Source: Geomonas paludis
Lineage (GTDB): Bacteria; Desulfobacterota; Desulfuromonadia; Geobacterales; Geobacteraceae
Length of the DNA stretch: 64,000 nt
Assembly: GCF_014193585.1 (NCBI RefSeq)
Contig: NZ_BLXY01000010.1
Location: 62,001-126,000, forward strand
Direction of reading: 5' to 3'
Part shown: piece by piece, positions 1 to 64,000 of the stretch
Position numbering within the stretch: position 1 is the stretch's first letter
How the letters are laid out: every line of letters begins with the position of its first letter
The notes under the pieces: model-generated
Database searches by the model: none
Seen by the model: only the letters and a program-made list of their open reading frames with translations
What the model was told of the DNA's origin: nothing
Program-made: the position numbers and the translations under genes

Positions 1-356
1 AGTACCTGCAGAAGGCGCGGGAGTTGGGCGACCTCCTGGTGGTGGGGCTCAACACCGACGACTCGGTGCGCCGGCTCAAGGGGGAGGGGAGGCCGCTCAT
101 CGAGGAGACGGAACGGGCCCACATCCTGGCGGCCCTGGGGTGCGTGGACTACGTGGCGCTCTTCGACGAGGACACCCCGCTCAGGCTCATCGAAGCGCTG
201 CGCCCGTCCATCCTGGTCAAGGGGGGGGACTACAGCATCGACCAGGTGGTGGGGCGCGAACTGGTCGAATCGATGGGGGGACGGGTCGAGCTGATCGAGT
301 TCGTCGACGGCCGTTCCACCAGCCGCATCATCGACAAGATCCTCTCTTCCAAATAA
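1..356 (+). CDS. hldE: D-glycero-beta-D-manno-heptose 1-phosphate adenylyltransferase, 3' part
   Basis: This gene enters from the left edge; the first complete codon is at position 3 and the stop is TAA at 354-356. About 117 residues remain. They match the C-terminal half of the RfaE2/HldE nucleotidyltransferase domain, which makes ADP-heptose for the LPS inner core: [13 protein letters not shown] near the start, [15 protein letters not shown], and the conserved ILVKGGDY segment. The missing N-terminus would hold the HxGH nucleotide-binding motif. It cannot be told whether this is a free-standing RfaE2 or the tail of a bifunctional HldE. Nucleotide-sugar genes follow in the same direction, and LPS export genes come soon after. 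Confidence 0.88.
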
Positions 357-429
357 ACTTTCGGCGCCCCCGGTTGCCATACCGCCGCCGCATGCTATTC
401 ATTATTGGATCAAATTTAATGGAGGCCTC

Positions 430-1482
430 ATGAAGAAGGCATTTATCACCGGCATTACCGGCCAGGACGGCTCCTACCTCGCGGAACTCCTGCTTTCCAA
501 GGGGTACGAGGTGCACGGCATGATCCGCCGCTCCTCCTCCTTCAACACCGGCCGCATCGACCACATCTACCGCGACCCGCACGAGGCGGACACGCGTCTG
601 TTCCTCCATTACGGCGACCTGAACGACGCCAGCTCCATCAACCGCCTGCTGCGGGAGATCCATCCCGACGAGATCTACAACCTGGGCGCCCAGAGCCACG
701 TCCGCGTCTCCTTCGACGTCCCGGAGTACACCGGCGAGGTGGACGCCCTGGGGGCGGTGCGCATCCTGGAGGGGATCCAGGAGGCGGGGATCACGACCCG
801 CTTCTACCAGGCCTCCTCTTCCGAACTGTACGGCAAGGTGCTGGAGACCCCCCAGCGGGAGACGACCCCCTTCTATCCCCGCTCCCCGTACGCCTGCGCC
901 AAGGCCTATGCCTTCTACATCACGGTGAACTACCGGGAAAGCTACAACATGTTCGCCTGCAACGGCATCCTCTTCAACCACGAGTCCCCGCGCCGCGGCG
1001 AGACCTTCGTGACCAGGAAGATCACCCGCGCCGCCGCGCGCATGAAGCTTGGGCTGCAGGACCGGCTCTACCTGGGCAACCTCGACGCCAAGAGGGACTG
1101 GGGCTTTGCCGGCGATTACGTCGAGGCCATGTGGCGCATGCTCCAGGCGGACCGCCCCGACGACTACGTGGTGGCGACCGGCGAGACCCACAGCGTCAGG
1201 GAGTTCGCCGAGCAGGTGTTCGGCAGTCTGGGCATGGAGCTCTCCTGGCAAGGGAAGGGGGAGCAGGAGCAGGGGATCGACGTCAAAACGGGGAAGGTGC
1301 TGATCGAGATCGACCCGCGCTACTTCCGTCCCGCGGAGGTCGACCTCCTTTTGGGGGACGCCACCAAGGCCCGGCGCGAGCTCGGCTGGGAGCCGAAGAC
1401 GAGCTTCGCGCAGCTGGTCAAGATGATGACCGAGGCTGATATGGCCACCGCCGAACGGGAGCTGAGAGCCGATGGAAAATAA
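430..1482 (+). CDS. gmd: GDP-mannose 4,6-dehydratase
   Basis: The 350-residue product is the usual Gmd length. It converts GDP-D-mannose to GDP-4-dehydro-6-deoxy-D-mannose in the cytoplasm, the first step to GDP-fucose and related 6-deoxyhexoses. The NAD(P)-binding Rossmann motif is at residues 7-13 (GITGQDG), followed by VHGMIRRSS. The short-chain dehydrogenase Tyr-x3-Lys pair lies in SPYACAKAY near residue 155. The ATG at 430 is preceded by GGAGG at 421-425. Its last 11 bases overlap fcl, so the two are almost certainly translationally coupled. Confidence 0.96.
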
Positions 1483-2401
1483 CGCCAAGATCTTCGTGGC
1501 CGGGCACCGCGGCCTGGTCGGCTCGGCCCTGGTGCGGGAGCTGGAGCGCCAGGGGTACCGGAACCTGGTGCTGCGCAAGAGCTCCGAGCTCGACCTGCGC
1601 GACCAGGCGGCGACCAGGGCCTTTTTCGAGGCCGAGCGCCCGGAGTACGTTTTCTTAGCTGCGGCCAAGGTGGGGGGCATCGTCGCCAACAACAGCTTCC
1701 CCGCCGACTTCATCTACGACAACCTGATGATCCAGAGCAACGTGCTGCATTCGAGCTACCTTGTCGGCGTTAAGAAGCTGCTACTCCTGGGGTCCACCTG
1801 CATCTACCCCAAGCTCGCGCCGCAGCCGATCAAGGAGGAGGCGCTGCTCACCGGCCCGCTGGAGCCGACCAACGAGCCCTACGCCATCGCCAAGATCGCC
1901 GGCATCAAGATGTGCCAGTCCTACAACCGCCAGTACGGGACCCGCTTCATCAGCGCCATGCCCACCAACCTCTACGGCCCCAACGACAACTTCGATCTCA
2001 CCACGTCGCACGTCCTCCCCGCCCTGATCCGCAGGTTCCACGAGGCCAAGGAGGCCGGGGCGGAAAACGTCACCATCTGGGGCACCGGCACCCCGTACCG
2101 CGAATTCGTCCATGTGGACGACGTCGCCGGCGCCGCCTTCTTCCTGATGCAGCAGTACGAGGGGTGGGACCCGGTCAACGTCGGCAGCGGGCAGGAGCTC
2201 ACCATCGCGGACCTGGCCCGCAGGATAGCGGCGGTGGTCGGCTTTGCCGGAGAGGTCCTCTTCGACACCTCCAAGCCCGACGGCACCCCCAGAAAGCTCA
2301 GCGACGTGAGCCGCATCCACGAGCTGGGGTGGCGCCATAAGATCGAGCTCGACCAGGGGCTCAGAGACACCTACGCCTGGTACCTCGCCAACCGCTGCTG
2401 A
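1472..2401 (+). CDS. fcl: GDP-L-fucose synthase
   Basis: This 309-residue epimerase/reductase converts GDP-4-keto-6-deoxymannose to GDP-L-fucose and completes the pathway begun by the overlapping gmd. GHRGLVGSA near residues 11-19 is the NADPH-binding loop, GSTCIYP is the serine region, and [10 protein letters not shown] supplies the catalytic Tyr-x3-Lys. The start at 1472 lies inside the gmd 3' end. A long hairpin at 2429-2467 closes the unit. GDP-fucose is most likely used for O-antigen or exopolysaccharide; no glycosyltransferase is visible in the window. Confidence 0.95.
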
Positions 2402-2428
2402 TTCCGTTTCCTTTCCCGACACCTCCTC

Positions 2429-2467
2429 GCGCCGCCGGTCCCGTTTACAGCCGGGAACCGGCGGCGC
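2429..2467 (+). terminator. Hairpin closing the gmd-fcl unit
   Basis: GCGCCGCCGGT at 2429-2439 pairs with ACCGGCGGCGC at 2457-2467, extended by CCCG/CGGG. It lies 28 bases after the fcl stop. Only a weak ATTTAAG follows, so it may be a stability hairpin or an inefficient intrinsic terminator. Confidence 0.6.
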
Positions 2468-2565
2468 ATTTAAGCTGCCGAATTCTCATGAATAACTGTG
2501 TCAACCATGGTTTTGCGCCTTCTTCAATCTTTGTGCCAAAATTTTAGAACTGCACCAAAATGCGC

Positions 2566-2594
2566 TTTACAGTGAAATTCTTAGATGCTATACT
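2566..2594 (+). promoter_or_regulatory. Sigma-70-type promoter of the lptC operon
   Basis: TTTACA at 2566-2571 and TATACT at 2589-2594 are separated by exactly 17 bases. The predicted start point is near 2600-2602, only about 5-7 bases before the lptC ATG. Confidence 0.7.
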
Positions 2595-2606
2595 TCCAGC
2601 GAAATC

Positions 2607-3179
2607 ATGCATAACTTCAATAATTTCAAGCGATTCCTCGGCATCCTGGCAGTTGTTGCCTCCCTGTTGGTGATTGCCACCATAGTCTTCCGTATGCAGC
2701 AGGAAGTGGCCCCGAAGCTGTCGGTGCGCAAGCTTCCGCTCCAGGTGGATGTTTCCCTGCAAAATTTCCATTACACGGAAACCAAACAGGGCATCAAACG
2801 CTGGGAGCTCAGCGCCGAGCGGGCCGACTATAACAAGCAGGCCGACATCTCCTACCTCTCCCGCGTCCGCATGGTGGTGCATGGGGCGGGAGGGCTCGGC
2901 GAGTTGGTGATAACGGCCGACCGCGGCGAGTACCGCAACGGGACCCGGGACATCGCCCTGGTCGGCAACGTGCAGGGGAAAAGCAGCAAGGGGTACGGGT
3001 TCTCGGCCCCCCGCGTCAACTACGTCGCGGCGCGCAGCATGCTGCAGACATCGGAGCGGGTAAGGTTGACGGACATCGGAAGCGAGTTGGAAGGGACAGG
3101 TATGGAGTACTACACGCAGACTCGGAAGTTCAGGTTGTTGAAGGATGTAAGCGCCGTGTACCGGCAGGGGGGGAAGTGA
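2607..3179 (+). CDS. lptC: LPS export protein LptC
   Basis: The 190-residue protein has one N-terminal membrane anchor (about residues 10-28, LGILAVVASLLVIATIVF) and a periplasmic beta-rich domain with the pattern expected of LptC (ELSAERADYN, VQGKSSKGYGFSAPRVNY). LptC joins the LptB2FG transporter to the LptA bridge. No Shine-Dalgarno sequence precedes the ATG, and the promoter sits so close that the message may be nearly leaderless. The next Met would remove the anchor, so this start is preferred. The stop TGA overlaps the lptA ATG by one base. Confidence 0.9.
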   Translation: MHNFNNFKRFLGILAVVASLLVIATIVFRMQQEVAPKLSVRKLPLQVDVSLQNFHYTETKQGIKRWELSAERADYNKQADISYLSRVRMVVHGAGGLGELVITADRGEYRNGTRDIALVGNVQGKSSKGYGFSAPRVNYVAARSMLQTSERVRLTDIGSELEGTGMEYYTQTRKFRLLKDVSAVYRQGGK

Positions 3180-3650
3180 TGCGCCGTATGGTCTCCTGTC
3201 TTGCTCTGTTGCTTGCCCTGGCGACGGCGGGCTACGCCGCGCAGGGCTCGAACAATAAAGAGCCTTTAAAGATAAAGTCGGACACGCTCAATACCGATAA
3301 CGAGAAGAAGACGGCAATCTTCGAGGGGAAGGTGGTCGCCCGCCAGGGTGACATGACCCTGTACACGGACCGTCTGGTGGTCAGCTACAACGGCCCCAAC
3401 AACGAGGTGTCGCAGGTCGAGGCGTTCGGCAACGTGCGCATCGTGCAGGAAGAGCGCCAGGCGACAGGCGCCCACGGGGTCTACGATCCCAAGCTGGCGC
3501 GCATCATCCTGGACGGCAACCCCAAGGTGGTCTCGGGCGAGGACGTGGTGACCGGCAGGATCATCACCTACTACGTCAACGAGCAGAAGAGCGTGGTTAC
3601 CAGCGGCCCGAAGGAACGGGTGGAAGCGGTCATCCATCCGGGAGGAAAGA

Positions 3651-3670
<20 letters not shown>
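3179..3670 (+). CDS. lptA: LPS transport periplasmic protein LptA
   Basis: This 163-residue secreted protein has a signal peptide ([20 protein letters not shown]) and an OstA-like beta-jellyroll domain: [31 protein letters not shown] and ATGAHGVYD. LptA forms the periplasmic bridge that carries LPS from LptC to the outer-membrane LptDE. A GTG one codon upstream (3176) is an alternative start; ATG at 3179 is favoured because it overlaps the lptC stop and follows a G-rich ribosome binding site. It overlaps lptB by 20 bases. Confidence 0.93.
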
Positions 3671-4388
<718 letters not shown>

Positions 4389-4397
4389 AGAAAAAAG

Positions 4398-4610
4398 ACG
4401 TTCTATGTTCTAGGTTCTACGTTCTACGTTAAAATGCAAACCACCAGTCGCCAAAGTTCGTGGCTTGCGCTATAATGAGAACAAAGAGAACAGCAGCTCC
4501 ATGAACATCAGAAAGTTCATTTCTCACACAGCACGCAACCTCGTCAATTACACGGTTGATCAACAGGTTCCCGGTTTTCAACGTAGAACATAGAACGTAG
4601 AACGTAGAAC
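4398..4610. repeat. Inverted pair of heptamer arrays between lptB and rpoN
   Basis: The left arm (about 4398-4430) is a run of GTTCTAC-like heptamers beginning ten bases after the lptB stop. The right arm (4580-4610) is its reverse complement, built from GTAGAAC units. The arms are about 31 bases each and enclose about 150 bases with no gene. A perfect TATAAT lies between them at 4471-4476. Confidence 0.75.
4448..4476 (+). promoter_or_regulatory. Possible rpoN promoter
   Basis: TATAAT at 4471-4476 is a perfect -10 element; 17 bases upstream is TCGCCA, a 4/6 match to the -35 consensus. It lies inside the heptamer-flanked segment, about 170 bases before the rpoN ATG. Confidence 0.4.
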
Positions 4611-4647
4611 GGTTTTCAAGTTGGTTTTCAAGGGTTTGTGAGGACTT

Positions 4648-6195
4648 ATGGCAATTGAGATGCGCCAGCAGATGAAAATGAGTCAGCAACTGGTGATGAC
4701 CCCCCAGTTGCAGCAGGCCATCAAGCTGCTTCAGCTCTCCCGGCTGGAGTTGCAGGACGTAGTGCGGCAGGAACTGGAGGAAAATCCCATCCTGGACGAG
4801 GTGATCGAACAGGAGGAGATCCGCGAGCCCGAACAGCTCGAACTGCGCGAGAAGGAAGCGGAGCCGGAGACCGCCGCCAGCGACTTCCAGGAGGTCCGTG
4901 CCGGCGAAGAGACCCGGGACACCGACTGGGATTCCTACATCGACGGCTACAACTACAGTTCCGGCGAGCAGTACTACGACGACGAGGACCGCCCCTCCTT
5001 TGAAAACCTCCTTACCAAGAAATCCACCCTGTTCGACCACCTGCTCTGGCAGCTGAGCCTCACCCGTCTCACCGAGCGCGAGATGGCGGTCGGGGCCGAG
5101 ATCATCGGCAACATCGACGAGGACGGCTACCTGCGCGCAACGCTGGAGGACATCGCCTCGGCCTGCGTCCAGGTGAGCCCCTTCCGCGAAGAGGCCCTGG
5201 AGTGGGCCGGGCTTGCCGCCGACGCCCCCGAAGAGCAGAGCGCCGAGGCGGCCGACGGTTTCGCCGAGAGCGTGCTGACGCCGCTGGTCGAGGGGGTCCT
5301 GAAGCGGATCCAGGAGTTCGACCCGGTCGGCGTGGGCGCCCGTGACCTGCGCGAGTGCCTGCTGATCCAGGTGGCGAGCCTGGGCATGTCCGGGAGCCTG
5401 GTCGAGGCGCTCCTGCGCGACCACCTGAAGGACCTGGAGAGCCACAAGTACAAGCAGGCGGCCAAGGTGCTCGGGGTGGACGTGAACGACATCCTGGCTG
5501 CCACCCGCATCATCGCCGAGCTCGACCCCAAGCCGGGCCGGGTCTTCGGCAGCGACGACGTGCAGTACATCTCCGCCGACATCTTCGTGCACAAGGTGGG
5601 CGACGAGTACGTGGTGATGCTCAACGACGAGGGGATGCCCAACCTGAGGATCAACCCGATCTACGCCCCCGACACCAAGAGCACCCGCCAGGTGGACAAG
5701 GTGGCCGAGGATTACATCGGCGAGAAGATGCGCTCGGCCATCTGGCTCATCAAGAGCATCCAGCAGCGCCAGCGCACCATCTTCAAGGTGGCGAAAAGCA
5801 TCGTCAAGTTCCAGCGCGACTTCCTGGACCGCGGCATCGAGCACCTGCGCCCGCTGGTGCTGCGCGACATCGCCGAGGACATCGGCATGCACGAGTCCAC
5901 CATCAGCCGCGTCACCACCAACAAGTACATGCAGACCCCCCAGGGGCTCTTCGAGCTGAAGTACTTCTTCAACTCGGGGATCTCCACCGGCGAGGGGGAT
6001 TTCATCGCCTCCGAGAGCGTCAAGAGCAAGATCAAGGATCTGGTGGACAACGAGGATCCCAAGCGCCCCTACTCGGACCAGCGCCTGGCGGAGCTCCTCT
6101 CCGACCACAACATCGTCATCGCGCGGCGCACCGTCACCAAGTACCGCGAGATGCTCCGCATCGGCTCGTCCTCGGAGCGCAAGAAGCATTTCTAA
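4648..6195 (+). CDS. rpoN: RNA polymerase sigma-54 factor
   Basis: The 515-residue sigma-54 has the Gln-rich region I (RQQMKMSQQLVMTPQLQQAI) that contacts enhancer-binding proteins, an acidic region II, the core-binding and HTH parts, and the diagnostic RpoN box ARRTVTKYRE near the C-terminus, which reads the -24 element. Length is within the family range, slightly long because of an Ala/Glu-rich linker around residues 185-215. GTGAGGA precedes the ATG. It is followed by hpf in the usual order. In Geobacter relatives sigma-54 serves nitrogen, motility and respiration genes. Confidence 0.98.
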   Translation: MAIEMRQQMKMSQQLVMTPQLQQAIKLLQLSRLELQDVVRQELEENPILDEVIEQEEIREPEQLELREKEAEPETAASDFQEVRAGEETRDTDWDSYIDGYNYSSGEQYYDDEDRPSFENLLTKKSTLFDHLLWQLSLTRLTEREMAVGAEIIGNIDEDGYLRATLEDIASACVQVSPFREEALEWAGLAADAPEEQSAEAADGFAESVLTPLVEGVLKRIQEFDPVGVGARDLRECLLIQVASLGMSGSLVEALLRDHLKDLESHKYKQAAKVLGVDVNDILAATRIIAELDPKPGRVFGSDDVQYISADIFVHKVGDEYVVMLNDEGMPNLRINPIYAPDTKSTRQVDKVAEDYIGEKMRSAIWLIKSIQQRQRTIFKVAKSIVKFQRDFLDRGIEHLRPLVLRDIAEDIGMHESTISRVTTNKYMQTPQGLFELKYFFNSGISTGEGDFIASESVKSKIKDLVDNEDPKRPYSDQRLAELLSDHNIVIARRTVTKYREMLRIGSSSERKKHF

Positions 6196-6257
6196 ACGCG
6201 GACACCGCCCACGGGCGGGCGCTTCGCGTGTATTGACAATAAAGGGAGGTACTTCGT

Positions 6258-6806
6258 ATGCAGATAACCACGACTTTCAGGCACATGGAACCGAGCGAAG
6301 CGCTGAAGAGCTACGCAGAGGAGAAGCTGGACCGGGTTAAGAAATATATAGACGAGCCGATTGTCGTCCAGGTATTTTTGACCGTTGAGAAGATCCGTCA
6401 CATGGCCGAAGTGACCATCAACGCCAAGGGGATCACCATCAAGGCCGCGGAAGAGACCAACGACATGTACGCCTCCATCGACGCCGTATCCGACAAGATC
6501 GAGCGCCAGCTGCGCCGCTTCAAGGAGCGCATCAAGGCCCACAAGCCGGCCTCCGACGCACGCGAGCGCCAGGTGCAGAAGGCGATCGTCCAGGCCCAGG
6601 GGATCGAGGAAGGGACCCAGGCGCCGGTCATCATCAAGACCAAGAGCTTCACCATGAAACCGATGTCCGTCGAGGAAGCGGTGATGCAGATGGAACTGCT
6701 GCACAAGGACTTCCTGGTCTACACCGAGTCCTCCACCGAAACCATCAACGTGGTGTATCGCAGGAAAGACGGCAACTACGGCCTGATCTCCCCGGAGAAC
6801 CCGTAA
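6258..6806 (+). CDS. hpf: Ribosome hibernation promoting factor, long form
   Basis: The product has 182 residues. The N-terminal RaiA/HPF domain (about 1-100: HMEPSEALKSYAEEKLDRVKKYID) binds the 30S decoding centre. The C-terminal domain (about 120-182: IIKTKSFTMKPMSVEEAVMQM, NVVYRRKDGNYGLI) marks the long form that dimerises 70S ribosomes to 100S directly. AAAGGGAGG precedes the ATG at 6258. It lies downstream of rpoN in the usual cluster, which suggests stationary-phase or nutrient-linked control. Confidence 0.96.
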   Translation: MQITTTFRHMEPSEALKSYAEEKLDRVKKYIDEPIVVQVFLTVEKIRHMAEVTINAKGITIKAAEETNDMYASIDAVSDKIERQLRRFKERIKAHKPASDARERQVQKAIVQAQGIEEGTQAPVIIKTKSFTMKPMSVEEAVMQMELLHKDFLVYTESSTETINVVYRRKDGNYGLISPENP

Positions 6807-6828
6807 CGCTCTTTTGAGCTGAAAAAAG

Positions 6829-6892
6829 AACCCGGAGCCCCAGTCCCGGGTTGAAAAAGCGGATGGGAGGCGTCCCCGTGGCGCCTCCCATC
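6829..6892 (+). other. Two hairpins between hpf and hprK
   Basis: The first hairpin pairs AACCCGG (6829-6835) with CCGGGTT (6846-6852). The second, stronger one pairs GATGGGAGGCG (6862-6872) with CGCCTCCCATC (6882-6892) around a nine-base loop. Neither is followed by a T-run, so they look like RNA-processing or stability elements that separate hpf from hprK expression rather than a full terminator. Confidence 0.6.
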
Positions 6893-6946
6893 GCGATAAC
6901 GGCCCCTTCTGGGGCTGTTCGCGTGCACGGGGGAAAGGTCGCAGCA

Positions 6947-7906
<960 letters not shown>

Positions 7907-7907
7907 C

Positions 7908-8771
7908 ATGCGCATCGTCATCATAACCGGCCTGTCCGGCTCGGGAAAATCGACGGCGGTGAAGGCGCTGGAGGACGAAGGCTTCTTCTGCCTGGACAAC
8001 CTGCCGGTCTCCCTGGTGAGCACCTTCATCGAACTGGTGGAGCACTCCCGCGAGGACATCAAGGACGTGGCCCTGGTCATGGACATCAGGAGCCGCGACT
8101 TCATAAAAGGGTACGACCAGGTGTTCCAGGCCATCGCCTCGGCCGGGCACAGCGTCAAGATCTTCTACTTCGACGCCACCGACGAGGTGCTGATCCGGCG
8201 CTTCTCCGAGACCCGCCGCCGCCATCCCGCGCTGGAAGGGGCGAGCGTTCCGGAGGGGATCCGCTTCGAGCGCGACCAGCTGGCGGGCCTCAGGCGCATC
8301 GCCACCGCCATCATCGACACCTCGGAGATGAACGTGCACCGTCTCAAGGAGGTGGTGATCGGGCTGGTCAAGGGGGGCGAGGGGGCCCTGGAGATGCAGG
8401 TGAACCTGCAGTCCTTCGGCTTCCGCTACGGGCTCCCCCTGGAGAGCGACCTGGTCATGGACGTGCGCTTTCTCCCCAACCCGTACTTCGTGCCCGAGCT
8501 GCGCCACTACTCGGGCCTGGAACCGGGGGTGCGCGATTACGTCCTCAAGCAGAAGGAGACCGTCGTGTTCCTGGAACGTTTCCGGGACATGCTGGAGTTC
8601 CTGCTGCCGGGGTACCGCAGGGAAGGGAAGTCCTACCTCTCGGTTTCCATCGGCTGCACCGGCGGCAGGCACCGCTCGGTGGCCATCGCAGAAGAGCTGT
8701 ACCACTACTTCCGGCAGCGGAACGTGAACATAAAAATTTCCCACAGGGATATAGAGAAGGGGCTGGGATGA
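7908..8771 (+). CDS. rapZ: RNase adapter / nucleotide-binding protein RapZ
   Basis: The 287-residue protein has a Walker A loop at residues 8-16 (GLSGSGKST) and the conserved C-terminal region with GCTGGRHRSV near residue 247. In Escherichia coli the C-terminal domain binds the GlmZ and GlmY sRNAs and presents GlmZ to RNase E, controlling glucosamine-6-phosphate synthase. Whether that sRNA role holds here is unknown. Its conserved place between HPr kinase and PTS proteins supports a link between PTS state and envelope precursor supply. It starts two bases after hprK and overlaps the EIIA gene by four. Confidence 0.96.
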   Translation: MRIVIITGLSGSGKSTAVKALEDEGFFCLDNLPVSLVSTFIELVEHSREDIKDVALVMDIRSRDFIKGYDQVFQAIASAGHSVKIFYFDATDEVLIRRFSETRRRHPALEGASVPEGIRFERDQLAGLRRIATAIIDTSEMNVHRLKEVVIGLVKGGEGALEMQVNLQSFGFRYGLPLESDLVMDVRFLPNPYFVPELRHYSGLEPGVRDYVLKQKETVVFLERFRDMLEFLLPGYRREGKSYLSVSIGCTGGRHRSVAIAEELYHYFRQRNVNIKISHRDIEKGLG

Positions 8772-9163
8772 TAGGACTGCTTTTGGTAGCACACGCCGGC
8801 GTGGCCAACGAGCTTTTGACCGCGGCGGAGATGATAGTAGGAAAGCTGGAACTGGCCGAGGCCGTGGGGATCGCTCACGACGCATCGGCCGCGGACGTCA
8901 TGAACGCCATCAAGGAGGCCGTGGCGCGCGTTTCCGGCGACGGGGCCATCATCATGACCGACATGTTCGGCGGCACCCCGTCCAACATGAGCATCTCCTT
9001 TCTGCAGGAAGGGAAGGTCGAGGTGCTGACCGGGGTGAACCTCCCGATGCTGATCCGCTTCACCCAGGAGCGCAACCGCTGCGGCGTCGCGGAACTGGCC
9101 CTGAAGCTCAAGGAGAGCGCGCAGGAAGGGATCACGGTAGCCGGCGACTTTTTGAAAAAGTAA
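8768..9163 (+). CDS. PTS mannose-family EIIA component
   Basis: The 131-residue protein is a free-standing EIIA-Man domain. His9 in LLLVAHAG is the expected phosphorylation site, and MTDMFGGTPSN near residue 65 is the family signature. No EIIB, EIIC or EIID partner is encoded nearby, so it probably acts as a phosphorylation-controlled regulator rather than a sugar importer, as proposed for similar proteobacterial clusters. The first four bases overlap rapZ (ATGA). Its stop codon lies inside the first copy of the 51-bp repeat that follows. Confidence 0.93.
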   Translation: MIGLLLVAHAGVANELLTAAEMIVGKLELAEAVGIAHDASAADVMNAIKEAVARVSGDGAIIMTDMFGGTPSNMSISFLQEGKVEVLTGVNLPMLIRFTQERNRCGVAELALKLKESAQEGITVAGDFLKK

Positions 9164-9305
9164 GCAAAAGGAGGGTTTACCCGCCGAAGCCTTGGCGAAG
9201 ACCCTGAAAAAGTAACAAAGGGAGGGTTTACCCGCCGAAGCCTTGGCGAAGCCCCTGAAAAAGTAACAAAGGGAGGGTTTACCCGCCGAAGCCTTGGCGA
9301 AGGCG
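9153..9305. repeat. Three tandem 51-bp repeats before ptsH
   Basis: Units at 9153-9203, 9204-9254 and 9255-9305 begin with TGAAAAAGTAA and contain CGCCGAAGCCTTGGCG, which forms a short hairpin. The first unit includes the EIIA stop codon, suggesting the array grew by duplication of the 3' end of that gene. The third unit ends 13 bases before the ptsH ATG, so these hairpins fill the whole EIIA-ptsH gap. Confidence 0.9.
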
Positions 9306-9318
9306 GGTAAGTGCACAT

Positions 9319-9585
9319 ATGATAGAAGGCGAATTCGTAATACCGAACAAGCTGGGGCTGCACGCCCGGGCCAGCGCGCTCCTGGTGAAGACCTCCAGCG
9401 GTTTCTCCTCCGAGATCAGGATCGAGCGCGAGGGGGTCGAGGTGAACGGCAAGAGCATCATGGGGATCATGATGCTGGCGGCGGCCAAGGGGAGCACCAT
9501 CACCCTCAAGGTCGAAGGTGCGGACGAGGTCGAGGCCTACGCCGCAATCGGGGAGCTGATCCGGAATGGATTCGGAGAAGAGTGA
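9319..9585 (+). CDS. ptsH: Phosphocarrier protein HPr
   Basis: The 88-residue HPr carries both regulated sites: His15 in KLGLHARASA, phosphorylated by enzyme I, and Ser46 in NGKSIMG, the target of HprK. Carrying both sites is standard for Gram-positive HPr and for proteobacteria with HprK. It lies directly after the 51-bp repeats and has only a weak ribosome binding site (GGCGGGTAAG). It overlaps ptsI by 20 bases. Confidence 0.97.
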   Translation: MIEGEFVIPNKLGLHARASALLVKTSSGFSSEIRIEREGVEVNGKSIMGIMMLAAAKGSTITLKVEGADEVEAYAAIGELIRNGFGEE

Positions 9586-11326
9586 GTCGAGACAGCTGAA
9601 CGGGATCGGCGCCTCCGCCGGGATCGCCATCGGCCAGGTCCGCATCACCGACCGGCGCCGGGTGGCAGTGACCGAGGTGCTGGTGGCCAACGAGGAGATC
9701 CCGGGGGAACTGGACCGGTTCACCAGGGCCATCGAGCGCGCCAAGGGGGAACTGTTCGCCCTGCGTGAGCAACTCACCGCCACCCACGGTCCCGAGCACC
9801 TCTGCGTCATCGACGCCCACCTGATGCTCCTGGACGACACCATGCTGGTCGGCGAGACCACGCAGTACATCGAGCGGCTCGGCATCAACGCCGAGGGGGC
9901 GTTGAAAAGGACCCTGGGGCGCTTCAAGGCCTTCTTCGACGGGGTGGACGACGAGTACCTGCGTGAGCGCGGCAGCGACGTCGAGACCGTGGTCGAACGC
10001 GTGCTGCGGCACATGGTGGGGCAGAAACAGGAGCCCCTGGACAACATCGAGGGGAAGGTGATCGTGGTGGCCCACGACCTCTCCCCGGCCGACATCCTGC
10101 AGATCGACAAGAACAAGGTGATGGGCTTCATCACCGACCTCGGGGGGAAGACCTCCCATTCCTCCATCCTGGCGCGGGCCTTCGAGGTCCCCGCGGTGGT
10201 GGGGTTGGAGCGCGTCACGGCTGAGGTCCGCGAAGGGGACACCCTGATCATCGACGGCGCCACCGGCGTGGTCATCGTCAACCCCGGGGCGGAGGAATTC
10301 AGGGAGTACCTGCAGAAGAAGCAGCGCTACGAGTACGTGGAGCGGGAGCTGCTGAAGCTGCGCGACCTGCCGGCCCAGACCCTGGACGGGCACCGCATGC
10401 GCCTCAAGGGGAACGTGGAGTTCATCGAGGAGGTCGCCTCGGTGCACAAGCACGGCGGCGAGGGGATCGGCCTGTACCGCACCGAGATGCTCTTTTTCAA
10501 CCGCAGCAAGCTCCCCACCGAAGAGGAGCAGTTCGAGGCCTACTCGGCGCTGGTGAAGAAAATGGCGCCGCAGCCGGTGACCATCAGGACCCTCGACATC
10601 GGCGGCGACAAGTGCCTCACCGACCTGGACCTTTCCGACGAGATGAACCCGGCGCTGGGGGTGCGGGCGATCCGCCTCTCGTTGCGCCAGCCCGAGGCCT
10701 TCAAGGCGCAGCTGCGCGCCATCCTGAGGGCGAGCGCCTTCGGGGAGGTGAAGCTCTTCTTCCCCATGGTATCCGGCGTGGCCGAGGTGCGGGCCGCCAA
10801 GGCGATCCTGGATGAGGTGAAGGAGGAGTTGCGCGGCAAGCACGCTTTCGACGAGAAGGTGCAGGTGGGCATCATGATCGAGATTCCGTCCGCCGTGGTC
10901 ATCGCCGACCTCCTGGCGGCGGAGGTCGACTTCTTCAGCGTCGGCACCAACGACCTGATCCAGTACACGCTGGCCATCGACCGCACCAACGAGCACCTCT
11001 CCTCGCTGTTCCAGCCGCTGCACCCGGCCGTGCTCCGCTCGCTGAAGACCATCGTCGACGCAGCCCACAATGCCGGGATCGAGGCCTCCATCTGCGGCGA
11101 GATGGCCGCGGACCCGGAGTACCTCCCCATCCTCCTGGGGCTTGGTTACGACGAGCTGTCCATGAACGCGGTCTCCATCCCGCGGGTCAAGAAGATCCTG
11201 CGTCGCTGCACCGTGCAGGAGGCGCGCGAGGTGGCCCGGAAGGCCCTGAGCTTTGCCACCGCCGCCGAGGCGGACGCCTATTTGAAAGGGGAGATCGCCG
11301 CCCGTTTCTCCGAGAGCTTCGACTAG
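9566..11326 (+). CDS. ptsI: Phosphoenolpyruvate-protein phosphotransferase, enzyme I
   Basis: This is a full-length 586-residue enzyme I. The phospho-histidine motif GGKTSHSSILAR lies near residue 197 and is followed by the PEP-binding TIM-barrel with TLDIGGDK and the C-terminal SICGEMAADP active-site loop. It moves phosphate from PEP to HPr. There is no N-terminal GAF domain, so it is the general rather than the nitrogen (PtsP) form. Its stop shares the tetranucleotide CTAG with the stop of the convergent gene, leaving no room for a terminator between them. Confidence 0.97.
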   Translation: MDSEKSESRQLNGIGASAGIAIGQVRITDRRRVAVTEVLVANEEIPGELDRFTRAIERAKGELFALREQLTATHGPEHLCVIDAHLMLLDDTMLVGETTQYIERLGINAEGALKRTLGRFKAFFDGVDDEYLRERGSDVETVVERVLRHMVGQKQEPLDNIEGKVIVVAHDLSPADILQIDKNKVMGFITDLGGKTSHSSILARAFEVPAVVGLERVTAEVREGDTLIIDGATGVVIVNPGAEEFREYLQKKQRYEYVERELLKLRDLPAQTLDGHRMRLKGNVEFIEEVASVHKHGGEGIGLYRTEMLFFNRSKLPTEEEQFEAYSALVKKMAPQPVTIRTLDIGGDKCLTDLDLSDEMNPALGVRAIRLSLRQPEAFKAQLRAILRASAFGEVKLFFPMVSGVAEVRAAKAILDEVKEELRGKHAFDEKVQVGIMIEIPSAVVIADLLAAEVDFFSVGTNDLIQYTLAIDRTNEHLSSLFQPLHPAVLRSLKTIVDAAHNAGIEASICGEMAADPEYLPILLGLGYDELSMNAVSIPRVKKILRRCTVQEAREVARKALSFATAAEADAYLKGEIAARFSESFD

Positions 11327-12102
11327 GGCTGGGGCTGCCGGGTCAGCGCCTGCAGCGCGAGCTCGACGGCCAGCGCCAGCCGTTTCCCCGCCCTGCGTGA
11401 GTTCCCCGCCAGCCTGATCAATTGTGGAATCAAGTACGGCCGCTTTGCGATGGTCCAGGCCACCCGCCAGGGGACCAGGTGCAGGTCGGCATCGCAGAAT
11501 TCCTCGATGGCAAACCCGAGTTCCTCGTCGGCCGCGTCGCTCACCCCCCGGATCGCCACCAGCGGTATCCCCGCAGACTGTGCCTGTTCCAGTACCGCCG
11601 CCGTCTCCATTTCGAGCAGCGGCAGCGGCGTGCTCCCCCCCAGACGGCTCGCCATCTCGGTCTTGTTCCTGATGCCGCAGGCGGTGATGAAACCTCCGCG
11701 CCGCAACTGCACCCCGACCTTGGCACTGTAGTCCTGCACCAGGGACGCCAGGGCGGCGTCGGGCTGCGGGAGTTCACCCAGGCCCTCCTGGTCCAGACGG
11801 AAGACCCGGTCCGCCAGCACCAGTTCGCCGACCTCCAGGCCGGCCAGGACGGCGCCGCCGAAACCGAAATTGAGGATGGCGCCCGGGGCCGCGTGCCGGA
11901 TCAGCGCCCTGGTCGCCGCCGCGGCCTGAGCCGGTCCCATCCCGGACTCGATCAGGTAGACCAGGCTGCCGTTCACGGGGAAGCGGTACAGGTTGCGCCC
12001 GTCGATGTTGCCCCGGGCGTATCCCTTTATGCGCGCCAGCACCGGCGCAATCTCCTGGGGCATGGCAGCGACCACACCCAGGCTTTTGTTTTCCTTGGCC
12101 AT
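11323..12102 (-). CDS. hpnG: Nucleoside phosphorylase family protein, probable hopanoid HpnG
   Basis: The 259-residue protein belongs to the PNP/MTA-SAH nucleosidase fold: start GVVAAMPQEIAPV, glycine-rich LNFGFGGAV, and the active-site run LEMETAAVLEQA followed by IRGVSDAADEE. HpnG removes adenine from adenosylhopane on the way to bacteriohopanetetrol. I infer that role from the divergent neighbour hpnJ and from the extra basic C-terminal tail (AWTIAKRPYLIPQL), which ordinary MTA/SAH nucleosidases lack. An unrelated nucleosidase role such as futalosine cleavage is possible. GGGAGA precedes the ATG at 12102. Confidence 0.65.
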   Translation of the reverse strand: MAKENKSLGVVAAMPQEIAPVLARIKGYARGNIDGRNLYRFPVNGSLVYLIESGMGPAQAAAATRALIRHAAPGAILNFGFGGAVLAGLEVGELVLADRVFRLDQEGLGELPQPDAALASLVQDYSAKVGVQLRRGGFITACGIRNKTEMASRLGGSTPLPLLEMETAAVLEQAQSAGIPLVAIRGVSDAADEELGFAIEEFCDADLHLVPWRVAWTIAKRPYLIPQLIRLAGNSRRAGKRLALAVELALQALTRQPQP

Positions 12103-12184
12103 TTTGGTTCTCCCTTACGAGCGGTCACTTTATCAGAGGGGAGCCGCCACCGCAACGCTTTCCCGGGCTTAGGGGCGGTTCACC

Positions 12185-12213
12185 TTGACAAAAGGTGGCC
12201 GCCGTCTTATAGT
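12185..12213 (+). promoter_or_regulatory. Sigma-70-type promoter of hpnJ
   Basis: A perfect TTGACA (12185-12190) and TATAGT (12208-12213) are 17 bases apart. The hpnJ ATG lies about 40 bases after the predicted start, with GGAGGGG as ribosome binding site. Confidence 0.75.
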
Positions 12214-12257
12214 CAGGCTTCTTTTTTTGGTGTGACGCTATTAATCTGGAGGGGTGT

Positions 12258-13679
<1,422 letters not shown>

Positions 13680-13683
13680 TCGG

Positions 13684-13781
13684 TCCTCCCTCCCCCGGAG
13701 GGGGAGGGGCGGGGAGGGGGAGGGGCATTGCTGCCTGATTTCCCCCCTCCCGACCTCCCCCCTCCAGGGGGAGGAGATGAT
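13684..13781. repeat. GC-rich inverted repeat between hpnJ and hpnK
   Basis: Runs of CCTCCCTCCCCC / GGGGGAGGGG and CCCCCTCCAGGGGGAGG fill the 110-base gap. They belong to the same CTCCCC-type palindromic family seen near 35040, 41140 and 62300. They would form strong stem-loops in an hpnJ-hpnK transcript. Confidence 0.7.
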
Positions 13782-13789
13782 AGGTTCTT

Positions 13790-14656
13790 ATGAAAGAGAT
13801 AATCCTGAACGCCGACGACTTCGGCCTGAGCGCCGGGGCCAACCGCGGCATCATCAAGGCCTGGCAGGAAGGGATGCTCACCAGCACCTCCCTCATGGTG
13901 GGGGGCGACGCCTTCGAGGAGGCGGCCGCCTTCGCGCGTGCCAACCCGGCCCTGCAGGTGGGGCTGCACCTCACCCTGGTCCAGGGGAGCGCGGTCCTGC
14001 CACAGCAGGGGCTGCCGGCGCTGACCGACGCAGGGGGGGAGTTCACCGACGACCCGGTGCTGGCCGGGATGCGCTACTTCTTCCTCAAGGGACTCAGGAA
14101 AAAACTGCGCCTGGAGATCGACGCGCAACTGGCCAGGTGCCGGGACGCCGGCGTCGAGCTGTCCCACGTCGACGGCCACCTCAACATCCACATGCACCCG
14201 GTGGTGTTCGATATCCTCTGCGAGCTGATGCCCGGTTACGGCATCAAAAGCTTTCGCCTCACCAGGGAGAACCTGCCGGCGAACCTCGCCCTGGACCGGA
14301 CGCGGCTGGTCGGGAAGTGCGCCGACGCGTTCATCTTCGCCCGCCTGGCCGACCGTTGTCGTCCCCGGTTGGAGCGGCTCGGCATCCGCTACGCGCGCGA
14401 GGTGAAGGGGCTGCTCAGTTCCGGGCACATGACCGAGGCCTACCTGCTACGGGCACTGGACGGGGTAGGGGAAGGGCTCACCGAGATCTACTTCCATCCC
14501 GGCTGTCATCCCTGTGCCACGCTCGCGCGCCGTATGCCGGATTACCAGCACGAGGCGGAACTGGCGGCTCTGACCAGCCCCCGTGTGAGGGAGAAACTGG
14601 CGGCAGGCGGCATCAGATTGAGAAACTATCGCGGAGAGGAAAAGACGTATGTTTAA
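13790..14656 (+). CDS. hpnK: Hopanoid biosynthesis deacetylase HpnK (YdjC/ChbG family)
   Basis: The 288-residue protein has the YdjC-family metal-binding pattern: NADDFGLSAGANRGI at residues 5-19 (metal-binding Asp pair) and SHVDGHLNIHMHP near residue 125 with the histidines. HpnK is proposed to remove the N-acetyl group from the GlcNAc headgroup of bacteriohopanetetrol, giving the substrate of HpnJ. ATG 13790 lies just after a purine-rich GGGGGAGGAGATG stretch. The 3' end overlaps the next gene by eight bases, which argues for a shared function. Confidence 0.85.
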   Translation: MKEIILNADDFGLSAGANRGIIKAWQEGMLTSTSLMVGGDAFEEAAAFARANPALQVGLHLTLVQGSAVLPQQGLPALTDAGGEFTDDPVLAGMRYFFLKGLRKKLRLEIDAQLARCRDAGVELSHVDGHLNIHMHPVVFDILCELMPGYGIKSFRLTRENLPANLALDRTRLVGKCADAFIFARLADRCRPRLERLGIRYAREVKGLLSSGHMTEAYLLRALDGVGEGLTEIYFHPGCHPCATLARRMPDYQHEAELAALTSPRVREKLAAGGIRLRNYRGEEKTYV

Positions 14657-15029
14657 GACCGTAGTGGTCATGCTGGTGGCGGTCACGGCTGGCACCATAG
14701 GGGACCTGCTGCTGGCCAGCGGCATGAAGGAACTGGGCGACATCTCCACCATGAACCTGAGGGGGATCATGAGGGTCGCCGTGCAGGCGCTCACCACCCC
14801 CAAGCTGGTGTTCGGCACGGCGATGCTGGCCGTTTTCTTCTTTCTCTGGCTCGCCGTCCTCTCCTGGGAGGACCTGTCGGTGGCCCTACCCATGCAGGCC
14901 CTGAACTACATACTGGTCGCCTTCCTGTCCCAGTACTTCCTGCAAGAGGTGGTGAGCCCGATGCGCTGGGCGGGGACCGTGCTGGTCGCGGTCGGCGTAA
15001 TCATGATCACCAAGAGCAGCGGGGCGTAA
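14649..15029 (+). CDS. Small EamA/DMT-type membrane protein
   Basis: This 126-residue protein has four predicted membrane spans (about 3-23, 52-75, 78-98 and 100-121). It ends with the half-EamA pattern SPMRWAGTVLVAVGVIMIT. Its size matches the small multidrug resistance and ArnE/ArnF-like halves of the drug/metabolite transporter superfamily. Because it overlaps hpnK, a role in moving a hopanoid headgroup or its sugar carrier across the membrane is a reasonable inference, but nothing in the sequence fixes the substrate. A protein this small would have to work as a dimer. Confidence 0.75.
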   Translation: MFKTVVVMLVAVTAGTIGDLLLASGMKELGDISTMNLRGIMRVAVQALTTPKLVFGTAMLAVFFFLWLAVLSWEDLSVALPMQALNYILVAFLSQYFLQEVVSPMRWAGTVLVAVGVIMITKSSGA

Positions 15030-15114
15030 CCCTTCGTATCGCCCCCCATCCCCTCGCCCCACGACAACTTTCCCCGTCGACCGCCCAGATTCCGACCGTG
15101 CCGCGTGTGAAACG

Positions 15115-15136
15115 CCTAATATTAGGTAATACCTAA
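15115..15136. promoter_or_regulatory. Overlapping palindromes, possible operator
   Basis: CCTAATATTAGG (15115-15126) is a perfect 12-base palindrome. It overlaps TTAGGTAATACCTAA (15122-15136), a second perfect dyad. The pair sits about 40 bases before the DUF3108 gene, the distance expected of an operator for a dimeric repressor. Confidence 0.5.
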
Positions 15137-15176
15137 CCTTTTTCTCTTGAAAAAAAATATCGCGAGGGGCTAATCT

Positions 15177-15938
15177 GTGGACATGAAAATTTCAGCCTTA
15201 TTGTCCTTTTTCGCACTTTTGATACTTTCCGCCCTTCCTGCCCATGCCATGAGCCCCAACGAGAAGCTGGTCTACGACGTCAGTTGGACCGGCATCAAGG
15301 CGGGGACCACCACCCAGGAACTCAGCACCAAGGGAAGCGAACTCCACATCGTCACCACCACCCGCTCCACGCCGTGGCTGGACACCTTCTTCCGGGTGGA
15401 GGACCGTGCCGAGTCCGTGGTGGTGCGCGGCAGCGGCGACCGCTTCGGTTTCCCCAGGTACTTCCGCAACAAGATCAGCGAGGGAAACCACCGGCGCTTG
15501 AAGGAGGCCAGGTTCGACCAGCAGAAGCTCAAGGTAGAGTCGAAGGACCTCCTGCACAAGACCCAGCGCGTCGACGACATCAGCGCCACCACCTATGATC
15601 CTCTTTCCATCGTGTACTACGTCCGTACCCTCGACCTGGTCCCCGGTCGTTCCTTGTTCGTGGACATCTACGACTGCAAGAAGCTGTGGAACACCGAGGT
15701 GAAGGTGCTCAGGCGGGAGGAGGTCGAGACGCCGGTGGGGCGCTTCAAGACCATCGTGGTGCAGCCCATGATGAAGGCTGACGGGTTCTTCGCCCGGACC
15801 GGCGACGTCAAAGTCTGGCTCACCGATGACGCACTCAAGATACCGGTGATGGTCTCGACCAAGGTGAAGATAGGCAAGATAAAGGCCGTCCTTACCGGCG
15901 GCAGTTACTGGCCGCAGACGGCCACAAAGGCAGATTAA
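15177..15938 (+). CDS. DUF3108 family secreted protein
   Basis: The protein has 253 residues from GTG 15177; ATG 15183 is the alternative. GAGGGG at 15164-15169 is spaced better for the GTG. A signal peptide (MKISALLSFFALLILSALPAHA) precedes a DUF3108-like domain with EKLVYDVSWTGIKAGT, YDPLSIVYYVR and a conserved VPVGRFKT-like segment (ETPVGRFKTIVV). The family is periplasmic or outer-membrane associated and of unknown function. It stands alone, with palindromes upstream and a hexamer array starting at its stop codon, so it is probably an independent transcription unit. Confidence 0.8.
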   Translation: MDMKISALLSFFALLILSALPAHAMSPNEKLVYDVSWTGIKAGTTTQELSTKGSELHIVTTTRSTPWLDTFFRVEDRAESVVVRGSGDRFGFPRYFRNKISEGNHRRLKEARFDQQKLKVESKDLLHKTQRVDDISATTYDPLSIVYYVRTLDLVPGRSLFVDIYDCKKLWNTEVKVLRREEVETPVGRFKTIVVQPMMKADGFFARTGDVKVWLTDDALKIPVMVSTKVKIGKIKAVLTGGSYWPQTATKAD

Positions 15939-16128
15939 GACTAAGACTAAGATTAAGATTAAGATTAAGATTAAGGTTAAGGTTAAGGTTGAGAAAAAGA
16001 GAGAGGCAAGGCGCCAATGGCCCTTGCCTCTCTTTGTTGCTGCTTCCGACTATATCCTTGCCTGATTAGCGAATGCCGGATTGGGCACCCTTAGTCTTAA
16101 TCTCAGTCTTAATCTCAATCTTTATCTG
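15936..16128. repeat. Inverted pair of hexamer arrays bracketing a terminator
   Basis: From the stop codon of the DUF3108 gene to about 15990 the plus strand reads as GACTAA/GATTAA/GGTTAA hexamers. From about 16090 to 16128 the same hexamers occur on the minus strand, starting directly after the asnS stop. The arms flank the hairpin at 16000-16033. Confidence 0.85.
16000..16033. terminator. Bidirectional terminator between convergent genes
   Basis: AGAGAGGCAAGG (16000-16011) pairs with CCTTGCCTCTCT (16022-16033). On the plus strand it is followed by TTGTTGC; on the minus strand by CTTTTTCTC. It serves both the DUF3108 gene and asnS. Confidence 0.8.
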
Positions 16129-16131
16129 TCT

Positions 16132-17517
<1,386 letters not shown>

Positions 17518-17588
17518 GTGAACGACCCCACTGGTGGATTTTAATGCATCACTTATAGCATAGAGGGGTGGGCTCGGCAAAAGCATAG

Positions 17589-17616
17589 TTGACAGTCGGG
17601 GGGGCTCTCGTATAAC
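17589..17616 (+). promoter_or_regulatory. Promoter of the PDZ-glutaredoxin pair
   Basis: A perfect TTGACA (17589-17594) and TATAAC (17611-17616) are 16 bases apart. The -10 ends only ten bases before the ATG at 17627, which predicts a leader of about five bases or fewer. Confidence 0.7.
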
Positions 17617-17626
17617 TTCACTGGCC

Positions 17627-17989
17627 ATGATCAAGACCCTGTGCGCCATACTGCTCTTCGCCCTGTTGACCGTCCCGGCCTACGCTCAGAGCGCCGCCCT
17701 CTTCGGCGGGGTGGGTATCGACGGCGTGCCTCGGGCCGACGGCACCATCGTGGTGCGGCAACTGGTGGCAGGGGGACCGGCCCATCTGGCCGGGATCAAG
17801 GCCGGCGACATCATCACCCAGGTCGACGGCACCCCGACCGCGGGCAGCGACTTCAAGTTCATCGTCGAGCGGCGCCTGCGCGGGCGCGCCGGGACCCCGG
17901 TCCTGATCCTGGTGCGGCGACCGGGCAACCCGAAGACACTCACGTTCAAGATGGTCCGCCGGCAGCTCAAGGTCGGCGCCGCCAAATAA
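17627..17989 (+). CDS. Secreted single PDZ-domain protein
   Basis: The 120-residue product has a signal peptide (MIKTLCAILLFALLTVPAYA). The rest is a single PDZ domain: carboxylate loop region GVGIDGVP, then GGPAHLAGIKAGDIITQVDGTP, typical of HtrA/DegP-type PDZ folds. No protease or other catalytic domain is attached. It may be a periplasmic adaptor or anti-substrate factor. No Shine-Dalgarno sequence precedes the ATG and the promoter abuts it. The glutaredoxin-like gene follows after 20 bases and is probably in the same transcript. Confidence 0.75.
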   Translation: MIKTLCAILLFALLTVPAYAQSAALFGGVGIDGVPRADGTIVVRQLVAGGPAHLAGIKAGDIITQVDGTPTAGSDFKFIVERRLRGRAGTPVLILVRRPGNPKTLTFKMVRRQLKVGAAK

Positions 17990-18009
17990 GAAGCAAAGGG
18001 GGAGTGAAC

Positions 18010-18378
18010 ATGCGCATCCTGTTGACCGCAATACTGGCCGTTTCCCTGTTGGCCCCGGCCGCCGGGGTCGGCGCCGAGCAACTCCCGCAGAGCCCGCTGG
18101 GCAGTCACAGCGTGCAGACCAAGTATCCCAAGATCGTCCTCTTCTCCACCTCCTGGTGCCCCCACTGCCGGGCCGCCAAGGAATACTTCACCAGGAACAA
18201 CATCCCGTTCATCAACCGGGACGTTGAAATCGACAGTGCCGCTATGGAATTAGTCACCGGCAAGTACAAGAGCCAGGGTGTTCCGGTCATCGTGATCGGT
18301 GAGGATGCCAAGGTGCTGAAGGGGTTCGACGAGAAGCGTTTCGAGAAGGCGCTGGACGAGGTACGTAAGAAGAAATAA
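18010..18378 (+). CDS. Secreted glutaredoxin-like protein
   Basis: The 122-residue protein has an N-terminal signal peptide (about residues 1-22) and a glutaredoxin/thioredoxin fold. The redox motif CPHC lies in STSWCPHCRAAKEYF near residue 52, and the cis-proline loop QGVPVIVIG follows. Being exported sets it apart from ordinary cytoplasmic glutaredoxins; it could act in periplasmic disulfide or cytochrome c thiol chemistry, which is inference. GGGGGAGTGAAC precedes the ATG. A clear terminator follows at 18404-18430. Confidence 0.82.
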   Translation: MRILLTAILAVSLLAPAAGVGAEQLPQSPLGSHSVQTKYPKIVLFSTSWCPHCRAAKEYFTRNNIPFINRDVEIDSAAMELVTGKYKSQGVPVIVIGEDAKVLKGFDEKRFEKALDEVRKKK

Positions 18379-18403
18379 ACGGCCCACATCAACCGTCGGT
18401 AAG

Positions 18404-18430
18404 AGGGGAGCAATCATCGATTGCTCCCCT
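18404..18430 (+). terminator. Rho-independent terminator
   Basis: AGGGGAGCAAT (18404-18414) pairs perfectly with ATTGCTCCCCT (18420-18430) around the loop CATCG and is followed by TTTG. Confidence 0.9.
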
Positions 18431-18538
18431 TTTGTTATGCGCGCCGGCGCGGGTTGGGCTTCCTGCTCCCGAATAGCGGCACTTTCTTGTCTCGTTATCG
18501 ATTCAGATCGACAAGGTTGAGCCTTTGGCGTCGGAACT

Positions 18539-19112
18539 AAATTGAAAACGCAAAAGGTTGAGCCCCCGGTATCGTGAGTAAATTGAAAACGCAAAAGGTT
18601 GAGCCCCCGGTATCGTGAGTAAATTGAAAACGCCGAAGGTTGAGCCTCCGGCATCGTGAGTAAATTGAAAATGCCGAAGGTTGAGCCTCCGGCGTCGTGA
18701 GTAAATTGAAAACGCCGAAGGTTGAACCTCTGGCGTCGTGAGAAAATTGAAAACGTCGAAGGTTGAGCCTCCGGCGTCGTGAGTAAATTGAAAACGTCGA
18801 AGGTTGAACCTCCGGCGTCGGAACTAAATTGAAAACGCCAAAGGTTGAGCCTCCGGCGTCGTGAGTAAATTGAAAACGCCGAAGGTTGAACCTCCGGCGT
18901 CGGGAGTAAATTGAAAACGCCAAAGGTTGAACCTCCGGCGTCGTGAGTAAATTGAAAACGCCAAAGGTTGAGCCTCCGGCGTCGGGAGTAAATTGAAAAC
19001 GCCGAAGGTCGAACCTCCGGCATCGGGAGTAAATTGAAAACGCCGAAGGTTGAGCCTCCGGCGGCGTGAGTAATTTGAAAACGCAAAAGGCTGAGCCCCC
19101 AGCATCGTGAGT
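18539..19112. repeat. Fourteen tandem 41-bp repeats
   Basis: Fourteen uninterrupted units of exactly 41 bases run from 18539 to 19112, each starting AAATTGAAAACGC. A degenerate partial copy precedes at about 18500-18538. Units differ at a few positions (AAGGTTGAG/AAGGTTGAA, CCTCCGGCG/CCCCCGGTA, GTGAGT/GGGAGT). Within each, CGCCGAAGG and CCTCCGGCG form an imperfect stem with a five-base loop. Because 41 is not a multiple of three, the open frames through it are by-products of the repetition. Together with the terminator at 18404 it fills the 760-base gap between the glutaredoxin-like gene and the chemoreceptor; no gene is seen. Confidence 0.97.
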
Positions 19113-19138
19113 AAATTTACCCACCATTCTACCCAGTC

Positions 19139-20668
19139 CTAAAAGGTGAACCGGTTCACCATCCTGGTCAGCTTCTCCACCTGGCTTTCCAGGTCTCGCG
19201 CGGCGAGAAGGGCCTCGGCGGCCCCGCTGGCGTTCTTCTCCGTCACCCCGGTGATCTGCGCCGTCCTCTGGTTGATCTGCTCAAGCCCCAGCGTCTGCTC
19301 CTTCACGGTGGCAAGGATCTCGTCGGTGAACTGGGCCAGCGCCTGCGCTCCGACCACGGCCCCTCCCAACTCCCCGTCTATCTCCCGGGAGAGCGTTACC
19401 CCCTGGCGGGAGAGTTCGGAGGAACTCCTGGTCAGGGTCCCGGTGCTCTTGGCAGCGTCGGCCGACTTCACGGCGAGGGAGTGGATCTCGTCGGTCATCA
19501 CCCGGAACTCTTCCCCTGCTCCTTCGACATGGGCCGCCTCGACGGCGGCGTTCACCCCCAGCAGATTAGCGAAGCGGGCGATCTTCAACAGGCTGTCGAT
19601 AAGGGCCCGGAATTCCTCCTGGTGCTCGCCCCCCAGCTTCTTTTCAAACTGGGCCATGGCCCCGGCGGTGTCGGAGCACTGGCGGGAGAGCTTGCGTATC
19701 TCCTGGGCCACCACTCCGAATCCTCCCGCCGAGACGCGCATGCGCGCCGCCTTGACGACGGTGCTCCCGGCCAGGGTGCCGGTCTCCTGGGCGATCCCGT
19801 CGATGTCGGTGGCAATGCTGGCGGTGCTGTCGGCCGCCCCGCTGATCTCGTCCATGGAGGCGAGCATCCGGTTCATGGACTCCTTGGCGCGCACGATCGC
19901 CTCGCTTGCCTTGCTGGCATGGCCGTAGGCTTCCTGCGAGCGTGCCGCGCTTTGGGCTGCGCTTTCCGACAGTTGCGCCAGGCTCACCGCGGCCTCCCCC
20001 AACTCCTTACTCTGCTCCCCCGCCCCCTGGGCGATGGAGGAGCTGATGCTGGTGATTTTGCGCCCCACCTGCGACACGAGGGCCACCGCCTCGGAGACCT
20101 GGGAGATGGCGTCGTGCAGGGCCTGGGCGGTCCCGTTCATCGCCTTTCTGATCGCGGCGTGCTCGCCGCGGTATCTCCCTTTCATCCTGCTTTGCAGGTC
20201 GTAGCGCGCCAGCCGCTCGAGCACCTCCCCCGCCTCGTGCACCGGGGCAATGACGGCATCGAGGGTGACGTTGAACCCGGTGATCAGCTCCTTCCAGATC
20301 CCCCTGTAGTCCCAGTCGTTACCGCGGGTCTTGAGCTTTCCTTCCCTGATGCTGTCGGTCAGGTGCATCGTCTCCTTGTGCATGCCGTAGAGAATGGCCA
20401 AAAGCGTGTTGATGTTCTGCTTGATCTCGTTGTATTCCCCCGGGTACTCGTCGATCACGAAGGGGGGGAGGTTGCCGTGGGCGATCTGGTCCAGGGCGCC
20501 CCCGGCCAACCGCAAGGGGGCCACCAGAGCGTCGATCATGGCGTTGATCTGCCGCACGATCTCCGCGTCATCCCCCTTCAAGCCGTTCAAGTCCCCGCGC
20601 ACGTCGAGCCTTCCGGCCATCATCGCTTCGCTGAGTTGCTGTACCACATGGCTAGCCGCCTTGCCCAT
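19139..20668 (-). CDS. Cytoplasmic methyl-accepting chemotaxis protein with two signalling tips
   Basis: The 509-residue protein has no membrane span. HAMP-like segments fill residues 30-200 (APLRLAGGALDQIAHGN, APVHEAGEVLERLARYD). Two segments then resemble the conserved chemoreceptor hairpin tip. Tip 1 is about 289-336 (IDGIAQET; GGFGVVAQEIRKLSRQ); tip 2 is about 362-408 (LLGVNAAVEAAHVEGAGEEF; MTDEIHSLAVKSADAA). Each lacks part of the consensus. It is the last gene of the hydrogenase operon and overlaps the protease gene by 17 bases, with GGAGG before its ATG. It probably couples hydrogenase or V4R-like input to CheW and CheA; CheA is not in this window. Confidence 0.85.
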   Translation of the reverse strand: MGKAASHVVQQLSEAMMAGRLDVRGDLNGLKGDDAEIVRQINAMIDALVAPLRLAGGALDQIAHGNLPPFVIDEYPGEYNEIKQNINTLLAILYGMHKETMHLTDSIREGKLKTRGNDWDYRGIWKELITGFNVTLDAVIAPVHEAGEVLERLARYDLQSRMKGRYRGEHAAIRKAMNGTAQALHDAISQVSEAVALVSQVGRKITSISSSIAQGAGEQSKELGEAAVSLAQLSESAAQSAARSQEAYGHASKASEAIVRAKESMNRMLASMDEISGAADSTASIATDIDGIAQETGTLAGSTVVKAARMRVSAGGFGVVAQEIRKLSRQCSDTAGAMAQFEKKLGGEHQEEFRALIDSLLKIARFANLLGVNAAVEAAHVEGAGEEFRVMTDEIHSLAVKSADAAKSTGTLTRSSSELSRQGVTLSREIDGELGGAVVGAQALAQFTDEILATVKEQTLGLEQINQRTAQITGVTEKNASGAAEALLAARDLESQVEKLTRMVNRFTF

Positions 20669-21131
20669 GAGCCCCTCCCTGTACCAGTTTCCTCACCGTG
20701 GCGACCGCCCCGTCGATGGCTTTTGTCACCTCGGCGGTCATGAACTTCCGCGTCATGTTGAAGCAGCGCCCCTCGATTCCCACCAGGGTCACCCGGTCCG
20801 GCATCCGTTCCGGGTAGAGGATCCTGCCGATCTCGATCGCCTCCCGGACCCCAACGTCATGTGCCGAAACGCCGGTACCGCTTGCTGGAATGTCCCGCCA
20901 CGGGAGCACGTGCAGCGTTCCCGGGGGCGCCCCCAGCTGCACCGCATCAACCACCACCAGATCGCTTTCCCCGTCCAGGAGCGCCAGGAGGTCGATACCT
21001 CCCACCCCCAGGTACTCGAGCCGGGCCGGACACGGCGCCAGGCGCTGGTAGACCTCGTACCCGGCGGCGTCGTCGGCGATCAGTTCGTTGCCGATGCAGA
21101 CCACTACTGTACGGCGGTCTGGAAGCTGCAT
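20652..21131 (-). CDS. [NiFe] hydrogenase maturation endopeptidase
   Basis: The 159-residue protein belongs to the HyaD/HoxW/FrcD family. The nickel-sensing residues are visible in GNELIADDAAGYEV (near 14-27), VVDAVQLG (Asp62) and SAHDVGV (His91). It trims the C-terminal tail of the large subunit after nickel insertion. The neighbouring large subunit indeed keeps a 23-residue tail after DPCLSCATH. The start at 21131 overlaps the V4R-like gene by 28 bases. The longer open frame reaching 21551 reads through other genes and is rejected. Confidence 0.9.
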   Translation of the reverse strand: MQLPDRRTVVVCIGNELIADDAAGYEVYQRLAPCPARLEYLGVGGIDLLALLDGESDLVVVDAVQLGAPPGTLHVLPWRDIPASGTGVSAHDVGVREAIEIGRILYPERMPDRVTLVGIEGRCFNMTRKFMTAEVTKAIDGAVATVRKLVQGGAHGQGG

Positions 21132-21559
21132 TGATCCCCCACACTCACCAAGGTGGATTTTACGGGGCGGCACAGCAATCCGTTGGCAATGCCGTCGAAG
21201 TAGGCGTGGAACAGGCGGCAGAGCGCCCCCCCCAGCTCGATGCGGCGCAGCCCGCACATCTCCCGCAGGATGCAGCGCTCGAAGGTCAGCTGCTCCCCGG
21301 TGAGGGAGAACTGGAAGCCGGCCTGCATCTGGCGGGAAAGCGCGCCCACAACCTCCTCCAGCGAGGCGCCGGAGAGCTCCAGCGGCAGTTTCTCCGCCGT
21401 GTCCCTCCCGGCGATCCTCCCGACCGGCGCGGTGTTCCCCCCCATGATGTTGTCGATGGTGCTGGCGAAGGCGTCCAGCAGGAAGGCCACCTCGACGTAA
21501 GCCTTCTGGTAGTCGTCCGCGCTCAGCTCCACGTTGTAGCTGCGCTCGCAATTGTTCAT
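21104..21559 (-). CDS. V4R-like cysteine-containing protein, paralogue B
   Basis: The 151-residue protein has no recognised catalytic motif. Its C-terminal half resembles a V4R-like small-molecule-binding fold: FERCILREMCG, GGALCRLFHAYFDGIANGLL and the terminal GDQCSF. It aligns with the protein at 24195-24689: Cys96, Cys114 and Cys144 here match Cys106, Cys124 and Cys155 there with nearly equal spacing. Conserved cysteines hint at a metal, cluster or heme ligand, or at redox sensing, but the ligand is unknown. Its ATG overlaps the ferredoxin stop as ATGA, so it is part of the operon. A hydrogenase assembly role is an alternative. Confidence 0.7.
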   Translation of the reverse strand: MNNCERSYNVELSADDYQKAYVEVAFLLDAFASTIDNIMGGNTAPVGRIAGRDTAEKLPLELSGASLEEVVGALSRQMQAGFQFSLTGEQLTFERCILREMCGLRRIELGGALCRLFHAYFDGIANGLLCRPVKSTLVSVGDQCSFQTAVQ

Positions 21560-21810
21560 AGGAATTTCCCCATCTTTTGGCAGAACTCCTCGTCCCGGTA
21601 GAAGTTCTTCACCGGGTGGAAGTCGCGCTGGGTGATAGCCCCCGACGGGCAGATGTAAGCACAGGAGAGACAGGCGATGCAGTCCTCGGCGTGCTCCACC
21701 GTGCAAAGCCGCCGCTCCTGGTCCATCGCGAAGACCTTGGTGGGGCAGATGTCGACACAGAGCTCGCAGCCGCGGCAGGACTGCTCGTGGACGGTGATCT
21801 CTACGGGCAT
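21556..21810 (-). CDS. 2[4Fe-4S] ferredoxin-like protein
   Basis: This 84-residue protein has two four-cysteine motifs, CRGCELCVDICP near residue 12 and CIACLSCAYICP near residue 43, followed by a 30-residue tail ending KNFYRDEEFCQKMGKF. It should carry electrons from the hydrogenase small subunit. The tail is longer than in simple clostridial ferredoxins and has another cysteine. It follows the large subunit after three bases and is preceded by GAGGTAGC. Confidence 0.92.
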   Translation of the reverse strand: MPVEITVHEQSCRGCELCVDICPTKVFAMDQERRLCTVEHAEDCIACLSCAYICPSGAITQRDFHPVKNFYRDEEFCQKMGKFL

Positions 21811-21813
21811 GCG

Positions 21814-23229
21814 CTACCTCCTCAGGGTGCGGACGGTTTCCCCGTCCTTACGGATGATGACCTGCATGGGCATGCGCCCCACCGCATGGGTGGCGCAGGA
21901 GAGGCAGGGGTCGTAGCAGCGGATGCTGAACTCCACTGCGTTCATGAGCGCCTGGTCGTTGGGGCGGTCGATCACGTGCGACTGCGCCGACTGTTCGATG
22001 GAGCGGTTGATGATGGAATAGTTCTGCTGGGTGGCGACGATGAGGTTGGCGCTCCGCACGATCCCCTGGTCGTCGATCTGGTAGTCGTGGATCAGGGTGC
22101 CGCGCGGCGCCTCCACGTGCCCCACGCCCCTGCCGCCCTGGAAACGGACCGGGACCCGGGTCTCGCCCCAGATCTCCTTCTCGCGCAGGATCTCCTCCGC
22201 CCGCTCCACGGCCCAGATGATCTCGATCAACTTCGCGTAGGTCTGGAAGACGGTGGTGTGGCAGGGGGTCCCCCCCAAGCGGCAGAACTCGGCGTACTCG
22301 GCGTCGGCGAGTTCGGTCCCGAAACGGCGCGCCACGTTCATCCTCGCCATGGGCCCCACCCGGTAGTCGTGCAGCTCCCCGTCCAGGTTCAGTCGCACCT
22401 TCTTCATGTAGGACCATTCCACCACCGACTCCTGCAGGTAGCGGTGATACTCCTCGACGCCGAACTCGGCCCGCGCTGCCCCCTGCTCGTCTATCGCGCG
22501 CAGTTTCCCCTGGATCAGGGAGACCCGGTCCTCGTGGACCGTTCCCAACCCCCAGGAGGGGACCACCCAGTCGGCGGCCATGGCCGGGTGATCCTGGAGC
22601 GCCTTCAACAGGAGCCCTTTCACCGCCGGCGCCACCTTGGGGAGGAGCTTTTTCGCCTCGGCGACCCACCCCTTGAGCACCTTGTGCTTTTCCTTCTCCA
22701 GGACGAAGGCGATGCCGCCGGCCACCGAGGTGACGGGGTGGGTGCCTCTCCCCCCGACCATCTCGTTGATGCGCTGCCCGATGCTGCGCAGGGCAAGGGC
22801 CATCTTCGCCAGTTCCGGGTTCGCCGCCACGATCCCCACGATGTTCCGCTGCCCGGGTTCGGCATCCAGCCCCAGCACCAGGTCCGGCCCCTGCAGCACG
22901 AAGATGGAGAGGGAGTGGGAATGGATGATGTGCCCGAGATACATGAGTTCCCGCAGCAGGAGGGCGGCCGGCGGCGGGGCCACCCCGGCGGCGTTGTCGA
23001 GCGCGTTGCAGGCGGCAAGGTGGTGCGCCGTGGGACAGACCCCGCAGATGCGGGCGGTGACGTGCGGCATCCGGTCCGCCTCCATGCCGATCAGGATCTT
23101 TTCGAATCCCCTGAGCTCGTTCACCACGAGCCCCGCGCTCTCCAGCTTTCCGGCGGCGTCCAGGTCGATGAACACCTTGGCGTGTCCCTCGATCCTGGTG
23201 ACCGGGTCGATCTTCAGCGTCTTCTTCAT
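21814..23229 (-). CDS. Cytoplasmic [NiFe] hydrogenase large subunit (Mvh-like, group 3)
   Basis: The 471-residue catalytic subunit has both nickel-binding motifs: ARICGVCPTAHH (Cys62, Cys65) and DPCLSCATH at 440-448 (Cys442, Cys445). A 23-residue tail after His448 is expected to be removed by the operon's own protease. The start MKKTLKIDPVTRIEGHAKV is typical of MvhA/HoxH-type subunits, and there is no Tat signal on the small subunit, so the enzyme is cytoplasmic. All residues needed for H2 activation seem present, so it should bind H2 even if its role is sensory. ATGA overlap with the small-subunit gene. Confidence 0.93.
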   Translation of the reverse strand: MKKTLKIDPVTRIEGHAKVFIDLDAAGKLESAGLVVNELRGFEKILIGMEADRMPHVTARICGVCPTAHHLAACNALDNAAGVAPPPAALLLRELMYLGHIIHSHSLSIFVLQGPDLVLGLDAEPGQRNIVGIVAANPELAKMALALRSIGQRINEMVGGRGTHPVTSVAGGIAFVLEKEKHKVLKGWVAEAKKLLPKVAPAVKGLLLKALQDHPAMAADWVVPSWGLGTVHEDRVSLIQGKLRAIDEQGAARAEFGVEEYHRYLQESVVEWSYMKKVRLNLDGELHDYRVGPMARMNVARRFGTELADAEYAEFCRLGGTPCHTTVFQTYAKLIEIIWAVERAEEILREKEIWGETRVPVRFQGGRGVGHVEAPRGTLIHDYQIDDQGIVRSANLIVATQQNYSIINRSIEQSAQSHVIDRPNDQALMNAVEFSIRCYDPCLSCATHAVGRMPMQVIIRKDGETVRTLRR

Positions 23230-24173
23230 GCCTCTCCCCCTGCCTCGAAATCGGCCTGCTCCTCTTCAATCCACTTCCTGATGTGGAAGGTGGGCTTGTT
23301 GCCGATCATCTGCGTGGCCATGGTGTAGGAATAGTGCGACTTGGCGGAGCGTTCCAGGCTGCGCACGATCTCGTCGCGCCCGATGCGGGTGAGCCGGGAC
23401 ATCCGGTCCGCGATCTCCGTCCTTATGTCCCGGTTGGGCTCGGTCAGTATCTGCATGGTGGCCCCGGCGCAGCCGGTGCAGGGAACCCCGTTGCCGGGAC
23501 AAGGGGCGAGGCAGCGGTCGATGGTGACCGATCCCAGGCAGGTGTACCCCTGGCTCAGGAAGCAGCGCTCCGGGTCGGGCACCCCCTCGAAGTGGGAACG
23601 CAGCGTCTCGACCCCGGTCTTCTCCATCTTGCGCTTGCACTTGGCGCAGACGCTGCGCCCGTTCACCTCCGGCTGCCTCCCCTCCACCAGCGCGATCAGG
23701 GCCTCGAAGACGAAGGCGGGGTGCGGCGGGCAGCCCGGGAGGTAGAGGTCGACCTCGACCACCGAGTCCAGCGGGGAGACCTGCGACTCCAGTGGGGAAA
23801 CCATCTTCGAGGGGGGCGGGGCGGGGACGGTGGTCTTGTTCTCCAGGTAGACCGCCGCGGCTATCTCATCGGGCGTGTGGATGTTGCCCGCCCCGGCGGG
23901 CCCACCGAAGACGGCGCAGGAGCCCCAGGCGATCACCAGATCGCAGGCCTTGCGCATCTCCAGGGCGGCCTGACGGTCGTGCTCGTTTCTGATGGCGCCC
24001 GACACCAGCCCCACGGTGGCGGGCGGATAATCCTTGATGTCCGTGAGGACGGGGCAGCGCTGGATGCGCACCGCCTCCAGCACGCTCAGGATCTTCTCGT
24101 GCAGGTCGACTATGGCGACGTGGCACCCCGAGCAGTCGCTCAGCCACTCGGTGTTGACCGTTACCTCCCCCAT
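23226..24173 (-). CDS. Cytoplasmic [NiFe] hydrogenase small subunit (MvhG-like)
   Basis: The 315-residue subunit has the proximal-cluster cysteines in SDCSGCHVAIVD, GSCAVFGGPAG and LPGCPPHP, and a cysteine-rich C-terminal half (VCAKCKRKM, GYTCLGS, CLAPCPGNGVPCTGCAG) like that of MvhG/FrhG-type subunits. It has no Tat signal or membrane anchor, so it stays in the cytoplasm. It relays electrons from the nickel site to the ferredoxin. A proline-rich insert (PAPPPSKMVSPLESQVSPLD, about residues 117-136) looks like a family-specific loop. GGGGAGG precedes the ATG. Confidence 0.92.
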   Translation of the reverse strand: MGEVTVNTEWLSDCSGCHVAIVDLHEKILSVLEAVRIQRCPVLTDIKDYPPATVGLVSGAIRNEHDRQAALEMRKACDLVIAWGSCAVFGGPAGAGNIHTPDEIAAAVYLENKTTVPAPPPSKMVSPLESQVSPLDSVVEVDLYLPGCPPHPAFVFEALIALVEGRQPEVNGRSVCAKCKRKMEKTGVETLRSHFEGVPDPERCFLSQGYTCLGSVTIDRCLAPCPGNGVPCTGCAGATMQILTEPNRDIRTEIADRMSRLTRIGRDEIVRSLERSAKSHYSYTMATQMIGNKPTFHIRKWIEEEQADFEAGGEA

Positions 24174-24194
24174 GACGTGTACCTCCCCATGCCG

Positions 24195-24689
24195 CTAGCA
24201 GTCCCTGACCAGCAGTCTCTTGTAGCAGGCGTTTTCCCCGGCGTGGACGATCTCCAGCGACGACTCGCGCCCCATGATGTTCTGCAGAGCCCCCGCGAAG
24301 AAGCCGTACATCATGTTGCACAGGGAACCCTTCTGCACGTGCCCGAAGCGGAACAGCGACTGGCGGATCATGCAGTCCCTGAACACCAGCATCACCTCCA
24401 TCCCCTGCTCCGTGCGCCGCACCAGGCTTTCCTGGTCGTGCGTCTGGAAGGGCTCGAAAAGCCAGAGGTAGTCGTTTTTCTCCAGGACCTCGCGGGTCGC
24501 CTGCAGTGCCTGCTCGATGCTGTCGGTAGAAGGCACCCCGCGGGAAAGCTTCTTCCCCAGGTTCACGCCGGCCAGGTAGGATATGCCGCTTGCCGACTCC
24601 CCGATCGCCTGTTCCGTTCCCGAGGCAATGGCCCCCAGGAATACCATGGCGTCCTGCAGCGCCAGTCTCTGATTGCGGGTCTCTTCCAT
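24195..24689 (-). CDS. V4R-like cysteine-containing protein, paralogue A
   Basis: The protein has 164 residues from ATG 24689, which has AGGAGC eight bases upstream; ATG 24695 is too close to that site. It is similar to the 21104-21559 product: FRDCMIRQSLFRFGHVQKGS, LCNMMYGFFAGAL and GENACYKRLLV line up with that protein's C-terminal half, conserving three cysteines (106, 124, 155). A further cysteine ends the protein. Such folds bind hydrophobic ligands, heme or metals in other sensors; what is bound here is unknown. It sits between cheW and the hydrogenase subunits, which points to a sensory or adaptor role. Confidence 0.7.
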   Translation of the reverse strand: MEETRNQRLALQDAMVFLGAIASGTEQAIGESASGISYLAGVNLGKKLSRGVPSTDSIEQALQATREVLEKNDYLWLFEPFQTHDQESLVRRTEQGMEVMLVFRDCMIRQSLFRFGHVQKGSLCNMMYGFFAGALQNIMGRESSLEIVHAGENACYKRLLVRDC

Positions 24690-24699
24690 GATCATGCTC

Positions 24700-25125
24700 C
24701 TATGCGAGATGCTTGAGGTCCATCACCACCACCAGCCGGTTTTCCAGGTTGAGGATCCCCTCGACCCAGGGCTCTCCCCCCACGTCGAGCGGAGGCAGGA
24801 TGGTGCTGCGTTGGACGCGGATCACGTCGGTCACCTCGTCGATGACGAACCCTTTAAGTTCGCCGCCGAAATCCATCACGGCGATGCAGGTGAAGGTGCC
24901 GTCCTCGACCGCCGGGAGGCCGAACTGCTTTCTTAGTGAGATAACCGGCACCACGCTCCCCCTGAGGTCGATCACCCCCTCCACGTGGCCTGGGGCGTTG
25001 GCCAGTTTGGTAACGGGTATCATGTCGACGAACTCGCGGACCTCCATGACGTCCACGGCGTACTCCTCCCTGCCCAGCATGAAGGTCACCATCTGAAGTG
25101 CGTCATTGGATGAGGTAGCTGCCAA
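24700..25125 (-). CDS. cheW: CheW-like chemotaxis coupling protein
   Basis: This 141-residue protein is a single CheW domain: FMLGREEYAVDVMEVREFVD, LANAPGHVEGVIDLRGSVVPVISLRKQFGL, FVIDEVTDVIRV and GILNLENRLVVVMDL. CheW links chemoreceptors to the CheA kinase. TTG at 25125 is the start, with AGGAGGA a good distance upstream. It is the first gene of the eight-gene hydrogenase-chemotaxis operon, and its dedicated receptor is probably the last gene. No cheA, cheY, cheR or cheB occurs in the window, so it must feed a kinase encoded elsewhere. Confidence 0.94.
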   Translation of the reverse strand: MAATSSNDALQMVTFMLGREEYAVDVMEVREFVDMIPVTKLANAPGHVEGVIDLRGSVVPVISLRKQFGLPAVEDGTFTCIAVMDFGGELKGFVIDEVTDVIRVQRSTILPPLDVGGEPWVEGILNLENRLVVVMDLKHLA

Positions 25126-25467
25126 TGTCTTCCTCCTGCGTCAGCGGAATTGGACTGGAGAGCCGGGGAGCGCTGCCGGTGTGATCATGGCAGCATGAGG
25201 AGTGGAGCGGGCGATCGGAGGGTTGAGAAGGATGATGGCCAGCAACGTCTGGGCGGAACCGGCGAGAGCAACATATGGGGGCTTATCGGGAAGGGGGGTG
25301 GTAACTTAAATTTTATCTGGTTAAAAAACGGGGTTTATTGGGTACTAATGACCACGTTTCGGGCTGCATCCCGTAGGGTAATTTGCAGTCATCACGGCAT
25401 TTTCTCCCGACCATCCTCGTGATGCATCGCCACGGTGGGAAGCACGGCTATGCTTCCCCAGGAAAGA
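25126..25467. other. Gene-free gap with stem-loops before the cheW-hydrogenase operon
   Basis: No convincing gene is seen. GGGAAGCA (25437-25444) pairs with TGCTTCCC (25451-25458) just after the HD-GYP gene and may end its transcript, although no T-run follows. CATCACG (25390-25396) pairs with CGTGATG (25418-25424). A nested stem around CTGCATCCCGTAGGG lies near 25363-25388. The promoter of the cheW operon should be here; the AT-rich stretch near 25305-25330 is the best place to look, but no consensus element stands out. A known riboswitch core was not recognised. Confidence 0.5.
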
Positions 25468-26445
25468 TCAAATCTCCGTCGGTTGATCCTCTGCCAGCAG
25501 GAAGAACAGGGTCTGCACCAGCTTGGGGTCGAGGTTGGTGCCGCTCATCCCCTTCATGGTCCACGTGACCTCTTCACGGGTGAACCCCTTGCGGTAGGGG
25601 CGATCCATGGTCAGCGCGTCGCAGATGTCGGCGGTGGCCACGATCTGGGCCTCGATGGGTATCTTGCTTCCATCCAGCCCGTACGGGTACCCCTTGCCGT
25701 CGAACCGTTCGTGGTGGTAGAGCACGATGTTCTGCACCGTCGTGGAGAGGTTCGCCTTCCTCACCACTTCGCACCCCCACTCGGGATGCTTCATGACGAT
25801 CTTGAATTCCTCCGGGGTCAGTGCGCGTTCCGCGTTGAGGATCGCTTCGGGCACCCCGATCTTGCCGCAGTCGTGCAGCCAGCTGCCGTACCTGATCTCC
25901 TGCTGGACATCCTCGGGGACCCCGAGCTTCGCCGCCAGCCTCAGGGCCAGGGTGGCGACCCGGTCGCAATGCCCCTTGGTGCAGGCGTCCTTCAGCTCGA
26001 TGGTCTGCGCCAGCGAGTGCAGGATGAACTCGTCTTCGCGCTTGATGGCCTGCAGCACGCGGTAGCGGCGGATGCCGTCCTTTACCGCCCGCAGCATCTC
26101 CGCCTTCTTCCACGGCTTCAGGACAAAACGGAACACCTCGCCGCTGTTGATGGCCGCCAGCGTCGTGGAAAGGTCGGCGCTCCCGGTCATCATGATCTTC
26201 ACCGTGTGGGGCGAGACCTCCTTGATCCGGGACAGGAGCTCGATGCCCCGCATTCCGGGCATCTCGTTGTCCGAGACCACCACGGCCACCGACTGGTGCT
26301 CGACGATCTGCAGCGCCTCCATCGCGGAAGCAGCGGTCAGGATGTTGAGGCCCCTGTTCTCGAACAGGTCGCTGGTGTAGGCCAGGTAGCTTTTCTCGTC
26401 GTCCACGAACAGGACGGTCTCGCGCTGCTGTTCCTTGTTTTGCAT
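25468..26445 (-). CDS. Response regulator with HD-GYP output domain
   Basis: The protein has 325 residues. An N-terminal receiver (about 8-125: FVDDEKSYLAY, phospho-Asp in VVSDNEMPGMRG, Lys in VLKPW) is joined to an HD-GYP domain. Its motifs are intact: HDCGKIGVP, HHERFDGKGYP and ADICDALTMDRPYRKG. It should hydrolyse c-di-GMP when phosphorylated. Start ATG 26445 has GGAGAGGG upstream; the ATG at 26469 does not. The partner kinase is not adjacent, and it lies upstream of, and in line with, the hydrogenase-chemotaxis operon but is separated by 342 bases. Confidence 0.92.
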   Translation of the reverse strand: MQNKEQQRETVLFVDDEKSYLAYTSDLFENRGLNILTAASAMEALQIVEHQSVAVVVSDNEMPGMRGIELLSRIKEVSPHTVKIMMTGSADLSTTLAAINSGEVFRFVLKPWKKAEMLRAVKDGIRRYRVLQAIKREDEFILHSLAQTIELKDACTKGHCDRVATLALRLAAKLGVPEDVQQEIRYGSWLHDCGKIGVPEAILNAERALTPEEFKIVMKHPEWGCEVVRKANLSTTVQNIVLYHHERFDGKGYPYGLDGSKIPIEAQIVATADICDALTMDRPYRKGFTREEVTWTMKGMSGTNLDPKLVQTLFFLLAEDQPTEI

Positions 26446-26574
26446 GTGCCCTCTCCACGGACGACTCATTAAGTAGCCGCCGTACTCTTATCGGCACAAC
26501 TGCCGCGCGGAATAGTAAAAAATGCATCTGTCTAAAAAAGTTAATCGTTTTGCGGTGCTACGGCGCGGCCTCGC

Positions 26575-26602
26575 TTGACATGGTAGGCATAAGCGGTACC
26601 AT
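26575..26602 (+). promoter_or_regulatory. Promoter with embedded dyad before the small HTH gene
   Basis: TTGACA (26575-26580) and TACCAT (26597-26602) are 16 bases apart. ATGGTA (26580-26585) and TACCAT (26597-26602) form a perfect inverted repeat lying between and over the -35 and -10, where a regulator could bind. A 35-base stem closed by GAGGC (26629-26633) and GCCTC (26659-26663) lies in the leader. Confidence 0.45.
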
Positions 26603-26700
26603 CCAACGGTGGAACTGTAATTAAAACCGAGGCAGCCGTGCTGTTATTAGCAGTGGACGCCTCAGCTCCGGGTGGGACCGAAGCGAAGGAGGGATCGATC

Positions 26701-26883
26701 ATGCTGGTATCCAAAACCTGGTACACCCCGGCCGAGGCATGTGAAAAGTTCGGAGTGGAGATGGAGCGTCTGCAGGTGTGGATCGACGAGGGCGTTATCC
26801 GTACCGAGGAGGACAACGGGCAGGTGGTGCGGGTGAACGGCGACGATCTGGAACTGAAGATCGAGGAGTTGACCGGAATCTAG
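26701..26883 (+). CDS. Small MerR/excisionase-like helix-turn-helix protein
   Basis: The 60-residue protein ([20 protein letters not shown]...) has the winged-helix start pattern of MerR/HTH_17 DNA-binding domains: [24 protein letters not shown], then [13 protein letters not shown]. There is no effector domain. GAAGGAGGG stands nine bases before ATG 26701; an upstream TTG at 26638 would lie inside the leader hairpin and has no ribosome binding site. It may regulate its own promoter, which carries a dyad, or the neighbouring HD-GYP genes. This is inference from position. Confidence 0.75.
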
Positions 26884-26996
26884 CCGTTTTCCCGTGACAA
26901 TTTCAGTGGCAAGCCTCAAGGTCGCCCCTTTGCTGCCGATAAAGACCCCAAGTCGGCGCGCTTTTGCGCCGGCACGAGCTCGAAACGGAGGTAGCC

Positions 26997-27959
26997 ATGG
27001 GGGAGCTTTACGTACCCGTAAGCATAGAGAGCATCCAGGCGGACATCTTCCCGGACGTCGCCCTGTACATAAAAAGCGGCGGCAAATACATCCTTTACAA
27101 GAGTCATGGCAGGAATTTCTCCAGCCAGGATGCCGCCCGCCTGATGGAGAACAAGGTCGAATTCCTCTTCGTAAGCCCCGCCGATCTCGAGGTGATCACG
27201 GCCTACATGGAGAACAACGCCGAGCGCGTGCTGAAGGACGATACGCTAGAGGCGAAGACCAAGGGGAAGATCATCTACCAGACCTCCATCAACTTCGTGG
27301 GGGACATCTTCGAGCACCCCCAAAAGGTCTCCGACTTCTCCCGCAGCCAAAGGATGGTCGAGAACCTGCTGCAGTACCTGGCCAGCGACCGTGACTCCTT
27401 CCAATCGCTGGAAAGCGTGATGACCCACAACTACTACACCTTCGTGCACAGTCTGCAGGTGACGGCCCTGTCCGTGCTGCTGCATGCGGAGGCCTACCTC
27501 CTTTCCCACGACGAGATGCTCGACGTCGGCATCGGGACCCTGCTGCACGACTTCGGCAAGGTCTTCGTCTCTCCTGCCATCCTCAGCAAGGAGGGGAAGC
27601 TTACCCCGAAAGAGCTGGAGGAGTACCGCAAGCACCCCGAAGAGGGTTACCAGTACCTGAAGAAGAACACCAAACTCTCCGACATCTCGCTGGGGGTGGT
27701 GCGTTGTCACCACGAGCGCAACAACGGCAACGGCTACCCGCAGGGGCTGAAGGGGCCTGAGATATCGCGCAGCGCCCAGGTCGCCGCGATCTGCGATGTC
27801 TACTGCACCCTGACCATAGACCGCTCCTGCCGTAAGGCACTCTCCTCGTCTATAGCGCTGCTGATCATGAAGCAGGAGATGAAGGGATCCTTCAACGAGC
27901 GGCTGCTGGACACACTGGAGGGAATCGTCTGCTGCGACAACCCGGCACAGTTCCTTTAG
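26997..27959 (+). CDS. HD-GYP domain protein with variant motif
   Basis: The protein has 320 residues. The N-terminal part (about 1-140) is unassigned. The C-terminal HD-GYP domain starts at HSLQVTALSV and includes LLHDFGKVFVSP and HHERNNGNGYPQGLKG. The usual HHExxDGxGYP has Asn in place of Asp, and the later DxxDAL is CDVYCTL. These changes may lower or alter c-di-GMP hydrolysis. GGAGGTAGCC precedes ATG 26997. A GC hairpin (CGGCGC/GCGCCG near 26955-26972) lies just upstream. It stands between a regulator of the same family and a CheX-like protein. Confidence 0.88.
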   Translation: MGELYVPVSIESIQADIFPDVALYIKSGGKYILYKSHGRNFSSQDAARLMENKVEFLFVSPADLEVITAYMENNAERVLKDDTLEAKTKGKIIYQTSINFVGDIFEHPQKVSDFSRSQRMVENLLQYLASDRDSFQSLESVMTHNYYTFVHSLQVTALSVLLHAEAYLLSHDEMLDVGIGTLLHDFGKVFVSPAILSKEGKLTPKELEEYRKHPEEGYQYLKKNTKLSDISLGVVRCHHERNNGNGYPQGLKGPEISRSAQVAAICDVYCTLTIDRSCRKALSSSIALLIMKQEMKGSFNERLLDTLEGIVCCDNPAQFL

Positions 27960-27960
27960 G

Positions 27961-28138
27961 GGCAATTGACATGACGATTGACAACAGGATCTGCTGAGAT
28001 CGCGTTCGGCTATGGCACGGGAGGCAATTCCCGGTAAGGACGGCGGTAATTGTATTCTAAAGGTATGGGTGAAAGTGACGAAGAAATAGGGGAGGCGAAA
28101 AAATCGTTGTAATTGTCAATTCTCCATTGTCAATTGCC
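27961..28138. repeat. MITE-like segment with terminal inverted repeats
   Basis: GGCAATTGACA (27961-27971) is perfectly inverted as TGTCAATTGCC (28128-28138). A second motif, ATTGACAA, is inverted just inside both ends. The 178-base segment contains no gene and exactly fills the gap after the HD-GYP stop. Confidence 0.5.
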
Positions 28139-28152
28139 CAAAGGGGGTTGCC

Positions 28153-28656
28153 TTGAGCAACAGCATAACGTTCGAAGAGATCATGTTCACCATCATGTCC
28201 GCCACGCAGGACACCTTCAAGAGCTACATGAATACCGACATCTACGCGGGGAAGGTGGAGAAGAAGATCAACCCGCTGACCAGTGACGTGGTCGGGATCG
28301 TGGGCGTCGCCGGGGACCGGGTCGGCTACATCATCTTCGCCACCGAGAAGGGGCCCGCCGAACAGATTGCCAAGGACCTCCTGATGCTGGACGAAGCGGA
28401 TGACGAGGCCATCAACGATGCGGTCGGCGAGGTCGCCAACAACATCGCCGGTGTCTTCAAGACCAAGTACCACGAACAGTACGGCAGTGTCGCCCTGGGG
28501 CTTCCGCTGGTTCTCTCCGGGCGCCTGCGGCCGATGACGGATCCCCCCGAACAGTCCACCACGGACGGAAGCATGAGCGTACAGTGCAAGGGGGTGACCA
28601 TCCCCTTCACCACCATGGACGGCAGACTCCACTTCCGCGTCATGGTCTACATGTAA
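28153..28656 (+). CDS. cheX: CheX/CheC-type CheY-P phosphatase-like protein
   Basis: The 167-residue protein fits the CheX fold. The phosphatase signature E-x2-N is in DAVGEVANNIAGVFK near residues 93-107, and the domain ends with VTIPFTTMDGRLHFRVMVYM. CheX removes phosphate from CheY in place of CheZ. TTG 28153 is the start, preceded by AAAGGGGG; no in-frame ATG would keep the first helix. The gene stands close to other signalling genes but in its own unit, with a strong terminator after it. It may act on a receiver protein outside the motility pathway. Confidence 0.85.
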   Translation: MSNSITFEEIMFTIMSATQDTFKSYMNTDIYAGKVEKKINPLTSDVVGIVGVAGDRVGYIIFATEKGPAEQIAKDLLMLDEADDEAINDAVGEVANNIAGVFKTKYHEQYGSVALGLPLVLSGRLRPMTDPPEQSTTDGSMSVQCKGVTIPFTTMDGRLHFRVMVYM

Positions 28657-28661
28657 AACGA

Positions 28662-28700
28662 AAAGAGCCCCCGCTGCCATGACGGCAACGGGGGCTCTTT
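28662..28700. terminator. Bidirectional terminator between cheX and fumarase
   Basis: AAAGAGCCCCCG (28662-28673) pairs perfectly with CGGGGGCTCTTT (28689-28700). T-runs are present on both strands, matching the convergent genes. Confidence 0.92.
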
Positions 28701-28757
28701 CCGTTTCAACGATGATCTGTAGGGGCGAATAATCATTCGCCCCCCCTCACCTCTGCG

Positions 28758-30383
28758 TTAAATTCCCAACTGCTTGAAGAAGTCGTTTCCTTTGTCGTCC
28801 ACCAGGATGAACGCCGGGAAGTCCTCGACCTCGATCTTCCAGACCGCCTCCATCCCCAGTTCCGGGAAGTCGATGCACTCGACCTTCTTGATGTTCTCTT
28901 CGGCGAGGATCGCGGCCGGGCCGCCGATGGAGCCGAGGTAGAAGCCGCCGTGCTTCTTGCAGGCGTCGGTCACCTGCTGGGAGCGGTTGCCCTTGGCGAT
29001 CATGACCATGGAGCCGCCGTTGGCCTGCAACAGGTCAACATAGGAATCCATGCGGCCGGCGGTGGTGGGGCCGAAGGAGCCGGAGGGCTTACCTTTCGGG
29101 GTCTTGGCAGGGCCCGCGTAGTAGATCGGGTGGTTCTTCAGGTACTCCGGAAGCGGCTTACCGGAGTCGAGGATCTCCTTGAACTTGGCGTGCGCGATGT
29201 CGCGGCCGACAACGATGGTGCCGGAGAGCAGCAGCGGGGTGGAGACCGGGTGCTTGGAGAGCTCGGCCAGGATGTCCTTCATGGGCTGGTTCAGGTTGAT
29301 CCTGACGCCGTGCTCGTGCTTGCCGCGGAAACGCTCGGGGATGAGGCGCCCCGGGTTCTCGTCCATCTGCTCGACCCAGATCCCTTCCTTGTTGATCTTG
29401 GCCTTGATGTTGCGGTCCGCCGAGCAGGAAACACCCATGCCGACCGGGCAGGAGGCGCCGTGGCGCGGCAGGCGGATGATGCGCACGTCGTGGGCGAAGT
29501 ACTTGCCGCCGAACTGCGCGCCGATGCCGGACTCCTGGGCCGCCTTTAAGAGCTCCGCCTCGAGGGCGAGGTCGCGGAAGGCCTGGCCGTGCTCATTGCC
29601 GCTGGTCGGCAGCGCGTCGAGGTACTTGGCGCTGGCGAGCTTCACGGTCTTCAGGCACGCCTCGGCGCTGGTGCCGCCGATGGCGAAGGCCAGGTGGTAC
29701 GGCGGACAGGCCGCGGTGCCCAGCGTCTTCATCTTGGCCACCAGGAACTTGACCAGGCTGTCCGGGTTAAGGAGCGCCTTGGTCTCCTGGTACAGGTAGG
29801 TCTTGTTGGCGGAGCCGCCCCCCTTGGCCATGAACAGGAACTTGTACTCGGCGCCCTTGGTGGCGTACAGGTCGATCTGGGCCGGGAGGTTGGTCCCGGT
29901 GTTGGTCTCCTTGTACATGTCGAGGGCGACGGTCTGCGAGTAGCGCAGGTTCTCCTCGGTGTAGGTCCTGTAAACCCCCTTGGAGAGGTACTCCTCGTCG
30001 TTGGCGCCGGTCCAGACCTGCTGACCCTTCTTGCCCATGACGATGGCGGTGCCGGTGTCCTGGCAGATGGGGAGCTCGAAGTTGGCGGCAACCTCGGCGT
30101 TTCTCAGGAAGGCGAGGGCAACACCCTTGTCGTTCTGGGAGGCTTCCGGATCGGTCAGGATCTTGGCGACCATCTCGTTGTGCTCAGGGCGGAGCAGGAA
30201 GGAGAGGTCCTTCATCGCGGTGTTGGCCACCACGGTGAGGGCCTCCGGGGCTACCTTGAGCACCTCCTGGCCTTCGAAGTTGGCGACCGAAACGTACTGC
30301 TGGGAGTCCGGGATGAGGCGGTACTTGGTGGTATCCGGCCCGAGCGGGAAAGCTTCCTGGTACTTGAACTCTGGAGTTGCCAT
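28758..30383 (-). CDS. fumA: Class I (4Fe-4S) fumarate hydratase
   Basis: The 541-residue protein has both fumarase I domains fused, as in FumA/FumB. Cluster cysteines lie in [24 protein letters not shown] and GVSCSADRN. It interconverts fumarate and malate in the citric acid cycle, which in acetate-oxidising Geobacter relatives is the main energy pathway. The start ATG 30383 has AAGGAG upstream; longer starts would run into the leader. A TTGCAA/TATACA promoter may lie at 30457-30486. It is oxygen-sensitive by family. Confidence 0.95.
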
Positions 30384-30456
30384 CGGTTCTGTTCTCCTTT
30401 GCGTGGGATTGATGGTGACTGGGTAACCGTAACCGTGCGGACGGCACGGCAAAAAA

Positions 30457-30486
30457 TGTATACACGATTGGCGGAATATATTGCAA
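30457..30486 (-). promoter_or_regulatory. Possible fumarase promoter
   Basis: Read on the minus strand, TTGCAA (30481-30486) and TATACA (30457-30462) are 18 bases apart, about 75 bases before the fumarase ATG. Confidence 0.4.
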
Positions 30487-30613
30487 ACGACCAATTTTGT
30501 CGAGAGCTAAGTTTAGGTGGGGAGTGCCAGCAAAGGAATTGGGGAGGGACTGGATACGACGGGCGTGACGGGTGGGGAGCGGGCCCCGCCTGGGACGGCG
30601 GGGCCCGGCTGGA

Positions 30614-33079
30614 TCAGGTCGGGGAGGCGAACAGCCGCGCCGCCGGCGCCGGGATTACCCGGTAGGGCGGCAGTGGCGGCAGGGTGCGGCTTGCCTTGGG
30701 CAGCGACGTCGAGACGACGGTGGGGTCGATCACCAGACCGCTGCTGACGAAGTAGAACATCTGCCGCTGGCCCAAGAGGAAGCTCACCGGGGAAGTGACC
30801 GGGTCGATGAGGAAGCCGTGGCTCACGTCGGGCTGGTCGAACTGGAAGTACCCTTGCCGCGGCCCGCTGGCGGCGGCGTCTCCCGCGGCGGGTGCGACCT
30901 TGGGGATCACGGCGCTGCCGGAAAGGGTCATCATGAACGGAACCGGTACCCCCCCGGAGAGGTAGCTCAACTGGTCGAAGCCGGGGGCCACGTCGCGGGC
31001 CTCCTGAGTCCCCAGTGCGCCGCGCCCCCCGAGGGCGTTGCCGAGGTAACGCGTGCTCCAGTTGGGAATGACCTTGTCGCCGTTGGTCGGGCGGCCGTTG
31101 GCGTCGAAGGCGGTGCTGGTCGCCTCCTGGATCAGCACCCGCCCGGCAAGCCTCGAGGGGAGCGCGCTCCCGGTGCGCAGGTCGGGGAGCGGCGTGGTCA
31201 TGGTGGCTGGATCGACCGGGTCGAACACGGACTGGGTGAGCTGGAAGAACTTCTCGTAGGTCGGCGTGCCGGCGGTGATCCCGGCGCGGGCGAGGCCGGC
31301 GTTGATGCCGGGGCCGAAATCGACGCTGTCACGCAGCAGGTAGGCGATGCGCGCACCAGGAACGCTCAAGAGCCCTTTCATGTCGGCATCGAGGGTGGCC
31401 TGGGTGTAGGGCGGAGAGCCGGGCGCCGTGGAGAGGGTGGTGTTGCCGGCCAGGTAGTAGGCCCCGACGATGGCGCCCAGGCTCACGCCGACATATTTCG
31501 GTTTCACTGCCGGGTTGGGCGCGTTGGCCCCCAGGGGGGCGAATCCCTGCGTCGCAGCTACCAGCTCCAGCCGGTCCAGGTTGAAGGCGGCCTGCTGGAC
31601 GTTGGTCCGTGCGGCCAGCGGCGCCCCCAGGGCGATGAAGTCCTCGCCCCACACGGTGCCGGTCACGTGCCCCGGCAGGGCGAGAGCGCCGTGCAGCGGG
31701 AGATCGATGGCCACCACCGCGTACCCGGCCGCATTGAGCGTGCCGGCCACCGCGATCGCCTGTTCCTTGCTGCCGTTGATGGCGTGCTGGTAGATGGCCA
31801 GGGGCCACCCTCCTGCGGGAGCAGTGCCCGCAGGGGCGAAGTAGACGAAGGGGATGCGGCGGTCACTGTAGTAGAAACCGGTGAGCCTGCCGGTGCCGGT
31901 ATCGCGGAAGGGAAGCAGCACCGCGCTCGCCGCGCTGTAGCTGGCGAAGGCGAGGTTCTGGTTCATGACCGGGTTGCCCCGGGCCGCCACGGGGTTCATG
32001 GAGATGTCGGCAGTGGCGATGGTCCCGGTCACCACCGCCCCGACGCTGGCCGGCGCCGCCGCCGGAATGCCGGTTCCCGCCAGCACTGCGCCCCAGTAGG
32101 CGGCAGGGGTGAGGGTGCCGGTCACGGCAACCGCGTTGAGCCCGGCGCCGAGCCAGCTCTTGCCGGGAAGACCGCCGGGGAGGTCGCTGCCGGCGGCAAA
32201 GGCCCGCAGCGCACTCTCCACCGGGACCAGGCTCCCGACCGGATCGGCCGGGTCGGTGGCCACAAAGCCGGCCGCAGTGGTGTTGAAGCGCCCCAGGAGG
32301 GCGATCTGGCTGCGGCTGGACACGCTGGTCACCGATGGCGCAGCGGTCAGGTCGTTCATGACCTTAGCATAGCCGGAGAAGAGCACGTTGCCGCCGCCGT
32401 CGACGGTGTTCGCCCTGATCTGTTCGAGCGGCGCGAAGGGGCCCAGCAGGGGGAGCTCGGACTTCAGGGCCGCGAAGTAGACCGAGCTGCTCACCGAGCC
32501 GCCGGTGGCCGCGTCCTTGACCCGGTTGGTGACCAGGTACAGGTAGCGGCTGCCGGGCTGGAGCGGGAAGGTGGGGGAGAGGGAGACGTCGCTGCGCCCG
32601 GGGGTATAGCTGAAGCTGAAACTGGCGGTCACGTCGCTGAAGCTGAGCGGGTTGTTCTCCGTCGCCGCCGGCGACGCGCTGTCGGCCCCGATCCGGAACA
32701 CCTTGATGTTGGTTCCGTTCACCGATGCAGGCTGCAGCGGCCGGGCGAAACGGAGGTAGATGGGGGCGTTGACCCCGGCGACCGCGTTGGTGCCGCCGAC
32801 CTCGTAGCGGTTCACGTAGGCCAGGGCCTCCAGCGGGTTCATGGGGCGGTTGGCGGGCCTCAGGCCGACCGTTCCCGTGACCGGGTCTGTGTACTGGGTG
32901 ATCGGGTCCCGGGCCGCGGCGGTAGCCAGCACGTTGGGGAGTGGCACCTCGCTGGTGCTGGGGTCGAAAAGGGCGGTGTTGGGGCTTGCCGACTGGCTCA
33001 TGCCCGAATCCGAGCCGCAGCCGGCCAGGGTGAGGAGGAGCAGCAGGATGCCGAACAGGCGTAGCAGGTGCTGGGTCAT
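30614..33079 (-). CDS. VolA-like outer-membrane lipase lipoprotein
   Basis: The 821-residue lipoprotein has a signal peptide with lipobox LTLAGC (Cys21). It resembles bacterial virulence-factor lipases such as VolA: a large N-terminal beta-rich region with an Ig-like segment (YLRFARPLQPASVNGTNIKVF) and a C-terminal alpha/beta hydrolase with nucleophile elbow GVSLG (YVGVSLGAIVGAYY) and IYQHAINGSKEQA. Vibrio VolA is a surface lysophospholipase whose product enters by FadL. Here FadL is encoded just upstream in the same direction with a 25-base gap, which supports the same pairing. Substrate is not proven by sequence. Confidence 0.8.
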   Translation of the reverse strand: MTQHLLRLFGILLLLLTLAGCGSDSGMSQSASPNTALFDPSTSEVPLPNVLATAAARDPITQYTDPVTGTVGLRPANRPMNPLEALAYVNRYEVGGTNAVAGVNAPIYLRFARPLQPASVNGTNIKVFRIGADSASPAATENNPLSFSDVTASFSFSYTPGRSDVSLSPTFPLQPGSRYLYLVTNRVKDAATGGSVSSSVYFAALKSELPLLGPFAPLEQIRANTVDGGGNVLFSGYAKVMNDLTAAPSVTSVSSRSQIALLGRFNTTAAGFVATDPADPVGSLVPVESALRAFAAGSDLPGGLPGKSWLGAGLNAVAVTGTLTPAAYWGAVLAGTGIPAAAPASVGAVVTGTIATADISMNPVAARGNPVMNQNLAFASYSAASAVLLPFRDTGTGRLTGFYYSDRRIPFVYFAPAGTAPAGGWPLAIYQHAINGSKEQAIAVAGTLNAAGYAVVAIDLPLHGALALPGHVTGTVWGEDFIALGAPLAARTNVQQAAFNLDRLELVAATQGFAPLGANAPNPAVKPKYVGVSLGAIVGAYYLAGNTTLSTAPGSPPYTQATLDADMKGLLSVPGARIAYLLRDSVDFGPGINAGLARAGITAGTPTYEKFFQLTQSVFDPVDPATMTTPLPDLRTGSALPSRLAGRVLIQEATSTAFDANGRPTNGDKVIPNWSTRYLGNALGGRGALGTQEARDVAPGFDQLSYLSGGVPVPFMMTLSGSAVIPKVAPAAGDAAASGPRQGYFQFDQPDVSHGFLIDPVTSPVSFLLGQRQMFYFVSSGLVIDPTVVSTSLPKASRTLPPLPPYRVIPAPAARLFASPT

Positions 33080-33104
33080 GGTTTCCTCCGCAGCCGTATA
33101 GGCG

Positions 33105-34466
33105 TCAGAACTTGAGGTTCAGGTTGGCGGCCAGCAGGTAGGCGTCGCTCTTGAAGACGCCGTTGGCGCCGCGCAGGGTGGTCATGTCCTGGTTGTGCAC
33201 GGTGCGGTCCACGAAGTGCACCCACATGTAGGCCAGGTCGACTGTGCCCAGGGCGTTGCCGATGCCGGCGCCCACCGAGAAGCTGTGCCGGTCGGCGTCC
33301 GGGAGCAGCGGGTCCACCGTCTCGTTCGGGACCGGCGACTCGTCGAAGGAGTAACCGGCGCGCAGGGCCAGGCGCGGATTCACCTGGTACTGCGCGCCGA
33401 ACTTGTAGCCCCAGACGTCGCGCCAGTTTCTGGCATCGGGCTGGTTGTTGAGGGCGGCGAATTGCGGTGCGTCGAAGTGGAACTCGAGCCTCTTGAAGCT
33501 GCTCCAGCCGGTGCGGGTGGCGTCGAATTCGAGGGTGAGTTTCCGGGTCGGGCGCCAGGCGACCGCGACATCCAGCGTGTCGGGGAGGGGGATGGTGGCG
33601 GAGGCCCTGCTGCTGGCGCGGGCCCTGGTGTAGGGGAACACGGCCGAGTCGGCGAGACCTATGGCGCCCATGCCCGTCGGGGTGGTGGCGAGGTAATTGG
33701 CGTCCCCCTCGATGCCGAGCGTGATCTTGCTCCGGTAGGCGAGGCCCAAGCTCAAGTCGCTGCGCGGTTTCCACAGGAGCCCGAAGTTGTATCCCACGTC
33801 GGTGCCGGTGCCGTCCACACCGAGCGACCCCAGTTCGTACGCCCCGAACGGGGGCGCCGGCGCGGTGGGGTCGACGACCGGCGAGTAGAGCGACTTCTGC
33901 AGTGACACCACGGCGTAGGTGACGTCGATGCCGGCGGCGACCCCGAGGTTCAGGTCGTCGAAGCGGTAGGCGACGGTGGGCTGGAAATTGACCGGCTTGA
34001 TCGACGCGATCTGGACCTGGTTGCGGAAGACGCTGGAGTCACTCCATGACTTGGACAACGGGTAGATCGCGTTGACGCCGAAGCCGAAGCAAAGGGGAAG
34101 GGTGTCGAGCGCGTAGCTCGCGTACAGGGTGGGGGCGATGACGATGTCGCGCCGGGAGTGCTCGACGGCCGTGGTGGTCCCGGTATCCAGCGGGGCCGTG
34201 CCGGACAGGGGGGTGGTCCCCCGGAATTCGGTCTGGGGCACGATGATCCCCAGTGCGCCGAGGTTCACCTGGAACCCCGACAGAAAGGCGATGCCGGCGG
34301 GGTTGAAGTACAGGGCGCTGGGGTCGTCGGCCTGGGCGGCGAAGGCGTTCCCCATCGCCATCGCCTTGGCCCCCTGCTCGCTGACCTTGAAGCCTGCTCC
34401 GTGACACACGCCGCGCAGCCCGGGAAGGGAGCAAAGCATCACAACGCACCAAAGCCACTTTCTCAT
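33105..34466 (-). CDS. fadL: OmpP1/FadL/TodX outer-membrane channel
   Basis: The 453-residue protein has a signal peptide ending near GVCHGAGFKV and the FadL N-terminal hatch motif (GAKAMAMGNAFAAQADDPSALYFNPAGIAFLSG), then a beta-barrel ending in a C-terminal Phe (LAANLNLKF), the usual insertion signal. FadL-type channels take up long-chain fatty acids or aromatic hydrocarbons. The downstream lipase gene favours fatty acids. Start ATG 34466 has GGGGGGAAACC upstream. A promoter with a palindrome lies at 34617-34658. Confidence 0.93.
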   Translation of the reverse strand: MRKWLWCVVMLCSLPGLRGVCHGAGFKVSEQGAKAMAMGNAFAAQADDPSALYFNPAGIAFLSGFQVNLGALGIIVPQTEFRGTTPLSGTAPLDTGTTTAVEHSRRDIVIAPTLYASYALDTLPLCFGFGVNAIYPLSKSWSDSSVFRNQVQIASIKPVNFQPTVAYRFDDLNLGVAAGIDVTYAVVSLQKSLYSPVVDPTAPAPPFGAYELGSLGVDGTGTDVGYNFGLLWKPRSDLSLGLAYRSKITLGIEGDANYLATTPTGMGAIGLADSAVFPYTRARASSRASATIPLPDTLDVAVAWRPTRKLTLEFDATRTGWSSFKRLEFHFDAPQFAALNNQPDARNWRDVWGYKFGAQYQVNPRLALRAGYSFDESPVPNETVDPLLPDADRHSFSVGAGIGNALGTVDLAYMWVHFVDRTVHNQDMTTLRGANGVFKSDAYLLAANLNLKF

Positions 34467-34616
34467 TGGTTTCCCCCCTGCCAATCCCGCTGGTAACCGG
34501 CCGGTCCGGACGTTGCCGTGGGTGGCAAGGTCACGTAATCCGGAGGATTTTGGCTCGAGGAGAGCAGTGCGCCGTAGAAGGCTTGCCTGCATGTGAACCC
34601 CGAGGGATCGGAAATA

Positions 34617-34658
34617 ATTAGCATCCGCTAATGCTACCGTTCGTGAGGTTGAAGTCAA
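34617..34658 (-). promoter_or_regulatory. fadL promoter with palindromic operator candidate
   Basis: On the minus strand TTGACT (34653-34658) and TAGCAT (34631-34636) are 16 bases apart. ATTAGCATCCGCTAAT (34617-34632), a 6+4+6 dyad, covers the start-point region directly after the -10. That placement suits a repressor, possibly one sensing acyl-CoA. Confidence 0.5.
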
Positions 34659-34674
34659 GCAGGCGAGCCGGGGC

Positions 34675-34938
34675 TCAGTGCACGGTCTTTTCCTTCATCA
34701 TCCCTTCCAGCATCCGGCGCAGGGCGTCCTCTTCCACGAAGCAGAACAGGGCGCTGTCGCCGAAAGCGACCTCGACGGAGCCTCTTCTTTTTTTCAGGGT
34801 GACCTCGACTTCGTGTACCCCGTTGCCCAGGAGCCCGTGGTAGACCTGCTGGAAGGATTTCCCAGTGCGCAGCGCTTCCTTGCCACGCATCTCGAAGTAA
34901 ACTGCCTGGTCCAGCGCATCGTTGGTTAGGTAGATCAT
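34675..34938 (-). CDS. Hypothetical protein
   Basis: This 87-residue protein (MIYLTNDALDQAVYFEMRGKEAL...) is not recognised. It has a strong ribosome binding site (CAGGAGGTG) before its ATG and normal GC-rich codon use, so it is probably real. It is mixed alpha/beta with basic KKRRGS in the middle and no signal peptide or membrane span. It lies upstream of fadL in the same direction, but the fadL promoter appears to fall between them. Confidence 0.65.
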   Translation of the reverse strand: MIYLTNDALDQAVYFEMRGKEALRTGKSFQQVYHGLLGNGVHEVEVTLKKRRGSVEVAFGDSALFCFVEEDALRRMLEGMMKEKTVH

Positions 34939-35371
34939 GGTGCACCTCCTGTTTTTCTACAGGAAACCACAGGTGCGCGACAGAAAATGTCGCAAGCTTT
35001 GGCTGTGGTCAGTACGGTTGCCGCTAAAAGCTCCACATCCCCTCTCCCTCCGGGAGAGGGCTAGGGTGAGGGCGTTGCCAAGGGCAAAATAATCGCAGCC
35101 GGGCCGCTCCCTCACCCGCCCTTCGGGCACCCTCTCCCAGGGGGAGAGGGGACTAGAAGAAAAGGGGACAGGCTACTTTTCCATCTCCTTGCAATCTGGC
35201 TGCTTGGGTCGGGAACGCTCCTTTCAGTTCAGTCAGCTTCCCCCAAGCACTAAGGGGACAGGCACCTGGCGGAGCCAGTCCCCCTCCGTTCTAAGGTGGA
35301 AAGGCTTGACAATCGGGGCGAAAATGCGGATTTTGGGCACGGCATGGAGAAAGGCTGGGGAGGGGGAGGGT
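34939..35371. repeat. Repeat-filled gap upstream of the methyltransferase
   Basis: No gene is seen in these 433 bases. CCCTCTCCCTCCGGGAGAGGG near 35042-35062 and CCCTCTCCCAGGGGGAGAGGG near 35131-35151 are palindromes of the CTCTCCC family, and CGCCCTTCGGGC-type bases lie between. A 30-base palindrome starting GGGGACAGGCACC lies at 35254-35283, with a partial copy near 35163-35174. The promoter of the following gene is presumably in the last 90 bases. Confidence 0.8.
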
Positions 35372-35953
35372 ATGCAATCCGATCGCGTCAAATGGGACCA
35401 GCGTTACAGCGGCACGGAACATTTCTTTTCCTTGACCCCCTCGCGGCTGTTGGCCGACTCCTTGGAACGCATCATGTCCCTGGTTCCCGGGCGCCGGGCG
35501 CTCGACCTGGCCTGCGGCGAAGGGCGCAACTGCATCTACCTTGCGCAGCACGGCTTTGAGGCGACCGGGGTGGACATTTCGCCGCGGGGACTGGAGCGTG
35601 CCAGGAGGCGGGCGGCCGAGGTCGGCGTCGCCGTGGAGTTGATCGAGGCCGACCTGGAGTCGTGGCGCCCGCAGGGCGAGTACCACCTGGTCCTCAACTT
35701 CAACTTCCTGATGCGGGACCTGATCCCCTCGCTGGTGGAGGCACTGGCCCCCGGAGGGGTGCTGCTCATGGAGACCATTCTGGACACCCCGGAGATGCCG
35801 GGAGAGCATCGCAAGGACTTCCTGCTGCAGCCGGGGGAGTTGGGGCGTATCTTCGGCGGGTATGCGGGGAGGATCCTGCTACTGGAGGAAGAGGTCGACG
35901 CACCGGAGATGCCGGTGGCGCGGGTCATGTTTCAGAAACAAGATCAAGACTGA
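35372..35953 (+). CDS. Class I SAM-dependent methyltransferase, TehB-like
   Basis: The product has 193 residues. The SAM-binding motif I is ALDLACGEGRNCIYLA near residues 44-59, followed by the acidic loop ATGVDIS; the later VLNFNFLMRDLIPSL is the motif IV region. Short size and the GEGRN version of motif I resemble the TehB/thiopurine-type methyltransferases; the substrate is unknown. ATG 35372 follows GGGAGGGGGAGGG; an upstream in-frame start would read through the palindromic repeat. The last codons (QKQDQD) are made of the hexamer repeat that continues past the stop. Confidence 0.8.
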   Translation: MQSDRVKWDQRYSGTEHFFSLTPSRLLADSLERIMSLVPGRRALDLACGEGRNCIYLAQHGFEATGVDISPRGLERARRRAAEVGVAVELIEADLESWRPQGEYHLVLNFNFLMRDLIPSLVEALAPGGVLLMETILDTPEMPGEHRKDFLLQPGELGRIFGGYAGRILLLEEEVDAPEMPVARVMFQKQDQD

Positions 35954-36061
35954 GATTAAGACTAAGAAACGCCTGGGCTGAAACAAGTTGAGGCCGAGGT
36001 TGAGTTGGCAGTTCAAACCTTGGCCTCAGTTTTTCTATATCTTAATCTTTGTCTTAATCTG
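35943..36061. repeat. Inverted hexamer arrays around a terminator
   Basis: GATCAAGACTGAGATTAAGACTAAG (plus strand, 35943-35967) begins inside the 3' end of the methyltransferase gene. Its inverse (CTTAATCTTTGTCTTAATCT, about 36041-36060) begins directly after the ubiE stop. The hairpin at 35989-36028 is between them. Confidence 0.8.
35989..36034 (+). terminator. Terminator between the methyltransferase and ubiE
   Basis: TGAGGCCGAGGTT (35989-36001) pairs with AACCTTGGCCTCA (36016-36028) with one mismatch, followed by GTTTTT. Confidence 0.75.
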
Positions 36062-36062
36062 C

Positions 36063-36770
36063 TTATTTAGTTCCCACGTAGACCGTGGCGATGCCGCCGG
36101 TGAGGTCGAAGTGGTGCACGTCCTTGAAACCCACCTGCTCCATCATCCCCTTGAACACCTCGCGCGAGGGGAATTCGAGGACGGAATCGGGGAGGTACTG
36201 GTAGGCGCTGAACCGGGAGAAGGCGCCGCCGATCTTGGGGAGTACCTTCAGGAAGTAGAAGTGGTAGATGTCCTTGAACACCGGCATGGTGGGCGTGGAG
36301 AACTCGAGGATCACGATCTTGCCGCCATCCTTGAGCACCCGGCGCATCTCGGTCAGCCCCTTGATGCGGTCGACGACGTTCCTGATGCCGAAAGAGATGG
36401 TGGCGGCGTCGAAGCAGCCGTCCTGGTACGGGATGTCCTCGCAGGGGGCCACCTCGAGCTTGATGCGCCCGGCGTGACGTGACTCCTGTACCTTGACGCG
36501 GCCCAGGTCGATCATCTCGGGTGTGAAGTCGATGCCGACGATGTTAACGGAAGCGGGTGTCTGGGATGCGATCTCCAGTGCCACGTCGCCGGTTCCGGTG
36601 GCCACGTCCAGCACCAGGCCGGGGCCGCGCAGGCCGATCTTGGCCACGGCGAAACGGCGCCAGCGGCGATCGATGCCGAGCGACAGGAGCCTGTTCAAAA
36701 GATCGTAGCGCGGAGCTATGCTCCCGAACATGGCGCGGATGCGCTCACCCTTTTCCGACAATGCGTACAT
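36063..36770 (-). CDS. ubiE: Demethylmenaquinone methyltransferase
   Basis: The 235-residue UbiE/MenG carries VLDVATGTGDVALEIA (motif I), IVGIDFTPEMIDLGR, GIRNVVDRIKGLTEMRRVLKDGG and the C-terminal LTGGIATVYVGTK. It methylates demethylmenaquinone at C2 in the last step of menaquinone synthesis. Menaquinone is the expected respiratory quinone of this group. It is divergent from the cyclase gene; the start MYALSEKGERIRAMF is well conserved in the family. Confidence 0.95.
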   Translation of the reverse strand: MYALSEKGERIRAMFGSIAPRYDLLNRLLSLGIDRRWRRFAVAKIGLRGPGLVLDVATGTGDVALEIASQTPASVNIVGIDFTPEMIDLGRVKVQESRHAGRIKLEVAPCEDIPYQDGCFDAATISFGIRNVVDRIKGLTEMRRVLKDGGKIVILEFSTPTMPVFKDIYHFYFLKVLPKIGGAFSRFSAYQYLPDSVLEFPSREVFKGMMEQVGFKDVHHFDLTGGIATVYVGTK

Positions 36771-36956
36771 ATTTTCCTACCTTTTTGGCGCCTGAAATGC
36801 TATAAATTTTGACCGCTTCCCGTGACAGGGAGCCCTTTTGCAAGGCTTGATTTTTAGCACAAAGCGCCACGGCTTGCCAGCAAAAAGCGGCCCGGCCCCG
36901 TTTTAACGCCGTCCGCTTTCGGCTCCCGCCCGCGCCGTCCCCCAAGGAGGCAACCG

Positions 36957-38126
36957 TTGTTCCCGCAAATCAGGCCGCAGGATATCGCCGATATCCTGAT
37001 CATGACCTTCCTGCTCTACCAGCTCTACAGCTGGTTCAAGAACTCCAAGGCGCTCCAGGTGGTGTTGGGGCTCCTGTTCCTGGGCGTCATCTACTTCGTC
37101 ACCAAGAGCTTCGGACTCTTCATGACCAGCTGGATCCTGCAGGAGCTGGGGACCGTGCTCCTGGTCCTCTTGATCGTGGTATTCCAGACCGAGATCCGGC
37201 AGGCCCTGTACCGCCTGAGCCTGTTGCGCAACCTGTTCGAGCACCAGGAGAGCGTGGTGCGGCTCGACCTCCTGGAATTCTCCGCCACGGCCTTCTCGCT
37301 CGGCTCGCAGCGCATCGGCGCCCTGGTCGTGTTCCAGCGCGAGGAGCTCCTGGACGATCTGATCCTGCACGGGGTCCCCATGGACTCGCTGGTGAGCGGT
37401 TCCCTGGTCACCAGCATCTTCATGCCCGGCTCCCCGCTGCACGACGGGGCGGTGCTGGTCAAAGACGGCCGGGTGGCGCTCGCCTCCTGCCACCTCCCCT
37501 TGTCGGTGAGCGCCGACGTGCCCCAGCACCTGGGTACCCGCCACCGCGCGGCGTTGGGGCTTTCCGAGCGTTCCGACGCGGCCATCGTGGTGGTTTCCGA
37601 GGAGCGTGGCGAGGTCTCCCTGTCGCTGCAGGGGAATCTGGAGGTGATGTCGTCGCAGGCGCAGCTGCACGAGCGGCTCACCTCGCTGTTGCAGCCGCTC
37701 TCCCGCGAGGAGCAGCGCGTGGGGGTGTTCAAACGGCTCTTCTCCAATTTCTGGCCCAAGGTCGCCATTTTCTGCGTGGTGGTGGTGAGTTGGCTTTTGA
37801 TCACCTACCGGCAGGGGGAGATCCTCACCGTGACCGCTCCGGTCACCTTCCATAACCTCCCCGACAACCTCACCCTGACCCGGAGTTTCCCGGACGAGGT
37901 GGATCTGCAGCTGAAATCATTCTCCAACCTGGTGGCATCGCCCAAGAACCTCGACATCGTGGTGGACCTGGACCTGTCCAAGGCCAAGGAGGGGAACAAC
38001 AACATCCCGATCAGCAAGGACCTGATCCGCCTTCCGCCCGGCGTGGTGGTGGTGAACCTGGACCGGTCCCTGGTGCGGGTAACCGTGGAAAAGAAACAAC
38101 CGAAGCCTCCGACCCGCAAACGCTAA
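36957..38126 (+). CDS. cdaA: Diadenylate cyclase CdaA fused to a YbbR domain
   Basis: The protein has 389 residues. Three N-terminal membrane spans (about 11-78) precede a DAC domain with the catalytic PLHDGAVLV (DGA 163-165) and GTRHRAALG (193-198). A fourth span (267-284, VAIFCVVVVSWLLITY) is followed by one YbbR-type beta domain (290-378) facing outward. CdaA makes c-di-AMP. In Firmicutes the YbbR regulator CdaR is a separate protein, so the fusion is notable. TTG 36957 is the start with AAGGAGG seven bases upstream. No glmM follows; the next gene is a wall hydrolase. Confidence 0.88.
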   Translation: MFPQIRPQDIADILIMTFLLYQLYSWFKNSKALQVVLGLLFLGVIYFVTKSFGLFMTSWILQELGTVLLVLLIVVFQTEIRQALYRLSLLRNLFEHQESVVRLDLLEFSATAFSLGSQRIGALVVFQREELLDDLILHGVPMDSLVSGSLVTSIFMPGSPLHDGAVLVKDGRVALASCHLPLSVSADVPQHLGTRHRAALGLSERSDAAIVVVSEERGEVSLSLQGNLEVMSSQAQLHERLTSLLQPLSREEQRVGVFKRLFSNFWPKVAIFCVVVVSWLLITYRQGEILTVTAPVTFHNLPDNLTLTRSFPDEVDLQLKSFSNLVASPKNLDIVVDLDLSKAKEGNNNIPISKDLIRLPPGVVVVNLDRSLVRVTVEKKQPKPPTRKR

Positions 38127-38182
38127 CTCAGCGAAAGCACAGCCTTGTTTTTTTGCGCCGGCTCCGTAAGAGGTCATTAAAG

Positions 38183-38222
38183 TTGACAGGGTGCGTCTTT
38201 TGTTATATAAATTGACGCACCC
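38183..38222 (+). promoter_or_regulatory. Strong sigma-70 promoter overlapped by an inverted repeat
   Basis: TTGACA (38183-38188) and TATAAA (38206-38211) are exactly 17 bases apart. GGGTGCGTC (38189-38197) and GACGCACCC (38214-38222) form a perfect nine-base dyad around the -10, followed by CGCTTTTTTTTC. It may be an operator, or double as a terminator for the cyclase gene upstream. Confidence 0.7.
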
Positions 38223-38254
38223 GCTTTTTTTTCTAAAACAATGAAGGAGGACTC

Positions 38255-39277
38255 ATGATAAAAAGCCTGAAGCTCTTTACCCTGTGCATCGTCATGCTCT
38301 CCGTACCTTCGCTCGCCTTCGCCGCAAAGACCCATCGCGTAAAAAAGCACGAAACCCTATATTCCCTCGCCAAAAAATATAACGTGACCGTCGAAGAGCT
38401 GAAGGCCGCCAACAACCTGGTCGGCAACAGCGTCAAGCCGCGCGTGCTCCTGGTCATTCCGCCCCGCTCCGTTTCCGAGGGGAAGAGCGCGTCGGCCGGC
38501 TCCGACACCAAGGTGTACAAGGTCAAGAAGAGCGAGACACTTTCCCGCATCGCCAAGAAGACCGGGGTTTCGGTCGCCGAGCTGAAGAGGCTGAACGGCC
38601 TCAGCGGCAGCAGGGTGAAGGCGGGAAAGGTGCTGGTACTCAAGGAAAGCGAGCCCGCGGACGAGCCGAAGGTCAAGGTTAGCAGGAAGCTGCAGCTGCG
38701 TCACCCCGATCTCTTCAACGAGAAGGATTACGAACAGAGCATCCAGGAGCTCGCCTCGCTGGAGCCGGAGCACCATGTCGATCTTTCCAAGAGCACGGAA
38801 CTCAAGGCAGACAGCATCAAGGAACTGAAGAAATCCGCCTATGGCTTCCTGGGGACCCGCTACCGCTTCGGCGGCAGCTCGCGCTCCGGCATCGACTGCT
38901 CCAGCTTCGTGCAGCACGTCTTCAAGGAACTGGAAGTATCCCTGCCGCGCACCGCGCGCGAGCAGTTCGAGGTCGGCAGTGCCGTGGCGCCGGGCGACCT
39001 GCAGAGGGGCGACCTGATCTTCTTCGCCACCTATGCCTCCTATCCGTCGCACGTCGGCATCTACCTCGGCAACAACAAGATGATCCATGCCTCGTCGCGG
39101 GACCGCAGGGTGGTGATCTCCTCCCTGAACACCTCCTACTACCGTTCGCGCTTTTTGGGCGCCAAGCGGATAGCCAAGGTCAACCCGGATGTCTTCAAGC
39201 TCGATGACCTTATCCTCGGTGTCGAGGAGGACAACTCGGAAAACTCGATGGAAGAGGACGGCCTGACCAGCAACTAG
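38255..39277 (+). CDS. LysM-NlpC/P60 peptidoglycan endopeptidase
   Basis: The 340-residue secreted protein has a signal peptide (1-23) and two LysM peptidoglycan-binding repeats (about 26-68, HRVKKHETLYSLAKKY; about 87-128, KVYKVKKSETLSRIAKK). An NlpC/P60 domain (about 190-310) has catalytic Cys in GIDCSSFVQHVF, His in PSHVGIYLG and a second His in MIHASS. It should cut D-glutamyl-meso-diaminopimelate bonds. The acidic tail (LGVEEDNSENSMEEDG) is unusual. GAAGGAGGAC precedes the ATG. Its own strong promoter has a dyad, so expression looks regulated. Confidence 0.93.
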   Translation: MIKSLKLFTLCIVMLSVPSLAFAAKTHRVKKHETLYSLAKKYNVTVEELKAANNLVGNSVKPRVLLVIPPRSVSEGKSASAGSDTKVYKVKKSETLSRIAKKTGVSVAELKRLNGLSGSRVKAGKVLVLKESEPADEPKVKVSRKLQLRHPDLFNEKDYEQSIQELASLEPEHHVDLSKSTELKADSIKELKKSAYGFLGTRYRFGGSSRSGIDCSSFVQHVFKELEVSLPRTAREQFEVGSAVAPGDLQRGDLIFFATYASYPSHVGIYLGNNKMIHASSRDRRVVISSLNTSYYRSRFLGAKRIAKVNPDVFKLDDLILGVEEDNSENSMEEDGLTSN

Positions 39278-39303
39278 GCTGCCTTCCCCACCTATCGTCA
39301 ACG

Positions 39304-39331
39304 AATCCGGCCCTCGGGCCGGATTTTTTTA
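39304..39331 (+). terminator. Rho-independent terminator
   Basis: AATCCGGCC (39304-39312) pairs perfectly with GGCCGGATT (39317-39325) around CTCG and runs into T7. Confidence 0.93.
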
Positions 39332-39341
39332 TGGGCTCCGC

Positions 39342-41060
39342 ATGAAGATTCTCCTGGCGTACAAGTGTCACCCCCAGGGTGCCAAGGACCCCTTCACCTC
39401 GCTGCTGCCGGTCGGCCTGCTCTCGCTGAACGCGGTGCTCAGGCAGGCGGGGCACGCAGTCACCCTGGCCAACCTCTCCCGCACCTCCTGGGCGCAGGCC
39501 CGGGAACTGCTGCAGCGGCTCGCGCCCGACGTGGTCGGCATCTCCCAGTTCACCCATAACCGGTCGGAATCCATCCGGCTGGCCTCCCTGGCCAAGGAGC
39601 TCGACCCCGCCTGCTGCGTGGTCCTGGGCGGCCCGCACGCGACCCACTCCTGGCGCGAGCAGCTGGAGCGGCATGGCGCGGTCGATGCCGTGGTGCTGGG
39701 GGAAGGGGAGCAGGCCCTGCTGGAACTGGTGCAGGCTCGCGCGCACGGGCGCCCCTTGTCGCAGGTGGCGGGCGTTGCCTGCCGGGAAGGGGGAGAGATC
39801 GCCGCGGGTGCGCCGCGGGCCGCCGTGGCTGACCTGGACCAGCTCCCCCTGCCCGGGAGCGACCCGGGCCATACCATCGGCGTCGACCTGCGTCGCCAGC
39901 TCGAGTTCGTTATCACCTCGCGCGGCTGCCCCGCCAGTTGCCTGTTCTGCTCGTCGCCGCTGTTCTGGGGCCGTGGTGTCCGTTTCCGCTCTCCCGCCTC
40001 CGTTGTCGGCGAACTGCGTCTTTTGAAGGAGCGTTACGGGCTCATTTACTTCTCTTTCCGCGACGATACCTTTACCGCCAACCGTGCCCGGGTCCTGGAG
40101 ATCTGTCGCCTGATCCAGGAGCAGCGTCTGCACATCCTGTGGAACTGCCAGTCCCGCGTCAACGCCGTAGACGAGGAGATGCTGGTGGCCATGAAGCGCG
40201 CCGGGTGCGAGTGCATCCAGTTCGGCGTCGAGTCGGGATCTCCGGAGATGCTCAAGGCGCTGGGGAAGAAGATCCTGCCGGCGGACGTGGAGCGTGCGGC
40301 GGCAGCGGCGCGCAAGGCAGGGATCAACCTCTCGGTCTACCTGATCACCGGGATCCCCGGCGAAGGCGACCAGGACCTGCAGCAGACCGTGCGCCTCATC
40401 GAGAAGATCCGTCCCCAGGACGGACAGGTCTCCCCCCTGGTGTACTATCCGGGGACCGAACTGCTGCATGGCGCGGTGCGCCGGCACGAGGTGCCGGCCG
40501 ACCTGTTCGAGAAAAAGGAAGGGGAAGGCTTCCTGGTGCGTCGCGACCCGTTCGTGGAGCGTTCGCGCCAGTCGATGCTGAAGGCGCTGCAAAAGGCGGG
40601 GAAGAAAGCCCGCTTCAGCCCGGCCGATTTCGCGGCGCAGCGGGAACTGGTGGGCTACAGCTTCGTGACCGAGCTGCTGCAGGCGGAAGCGCTGGAGCAG
40701 GAGGGGGACTGGGAGGGCGCGATCAGGCTCTGCAGGGGGATGACACGGCAGGAACCGGACAACCCCTGGGGGTGGCTGCAGATGGCGGGGGTGCAGGAGC
40801 GCATGGGCGACCTGGCCGGCGCCACCCGCTCCTACCACAAGCTGGCGCAGCTCGTGCCCAACCACCTGCCCGCTTTCCTGGCACTGGGGGAGTTGGCCCT
40901 GGCGCAGGGGGACCGTGCCGCGGCGGCGCGCCACTACCAGCGGGCGCTGGAGCTCGACCCGTGTGACGAGGCCGCCCTCGAGGGCGCCGCCCAGGCGGGG
41001 GTAGGGGGCGGCAAGGCCGGCGGTAAGGCAGGGCGTGTGCAAAAGCCTATGAAACGATGA
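39342..41060 (+). CDS. B12-binding/radical SAM protein with C-terminal TPR repeats
   Basis: The protein has 572 residues. A cobalamin-binding domain (about 1-130, ending VVLGGPHATH and VVLGEGEQALLEL) is followed by a radical SAM core with CPASCLFC near residue 200 and FSFRDDTFTANRARVLEIC. A C-terminal region (about 440-545) holds TPR-like helices (AGATRSYHKLAQLVPNHLPA, AAARHYQRALELDP). The layout resembles HpnJ-type and BchE-type enzymes, but the TPR tail is extra. Substrate unknown. It directly follows a terminator and so has its own promoter; its neighbours do not suggest a pathway. Confidence 0.82.
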   Translation: MKILLAYKCHPQGAKDPFTSLLPVGLLSLNAVLRQAGHAVTLANLSRTSWAQARELLQRLAPDVVGISQFTHNRSESIRLASLAKELDPACCVVLGGPHATHSWREQLERHGAVDAVVLGEGEQALLELVQARAHGRPLSQVAGVACREGGEIAAGAPRAAVADLDQLPLPGSDPGHTIGVDLRRQLEFVITSRGCPASCLFCSSPLFWGRGVRFRSPASVVGELRLLKERYGLIYFSFRDDTFTANRARVLEICRLIQEQRLHILWNCQSRVNAVDEEMLVAMKRAGCECIQFGVESGSPEMLKALGKKILPADVERAAAAARKAGINLSVYLITGIPGEGDQDLQQTVRLIEKIRPQDGQVSPLVYYPGTELLHGAVRRHEVPADLFEKKEGEGFLVRRDPFVERSRQSMLKALQKAGKKARFSPADFAAQRELVGYSFVTELLQAEALEQEGDWEGAIRLCRGMTRQEPDNPWGWLQMAGVQERMGDLAGATRSYHKLAQLVPNHLPAFLALGELALAQGDRAAAARHYQRALELDPCDEAALEGAAQAGVGGGKAGGKAGRVQKPMKR

Positions 41061-41438
41061 AAAGGGTGCCCGAAGGGCGGGTGGGGGAGGGGCCACGAAG
41101 CGGGGTCATCGCCTATTGCAGCGCCCTCACCCCAGCCCTCTCCCGGAGGGAGAGGGGGATGGGCATGATCTCGTTCCCAAGGTCCACCTTGGGAACGCAA
41201 AGCCTTCCGAATCTCCAACTTCCCTCGGATGCCAAGCTGGAGCTTTTGCGCCATATGGGGTTCCCAAGCTGGAGCTTGGGAACCAGGAAGAATTCACAAA
41301 GGGGAGGACGTTGGTCACCGCACAAGGGGACAGGCACCTGGCGGAGCCAGTCCCCTCGCGTCGCAGTTCCCGGATGAACAAAAAAAAGCGCCTCCCTTGC
41401 GGGGGGCGCCTTTTTTTATCCTTGCTGCGGGGAGCGGC
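41061..41438. repeat. Mosaic of three palindromic repeat families
   Basis: No gene is seen in these 378 bases. CCCTCTCCCGGAGGGAGAGGG near 41138-41157 is of the CTCTCCC family. Two palindromes of the GTTCCCAAGC family lie at 41172-41197 and 41259-41284. One GGGGACAGGCACC palindrome lies at 41326-41355. The terminator at 41381-41417 closes the gap. Confidence 0.85.
41381..41417 (-). terminator. Terminator of the small lipoprotein gene
   Basis: AAAAAAAGCGCC (41381-41392) pairs with GGCGCCTTTTTTT (41405-41417), with an inner CCC/GGG extension. T-runs occur on both strands; it lies just past the stop of the minus-strand gene. Confidence 0.8.
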
Positions 41439-41858
41439 TTACTTGTTGACAGCCAGGCCCGGGGCGAAGATGATCTTGTCGAAGGTGCGCTTCAGAGTCT
41501 TGCTCTGGAAGTTGACCATCGGCGGAGAATCCGGGAACTCGACGGTGTCGCCGACTTTCACCTGGGTCTGCATTGCTGCAACCCACAGCTTCTCGCCTTT
41601 CTCTTCGATCAGGACGTAGGTGTACCCGCCGGAGTCCATGGTCTCGAGGACCTTACCTTTGTGGCCAGCGCCCGGCTTCACTTCCTGCGGCTTCAGGCCA
41701 GCGTGCGGATCGGTGCCCGGAGCTGCTGCGGGCATCTGGGATGCGGGGGCTGCAGCCGGTGCCTGCTGTGCAGGTGCCTGCGGAGCTTCTTCTTTCTTCT
41801 TGCAGCCGGCAGCTGCCACGGCAACGATTGCCAACAATACGACCAAAGTCTTCTTCAC
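41439..41858 (-). CDS. Small lipoprotein with NrfJ-like domain
   Basis: The 139-residue protein has a signal peptide and lipobox AAAGC (Cys19). A low-complexity Ala/Pro/Gln linker (about 25-50) leads to a compact domain with GKVLETMDSGGYTYVLIEEKG, KLWVAA, VKVGDTVEF and SKTLKRTFDKIIF. That pattern is like the small periplasmic proteins annotated NrfJ or OB-fold-like in metal-reducing bacteria; function unknown. An AT-rich upstream region with TTGTAA and TATTTT may be its promoter. GGAGGAAAC precedes the ATG. Confidence 0.78.
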   Translation of the reverse strand: MKKTLVVLLAIVAVAAAGCKKKEEAPQAPAQQAPAAAPASQMPAAAPGTDPHAGLKPQEVKPGAGHKGKVLETMDSGGYTYVLIEEKGEKLWVAAMQTQVKVGDTVEFPDSPPMVNFQSKTLKRTFDKIIFAPGLAVNK

Positions 41859-41971
41859 AGTTTCCTCCGTGTTGGATGAAATTAAGGAATCACAACGGTT
41901 AGAAAAAATAGCACAACACTAATGGACTTTACAACTAAAAAAAGTCTGGTATACGCGAGGGGCCGACCGCT

Positions 41972-44900
41972 TCAGCGCCCGATGATCACCTCGCCGGTGT
42001 CGGTAATCAGGCGCGCGGGAAGCTCGAAAACCCGCTTGAAGATGTTGAAGACCCCCTTGGCCAGCGACTTCACAGGCACCGCCGTCACCTGTGGGTCCTC
42101 AATTCTCCCCTTGGCCTCGAAGTAGGTGGTGATCAGCGACTTGTCCTTTCCGGTCAGGATCCACCCGACTATGGGGATCTTGCTCACCACCTTGTCCACC
42201 GTCTGCAGCGGCTGCACCCCAACGTTCAGGTCGAGCTCGTCCTTGACCAGGTCCATCTTGCCCACCGCCGAGATGTTCATGGCGTTGCTGTCCACGAACA
42301 GGTTCTGCGTCGTGGCGACCCCGTTGCTGAAGGCGATGTCCCCGGTGATCTTGTTGAAGGGCATCCCTCCCGAGACCATGTCGGGGAGCTGCCCCTTGAA
42401 GAGCTGCGACACGTTGAGGATGGAAAAGATCTTGGAAAGCGTGGAGAACTTCCTGATGCTGCCGCGCTCGATCCTGAGTTTCACGTTCCCCTGGATGCTC
42501 CGCTTGAAGTCCGCCGCGGTCTCCCCGCGCACGTTCAGCTCGCCTTGCAGCGAGACGGCGCCGGTCACCTCCTGTTTTTTCACCCCCAGCGCGTGCAAGA
42601 GCGCCGCAGCCGAGACCTTCTGGACGCTGCACGACAGCGTGTGCCGCGCCGGCGCGGTGAGGTCGCTGCGCAGCCTCCCGGTGACCTCACCCTCGAAGGA
42701 GCTGAACTCGAAGGGGAGCAGCTGCAGCACGTGATTTTCGTAGAAAACGCTACTCCTGAGGTGCTGGAACGGGAAATCCTTTATTTTCCCCTCGGTAGCG
42801 GTGACATGCGCCCTCACGGTGAGTTGCCCGTCGCCCCCTGGTCCCCCGAAAAGCGGCATCAGGTCGTCGGGGTTCAGGTACGACGCGCTCACCACCAGTT
42901 CCGCCAGCGGATGCTGCTTCAGTTCTTTCACGCTCCCCTTGACCTGGAGCGAGGACTTGCCCAGAGAGCCGGAGAGCGAGCTGATCTGCAGGTTGTCCTT
43001 TTGGTAGGTGAGGTTGCCCTGTACCCGTTCCACCCGCACCGGGGCGCCCCCGGTGGCGAAGCCGAGATCGGCGGGATCGACCGAGGGAGAGGTGAAGATG
43101 AGCTGCCAGCTCGGGTTCTGGGTTCCGGTCAGGACGCCCCGCCCGCTGATGCTGGTGCTGCCGAGCCTGACCTGGAGCTGTGAGGTCTCGAAGGTCTCGC
43201 CGTTCACCTTCACCGTCCCGTTGACCCCGGTCAGGGGCTTGATCTTGTCCCCCGGTTTCAGGGTCACCCCGGCGAGCCCGACGCTGCCGCTCCAGGCGAG
43301 CCGGTCCATGTCCGGGCCGGCGGCGTGCAGCAGGAGCTGGACCAGGCCGGTGGGGTGGTACTTCTTGACCATGGGTACCAGCTGGCCCACCTCGGTGCTC
43401 TGGAACTGGTTGGTCCTGATGTCGAAGCTGACCGGTCCGTCGTACCTGCTCACTGCGGTGGCGGAGAGGGAGGCGGGGGGAAGCAGGTAACGCAGCGAGG
43501 TGATCCGGAACTGCTCCTTGTCGAACTCCATGGCGAAGGAGACGCTGTTGGTGCGCCCCGCCGGCTTGGCCACCAGGTCTTTGAAGCCGTAGGCGGCGGT
43601 GGCGAGGTCGCTGTCGCCCGAGAGCTTGTACAGGGCGGTTCCCCCCTCACCCTTGAGGTTCAGGATGGAGTTGGTGGTGAAGGAGCTGATCCCCTTTCCC
43701 AAGAGCCAAACCACCTCGGGCTGCCTGGGCTGCACCTTGGCGGTGAAGGGGTACTGGGAGGGATGGTCGAGGGGGTAGTCGGTGATGCGCCCCTCGAGGG
43801 AAAGCGGCGAGGTGCCGAACCGGCCGGTCATCCCCTTGAGGATGAAGTCCTTGCCGGAGAGCTCCAGCTGCCCCTTGACGCCGGTGAAGACAGGGATGCC
43901 GGAGCCGTAGTTGACCACGCCGTTCTCGACGTGCGCCTTGATGTAGAGCACGTTGTAGTTCTGGCCCCGCTCCATGTGCAGGATCTGGCTTACCCTGCCG
44001 TCCAGGCGTCCCTGGTCGAGCCGGTACACGCCGCCGGTGATTTTCTGCTCGATGAAGTGGGAGGTGTCGTCGACGATGATGCCGTAGGGGATGTACTGGC
44101 GGTAGTCGTGCAGGTTGAAGCTGTTGCTGCTGGCGGTTGCCGTGATGCGCATGTCGCCGGAGTGCAGCTCCGAGAGTTTCACCTTCCCGTTCACCTTGAA
44201 GCCGTCCAGGTCGGCCTTGACGTGGTCGATGTCGAGGTCGCGGTCGGTCAACTGCAGCGAACAGGAGCCCTTGAAGGACTTCGGCGTGAGCCTGGCGTGG
44301 AACACCTGGGGATAGTCGAGGTTCATCCTGGTGAAGCGGAACTCCGTTTTCCCCTTGAAGGCGTTCAGGTGCCCCTTGATGCTGGCGTCGAGCTCCAGTT
44401 GCCCGGAGAGGCTCTTGAACGGGACGAAGCGGCTGTAGTAGGGCCAGAAATGGCCGAGGTCGATGGGGCCGGTCGTGATCTTGCCGTGTACCGCCATCGA
44501 GGTGAAGGGGACCCCGGCCGCCGGGATGCCCGCCACCCCCGAGAGGTGGATGGGGACCTTGGTTTTGCCCGAGGTGATCTGGCCGCTGAGTTTGAAGTCG
44601 CAATCCCTGCCGCGGGTGATCCGGCTCAGGAAGAGGTCGGTCTCCGAGAGCTCGGTGACCACCGGCTGGTCGGAGAAGGCGTAGTCGGTGAAGCGGATCT
44701 GGGCCTTCTTGAGCTGGACGCCGTGAATCCCCGGGGCCTCGCCGCCGCTGGGGGTGAGGAGGTCGGAGATGTTGAACACCCCCTGGCGGTCGCGCCACAA
44801 CCTCAGGGTCGGGCGCTCCAGTTCGATCCGGGACAGCACGATCTCGCGGCGCAAAAGGGGGAGGATGGCGATCCGGACCGTGAGCCGCTCTGCGGTGGCG

Positions 44901-45151
44901 AAATCGGTCGCGCCGTCCTTTTCCTTGATGGTGACGCCGGTGAAGGTGAAGGCGGGGGTGAGCCGCATGGTGAAGGCGCCGGTCTGGTACTGCAGGTCCC
45001 GCTTCAGCGAGCTCTTCACCTGGGCCAGGATGTCGGCCTTGTAGGTGTCCAGGTCGAGCAGGCGGGGGAGGAGGCTCGCCCCGAGGACGACGACGGTCAG
45101 TATGGTGGCCAGAAGCGGCAGCAGCCAGGCCCGTATTTTTTTATGCGGCAT
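41972..45151 (-). CDS. AsmA-family protein
   Basis: The very long protein (1059 residues from ATG 45151; GTG 45190 is a possible earlier start) has one N-terminal membrane span (about 8-30) and a long periplasmic beta-rich body typical of AsmA/TamB-like proteins. The N-terminal LDLDTYKADILAQVKSSL matches the AsmA start, and a C-terminal AsmA repeat contains LNVSQLFKGQLPDMVSGGMPFNKITG. Such proteins form lipid-conducting bridges between membranes. It follows the NtrY-like kinase gene by about 90 bases and is probably in the same transcript. Confidence 0.88.
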   Translation of the reverse strand: MPHKKIRAWLLPLLATILTVVVLGASLLPRLLDLDTYKADILAQVKSSLKRDLQYQTGAFTMRLTPAFTFTGVTIKEKDGATDFATAERLTVRIAILPLLRREIVLSRIELERPTLRLWRDRQGVFNISDLLTPSGGEAPGIHGVQLKKAQIRFTDYAFSDQPVVTELSETDLFLSRITRGRDCDFKLSGQITSGKTKVPIHLSGVAGIPAAGVPFTSMAVHGKITTGPIDLGHFWPYYSRFVPFKSLSGQLELDASIKGHLNAFKGKTEFRFTRMNLDYPQVFHARLTPKSFKGSCSLQLTDRDLDIDHVKADLDGFKVNGKVKLSELHSGDMRITATASSNSFNLHDYRQYIPYGIIVDDTSHFIEQKITGGVYRLDQGRLDGRVSQILHMERGQNYNVLYIKAHVENGVVNYGSGIPVFTGVKGQLELSGKDFILKGMTGRFGTSPLSLEGRITDYPLDHPSQYPFTAKVQPRQPEVVWLLGKGISSFTTNSILNLKGEGGTALYKLSGDSDLATAAYGFKDLVAKPAGRTNSVSFAMEFDKEQFRITSLRYLLPPASLSATAVSRYDGPVSFDIRTNQFQSTEVGQLVPMVKKYHPTGLVQLLLHAAGPDMDRLAWSGSVGLAGVTLKPGDKIKPLTGVNGTVKVNGETFETSQLQVRLGSTSISGRGVLTGTQNPSWQLIFTSPSVDPADLGFATGGAPVRVERVQGNLTYQKDNLQISSLSGSLGKSSLQVKGSVKELKQHPLAELVVSASYLNPDDLMPLFGGPGGDGQLTVRAHVTATEGKIKDFPFQHLRSSVFYENHVLQLLPFEFSSFEGEVTGRLRSDLTAPARHTLSCSVQKVSAAALLHALGVKKQEVTGAVSLQGELNVRGETAADFKRSIQGNVKLRIERGSIRKFSTLSKIFSILNVSQLFKGQLPDMVSGGMPFNKITGDIAFSNGVATTQNLFVDSNAMNISAVGKMDLVKDELDLNVGVQPLQTVDKVVSKIPIVGWILTGKDKSLITTYFEAKGRIEDPQVTAVPVKSLAKGVFNIFKRVFELPARLITDTGEVIIGR

Positions 45152-45208
45152 AGCAGTATCTCGAAGCAGGTTCAGGCGCCGGTGCAGCACACGGGGCTTC
45201 GACCTTCT

Positions 45209-45236
45209 TTATCTTAATCTCGACCTTAATCTGCAG
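45209..45236 (-). repeat. Short hexamer array after the kinase stop
   Basis: On the minus strand CAGATTAAGGTCGAGATTAAG begins within ten bases after the kinase stop codon. It is a single arm, with no inverted partner. Confidence 0.7.
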
Positions 45237-45237
45237 T

Positions 45238-47499
45238 TTACGCGTCGGCGGGGAGCTCGATGATGAAGCGGCTCCCCTTGGGGTGGTTCTCCTTGGCGCG
45301 GATGAAGCCGTGGTGGTCGGAGATGATGGTGTTGACGATGGCGAGGCCCAGGCCGGTGCCGCTCTTCTTCCGTGAGAAGTACGGCTCGAAGAGCCGGGGG
45401 CGGTCCTCCGCGGCGATGCCGTGTCCGGTGTCGGAGACGGTGAAGGTGGCCATCTTCAGCGTGCTGTCGTAGCGGGTGGCCAGTTCGATCTCCCCGTCGC
45501 CCTCGATGGCGGCTACCGCGTTGTCCAGGAGGTTGATCACCACCCGCTTGATCTGGTCGCGGTCCAGCATGATGGCCGGCATCTGCTCGTCTGCGTTCAA
45601 CGTGAAGCGGATGTGGCGGTGCGCCTCCACGTACAGCGTGAGCGCCTCCTTGAGGATGTCGTTCAGGTCGTTGGGCTTGGGGACCGAGGCCGGCATGCGC
45701 GCGAAGTTGGAGAACTCGTTCACCAGCCCCTTCAACTCGTCCACCGATTTGATGATCATGTTGGTGCACTGGTCGAAGACCTCTTCCTCGCCCGCGAAGC
45801 GGGACAGGTAGCGCTTCCTGAGCCGCTGCGCCGAGAGCTGGATCGGCGTGAGCGGGTTCTTGATCTCGTGGGCGATCCTCCTGGCCACCTCGCGCCAGGC
45901 CGCCATCCTCTGCGCCTTGATCAGCGAGGTGAGGTCGTCCAGCACCACCACCATCCCCATGAAGGCGTCGTTCTCGTCCTTGAGGACGGTCAGGTTGGTG
46001 AGCAGGGTCAGTTCACCGTCCCGCATCGGTATGGTCACCTGGCGCACGATGGCGTCGTGCTTGTCGAGCACCATGTCGCGCAACAGCCCCTTGACGATGT
46101 CCAGGTGCTCGGCCTGCAGCACCTCGCGGAAGTTCTTGCCGGTGACCTTGTCGCTGTTGATCAAGAGGAGCTTCTCGGCCGACTTGTTGACCGTGGTGAG
46201 CAGCCCCCCCTTGTCCACCGAGATGATGCCGGCGGTGACGTTGGCGAGCACCGCCTCCATGTAGCGGCGCCGCTGCTCCAGTTCCATGTTGCTCTTCTGC
46301 AGCTCCTCGTTGGTGTGCTGCAGGGCGAGCTGGTTCTCGCGCAGGTCCTCGGTCATCCGGTTGAACGAGGCGATCAGCATGCCGATCTCGTCGCCGCCCC
46401 CCTCGCCCAGGTGCACGTCCAGGTTCCCCTCGGCTACCTGGCGGGTCGCCTCGGCCAGTTCCTGGATGGGGATGGTGAGGCTGCGGGCCAGGTAGACGCC
46501 GAACCAGACGGCGAGGAAGACGATCACCATGGTGATCAGAAACAGGGTCAGGATGTAGCCCGTGGCGATCGGGTGCTTCATGATCTTCAGCTGGCGGAAC
46601 TCGTGGTAGGACGCGGAGATCTCGCGCATCTTGGAGACCAGCGAGTAGGGGACGTAGTAGTTGACCACGATGACCCCGACCACGTCGTTGCCGTTGAAGT
46701 TGCTCCGGATCGGGACGATGCCGCGGATCAGGTCGGCCTTGCCGATGGCGTTGACCCGGGTCAGCTGCTGGCCGGCGAGCCCCACGTTGATGTCCTCGGA
46801 GGAGGGGTTGGTGAACTCGCCCAGCGGGAGCTTGGGGTTGCCGGCGCGGAACAGCTCCTCGCGCTGCGCGGAGAAGACCTCGACCACCCCCAGGTTGTAC
46901 TCCCTCTGCTTCTGGCGCACCAGGGCCTTCAGCTGGGGCAGGTTCTCCTCGTTGAGGAGCTTTCTCTCCTTGATGGCTTCGCTGATCTGCTCGCCGTAGT
47001 AGAGCGCGTTGGCGGCCGAGGTCTTGTAGTAGACCTGCGCCACCTCCATCGACTCGTTCAGGGAGGTCTCGACCTGCTTGTTGAACCAGTTCTGGATGCT
47101 GTTGGTGATGAAGCCGGCGGAGACGAAGAACAGCAGCATGGTCGGCACCAGCGACAGGGTGACGAAGGCGAGTACCAGCTTGGTGCGCAGCTTGGCGCCG
47201 GGCGTGTTCTTGCGCCGCTCCAGGAAGAGCTTGGTGATGTTCCTGAACACCAGGTAGACCAGCAGGATGATGAGCAGGATGATGACGTTGATGATGGCGA
47301 AGATGACGATGTTGCTCCCCATCGGCACCTCGGAGGAGAGGCGCGACAGGTGGATCTCGAGGTAGGTGAGGAGCACGATCATGAACAGCGACACGCAGAC
47401 GATGATCGCCTCGCGCTTGCGCTTTCTGATCTCTCCGGCGGGCAACTCGGTACCCTGTATCTGCGGGGGGAGCCCCCCCTTTTCGTCGGACATCGGCAT
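45238..47499 (-). CDS. NtrY-like sensor histidine kinase
   Basis: The 753-residue membrane kinase follows the NtrY plan. N-terminal membrane spans lie at about 31-49, 60-84 and 104-126. A periplasmic sensor region ends in another span near 315. HAMP (ARSLTIPIQELAEATRQVAEG), a PAS domain, HisKA with phospho-His in IAHEIKNPLTPIQLSAQRL and HATPase with DTGHGIAAEDRPRLFEPYF and GTGLGLAIVNTI follow. NtrY normally pairs with the sigma-54 activator NtrX; no response regulator gene is adjacent here. An AsmA gene follows and lpxC precedes, so it may monitor the envelope. Confidence 0.93.
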   Translation of the reverse strand: MPMSDEKGGLPPQIQGTELPAGEIRKRKREAIIVCVSLFMIVLLTYLEIHLSRLSSEVPMGSNIVIFAIINVIILLIILLVYLVFRNITKLFLERRKNTPGAKLRTKLVLAFVTLSLVPTMLLFFVSAGFITNSIQNWFNKQVETSLNESMEVAQVYYKTSAANALYYGEQISEAIKERKLLNEENLPQLKALVRQKQREYNLGVVEVFSAQREELFRAGNPKLPLGEFTNPSSEDINVGLAGQQLTRVNAIGKADLIRGIVPIRSNFNGNDVVGVIVVNYYVPYSLVSKMREISASYHEFRQLKIMKHPIATGYILTLFLITMVIVFLAVWFGVYLARSLTIPIQELAEATRQVAEGNLDVHLGEGGGDEIGMLIASFNRMTEDLRENQLALQHTNEELQKSNMELEQRRRYMEAVLANVTAGIISVDKGGLLTTVNKSAEKLLLINSDKVTGKNFREVLQAEHLDIVKGLLRDMVLDKHDAIVRQVTIPMRDGELTLLTNLTVLKDENDAFMGMVVVLDDLTSLIKAQRMAAWREVARRIAHEIKNPLTPIQLSAQRLRKRYLSRFAGEEEVFDQCTNMIIKSVDELKGLVNEFSNFARMPASVPKPNDLNDILKEALTLYVEAHRHIRFTLNADEQMPAIMLDRDQIKRVVINLLDNAVAAIEGDGEIELATRYDSTLKMATFTVSDTGHGIAAEDRPRLFEPYFSRKKSGTGLGLAIVNTIISDHHGFIRAKENHPKGSRFIIELPADA

Positions 47500-47563
47500 C
47501 AGGCCACTCTATACGAATGAGGCAGCGGTTTCAAGCACTTCGACGCTGCGCCGGGAACGAAAA

Positions 47564-47632
47564 AAGCAGCCCCCGGGGGAGCTGCTTCGTTTTTCTCTCT
47601 TAGTCTTAATCTTAGTCTTAATCTTAGCCGGC
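47564..47632 (-). terminator. lpxC terminator next to a hexamer array
   Basis: On the minus strand AAGCAGC (47587-47581) and GCTGCTT (47570-47564) form the stem and are followed by T6. Between it and the lpxC stop, about 47597-47630, is the array CTAAGATTAAGACTAAGATT in the sense direction. Confidence 0.85.
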
Positions 47633-47634
47633 CT

Positions 47635-48552
47635 CTAAGCCTCCAGCCATGCCAGTTCCGGCAGGGAGAGGTTGAAGGGCGCGTTGAACGCCTGCGGGGT
47701 GAACTCGATCAGGGTGTAGCAATCCGGGCGCTTCAGAAGCTCCATGACCAGCTTGTGGTTCAGGTCGTGGCCGGACTTGGTGGCTTTCACGTGCCCGATC
47801 AGGCGGTGGCCGGCGAGGGAGAGGTCGCCCACGGAGTCGAGGATCTTGTGGCGCACGAACTCGTCCTGGAACCTGAGCCCTTCCGGGTTCAGTACGCCGT
47901 GGTCGCCGATGACCACCGCGTTGTCCAGCGAACCGCCCAGGGCCAGGCCGTGCGCCTTCATCATCTCCACTTCGGCGAGGAAGCAGAAGGTGCGGGCGGC
48001 GGCGAACTGGTCGGTGAAGCTGGTCTGGCTGAACTCCAGCGAGCGGTGCTGCTTCATCACGGCCGGGTGGGCGAACTGCATGTCGAAGGAGATCTTGTAG
48101 TGGCGCGACGGGATGATGGAGGCCTTCTTGTCGCCGTCGGTCACGCTGACCGGCTTCTTGATCACCAGGTACTTGCGGGGCTTCTTGGACTCCTTGGTGC
48201 CGGCCTTGACGATGGCGGCCACGAAGGGCGCCGCGCTGCCGTCCATGATCGGCACTTCCGGACCGTTGATGTCCACGTGCGCGTTGTCGATGCCGCAGCC
48301 GTACAGGGCCGCCATGAGGTGCTCTATGGTGGAGACGCTTGCTTCGCCGCGGCCGATGGTGGTGGAGAGCCTGGTGTTGACCACGTTCTGTGCGTGCGCT
48401 TCGATGGAAACAGCCGGGGTGAGGTCAACCCTGTGGAAGACGACGCCGGTGCCCGGCTCCGCCGGACGCAGCGTAATGGTGATCGTCTTGCCGGTGTGCA
48501 GGCCGATGCCGCTGAAGGTTACCTTGTTGCCCAAAGTCTGTTGGAATATCAT
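47635..48552 (-). CDS. lpxC: UDP-3-O-acyl-N-acetylglucosamine deacetylase
   Basis: The 305-residue LpxC carries out the committed step of lipid A synthesis. TIEHLMAALYGCGIDNAHVDI holds the first zinc His, and HKILDSVGDLSLAG holds the His and Asp of the second zinc motif. ATG 48552 (MIFQQTLGNKVTF) has AGGAGC upstream. The C-terminal catalytic His region (ATKSGHDLNHKL) is present. It is monocistronic, with a terminator downstream, away from the lpt genes at 2.6 kb. Confidence 0.96.
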   Translation of the reverse strand: MIFQQTLGNKVTFSGIGLHTGKTITITLRPAEPGTGVVFHRVDLTPAVSIEAHAQNVVNTRLSTTIGRGEASVSTIEHLMAALYGCGIDNAHVDINGPEVPIMDGSAAPFVAAIVKAGTKESKKPRKYLVIKKPVSVTDGDKKASIIPSRHYKISFDMQFAHPAVMKQHRSLEFSQTSFTDQFAAARTFCFLAEVEMMKAHGLALGGSLDNAVVIGDHGVLNPEGLRFQDEFVRHKILDSVGDLSLAGHRLIGHVKATKSGHDLNHKLVMELLKRPDCYTLIEFTPQAFNAPFNLSLPELAWLEA

Positions 48553-48744
48553 CTGCTTGCTCCTGATCATCAGTATGCTTACTATCAAGCAAATAATGAG
48601 CCAAGAGTGGCCGCATGCTTCTCATTGGAAAAAAGCGCGCTGCTTCGGGTGTGTAGACGGTATCGACTGCCGGAAAGGTGCGGGGCGGGGGTGTGGCAAA
48701 TTTACCGCTGTGGTGCCAGTGCAACGGGGAGTGTGGCTTTTTTG

Positions 48745-50430
48745 CTACAGTCTGCCTGAGCGGAGGATGGCGACCATCCACCAGACGCCGACGATGCCGG
48801 CGCAGCTGTAGCCGAAAAAGGCGAAGGCGGGAAAGCCCCAGAGCATGGGGCCGCGGTTTCCCTGCATGGCGATGGACGAACCGATCAGGAGGGCGGCGAT
48901 GATCAGGGAGAGGCAGAGCCGGTTGGCGGAGCGGTCCAGTTCCTTGGAGAAGCGGTCCAGGCCCCGGTGCTCCAGATCGATGCGGAACTTGTTGCGGTTG
49001 ATCTTGTTCAGGATCTCCCTGATGTCGCGCGGCAGGTTGCGCGCCAGGGTGAGGTAGCCTTCGAGCCCCTGCTCCGCCTCGCGAAACAGCCGTCCGGGTG
49101 AGCGCTGCTCGCGGAACTCGCGCTCCAGAAAGGGGCGCAGGTGGCCGACCATGTCGAAATCGGGGTCGAGCTTTCTCCCCATCCCCTCAACCACCACCAG
49201 CACCTTCACCAGCATGGTGAGGTCGGGGTGCACCTTGATGCGGTGGGTGGAGATCAGGTCGATGAACTCCAGGAGCATGCGCCCCACCTCGATCTCCTTG
49301 AGCGGGATCTCGAGGTAGCTGTCCATGAACTCGGCCAGCGCCTTCTTCAAGGCCTGCATGTTCACCGTTTCGCCGGCGTCCCCCGCCTCCACGATGATGT
49401 GGGCCAGCCCCTCCACGTCCCGGTTGATCACCGCCACCAGGACGTCGGTCAGGTAGCGCTTCACCGCCGGGTCGAGCCTGCCCACCATGCCGAAGTCGAG
49501 CAGGCAGATCACGTTGTCCTTGAAGATGAGCACGTTGCCGGGGTGGGGGTCGCCGTGGAAGAAGCCGTGCTCCAGCACCATCTTCAGAAAGGCGCGGGCC
49601 CCGCGCCGGGCGATCTCGCGCCGGTCCAGCCCGGCCGCCTCGATGGCGCAGGTGTCGCTGACCTTAATCCCCCCCACGTACTCGGTGGTGAGCACCCCCT
49701 TGGCCGTCGCCTCCCAATAGACCTTTGGGAAGTAGAGGTTGGGGTCACCCTTGAAGTTGTCGCGGATCTTCTCGATGGCGTGCCCCTCGCGGGTCAGGTC
49801 CATCTCGCGCCTGATGGTGTAGGAGAACTCGCGCACCACCCCCACCGGGTCGTAGATGTCGCTGCGGGCCATGTGGCGCTCCAAAAGGAGCGCCACCCCC
49901 ATCAGGATGTCGATGTCGGTCTCTACCGCTTCCACCACCCCCGGACGGCGGACCTTGACCACCACGTCCTCGCCGGTGATGAGGCGGGCGCGATGCACCT
50001 GCGCGATGGACGCCCCCGCGATCGCCTCCCGTTCGACGTACAGGAAGCGCTGACCCAGGGGCACCCCCAACTCGTGCTCGATCTGCGCCTTGATCTCCTC
50101 GAAGGGAAGGCAGGGGATCTTGTCCTGCAGGTGGGCCAGTTCCTGGACGAAGGAGGCGGGGATGATGTCGGCGCGGGTGGAGAGGAGCTGACCCAGCTTG
50201 ATGAAGGTGGTGCCCAGTTCCTCCAGGGCGAGGCGCAGCCGCTCCGGCGGCGTCAGGTGCTCGGCCTTGGCGCTCCTGGGGCGGAAGACCCGGCGCGAGA
50301 AATCGACCACCTGCCCGAAGTTCAGGTACTCCAGCAGGTGCCCGAGCCCGTAGCCTCCCAGCACCGTGATGATCTGGCGGTAGCGCCGGATGCTCCTGAC
50401 GTTGCGGTTTATGTTTACTATCCTAAGCAC
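48745..50430 (-). CDS. ubiB: ABC1/UbiB-family atypical kinase
   Basis: The 561-residue protein has the UbiB pattern: KLGQLLSTRADIIPASFVQEL (KxGQ motif), GEDVVVKVRRPGV with the ATP-binding Lys, and HGFFHGDPHPGNVLIF. Two membrane spans end the protein (LSLIIAALLIGSSIA, FAFFGYSCAGIVGVWWMV). UbiB-type ATPases assist quinone synthesis; in a menaquinone organism the exact role is uncertain. The GTG start at 50430 has GGAGGATGA upstream and overlaps the phasin-like gene by 13 bases. Confidence 0.92.
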   Translation of the reverse strand: MLRIVNINRNVRSIRRYRQIITVLGGYGLGHLLEYLNFGQVVDFSRRVFRPRSAKAEHLTPPERLRLALEELGTTFIKLGQLLSTRADIIPASFVQELAHLQDKIPCLPFEEIKAQIEHELGVPLGQRFLYVEREAIAGASIAQVHRARLITGEDVVVKVRRPGVVEAVETDIDILMGVALLLERHMARSDIYDPVGVVREFSYTIRREMDLTREGHAIEKIRDNFKGDPNLYFPKVYWEATAKGVLTTEYVGGIKVSDTCAIEAAGLDRREIARRGARAFLKMVLEHGFFHGDPHPGNVLIFKDNVICLLDFGMVGRLDPAVKRYLTDVLVAVINRDVEGLAHIIVEAGDAGETVNMQALKKALAEFMDSYLEIPLKEIEVGRMLLEFIDLISTHRIKVHPDLTMLVKVLVVVEGMGRKLDPDFDMVGHLRPFLEREFREQRSPGRLFREAEQGLEGYLTLARNLPRDIREILNKINRNKFRIDLEHRGLDRFSKELDRSANRLCLSLIIAALLIGSSIAMQGNRGPMLWGFPAFAFFGYSCAGIVGVWWMVAILRSGRL

Positions 50431-50750
50431 TCATCCTCCGGCTGGGAGGTGACGCTTTCGGCGGCAAGCGCCTCCAGCGCCCTCACGCGCCGCTCCAGTC
50501 TGTCGTAGTCGTCGCGCGACACCATGCCCATCCGGTCCAGGGCCTTCTTCACCTCGGCCTCGGCCACTTCGGCGGTCTTTTGCTGCCCGGTGCGCGCCAT
50601 CTCCTGGATCCGGTCCAGGAAGGCGCGCCCTTCCTCCTCGCTGATCTTGTAGCGGGACTTCATCTCCTGGATCAGCTCCTCCCCTTTTTTCTGGGTAAGC
50701 GCCGCCGCACCGAGCGCCGTGAGCACAGCCTTCTCGAACAGTTCGAACAT
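50418..50750 (-). CDS. Phasin-like coiled-coil protein
   Basis: This 110-residue protein begins FELFEKAVLTALGAAALTQKKGEELI and is otherwise highly charged helix with heptads, ending in a leucine-rich coil (DYDRLERRVRALEALAAE). It matches the short phasin/PHA-granule family that often precedes ubiB in Deltaproteobacteria. No PHA synthase is seen here, so it may act in another way at membranes or with UbiB. GAGGAGGG precedes the ATG. Confidence 0.8.
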   Translation of the reverse strand: MFELFEKAVLTALGAAALTQKKGEELIQEMKSRYKISEEEGRAFLDRIQEMARTGQQKTAEVAEAEVKKALDRMGMVSRDDYDRLERRVRALEALAAESVTSQPEDECLG

Positions 50751-50848
50751 GGTATCCCTCCTCTTGCAAACGGTAGTGGCACGCCTCCATTTTATAGGCG
50801 CTATTTAATGATACTGGCGAGCCGTCCGTTGTCAAACATTGCACCTCC

Positions 50849-50877
50849 TTGACATCACTATGTTTCTCACCGATAAT
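50849..50877 (+). promoter_or_regulatory. Promoter of the GspE-type ATPase gene
   Basis: A perfect TTGACA (50849-50854) and GATAAT (50872-50877) are 17 bases apart, about 32 bases before the ATG at 50910. Confidence 0.7.
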
Positions 50878-50909
50878 CCCATACTTGTTCCCATTAAAAG
50901 GGTTACGCC

Positions 50910-52697
50910 ATGCAGAAAAAGAAGATGGTCACCATCAAGAACGTGGCCCAGATCCTCCTGCAGCGGGGACTGATCGACCAGGGGCAGTTCAACGAGCTGC
51001 TGGCCAAGGGGGAGGCGCAGGCCCACCGGCTGGCGGGCGCGCAACAGGCGGGGTATTCCCGGCGGCTGCAACAGACCCCGGAAAAGCCGTCCCCCGCCGA
51101 GATCATCGCCTCGCTGAACCTGGAAGTCGCCGGTTCCTGCGGCAAGCTCCTCACCGAAGACGCCATCACCGAAGTGCTCGCCGCCGCGGTGGGGCTTCCC
51201 TACCTTAAGATCAACCCGATGAAGCTCGACCTCGACCTGGTCACCGCCCACATCTCGCGCCCCTTTGCCCTGAGGCACCTGATCGTTCCCGTGGCGTTTG
51301 AGGACGGGGTGGTTACGCTGGCGGTCGCCGATCCCTTCAACGACGAGGTGATCGAAGAACTGAGGGCCGTGAAGCGGATGGAGTTTCGCCGGGTGCTCGC
51401 CTCGCGCAACGACATCCTCAAGATCCTGAGGGAGTTCTTCGGGTTCCGCGCATCGGTGCAGGCCGCCGAGAGCGAGGTGGCCACCGCGGTGGACCTGGGC
51501 AACCTGGAGCAGTTCGTCCGCCTGAAAAGCGGGCACGAGATCGAGGGGACCGACCGCAACATCATCTCCGCCGTGGACTTCCTGCTGCAGTACGCCTTCG
51601 ACCAGCGGGCGAGCGACATCCACATCGAGCCCAAGCGGGAGAAGTCGCTGGTGCGGCTGCGGGTGGACGGGGTGCTGCACAACGTGCACATGGTTCCCAA
51701 GCAGCTGCATCCCCCCATCGTTTCCCGCATCAAGATGCTCTCCCGCATGGACCTGGCCGAGAAGCGGCGTCCCCAGGACGGCAGGATCAAGACCAGCCAT
51801 GACGGGCGCGAGGTCGAGTTGCGCGTCTCCACCCTGCCGGTCGCCTTCGGGGAGAAGGTGGTGATCAGGATCTTCGACCCGGACGTCCTGATGCAGGAGC
51901 TGGACACCATCGGCTTCTATCCGCGCGAGTACCAGCTCTACAGTTCCTTCCTGCGCCGCCCCAACGGCATCATCCTGGTCACCGGCCCCACCGGCAGCGG
52001 CAAGACCACCACGCTCTACTCCTCGCTTCGGACCCTTTCCTCCCCGGAGGTGAACATCGTCACCGTCGAGGACCCTATCGAGATGGTGATGGAGGAGTTC
52101 AACCAGGTCGGGGTGCAAAGCGGCATCGGGGTCACCTTCGACAAGGTGCTGAGAAACGTGCTGCGCCAGGACCCGGACATCATCATGGTGGGCGAGATCC
52201 GCGACAAGGAGACCGCCGAGAACGCGGTGCAGGCGGCGCTCACCGGGCACCTGGTGCTTTCCACGCTGCATACCAACGACGCACCATCCTCGGTGACCAG
52301 GTTGATCGACCTGGGGGTTCCCTCCTTTTTGATCTCCTCCACGGTGATCGGCATCATCGCCCAGCGGCTGTTGCGGAAGATCTGTCCCAACTGCAAGCGG
52401 GAGAGCCAGTTGAGCGCGGAGGAGCTGGAATACCTGGGGTTGAAGCGGCCGGCGCGGGTCTGGGCGGGGGAGGGGTGTGCCGAATGTCGCGGTACCGGCT
52501 ACAAGGGGAGGACCGGGATCTTCGAGGTGCTGGACGTGAACGAGGCCATCAAGGCCGTCATTGGGGAGCGGGTCGACCTGGCCGAGCTGCAGGCCGCCGC
52601 CCGCAATGACGGTCTGATTACCCTGCGCGAGCAGGCCGTGCGCAAGATGCTGGAAGGGATAACCACCTACGAAGAAGTCATCGCGGTCACAGGCTGA
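50910..52697 (+). CDS. gspE: Type II secretion/type IV pilus assembly ATPase, GspE/PilB family
   Basis: The 595-residue hexameric ATPase has an N-terminal MshEN-like domain (about 10-180), Walker A GPTGSGKTTTLYS near residue 358, Asp box VTVEDPIEM, Walker B IIMVGEIRDKETAENA and His box LSTLHTND. The zinc site is CPNC...CAEC near 492-530. It powers assembly of a pseudopilus or pilus. It stands without other gsp or pil genes. It is an extension ATPase rather than PilT because of the zinc module and N-domain. Whether GspE or a PilB cannot be told from context. Confidence 0.9.
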   Translation: MQKKKMVTIKNVAQILLQRGLIDQGQFNELLAKGEAQAHRLAGAQQAGYSRRLQQTPEKPSPAEIIASLNLEVAGSCGKLLTEDAITEVLAAAVGLPYLKINPMKLDLDLVTAHISRPFALRHLIVPVAFEDGVVTLAVADPFNDEVIEELRAVKRMEFRRVLASRNDILKILREFFGFRASVQAAESEVATAVDLGNLEQFVRLKSGHEIEGTDRNIISAVDFLLQYAFDQRASDIHIEPKREKSLVRLRVDGVLHNVHMVPKQLHPPIVSRIKMLSRMDLAEKRRPQDGRIKTSHDGREVELRVSTLPVAFGEKVVIRIFDPDVLMQELDTIGFYPREYQLYSSFLRRPNGIILVTGPTGSGKTTTLYSSLRTLSSPEVNIVTVEDPIEMVMEEFNQVGVQSGIGVTFDKVLRNVLRQDPDIIMVGEIRDKETAENAVQAALTGHLVLSTLHTNDAPSSVTRLIDLGVPSFLISSTVIGIIAQRLLRKICPNCKRESQLSAEELEYLGLKRPARVWAGEGCAECRGTGYKGRTGIFEVLDVNEAIKAVIGERVDLAELQAAARNDGLITLREQAVRKMLEGITTYEEVIAVTG

Positions 52698-52737
52698 GCC
52701 AGTCTGAGCCAGCCTGACCAGTCGGACGCCCGCCAAA

Positions 52738-52767
52738 GGGGACTGGCTCCGCCAGGTGCCTGTCCCC
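52738..52767. repeat. Palindromic repeat of the GGGGACAGGCACC family
   Basis: This 30-base palindrome is the inverted orientation of the copies at 35254 and 41326. It follows a short decamer repeat (GCTGAGCCAGTCTGAGCCAG) that begins at the stop codon of the ATPase gene. Confidence 0.85.
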
Positions 52768-52805
52768 CTCAACGCCCGCCGGACGCTTCCGCCAAGGGAG
52801 GAACC

Positions 52806-53360
52806 ATGGAAAACAGTCCCACCGACACCCCCACCGAAACCGCCATCTTTGCCGGCGGGTGCTTCTGGTGCATGGAGCCGGTCTTCGACAAGATGCCGGG
52901 GGTGCTCTCGGTGCTCCCCGGCTATACCGGCGGCACCACGCCCAACCCGAGCTACCGCGAGGTCTGCGAGGGGGAGACCGGCCACGTCGAGGCGGTGCAG
53001 ATAGTCTTCGACCCGGCCCGTGTGAGCTACCGCGAACTGCTGCGGGTGTTCTGGCGCAACATCGACCCCACCACCAAGAACCGCCAGTTCTGCGACTACG
53101 GCAGCCAGTACCAGACCGCCGTCTTCTACCTCAATGAGCAACAGAAAAGGGAAGCGGAGGAGAGCCGGGAGGACGCCCAGCGCAGCAACAGGGTCGGGGC
53201 GGCGGTGGTCACCGAGATCCTGCCGGCGTCGGAGTTCTACCCGGCCGAGGAGTACCACCGGCAGTATTACAAGAAGGAGCCCTACCACTACCAGCGCTAC
53301 CACGATGGCTGCGGCCGCAACTGGAGATTGAAGGAGCTGTGGGGGCGGGAAACGGAGTAG
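52806..53360 (+). CDS. msrA: Peptide-methionine (S)-S-oxide reductase
   Basis: This 184-residue MsrA has the catalytic GGCFWCMEPVF (Cys20), GYTGGTTPNPSYREVC and TKNRQFCDYGSQYQTAVFY, with GCGRN near the C-terminus supplying a possible resolving cysteine. It repairs oxidised methionine using thioredoxin. AAGGGAGGAACC precedes the ATG. No msrB is nearby. It overlaps none of its neighbours and stands 13 bases from the convergent kinase stop. Confidence 0.96.
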   Translation: MENSPTDTPTETAIFAGGCFWCMEPVFDKMPGVLSVLPGYTGGTTPNPSYREVCEGETGHVEAVQIVFDPARVSYRELLRVFWRNIDPTTKNRQFCDYGSQYQTAVFYLNEQQKREAEESREDAQRSNRVGAAVVTEILPASEFYPAEEYHRQYYKKEPYHYQRYHDGCGRNWRLKELWGRETE

Positions 53361-53373
53361 CCGGCGCCGGCAT

Positions 53374-55512
<2,139 letters not shown>

Positions 55513-55579
55513 GTGTGCTCCCGCCCTTCAGGGCGTCTGGCTGCGGTGGCCGGGGTCTTTGCTGCCGTTACGTTTTCAT

Positions 55580-55598
55580 GGGCGGCTCTTGGCCGCCC
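55580..55598. other. Hairpin between the hybrid kinase and glgC
   Basis: GGGCGGC (55580-55586) pairs with GCCGCCC (55592-55598). It lies just before the glgC stop on the minus strand (55601) and lacks a T-run, so it is at most a weak terminator of glgC. Confidence 0.4.
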
Positions 55599-55600
55599 CC

Positions 55601-56842
55601 TTACTTGGCTTCCGCCATCGATACCACGACGATCCCCGATTCGGTGACCCGGTACCCCTTGGCCCGGTCCTCATCGTGGTCGTAGCCGATCTGGGTGCCG
55701 TCGGGGATGACGATGTTCTTGTCGATGATGGCGCGCTTGATCTTTACGTGGCGTCCGACGGTGACGTTTTCGAAGAGGATGGAATCGTCCACCTCGCTGT
55801 AGCTGTTCACCTTGCAGCGCGGGCCCAGGATGGTGCGGCGCACCGTGGCCCCGCTGGTGATGCAGCCGGCGCAGACGTAGGAATCGATGTTCATACCGCG
55901 GCGCCCTTCCTCGTCGAAGACGGTCTTGGCAGGGGGGAGGTTGCCCTGGTTGGTCAGGATGGGCCACTTGTAGTTGTAGAGGTTAAGCTGCGGCGAGACG
56001 TGGATCAGGTCCATGTTGGCCTCGTAGTAGCTCTCGATGGTCCCCACGTCCTTCCAGTAGCCTTTTTCCTCCGCCTTCATGCCGGGGATGATGTTGTCGT
56101 TGAAGTTGTAGGCGAACACCTTGTCCTTTTTCTCCAGCATCATCGGGATGACGTGCTTGCCGAAGTCGAGGTCCTCGTACATCTTCTTCCCTTCCTGCAG
56201 CACCTCGATCAGCTTTTTGGTGGAGAAGATGTAGTTCCCCATGGAGGCGAAGCAGGTGTCACGGCCGGGGATGCTTTCCGGGTTTTTCGGTTTTTCGGTG
56301 AAGGCGCTGATCTTGTAGTCGTCATCGACCGAGAAGACCCCGAAGCGGCTCGCCTCCTGGACCGGCACCTCCAGCGCCGCGACGGTCAGGTCGGCGCGGT
56401 TTCTGCGGTGGTAGTCGATCATCTGGCTCACGTCCATCTTGTAGATGTGGTCGCCGCCGAAGATGGCGACGTAGTCCGCGTCCGAGGACTCCACGAAGCG
56501 CAGGTACTGCAGGATGGCGTCGGCTGTCCCCTTGAACCAATCCTCGTTCTCCGAACTGGTCTCCGGCGAGATGGCGACGAAGAACTCGCCCAGGCCGGTC
56601 CATTTGCCCCACGACTCCCTGATGTGCTTGTTGAGGGAGTACGCGCGGTACTGGGTCAGGATGTAGACCTTCTTGATCCCGGAGTTGAACAGGTTGCTCA
56701 AAACGAAATCGATGATCTTGTACTTGCCGCCGAACATGACGCTCGGCTTGGCCCTTCTGATGGTGAGGGGGCTCAGGCGCTCCCCTTTGCCGCCGGCGAG
56801 CACCATGGCGATGGTGTTGCCGGCATTACTCATGGCATACAT
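55601..56842 (-). CDS. glgC: Glucose-1-phosphate adenylyltransferase
   Basis: The 413-residue GlgC makes ADP-glucose for glycogen synthesis. MVLAGGKGERLSPLTIRRAKPSVMFGG is the nucleotidyl-transfer motif, FAYN/GYWKDVGTIESYYEANMDL the sugar-phosphate site, and a C-terminal left-handed beta-helix (ILGPRCKVNSYSEVDDSILF) the oligomerisation part. ATG 56842 is preferred because GGAGG lies ten bases upstream; the ATG at 56833 would be too far. Other glg genes are not in the window. Confidence 0.96.
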   Translation of the reverse strand: MYAMSNAGNTIAMVLAGGKGERLSPLTIRRAKPSVMFGGKYKIIDFVLSNLFNSGIKKVYILTQYRAYSLNKHIRESWGKWTGLGEFFVAISPETSSENEDWFKGTADAILQYLRFVESSDADYVAIFGGDHIYKMDVSQMIDYHRRNRADLTVAALEVPVQEASRFGVFSVDDDYKISAFTEKPKNPESIPGRDTCFASMGNYIFSTKKLIEVLQEGKKMYEDLDFGKHVIPMMLEKKDKVFAYNFNDNIIPGMKAEEKGYWKDVGTIESYYEANMDLIHVSPQLNLYNYKWPILTNQGNLPPAKTVFDEEGRRGMNIDSYVCAGCITSGATVRRTILGPRCKVNSYSEVDDSILFENVTVGRHVKIKRAIIDKNIVIPDGTQIGYDHDEDRAKGYRVTESGIVVVSMAEAK

Positions 56843-56890
56843 GCAGTCTTAGTCCTCCGGGTATCGCGGTCGGGTCCTGCCCGGCCGGTG

Positions 56891-58150
56891 TCAGGGCTTG
56901 CCGTGTTTGGGCGCCTCTCCAATCTTGAATATTACTTCGAGGTCGATGACCTCTCCCTTTCTCTCCAGCTTCAGCGTGGACTTGTCCCCCACGTGCTTCT
57001 GTTTCACCCCGTAGATCAGGTCGAGGCTGTCCTTCAACGGCTCGTTGTCCAGGGCCAGCAGCAGGTCTCCCTTCTGCACCCCGGCCCGGGCGGCGTTGGA
57101 GTCCGGGACCACCGTGTTGACCACCAGGCCGCGCCCTTTCGGGTCCGGCTCGAACATGACGCCGAGCAGCACGCCCGGTTTGGGGAGCCCCTCGTAGGCG
57201 TAGCTCACCAGGAAGTCGAAGGGGACCATCGGGAAATCCGGAAGTGTCACATCCATGGTCACCGGCTTTTCGGCGCGCTGTACCGCGAGTTCCCGGCCGC
57301 CGATGGTGGCGTAGGAGGTGGGGAGACGGCGGAAGACGCGGCGCGGGATGCCGAAACCGTAGCCGATGTGGTTGCCGCCGGCGACCACCAGCAGGCGGCG
57401 CTCCTTACCCTCGGGGGTGGTCAGGTAGCGTACCGCAGATTCCGCCATGGTCTCGTCCCACAGCGTCTGGGCCCGGATGAAGCCGTCGATGGCCATCTTG
57501 CCGTGGCTGTTGTGGCCGGAGAAGATGCTTTCCGTCTGGGCGCGCTGGTAGGGATCGGAGAGGTCCATCTGCGGCAGCTGCGCCTTCTGCTCGGGCGTGA
57601 GCTCTTCGAGCGGCTTGCTGCGCACCGCCTGCACCAGTTCCTTCTCGGCGTTGAGGGCGACGACCGGGATGCGCTTCTCCTTGGCATAGAGGAGCAGGTC
57701 GCGGTAGTAGGCGAAATCCATCTTCCAGTTGTCGTACCAGCGTGCAGCCTTGAGGAAGGCCTTCTCGTCCAGTTCGCCCGCCACCCAGCGGTCCAGGACC
57801 GGCTGCTGCGACCTCACGAACATTTCCATCCCCAGCGCGACCTTGCCGGGGTAGCGCTGCTCCAGCGCCTTCAGGGTGTCCAGTTCCAGGCGGTGCGCGG
57901 CGGGGTTGTCGTGGGTCTCGCCGACGTAGACCACGCGGGCGTCCGTCACCACGTCGAACATCTGCTGCGGCGTTACCAGCGTGCCGGTGGGGAGGTGCAG
58001 GATCTCGCCGATCTCCGGAGCCTTCTGCTGGGGGTACGGGGTTTCGGGGTTGCCGAGCACGGCCCTGCCGGCCCGGTGTGTCGAGCAGGCGGTCATGGTG
58101 AGCAGGGACAGCACAGCGGCATACCGTGCCAGACGAGCGATGGATAGCAT
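56891..58150 (-). CDS. ChaN-family lipoprotein with C-terminal PDZ domain
   Basis: The 419-residue lipoprotein has a lipobox (LTMTACS, Cys22). A ChaN/EreA-like domain (about 60-290) has VVYVGETHDNPAAHRLE and VALGMEMFVRSQQPVLD, and VVAGGNHIGYGFGIPRR. A PDZ domain (about 320-410) includes VVPDSNAARAGVQKGDLLLALDN. ChaN binds heme in other bacteria; the PDZ domain is an addition that suggests partner or peptide binding. It lies upstream of glgC in the same direction, 48 bases away. Confidence 0.85.
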   Translation of the reverse strand: MLSIARLARYAAVLSLLTMTACSTHRAGRAVLGNPETPYPQQKAPEIGEILHLPTGTLVTPQQMFDVVTDARVVYVGETHDNPAAHRLELDTLKALEQRYPGKVALGMEMFVRSQQPVLDRWVAGELDEKAFLKAARWYDNWKMDFAYYRDLLLYAKEKRIPVVALNAEKELVQAVRSKPLEELTPEQKAQLPQMDLSDPYQRAQTESIFSGHNSHGKMAIDGFIRAQTLWDETMAESAVRYLTTPEGKERRLLVVAGGNHIGYGFGIPRRVFRRLPTSYATIGGRELAVQRAEKPVTMDVTLPDFPMVPFDFLVSYAYEGLPKPGVLLGVMFEPDPKGRGLVVNTVVPDSNAARAGVQKGDLLLALDNEPLKDSLDLIYGVKQKHVGDKSTLKLERKGEVIDLEVIFKIGEAPKHGKP

Positions 58151-59720
<1,570 letters not shown>

Positions 59721-59734
59721 TCAGGTGAATAACT

Positions 59735-59760
59735 GGTTCCCAAGCTCCAGCTTGGGAACC
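59735..59760. repeat. GTTCCCAAGC-family palindrome, copy 3
   Basis: GGTTCCCAAGCT and AGCTTGGGAACC are separated by two bases. The leuB stop is 15 bases upstream. Confidence 0.85.
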
Positions 59761-59825
59761 TATAAGTTCACCCCGACGAAGCTTCGCTTCGCCAAAACCG
59801 GAAGCTGGAGCTTCCACCTGATGTG

Positions 59826-59851
59826 CGTTCCCAAGCAGGAGCTTGGGAACG
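59826..59851. repeat. GTTCCCAAGC-family palindrome, copy 4
   Basis: CGTTCCCAAGC and GCTTGGGAACG are separated by four bases. Between copies 3 and 4 (59761-59825) there is another partial CCGGAAGCTGGAGCTTCC hairpin, so the leuB-asd gap is a tandem of stem-loops. Confidence 0.85.
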
Positions 59852-59920
59852 AGGACGCGCATAGTTCGAGGCGGGGAAGCCGCCGGTGAACATAAAAACT
59901 TCAAGAAAGGAAGGTCGCCT

Positions 59921-61018
59921 ATGAAAGTCGGTATGGTCGGTTGGCGTGGCATGGTTGGCTCGGTTCTCATGCAGCGCATGCAGGAAGAGAACGATTTCGC
60001 AGGTGTTGAGCCGGTATTCTTCACTACTTCGCAGGTGGGGCAGCCCGCACCGCTGAACGCGGGGACGCTGAAGGATGCATCGGACATCAACGAGCTGAAG
60101 AAGCTGGACGTAATCATCACCTGCCAGGGGGGGGATTACACCAAGGCGGTCCGCCCCGAACTGAAGAAGGCCGGCTGGAACGGCTACTGGATTGACGCGG
60201 CGAGCACCCTGCGCATGGAAGACGACGCGGTCATCATCCTCGACCCGATCAACCGCAACGTCATCGACGCGGCCCTCTCCAAGGGGATCAAGGACTACAT
60301 CGGCGGCAACTGCACCGTGAGCCTCATGCTCATGGGCCTGGGCGGCCTGTTCAAGGCGGGCGTGGTCGAGTGGCTTTCCTCCATGACCTACCAGGCGGCC
60401 TCCGGCGCCGGCGCACCCAACATGCGTGAACTGCTCTCCCAGATGGGCGTGCTGCACGGCTCCGTGGCCCAGCAGCTGGCCACCCCGGGTTCGGCCATCC
60501 TCGAGATCGACAAGAAGGTCACCGACACCCTGAGAAGCGGCGAGATGCCGACCAAGGAGTTCGGTTTCCCGCTGGCCGGCAACGTGCTCCCCTGGATCGA
60601 CCGCGAGGTCGAGGATGGCCAGAGCCGCGAGGAGTGGAAAGGGTACGCCGAGACCAACAAGATCCTCGGCGCCGCCAACCCGATCCCGGTGGACGGCATC
60701 TGCGTCCGCGTGGGCGCCATGCGCTGCCACAGCCAGGCGATCACCATGAAGCTGACCAAGGACATCCCGATCGGCGAGATCGAGGAGATGATCAAGAACG
60801 ACAACCAGTGGGTGAAGTTCGTTGCCAACAACAAGGCCGACTCCCTCGCCCAGCTCACCCCGGCAGCCGTTTCCGGGTCGCTCACCGTTCCGGTGGGGCG
60901 TGTGCGGAAGATGAAGATGGGGCCGCAGTACCTCTCCGCCTTCACCTGCGGCGATCAGCTGCTGTGGGGCGCCGCCGAGCCGCTGCGCCGCATGCTGCAG
61001 ATCCTGAAGGAGAGGTAA
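59921..61018 (+). CDS. asd: Aspartate-semialdehyde dehydrogenase, enterobacterial type
   Basis: This 365-residue enzyme is the E. coli-type Asd: [20 protein letters not shown] at the N-terminus, catalytic Cys in [13 protein letters not shown] near residue 130, and [14 protein letters not shown] later. It reduces aspartyl-phosphate to aspartate-semialdehyde for lysine, methionine, threonine and diaminopimelate. ATG 59921 follows AAGAAAGGAAGG. A second enzyme for the same reaction, from another subfamily, begins 255 bases downstream. Confidence 0.95.
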
Positions 61019-61211
61019 GGTCAAGGTCAAAGGCGTCGCACACGGATTTTACGGGAACGCACGGATAAAGGCAGATAAGGCAAACAGGCAGATAAGGCAA
61101 AAGCATTTTGGGAAAACCCATGGCTTTAGATCCGTGCTCTTTCCGTCTTCTCCGTGTTGGTCCGTGTGAGATGCCGTTGACTTAGTTTCTGAATTTTACG
61201 CAGCGAGAAGC
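61019..61211. repeat. Repeat-containing gap between the two asd genes
   Basis: GGTCAAGGTCAAAGG follows the first asd stop. GGCAGATAAGGCAAA is repeated in tandem near 61067-61098. GGCGTCGCACACGGA (about 61030-61044) is imperfectly inverted as TCCGTGTGAGATGCC (about 61160-61174), giving a MITE-like frame of about 145 bases. No gene is seen. Confidence 0.6.
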
Positions 61212-61252
61212 GGAGCGCGTCCCCGGCAGCCAGGGGGCGCGCTCCCGTTTTT
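61212..61252 (+). terminator. Terminator-like hairpin directly before the second asd gene
   Basis: GGAGCGCGTCCCC (61212-61224) pairs with GGGGGCGCGCTCC (61233-61245) with one mismatch and runs into CGTTTTTG. GAGGAG, the ribosome binding site of the next gene, starts six bases later, so this may be an attenuator or the terminator of the first asd transcript. Confidence 0.75.
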
Positions 61253-61273
61253 GTCTTGAGGAGATGTAACAGC

Positions 61274-62293
61274 ATGAAGAAGACGTGGAATGTAGCAGTA
61301 GTGGGCGCAACCGGCGCCGTCGGGACCCAGATGATCGAGTGCCTCGAGGAGCGCAACTTCCCGGTGGGCAACATCAAGTTCCTCGCCAGCGCAAGGAGCG
61401 CAGGGCAGGTGCTGGAGTTCAACGGCAAGCCGGTGACGGTGGAGGAGTTGACGCACGATTCCTTCGAGGGGATCGATATCGCCCTCTTCTCGGCGGGCGG
61501 CGCGCGCTCGGAAGAGTTCTGTCCTTCCGCGGCCAAGGCGGGGGCAGTCTGCATCGACAACTCCAGCGCCTGGCGCATGGATAAGGACGTGCCGCTGGTG
61601 GTCCCGGAGGTGAACCCGCACGTCATCGCCGACTACCGCAAGAAGGGGATCATCGCCAACCCGAACTGCTCCACCATCCAGATGGTGGTGGCGCTCAAGC
61701 CGCTGCACGACTTCGGCACCATCAAGAGGATTGTCGTGTCGACCTACCAGGCCGTCTCCGGCACCGGCAACAAGGCGATCGACGAACTGCGCATCCAGAC
61801 CGGCGAGCTTCTGAACGGCCGTCCGCCCAAGAACGAGGTCTACCCGCACCGCATCGCCTTCAACTGCCTGCCGCAGATCGATTCCTTCTGTGACAACGGC
61901 TACACCAAGGAAGAGATGAAGATGGTGAACGAGACCAGGAAGATCATGGAGGCGGACATCGCCACCACCGCGACCTGCGTCCGTGTTCCCGTCTTCTACG
62001 GCCACTCCGAGTCGGTCAACATCGAGACCGAGAAGAAGATCACCGTGGCCAAGGCGCGCGAACTCCTGGAGGATGCGCCGGGCGTGGAACTGGTGGACAA
62101 CCCGGCCAACGGCGAGTACCCGATGGCCATGGACGTCGCCGGCGAGGACCTGACCCTGGTGGGGCGTATCCGCGAGGACGCCTCCATCAAGAACGGCCTG
62201 AACCTCTGGATCGTCGCCGACAACCTCAGAAAAGGCGCCGCCACCAACGCTGTGCAGATCGCCGAGATCCTGGTGGAGAAGTATTTGAAATAG
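61274..62293 (+). CDS. asd: Aspartate-semialdehyde dehydrogenase, second (Gram-positive-like) type
   Basis: The 339-residue enzyme starts KKTWNVAVVGATGAVGTQMIECLEE, with catalytic Cys in IANPNCSTIQMVVALKPLHD near residue 130, STYQAVSGTGNKAIDEL, and the usual His in RIREDASIKNGLNLWIV region. It is clearly of a different subfamily from the product at 59921. ATG 61274 has GAGGAG upstream. Having both, in tandem, is unusual; either may be the main enzyme and the other specialised or conditionally expressed. Confidence 0.94.
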   Translation: MKKTWNVAVVGATGAVGTQMIECLEERNFPVGNIKFLASARSAGQVLEFNGKPVTVEELTHDSFEGIDIALFSAGGARSEEFCPSAAKAGAVCIDNSSAWRMDKDVPLVVPEVNPHVIADYRKKGIIANPNCSTIQMVVALKPLHDFGTIKRIVVSTYQAVSGTGNKAIDELRIQTGELLNGRPPKNEVYPHRIAFNCLPQIDSFCDNGYTKEEMKMVNETRKIMEADIATTATCVRVPVFYGHSESVNIETEKKITVAKARELLEDAPGVELVDNPANGEYPMAMDVAGEDLTLVGRIREDASIKNGLNLWIVADNLRKGAATNAVQIAEILVEKYLK

Positions 62294-62299
62294 AGCCAT

Positions 62300-62330
62300 C
62301 CTCCCTCTCCCTCTGGGAGAGGGGGGACTG
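62300..62330. repeat. CTCTCCC-family palindrome before truA
   Basis: CCTCCCTCTCCCTCTGGGAGAGGGGGGA forms a hairpin in the 64-base gap between asd and truA. It is probably transcribed and could lower read-through. Confidence 0.7.
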
Positions 62331-62357
62331 GACACCGTCTGGGCAACAGAAAGGTTT

Positions 62358-63110
62358 ATGCGCAACATCAAGCTGATCATAGAATACGACGGCACCGCCT
62401 ATGCCGGCTGGCAGGTGCAGCCCAACGGGCTGACCATCCAGGAGGTCATGGAAAAGGCACTGGCCAAGATGCTCGGGGAGCATGCCACCCTGCACGCCTC
62501 CGGCCGCACCGACGCCGGGGTGCACGCCCGCGGCATGGTGGCCTGCTTCAAGACCGAGCGCACCATGCCGCTGCGCGCCTTCCGCGAGGGGCTGAACTCG
62601 CTGCTCCCCAGCGACATCGCCGTGCGCGACGCCGCCGAGGTGCCGCTCGACTTCCACGCGCGCTTCAACGCGCAGGCAAAGCACTACCGCTACACCATGC
62701 TGCTCGACGACCTCCGTTCGCCGTTGGTGCGCCACACGGCGTGGCGCGTCAAGGGAAAGCTCGACATCGAGGCGATGCGCGCGGCCTGCAGGCTCTTCGT
62801 CGGCGAGCACGACTTCGCCGCCTTTCGCGGCGCCAACTGCGCCGCCAAGACCACCGTGCGCCGTATCTATAGTATGGAGTTGGTGCAGGAGGGGCGCCTG
62901 CTGCACCTCGACATCAACGGCAGCGGTTTCCTGAAGAACATGGTGCGCATCATCACCGGCACGCTCATCGAGGTGGGGCAGGGCAGGCTGAGCGCAGACG
63001 ACGTGGCGCGCCTGCTCAAAGGGGGCGACCGGCAGAACGCGGGAATGACAGTGCCGCCGCAAGGGCTCTGTCTCATGCAGGTTTTCTACCCGGCGCAGAG
63101 CGGGGAATGA
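62358..63110 (+). CDS. truA: tRNA pseudouridine(38-40) synthase
   Basis: This 250-residue TruA has the catalytic Asp in ASGRTDAGVHARGMV near residue 54, IEYDGTAYAGWQVQPN at the start, and FNARFNAQAKHYRYT-like SARS region (HARFNAQAKHYRYTM). It modifies the anticodon arm at positions 38-40. ATG 62358 follows GAAAGG. It is probably read through from the second asd gene. Confidence 0.96.
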   Translation: MRNIKLIIEYDGTAYAGWQVQPNGLTIQEVMEKALAKMLGEHATLHASGRTDAGVHARGMVACFKTERTMPLRAFREGLNSLLPSDIAVRDAAEVPLDFHARFNAQAKHYRYTMLLDDLRSPLVRHTAWRVKGKLDIEAMRAACRLFVGEHDFAAFRGANCAAKTTVRRIYSMELVQEGRLLHLDINGSGFLKNMVRIITGTLIEVGQGRLSADDVARLLKGGDRQNAGMTVPPQGLCLMQVFYPAQSGE

Positions 63111-63153
63111 TGGCTCTTTAATAGAGCGTTAATTCTCGCCACGGTTTTTTGTC

Positions 63154-63182
63154 TTGACATGAACGGACGAATCGATTAAATT
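63154..63182 (+). promoter_or_regulatory. rplM-rpsI promoter
   Basis: A perfect TTGACA (63154-63159) and TAAATT (63177-63182) are 17 bases apart, about 50 bases before the rplM ATG. Confidence 0.65.
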
Positions 63183-63233
63183 CTCAATCTTCTGTAAGTT
63201 AATGTGCTAATTCCAGATAGCTGTGAGGTTTCA

Positions 63234-63662
63234 ATGAAGACGCAAGTTGCCAAAAAAGAAGAAGTGACCAGGGATTGGTACCTGGTTGATGTGGATAATA
63301 AGGTCCTCGGCCGTGTAGCGACCGAGATCGCCAACGTGCTGCGTGGCAAGAACAAGCCGACCTTTACCCCGAGCGTTGACACCGGCGACTTCGTCATCGT
63401 CGTGAACGCTGAGAAGATCGCCCTCACCGGCAAGAAGCTTTCCGACAAGACCTACTACAGCCACTCTGCTTTCCCGGGCGGCCTGAAAGAGATCTCTGCC
63501 GGCAAGCTCCTCGATAAGAAGCCGGAAGATCTGATCAAGAAAGCCGTGAAAGGCATGCTGCCCAAGAACAAGCTTGCCCGCCACATGATCAAGAAACTGA
63601 AGATCTACAGCGGCAGCGCTCATCCGCATGCGGCTCAGAATCCGAAAGATCTGAACATTTAA
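63234..63662 (+). CDS. rplM: 50S ribosomal protein L13
   Basis: The 142-residue L13 begins [39 protein letters not shown] and has the conserved [20 protein letters not shown] and [27 protein letters not shown] 63234 with GTGAGG upstream is chosen over a longer in-frame start. L13 binds 23S rRNA early in 50S assembly. It is paired with rpsI in the usual two-gene operon. Confidence 0.98.
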
Positions 63663-63684
63663 TTCGTTCATCAGGAGATAGAAA

Positions 63685-64000
63685 ATGGCAGCAAGCTTTT
63701 ACGCAACCGGGAAAAGGAAGTCTTCCATCGCCAGGGTTTGGATCAAGCCGGGCAATGGTGAGATCATTGTAAATACCAAGACTCTTGACAGCTACTTCGG
63801 CCGCGAGACCTCCAAAATGGTGGTCATGCAGCCCCTCGAGCTGACCGAGAATGTCGGCAAGTTCGACATCTTCTGCACCGTCAAGGGCGGTGGCGACTCC
63901 GGCCAGGCCGGCGCCATCAAGCATGGTATCACCAAGGCCCTCATCGAGGCCGATGCCGATCTGCGCGGCACCCTGAAGAAGGCCGGGTTCATCACCCGCG
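63685..64000 (+). CDS. rpsI: 30S ribosomal protein S9, 5' part
   Basis: The first 105 codons are present and the gene runs off the right edge. [25 protein letters not shown] and [21 protein letters not shown] identify S9; the C-terminal SKR tail that contacts the P-site tRNA is missing because of the window end. It follows rplM after 22 bases with CAGGAGATAG as ribosome binding site. Confidence 0.97.

Follow-up and report, generated by a model that had tools for sequence, protein, structure and literature searches.

The 64-kb stretch of DNA that we analysed (the window) carries a compact minus-strand operon of eight open reading frames, all confirmed by an ORF check. They run in the order cheW, V4R-A, small subunit, large subunit, ferredoxin, V4R-B, protease and chemoreceptor (methyl-accepting chemotaxis protein, MCP), and the coordinates place adjoining genes between a 28-nt overlap and a 21-nt gap. 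The features are as follows.

25283..25309, minus strand: sigma-28 (FliA)-like promoter, TTAAGTTA-N11-CCCGATAA; first base 184 nt ahead of the start codon of cheW
24700..25125, minus strand: cheW, 141 aa, TTG start (Pfam CheW, 121.5 bits, E 2.5e-35)
24195..24695, minus strand: V4R-A, 166 aa, V4R superfamily (61-row alignment)
23226..24173, minus strand: [NiFe] small subunit, MvhG-like (Pfam Oxidored_q6; nearest solved chain 5odc_E)
21814..23229, minus strand: [NiFe] large subunit, MvhA-like (Pfam NiFeSe_Hases; nearest solved chain 5odc_F)
21556..21810, minus strand: 2[4Fe-4S] ferredoxin, 84 aa (Pfam Fer4)
21104..21559, minus strand: V4R-B, 151 aa, predicted V4R/Bet3 fold (61-row alignment)
20652..21131, minus strand: maturation protease, HycI family (TIGR00072, 100.1 bits, cut-off 47.45)
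19139..20668, minus strand: membrane-free MCP, HAMP_2 repeats and MCP signalling domain (Pfam)
19664..19816, minus strand: receptor tip, copy 1, MCP residues 285-335
19454..19591, minus strand: receptor tip, copy 2, MCP residues 360-405

The original prediction had listed these eight tightly packed genes in this order, and the Pfam and NCBIfam families agree with it. No Rfam family matched the 64-kb window at the gathering threshold.

Using V4R-A as the sole bait, we recovered 62 loci. With the core taken as V4R-A, small subunit, large subunit, ferredoxin, V4R-B and protease, the first five genes stand in order in 56 of the 62, and the other six loci reach contig ends. As predicted, all 56 loci of sufficient length have both V4R genes together with the hydrogenase. 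The seven genes from V4R-A to the MCP keep their order and strand in 12 of 12 relatives whose large subunit is at least 67% identical, and the arrangement is therefore not due to chance. We conclude that hydrogenase, ferredoxin and V4R pair are conserved as a single genetic unit. Of the genes that flank the operon in the window, six were tested and none is conserved in that position, the sole matches being partial (30-33%) and to one HD-GYP gene; the HD-GYP and CheX genes of the window were accordingly rejected as members. V4R-A was not found in 29 searched genomes from other genera of the family. In Desulfobulbales-type loci, the flanking genes appeared by eye to be unrelated.

The top-ranked solved chains for both hydrogenase subunits come from structure 5ODC, MvhA for the large subunit (5odc_F, E 1.3e-97) and MvhG for the small (5odc_E, E 3.6e-74); the best NCBIfam models, VhuA and VhuG, both score below their cut-offs. 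Both nickel motifs, claimed to be intact in the window, are so in 57/57 loci with an uncut large subunit. Thirteen cysteines of the small subunit are invariant across 60 rows (C14, C17, C77, C86, C148, C176, C179, C204, C212, C221, C225, C232 and C235), and 56 of 57 loci have a ferredoxin with two CxxCxxCxxxC motifs. Inspection by eye found no export signal in the small subunit, and Pfam detected an FeFe domain in none of the eight operon proteins. Judged by sequence, the two subunits make up a [NiFe] hydrogenase of MvhAG-like type whose active-site motifs are intact. In regulatory hydrogenases of group 2b the large subunit has no cleavable extension at its C-terminus, and a dedicated protease is lacking; here, a 23-aa extension follows the last nickel motif in all 57 uncut large subunits and a protease gene lies downstream of the core in 55 of 56 loci, which sets the enzyme apart from that group.

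The closest solved relatives, MvhA and MvhG, are catalytic, and the enzyme could be an ordinary hydrogenase that feeds or drains a ferredoxin pool or a distant Hdr/FlpD complex, with the MCP reporting turnover (energy taxis) or being a passenger. The absence of hdrA and mvhD that had been noted stands for the operon, where ORFs and Pfam/NCBIfam matches revealed no HdrA, MvhD or diaphorase gene, but not for the genome: its single FlpD match lies on another contig, where an HdrA homologue adjoins it, and because of this pair, of the kind that had been named as a possible refutation, catalysis is a possible role. A canonical MvhAGD-HdrABC locus was rejected on this distribution of genes. We consider the catalytic explanation unlikely, as the operon encodes no electron-acceptor enzyme, other MvhA-type hydrogenases of relatives adjoin an HdrA homologue (L136, L140), the three HdrA-type rows on the tree fall outside the hydrogenase family of the window, and the V4R pair is present in every locus long enough to hold it.

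The guess that the two small proteins are V4R-like was borne out for V4R-B by fold and for V4R-A by profile. The Pfam V4R model matches V4R-A weakly (12.6 bits, under the cut-off of 31) and matches 43 of 61 V4R-A members at E ≤0.5 (best 0.0026); V4R-B of the window has no Pfam hit. An AlphaFold2 (AF2) model of V4R-B (pLDDT 90.8) resembles Bet3-Trs33 (VIA Z 11.6), MopR (10.5) and the V4R protein MJ1460 (9.9), as well as PoxR, DmpR, H-NOX and BcsD, so that its predicted fold is that of V4R/Bet3. The two proteins are homologous (hhalign 97.5%), and it is this profile link to V4R-B that places V4R-A in the superfamily. PDB sequence searches with both profiles found no relative, and against local Pfam-V4R proteins the profiles reached probabilities of just 6% and 4%, for a set in which 9 of 17 fetched loci were aligned (leaving out L180, L182 and the near-copies L188, L189, L191, L192, L194 and L196).

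Across the 61-row alignments, C126, H151 and C157 of V4R-A are invariant and E148 nearly so; in V4R-B, C96, C114, H118 and C144 are invariant and C102 nearly so. C126/E148/H151/C157 resembles the superfamily motif C-x22-E-x2-C-x7-C and is a putative metal site, of which V4R-B retains at most C114 and C144. The pair might instead serve hydrogenase assembly or storage with no part in signalling, the receptor sensing the hydrogenase directly or something else; such a role would fit its tie to the hydrogenase and not to the MCP, and its persistence at MCP-less loci. It sits poorly with the invariance of these metal-type residues and with the modelled likeness of V4R-B to the ligand-sensing MopR, PoxR, DmpR and H-NOX, although the structural proteins Bet3 and BcsD match as well or better, and we regard it as very unlikely.

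The MCP has a clear signalling domain (MCPsignal, 86.4 bits, cut-off 34.6) and two HAMP_2 stretches, and Pfam found no sensor domain in it. A transmembrane-like stretch is also absent: the peak 19-residue Kyte-Doolittle mean is 1.34, and 1.51 across 41 homologues. The signalling tip is present twice, each copy being partly conserved and differently degenerated. Copy 1 best keeps the C-side motif GGFGVVAxEIRKLS and has K where Tsr has E385; copy 2 best keeps the N-side motif NLLGVNAAIEAAH, retains E385 and has H in place of R388. The protein thus lacks the single conserved hairpin tip that binds CheA and CheW in ordinary MCPs, and because of this its binding to CheW and CheA is not assured. In an AF2 model (pLDDT 81.3, pTM 0.37) one turn at 343-346 is predicted, with helices through both copies; the tip may be M-shaped with two extra turns, or one long hairpin enclosing the old tip motifs. 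This doubled-tip form is nearly restricted to operon-bearing genomes.

Of 55 loci, 37 have an MCP of this HAMP-only, membrane-free type after the protease gene, and the other 18 have the core but no such MCP. No such receptor was found elsewhere in any of four MCP-less genomes searched, so the core has a use independent of the MCP; the MCP-less loci would also suit an ordinary catalytic enzyme. On a quick tree of the large subunit, the MCP was gained once and never lost, and it is present in all 38 rows of one clade, which includes the window and whose hosts carry at least six phylum labels (among Thermodesulfobacteriota, Pseudomonadota, Ignavibacteriota, Acidobacteriota, Myxococcota, Eiseniibacteriota and Latescibacterota). 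Distances for MCP and large subunit correlate at r 0.91, the same as for small and large subunits, a value that 0 of 2000 permutations reached. In this clade, then, the core unit permanently carries a soluble HAMP-only chemoreceptor, and retention in 38 of 38 rows makes the MCP hardly a passenger. The expectation that receptor and hydrogenase travel together is upheld within the clade and fails outside it.

Robl_LC7 genes adjoin 4 of the 18 MCP-less loci (L093, L095, L096 and L110, the last on the opposite strand) among ten chosen proteins scanned, and at L113 they flank the core on both sides, one of the two scoring below cut-off. Roadblock proteins, histidine kinases or other neighbours were rejected as a universal second output, Robl_LC7 occurring at few MCP-less loci only. 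Cores without a receptor, or beside Roadblock proteins, suggest that hydrogenase plus V4R pair may serve generally as an H2-input module whose outputs can be exchanged.

The operon cheW is confined to one Geobacter-type subclade (15 of 62 loci, 7 of the 12 close relatives, one gain on the tree), and we ruled it out as a fixed part of the operon. The prediction of a dedicated CheW as constant companion thus failed; the neighbourhood check as a whole mostly passed, cheW and receptor being the parts that are not universal. Upstream of cheW, the FliA-like site is one of two matches in the 64-kb window at ≤3 mismatches (0.07 expected). It forms a conserved island in five Geomonas-type species and recurs ahead of the operon in a second clade, the boxes being conserved and the spacers diverged. 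Of 73 upstream regions, 13, from 9 distinct genomes, have a match of at least 12/16; among controls the counts are 12 of 1460 for windows and 57 of 3650 for shuffles. A shorter motif at ≤1 mismatch found the site in only 12 of 43 MCP-bearing upstream regions; it recovered just 4 of 14 flagellin-type control loci and, with the right strand scored, 0 of 14 MCP and cheA genes of the same genome. A scan for sigma-70-type promoters found none, and a sigma-54 promoter was rejected, as the six matches in the window equal the chance number and none lies ahead of the operon. From the conserved FliA-like boxes, the operon lies behind a predicted FliA-type promoter in two clades.

Output need not be swimming: the unit could sense H2 for a non-flagellar chemosensory pathway (for example matrix, pili or transcription) through an alternative CheA. 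The tip, unlike that of canonical receptors, would suit a private pathway, and CheA is plentiful: among the 36 MCP-bearing genomes searched (L074 left out), all have CheA and 33 have at least two, with seven homologues in the genome of the window. The FliA-like promoter in two clades speaks against this, as does flagellin in 35 of the 36 genomes, a raw count without a base rate. Three genomes have a single CheA (G545, G550 and G551), and in G545 and G551 a flagellin gene stands no more than about 16 kb from it. We judge a non-flagellar output improbable.

On balance, the operon is probably a cytoplasmic H2-responsive input module for chemotaxis, which suggests cells that steer by hydrogen gas. 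H2 would be oxidised at the NiFe site and its electrons passed, through the small-subunit clusters and ferredoxin, to the V4R-A/V4R-B pair at a putative metal or Fe-S site; the two V4R proteins probably form a dimer in the manner of Bet3-type proteins. The receptor has no recognised ligand domain; the pair, or the whole complex, would dock on its HAMP stalk, and the doubled tip would relay the change via CheW to CheA, biasing swimming and producing H2 taxis. More tentatively, and as something we hold to be a little short of probable, this would be a split chemoreceptor: a HAMP-only receptor, with a duplicated tip divided between two unequal copies, would have the complete [NiFe] hydrogenase, ferredoxin and V4R heterodimer as its detachable sensory head. 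Such a receptor would be the first in chemotaxis to be based on a NiFe hydrogenase; it would have crossed between phyla as one block and, in some clades, would share its transcription with the flagellar regulon. Hydrogen is a main currency of anoxic sediments, yet little is known of how bacteria would find it. A unit of hydrogenase and soluble receptor makes H2 taxis directly testable in cultivable relatives of Geobacter, and the doubled tip raises the question of how much remodelling the interface between chemoreceptor and CheA tolerates.

Compared with known systems, the subunits are nearest to MvhA and MvhG of group 3c MvhAGD-HdrABC (5ODC), which is likewise of cytoplasmic type and in which a protease-processed C-terminus is likewise expected. 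The gene linkage to MvhD and/or HdrABC expected of group 3c is absent here; the operon instead pairs the subunits with a small ferredoxin, both V4R proteins and the receptor. Regulatory [NiFe] group 2b, according to the HydDB table (PMC5037454), uses a hydrogenase as H2 sensor feeding a phosphorelay, the idea shared with the proposed module here. It is another hydrogenase lineage, and its output is a histidine kinase rather than an MCP. HydDB lists [FeFe] group C2 as 'chemotactic (putative)', with H2 sensing proposed through MCPs (PMC5037454); that is an unrelated enzyme class, whereas here a [NiFe] catalyst is paired with a separate HAMP-only receptor. The predicted V4R-B fold is shared with the sensor domains of H-NOX, MopR, PoxR and MJ1460 (Z 8 to 10.5); V4R-A and V4R-B differ from the H-NOX and V4R-type sensor domains in being separate small proteins beside a hydrogenase, unfused to a receptor or activator, and the cysteine set of V4R-B differs from the usual site. 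Among the matches listed in literature searches, whose coverage leaves out most subscription journals, no NiFe hydrogenase wired to a chemoreceptor appeared beyond annotations of MvhV, and the term hydrogenase is absent from the main text of Tran 2008 (PMC2577667). An Mvh cluster of Geobacter that contains an MCP has already been annotated in the literature: the G. sulfurreducens cluster GSU2416-2423, given with eight locus tags, includes the chemotaxis transducer MvhV (PMC7894505, PMC8691401) and is like the present operon in hydrogenase and MCP, by annotation rather than by sequence. What is new here is the duplicated MCP tip, the predicted fold of V4R-B with its likeness to V4R-A, and the conserved FliA-like promoter.

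On reading the window sequence, we found eight open reading frames on the minus strand at 19139-25125, with overlaps of at most 28 nt and gaps of at most 21 nt between neighbours, in agreement with the tightly packed operon that the original prediction had described. Most of them are preceded, by eye, by a purine-rich, ribosome-binding-type sequence. Pfam and NCBIfam families identified the products as CheW, a V4R-like protein (V4R-A), the [NiFe] small and large subunits, a 2[4Fe-4S] ferredoxin, a second V4R-like protein (V4R-B), a maturation protease and a chemoreceptor (MCP). The MCP contains HAMP_2 repeats and an MCP signalling domain with no further confident domain, and no transmembrane-like stretch was seen along its sequence. 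Immediately behind the MCP gene lies a 41-base tandem repeat array (18513-19117; 14.8 copies, 89% match), several units of which, read on the operon strand, look like terminator-type hairpins; a test of 11 related loci turned up nothing comparable. The opposite strand carries a gene for a CheX-type phosphatase (28153-28656; Pfam CheX, E 3e-19) some 3 kb away from the operon, next to a pair of HD-domain genes (26964-27959, and 25468-26469, which also encodes a receiver domain). Conservation of this group beside the operon was not found in related loci.

The gene unit is conserved well beyond this genome. A large subunit of at least 67% identity was present in 13 of 58 relatives' genomes (the window's own counted in both numbers), and in all 12 other carriers V4R-A, small subunit, large subunit, ferredoxin, V4R-B, protease and MCP occur in the same order and on the same strand, with cheW in 7 of the 12. 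For a second survey of named genomes, which overlaps in part with these relatives, the V4R-A profile served as bait because choosing loci by their hydrogenase was to be avoided. It returned 62 loci. The five core genes, from V4R-A to V4R-B, were in order in 56 (with V4R-A itself truncated or broken at a few of them, such as L083, L085 and L115), and the other six (L063, L070, L101, L114, L117 and L118) stop at a contig end. The protease lies downstream of the core in 55 of the 56 and upstream in L113; the MCP directly follows it in 37 of the 55, and cheW accompanies 15 of the 62. Geomonas azotofigens is among the cultivable carriers, and Trichlorobacter thiogenes is another, whose operon has no cheW. 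The expectation that cheW, receptor and both V4R genes travel together was thus borne out for the V4R pair, and only partly for the receptor and cheW. Counted by whole genome, V4R-A was found in 6 of 48 genomes from the family; for the order the figure was 32 of 141, and a draw of 395 from the phylum contained 6. At 18 loci that belong to the other hydrogenase lineages of relatives (L043-L050, L136-L145), neither V4R gene nor an operon-type MCP occurred. A main rival reading is that the V4R proteins are assembly factors.

For these loci we built a quick tree of the large subunit (63 rows including 5 outgroup; support as SH-aLRT only). The MCP-linked rows formed one branch with support 98, made up of 38 rows and the cut locus L063, and with cut rows and outgroup omitted the tree required at least one change for MCP and one for cheW. 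The group table gives two changes for MCP because L063, cut before the MCP, falls inside the branch. Host labels in this clade include Thermodesulfobacteriota, Pseudomonadota, Ignavibacteriota, Acidobacteriota, Myxococcota, Candidatus Eiseniibacteriota and Candidatus Latescibacterota; most hosts are metagenome bins, so individual labels may be wrong. MCP-less rows came from Desulfobulbales-type bacteria, Myxococcota-labelled bins and one Brocadiia bin. No operon-type receptor was found elsewhere in four MCP-less genomes (those of L102, L103, L112 and L116): three of them gave nothing at E 1e-20, and four generic hits near 90 bits were obtained in the fourth. Pairwise distances of MCP and large subunit correlated at 0.91, equal to the value for small and large subunits.

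The closest solved chains for the large and small subunits were MvhA and MvhG of 5ODC. Both nickel motifs, which the original prediction had seen intact, and a 23-residue C-terminal extension were found in 57 of 57 uncut loci (the cut loci L070 and L101 retain the first nickel motif only), 13 small-subunit cysteines were invariant across 60 rows, and the ferredoxin kept both cluster motifs in 56 of 57 loci. Because these features are kept, and given established knowledge of the hydrogenase family, the operon hydrogenase would be expected to activate H2. A second main rival is that the enzyme does ordinary catalysis; against it, the operon contains no acceptor enzyme. The window genome has six matches to the large subunit in total, and therefore contains other hydrogenase-type large subunits. 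Three HdrA-like proteins were tested, two of which, from other-lineage loci (L136 and L140), match HdrA models below the cut-offs. At L140, in a same-genus genome, a different MCP with a normal tip (11272-12468, minus strand; MCPsignal, 165 bits) lies directly upstream of an MvhA-type hydrogenase accompanied by an HdrA homologue, a second hydrogenase-receptor neighbourhood.

The V4R-A and V4R-B profiles match each other (hhalign 97.5%, E 6e-12). The predicted model of V4R-B (pLDDT 90.8) aligned to Bet3-Trs33 (Z 11.6, 124 residues, 3.1 A), MopR (Z 10.5, 134 residues, 4.7 A) and the V4R protein MJ1460 (Z 9.9, 115 residues, 3.9 A), which upholds the earlier V4R-like assignment, with V4R-A tied to it by profile; BcsD scored Z 9.9 and H-NOX near 8. 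The Pfam V4R cut-off was not reached, and the direct profile match to nine local V4R proteins was weak, which counts against membership of the superfamily. Pfam ATC_hydrolase also matches many V4R-B members: 42 of the 61 reach E 0.5 or better, the strongest at 2.2e-07. C126, H151 and C157 of V4R-A were present in 61 of 61 rows, and E148 almost always; C96, C114, H118 and C144 of V4R-B were likewise present in 61 of 61, and C102 almost always. The V4R-A pattern resembles the C-x22-E-x2-C-x7-C of local Pfam-V4R proteins, a site that binds zinc in MopR, except that a histidine replaces one cysteine.

The signalling tip of the MCP is present in two copies, at residues 292-330 and 363-401 (positions below follow Tsr numbering). 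Copy 1 has K385 in 39 of 41 sequences and R388 in 31, and keeps F396, V399 and A400 in all 41 and R404 in 39. In copy 2, E385 is found in 40 sequences and H388 in all 41; N381 and A382 are also kept in all 41, and N376 in 38. Agreement of each copy's consensus with the normal tip, for which the reference was eight normal tips only, was 5 of 13 for copy 1 and 10 of 13 for copy 2 at positions 376-388, and 7 of 10 and 4 of 10 at 395-404. The two copies split the normal tip between them in its core motifs; over whole halves the contrast is weaker (8 versus 12 of 19, and 9 versus 8 of 20). The distance between copies varies by 4 to 11 residues, with indels near residue 343, where the only turn in the AlphaFold model sits. 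A search of 138 order genomes with residues 280-405, the tip region, gave matches in 32 at E 1e-15, once per genome except in G492 (up to 31 candidates scored per genome). Because 30 of these 32 are among the 32 V4R-A genomes, the doubled tip is almost confined to operon-bearing genomes; the V4R-A survey covered 141 genomes, so a few may be in one survey only. The tip occurs without V4R-A in G499 and G525; the reverse holds for G464, whose genome is 52% complete, and for G513, where the V4R-A match is weak and divergent.

A motif scan for FliA-like promoters gave two matches in the window, against 0.07 expected:

25283-25309, minus (operon) strand: candidate FliA-like site, TTAAGTTA-N11-CCCGATAA
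26916-26942, plus strand: second FliA-like site, TCAAGGTC-N11-GCCGATAA, just before the HD-domain gene at 26964

The operon site stands out across five Geomonas-type species: its two boxes are the main conserved islands in an otherwise diverged upstream region, and the spacers differ. A second clade (L038, L040, L041 and L042) has TAAAG and CCGATA at identical spacing. A score of at least 12/16 was reached in 13 of the 73 upstream regions, representing 9 distinct genomes; random windows reached it in 12 of 1460 cases and shuffled sequences in 57 of 3650. With at most one mismatch allowed, a shorter motif was present in 12 of the 43 upstream regions from MCP-bearing loci (11 distinct genomes), none of 23 others and 23 of 1980 random windows; 10 of the 12 sites are perfect, with equal spacing. 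It was absent from 31 of the 43, including most cheW-bearing relatives outside Geomonas. As a check on the motif, 4 of 14 flagellin-type loci scored 12 or more, and none of 14 own-genome genes (7 MCP, 7 cheA) did on the right strand (best 11), the starts of L120, L128, L129, L130 and L134 being left out. Genes within operons need no promoter of their own.

A third main rival is that the operon feeds another chemosensory output. Of the 36 MCP-bearing genomes searched, all have CheA and 35, all but G561, have flagellin; these counts cover MCP-bearing genomes only, with that of L074 outside them. G545, G550 and G551 each have a single CheA, a lower bound since bins may be incomplete; in G545 (contig C224) and G551 (contig C63) a flagellin gene is no more than about 16 kb away from it. 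Of the two CheA genes in G546, one has a flagellin gene at a distance of about 13 kb or less.

Other genes adjoin the core in MCP-less loci. Roadblock/LC7 (MglB-type) genes, found by Pfam scan, possibly represent a second kind of output, and a PAS-histidine kinase gene, with one for an NtrC-like regulator (assigned by eye), occurs at three Desulfobulbales-type loci:

L093, 4292-4651: Roadblock/LC7
L095, 9613-9969: Roadblock/LC7
L096, 614-970: Roadblock/LC7
L113, 9493-9888 (below the Pfam cut-off) and 13785-14180: Roadblock/LC7
L110, 7096-7452, minus strand: Roadblock/LC7
L099 and L104, upstream, divergent: PAS-histidine kinase
L109, downstream: PAS-histidine kinase

A small conserved protein (about 150 aa) is encoded downstream of the core at L105 (14996-15448), with similar genes in 10 Desulfobulbales-type loci. 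It carries the motifs RPGVSYSLRP and IPGGLAGADGYCFD, and the L105 copy had no Pfam match at E 0.01.

The gene unit is best read as an H2 input to chemotaxis, because its parts have been long and intimately joined, a flagellar-type promoter precedes it in two clades and no acceptor enzyme lies in the operon. The analysis itself shows the gene unit and its retention, the intact motifs, the V4R-B fold, the unusual tip, the footprint of the promoter and the presence of CheA. Such an input would further involve an electron path from the hydrogenase, a V4R dimer, docking on HAMP and control of CheA, and could result in taxis to H2. The G. bemidjiensis genome paper mentions 8 cheA genes, and its text on hydrogenase and chemotaxis, in the part available, describes no operon of this type (PMC2996986). 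Two proteomic papers name an Mvh cluster in G. sulfurreducens, GSU2416-2423, that includes MvhV, a methyl-accepting transducer (PMC7894505, PMC8691401). No chemotactic [NiFe] class is named in the available part of the HydDB paper, which has a histidine-kinase-linked [NiFe] class (2b), a diguanylate-cyclase-linked one (2c) and, among the [FeFe] enzymes, a putative chemotactic class (C2) (PMC5037454).
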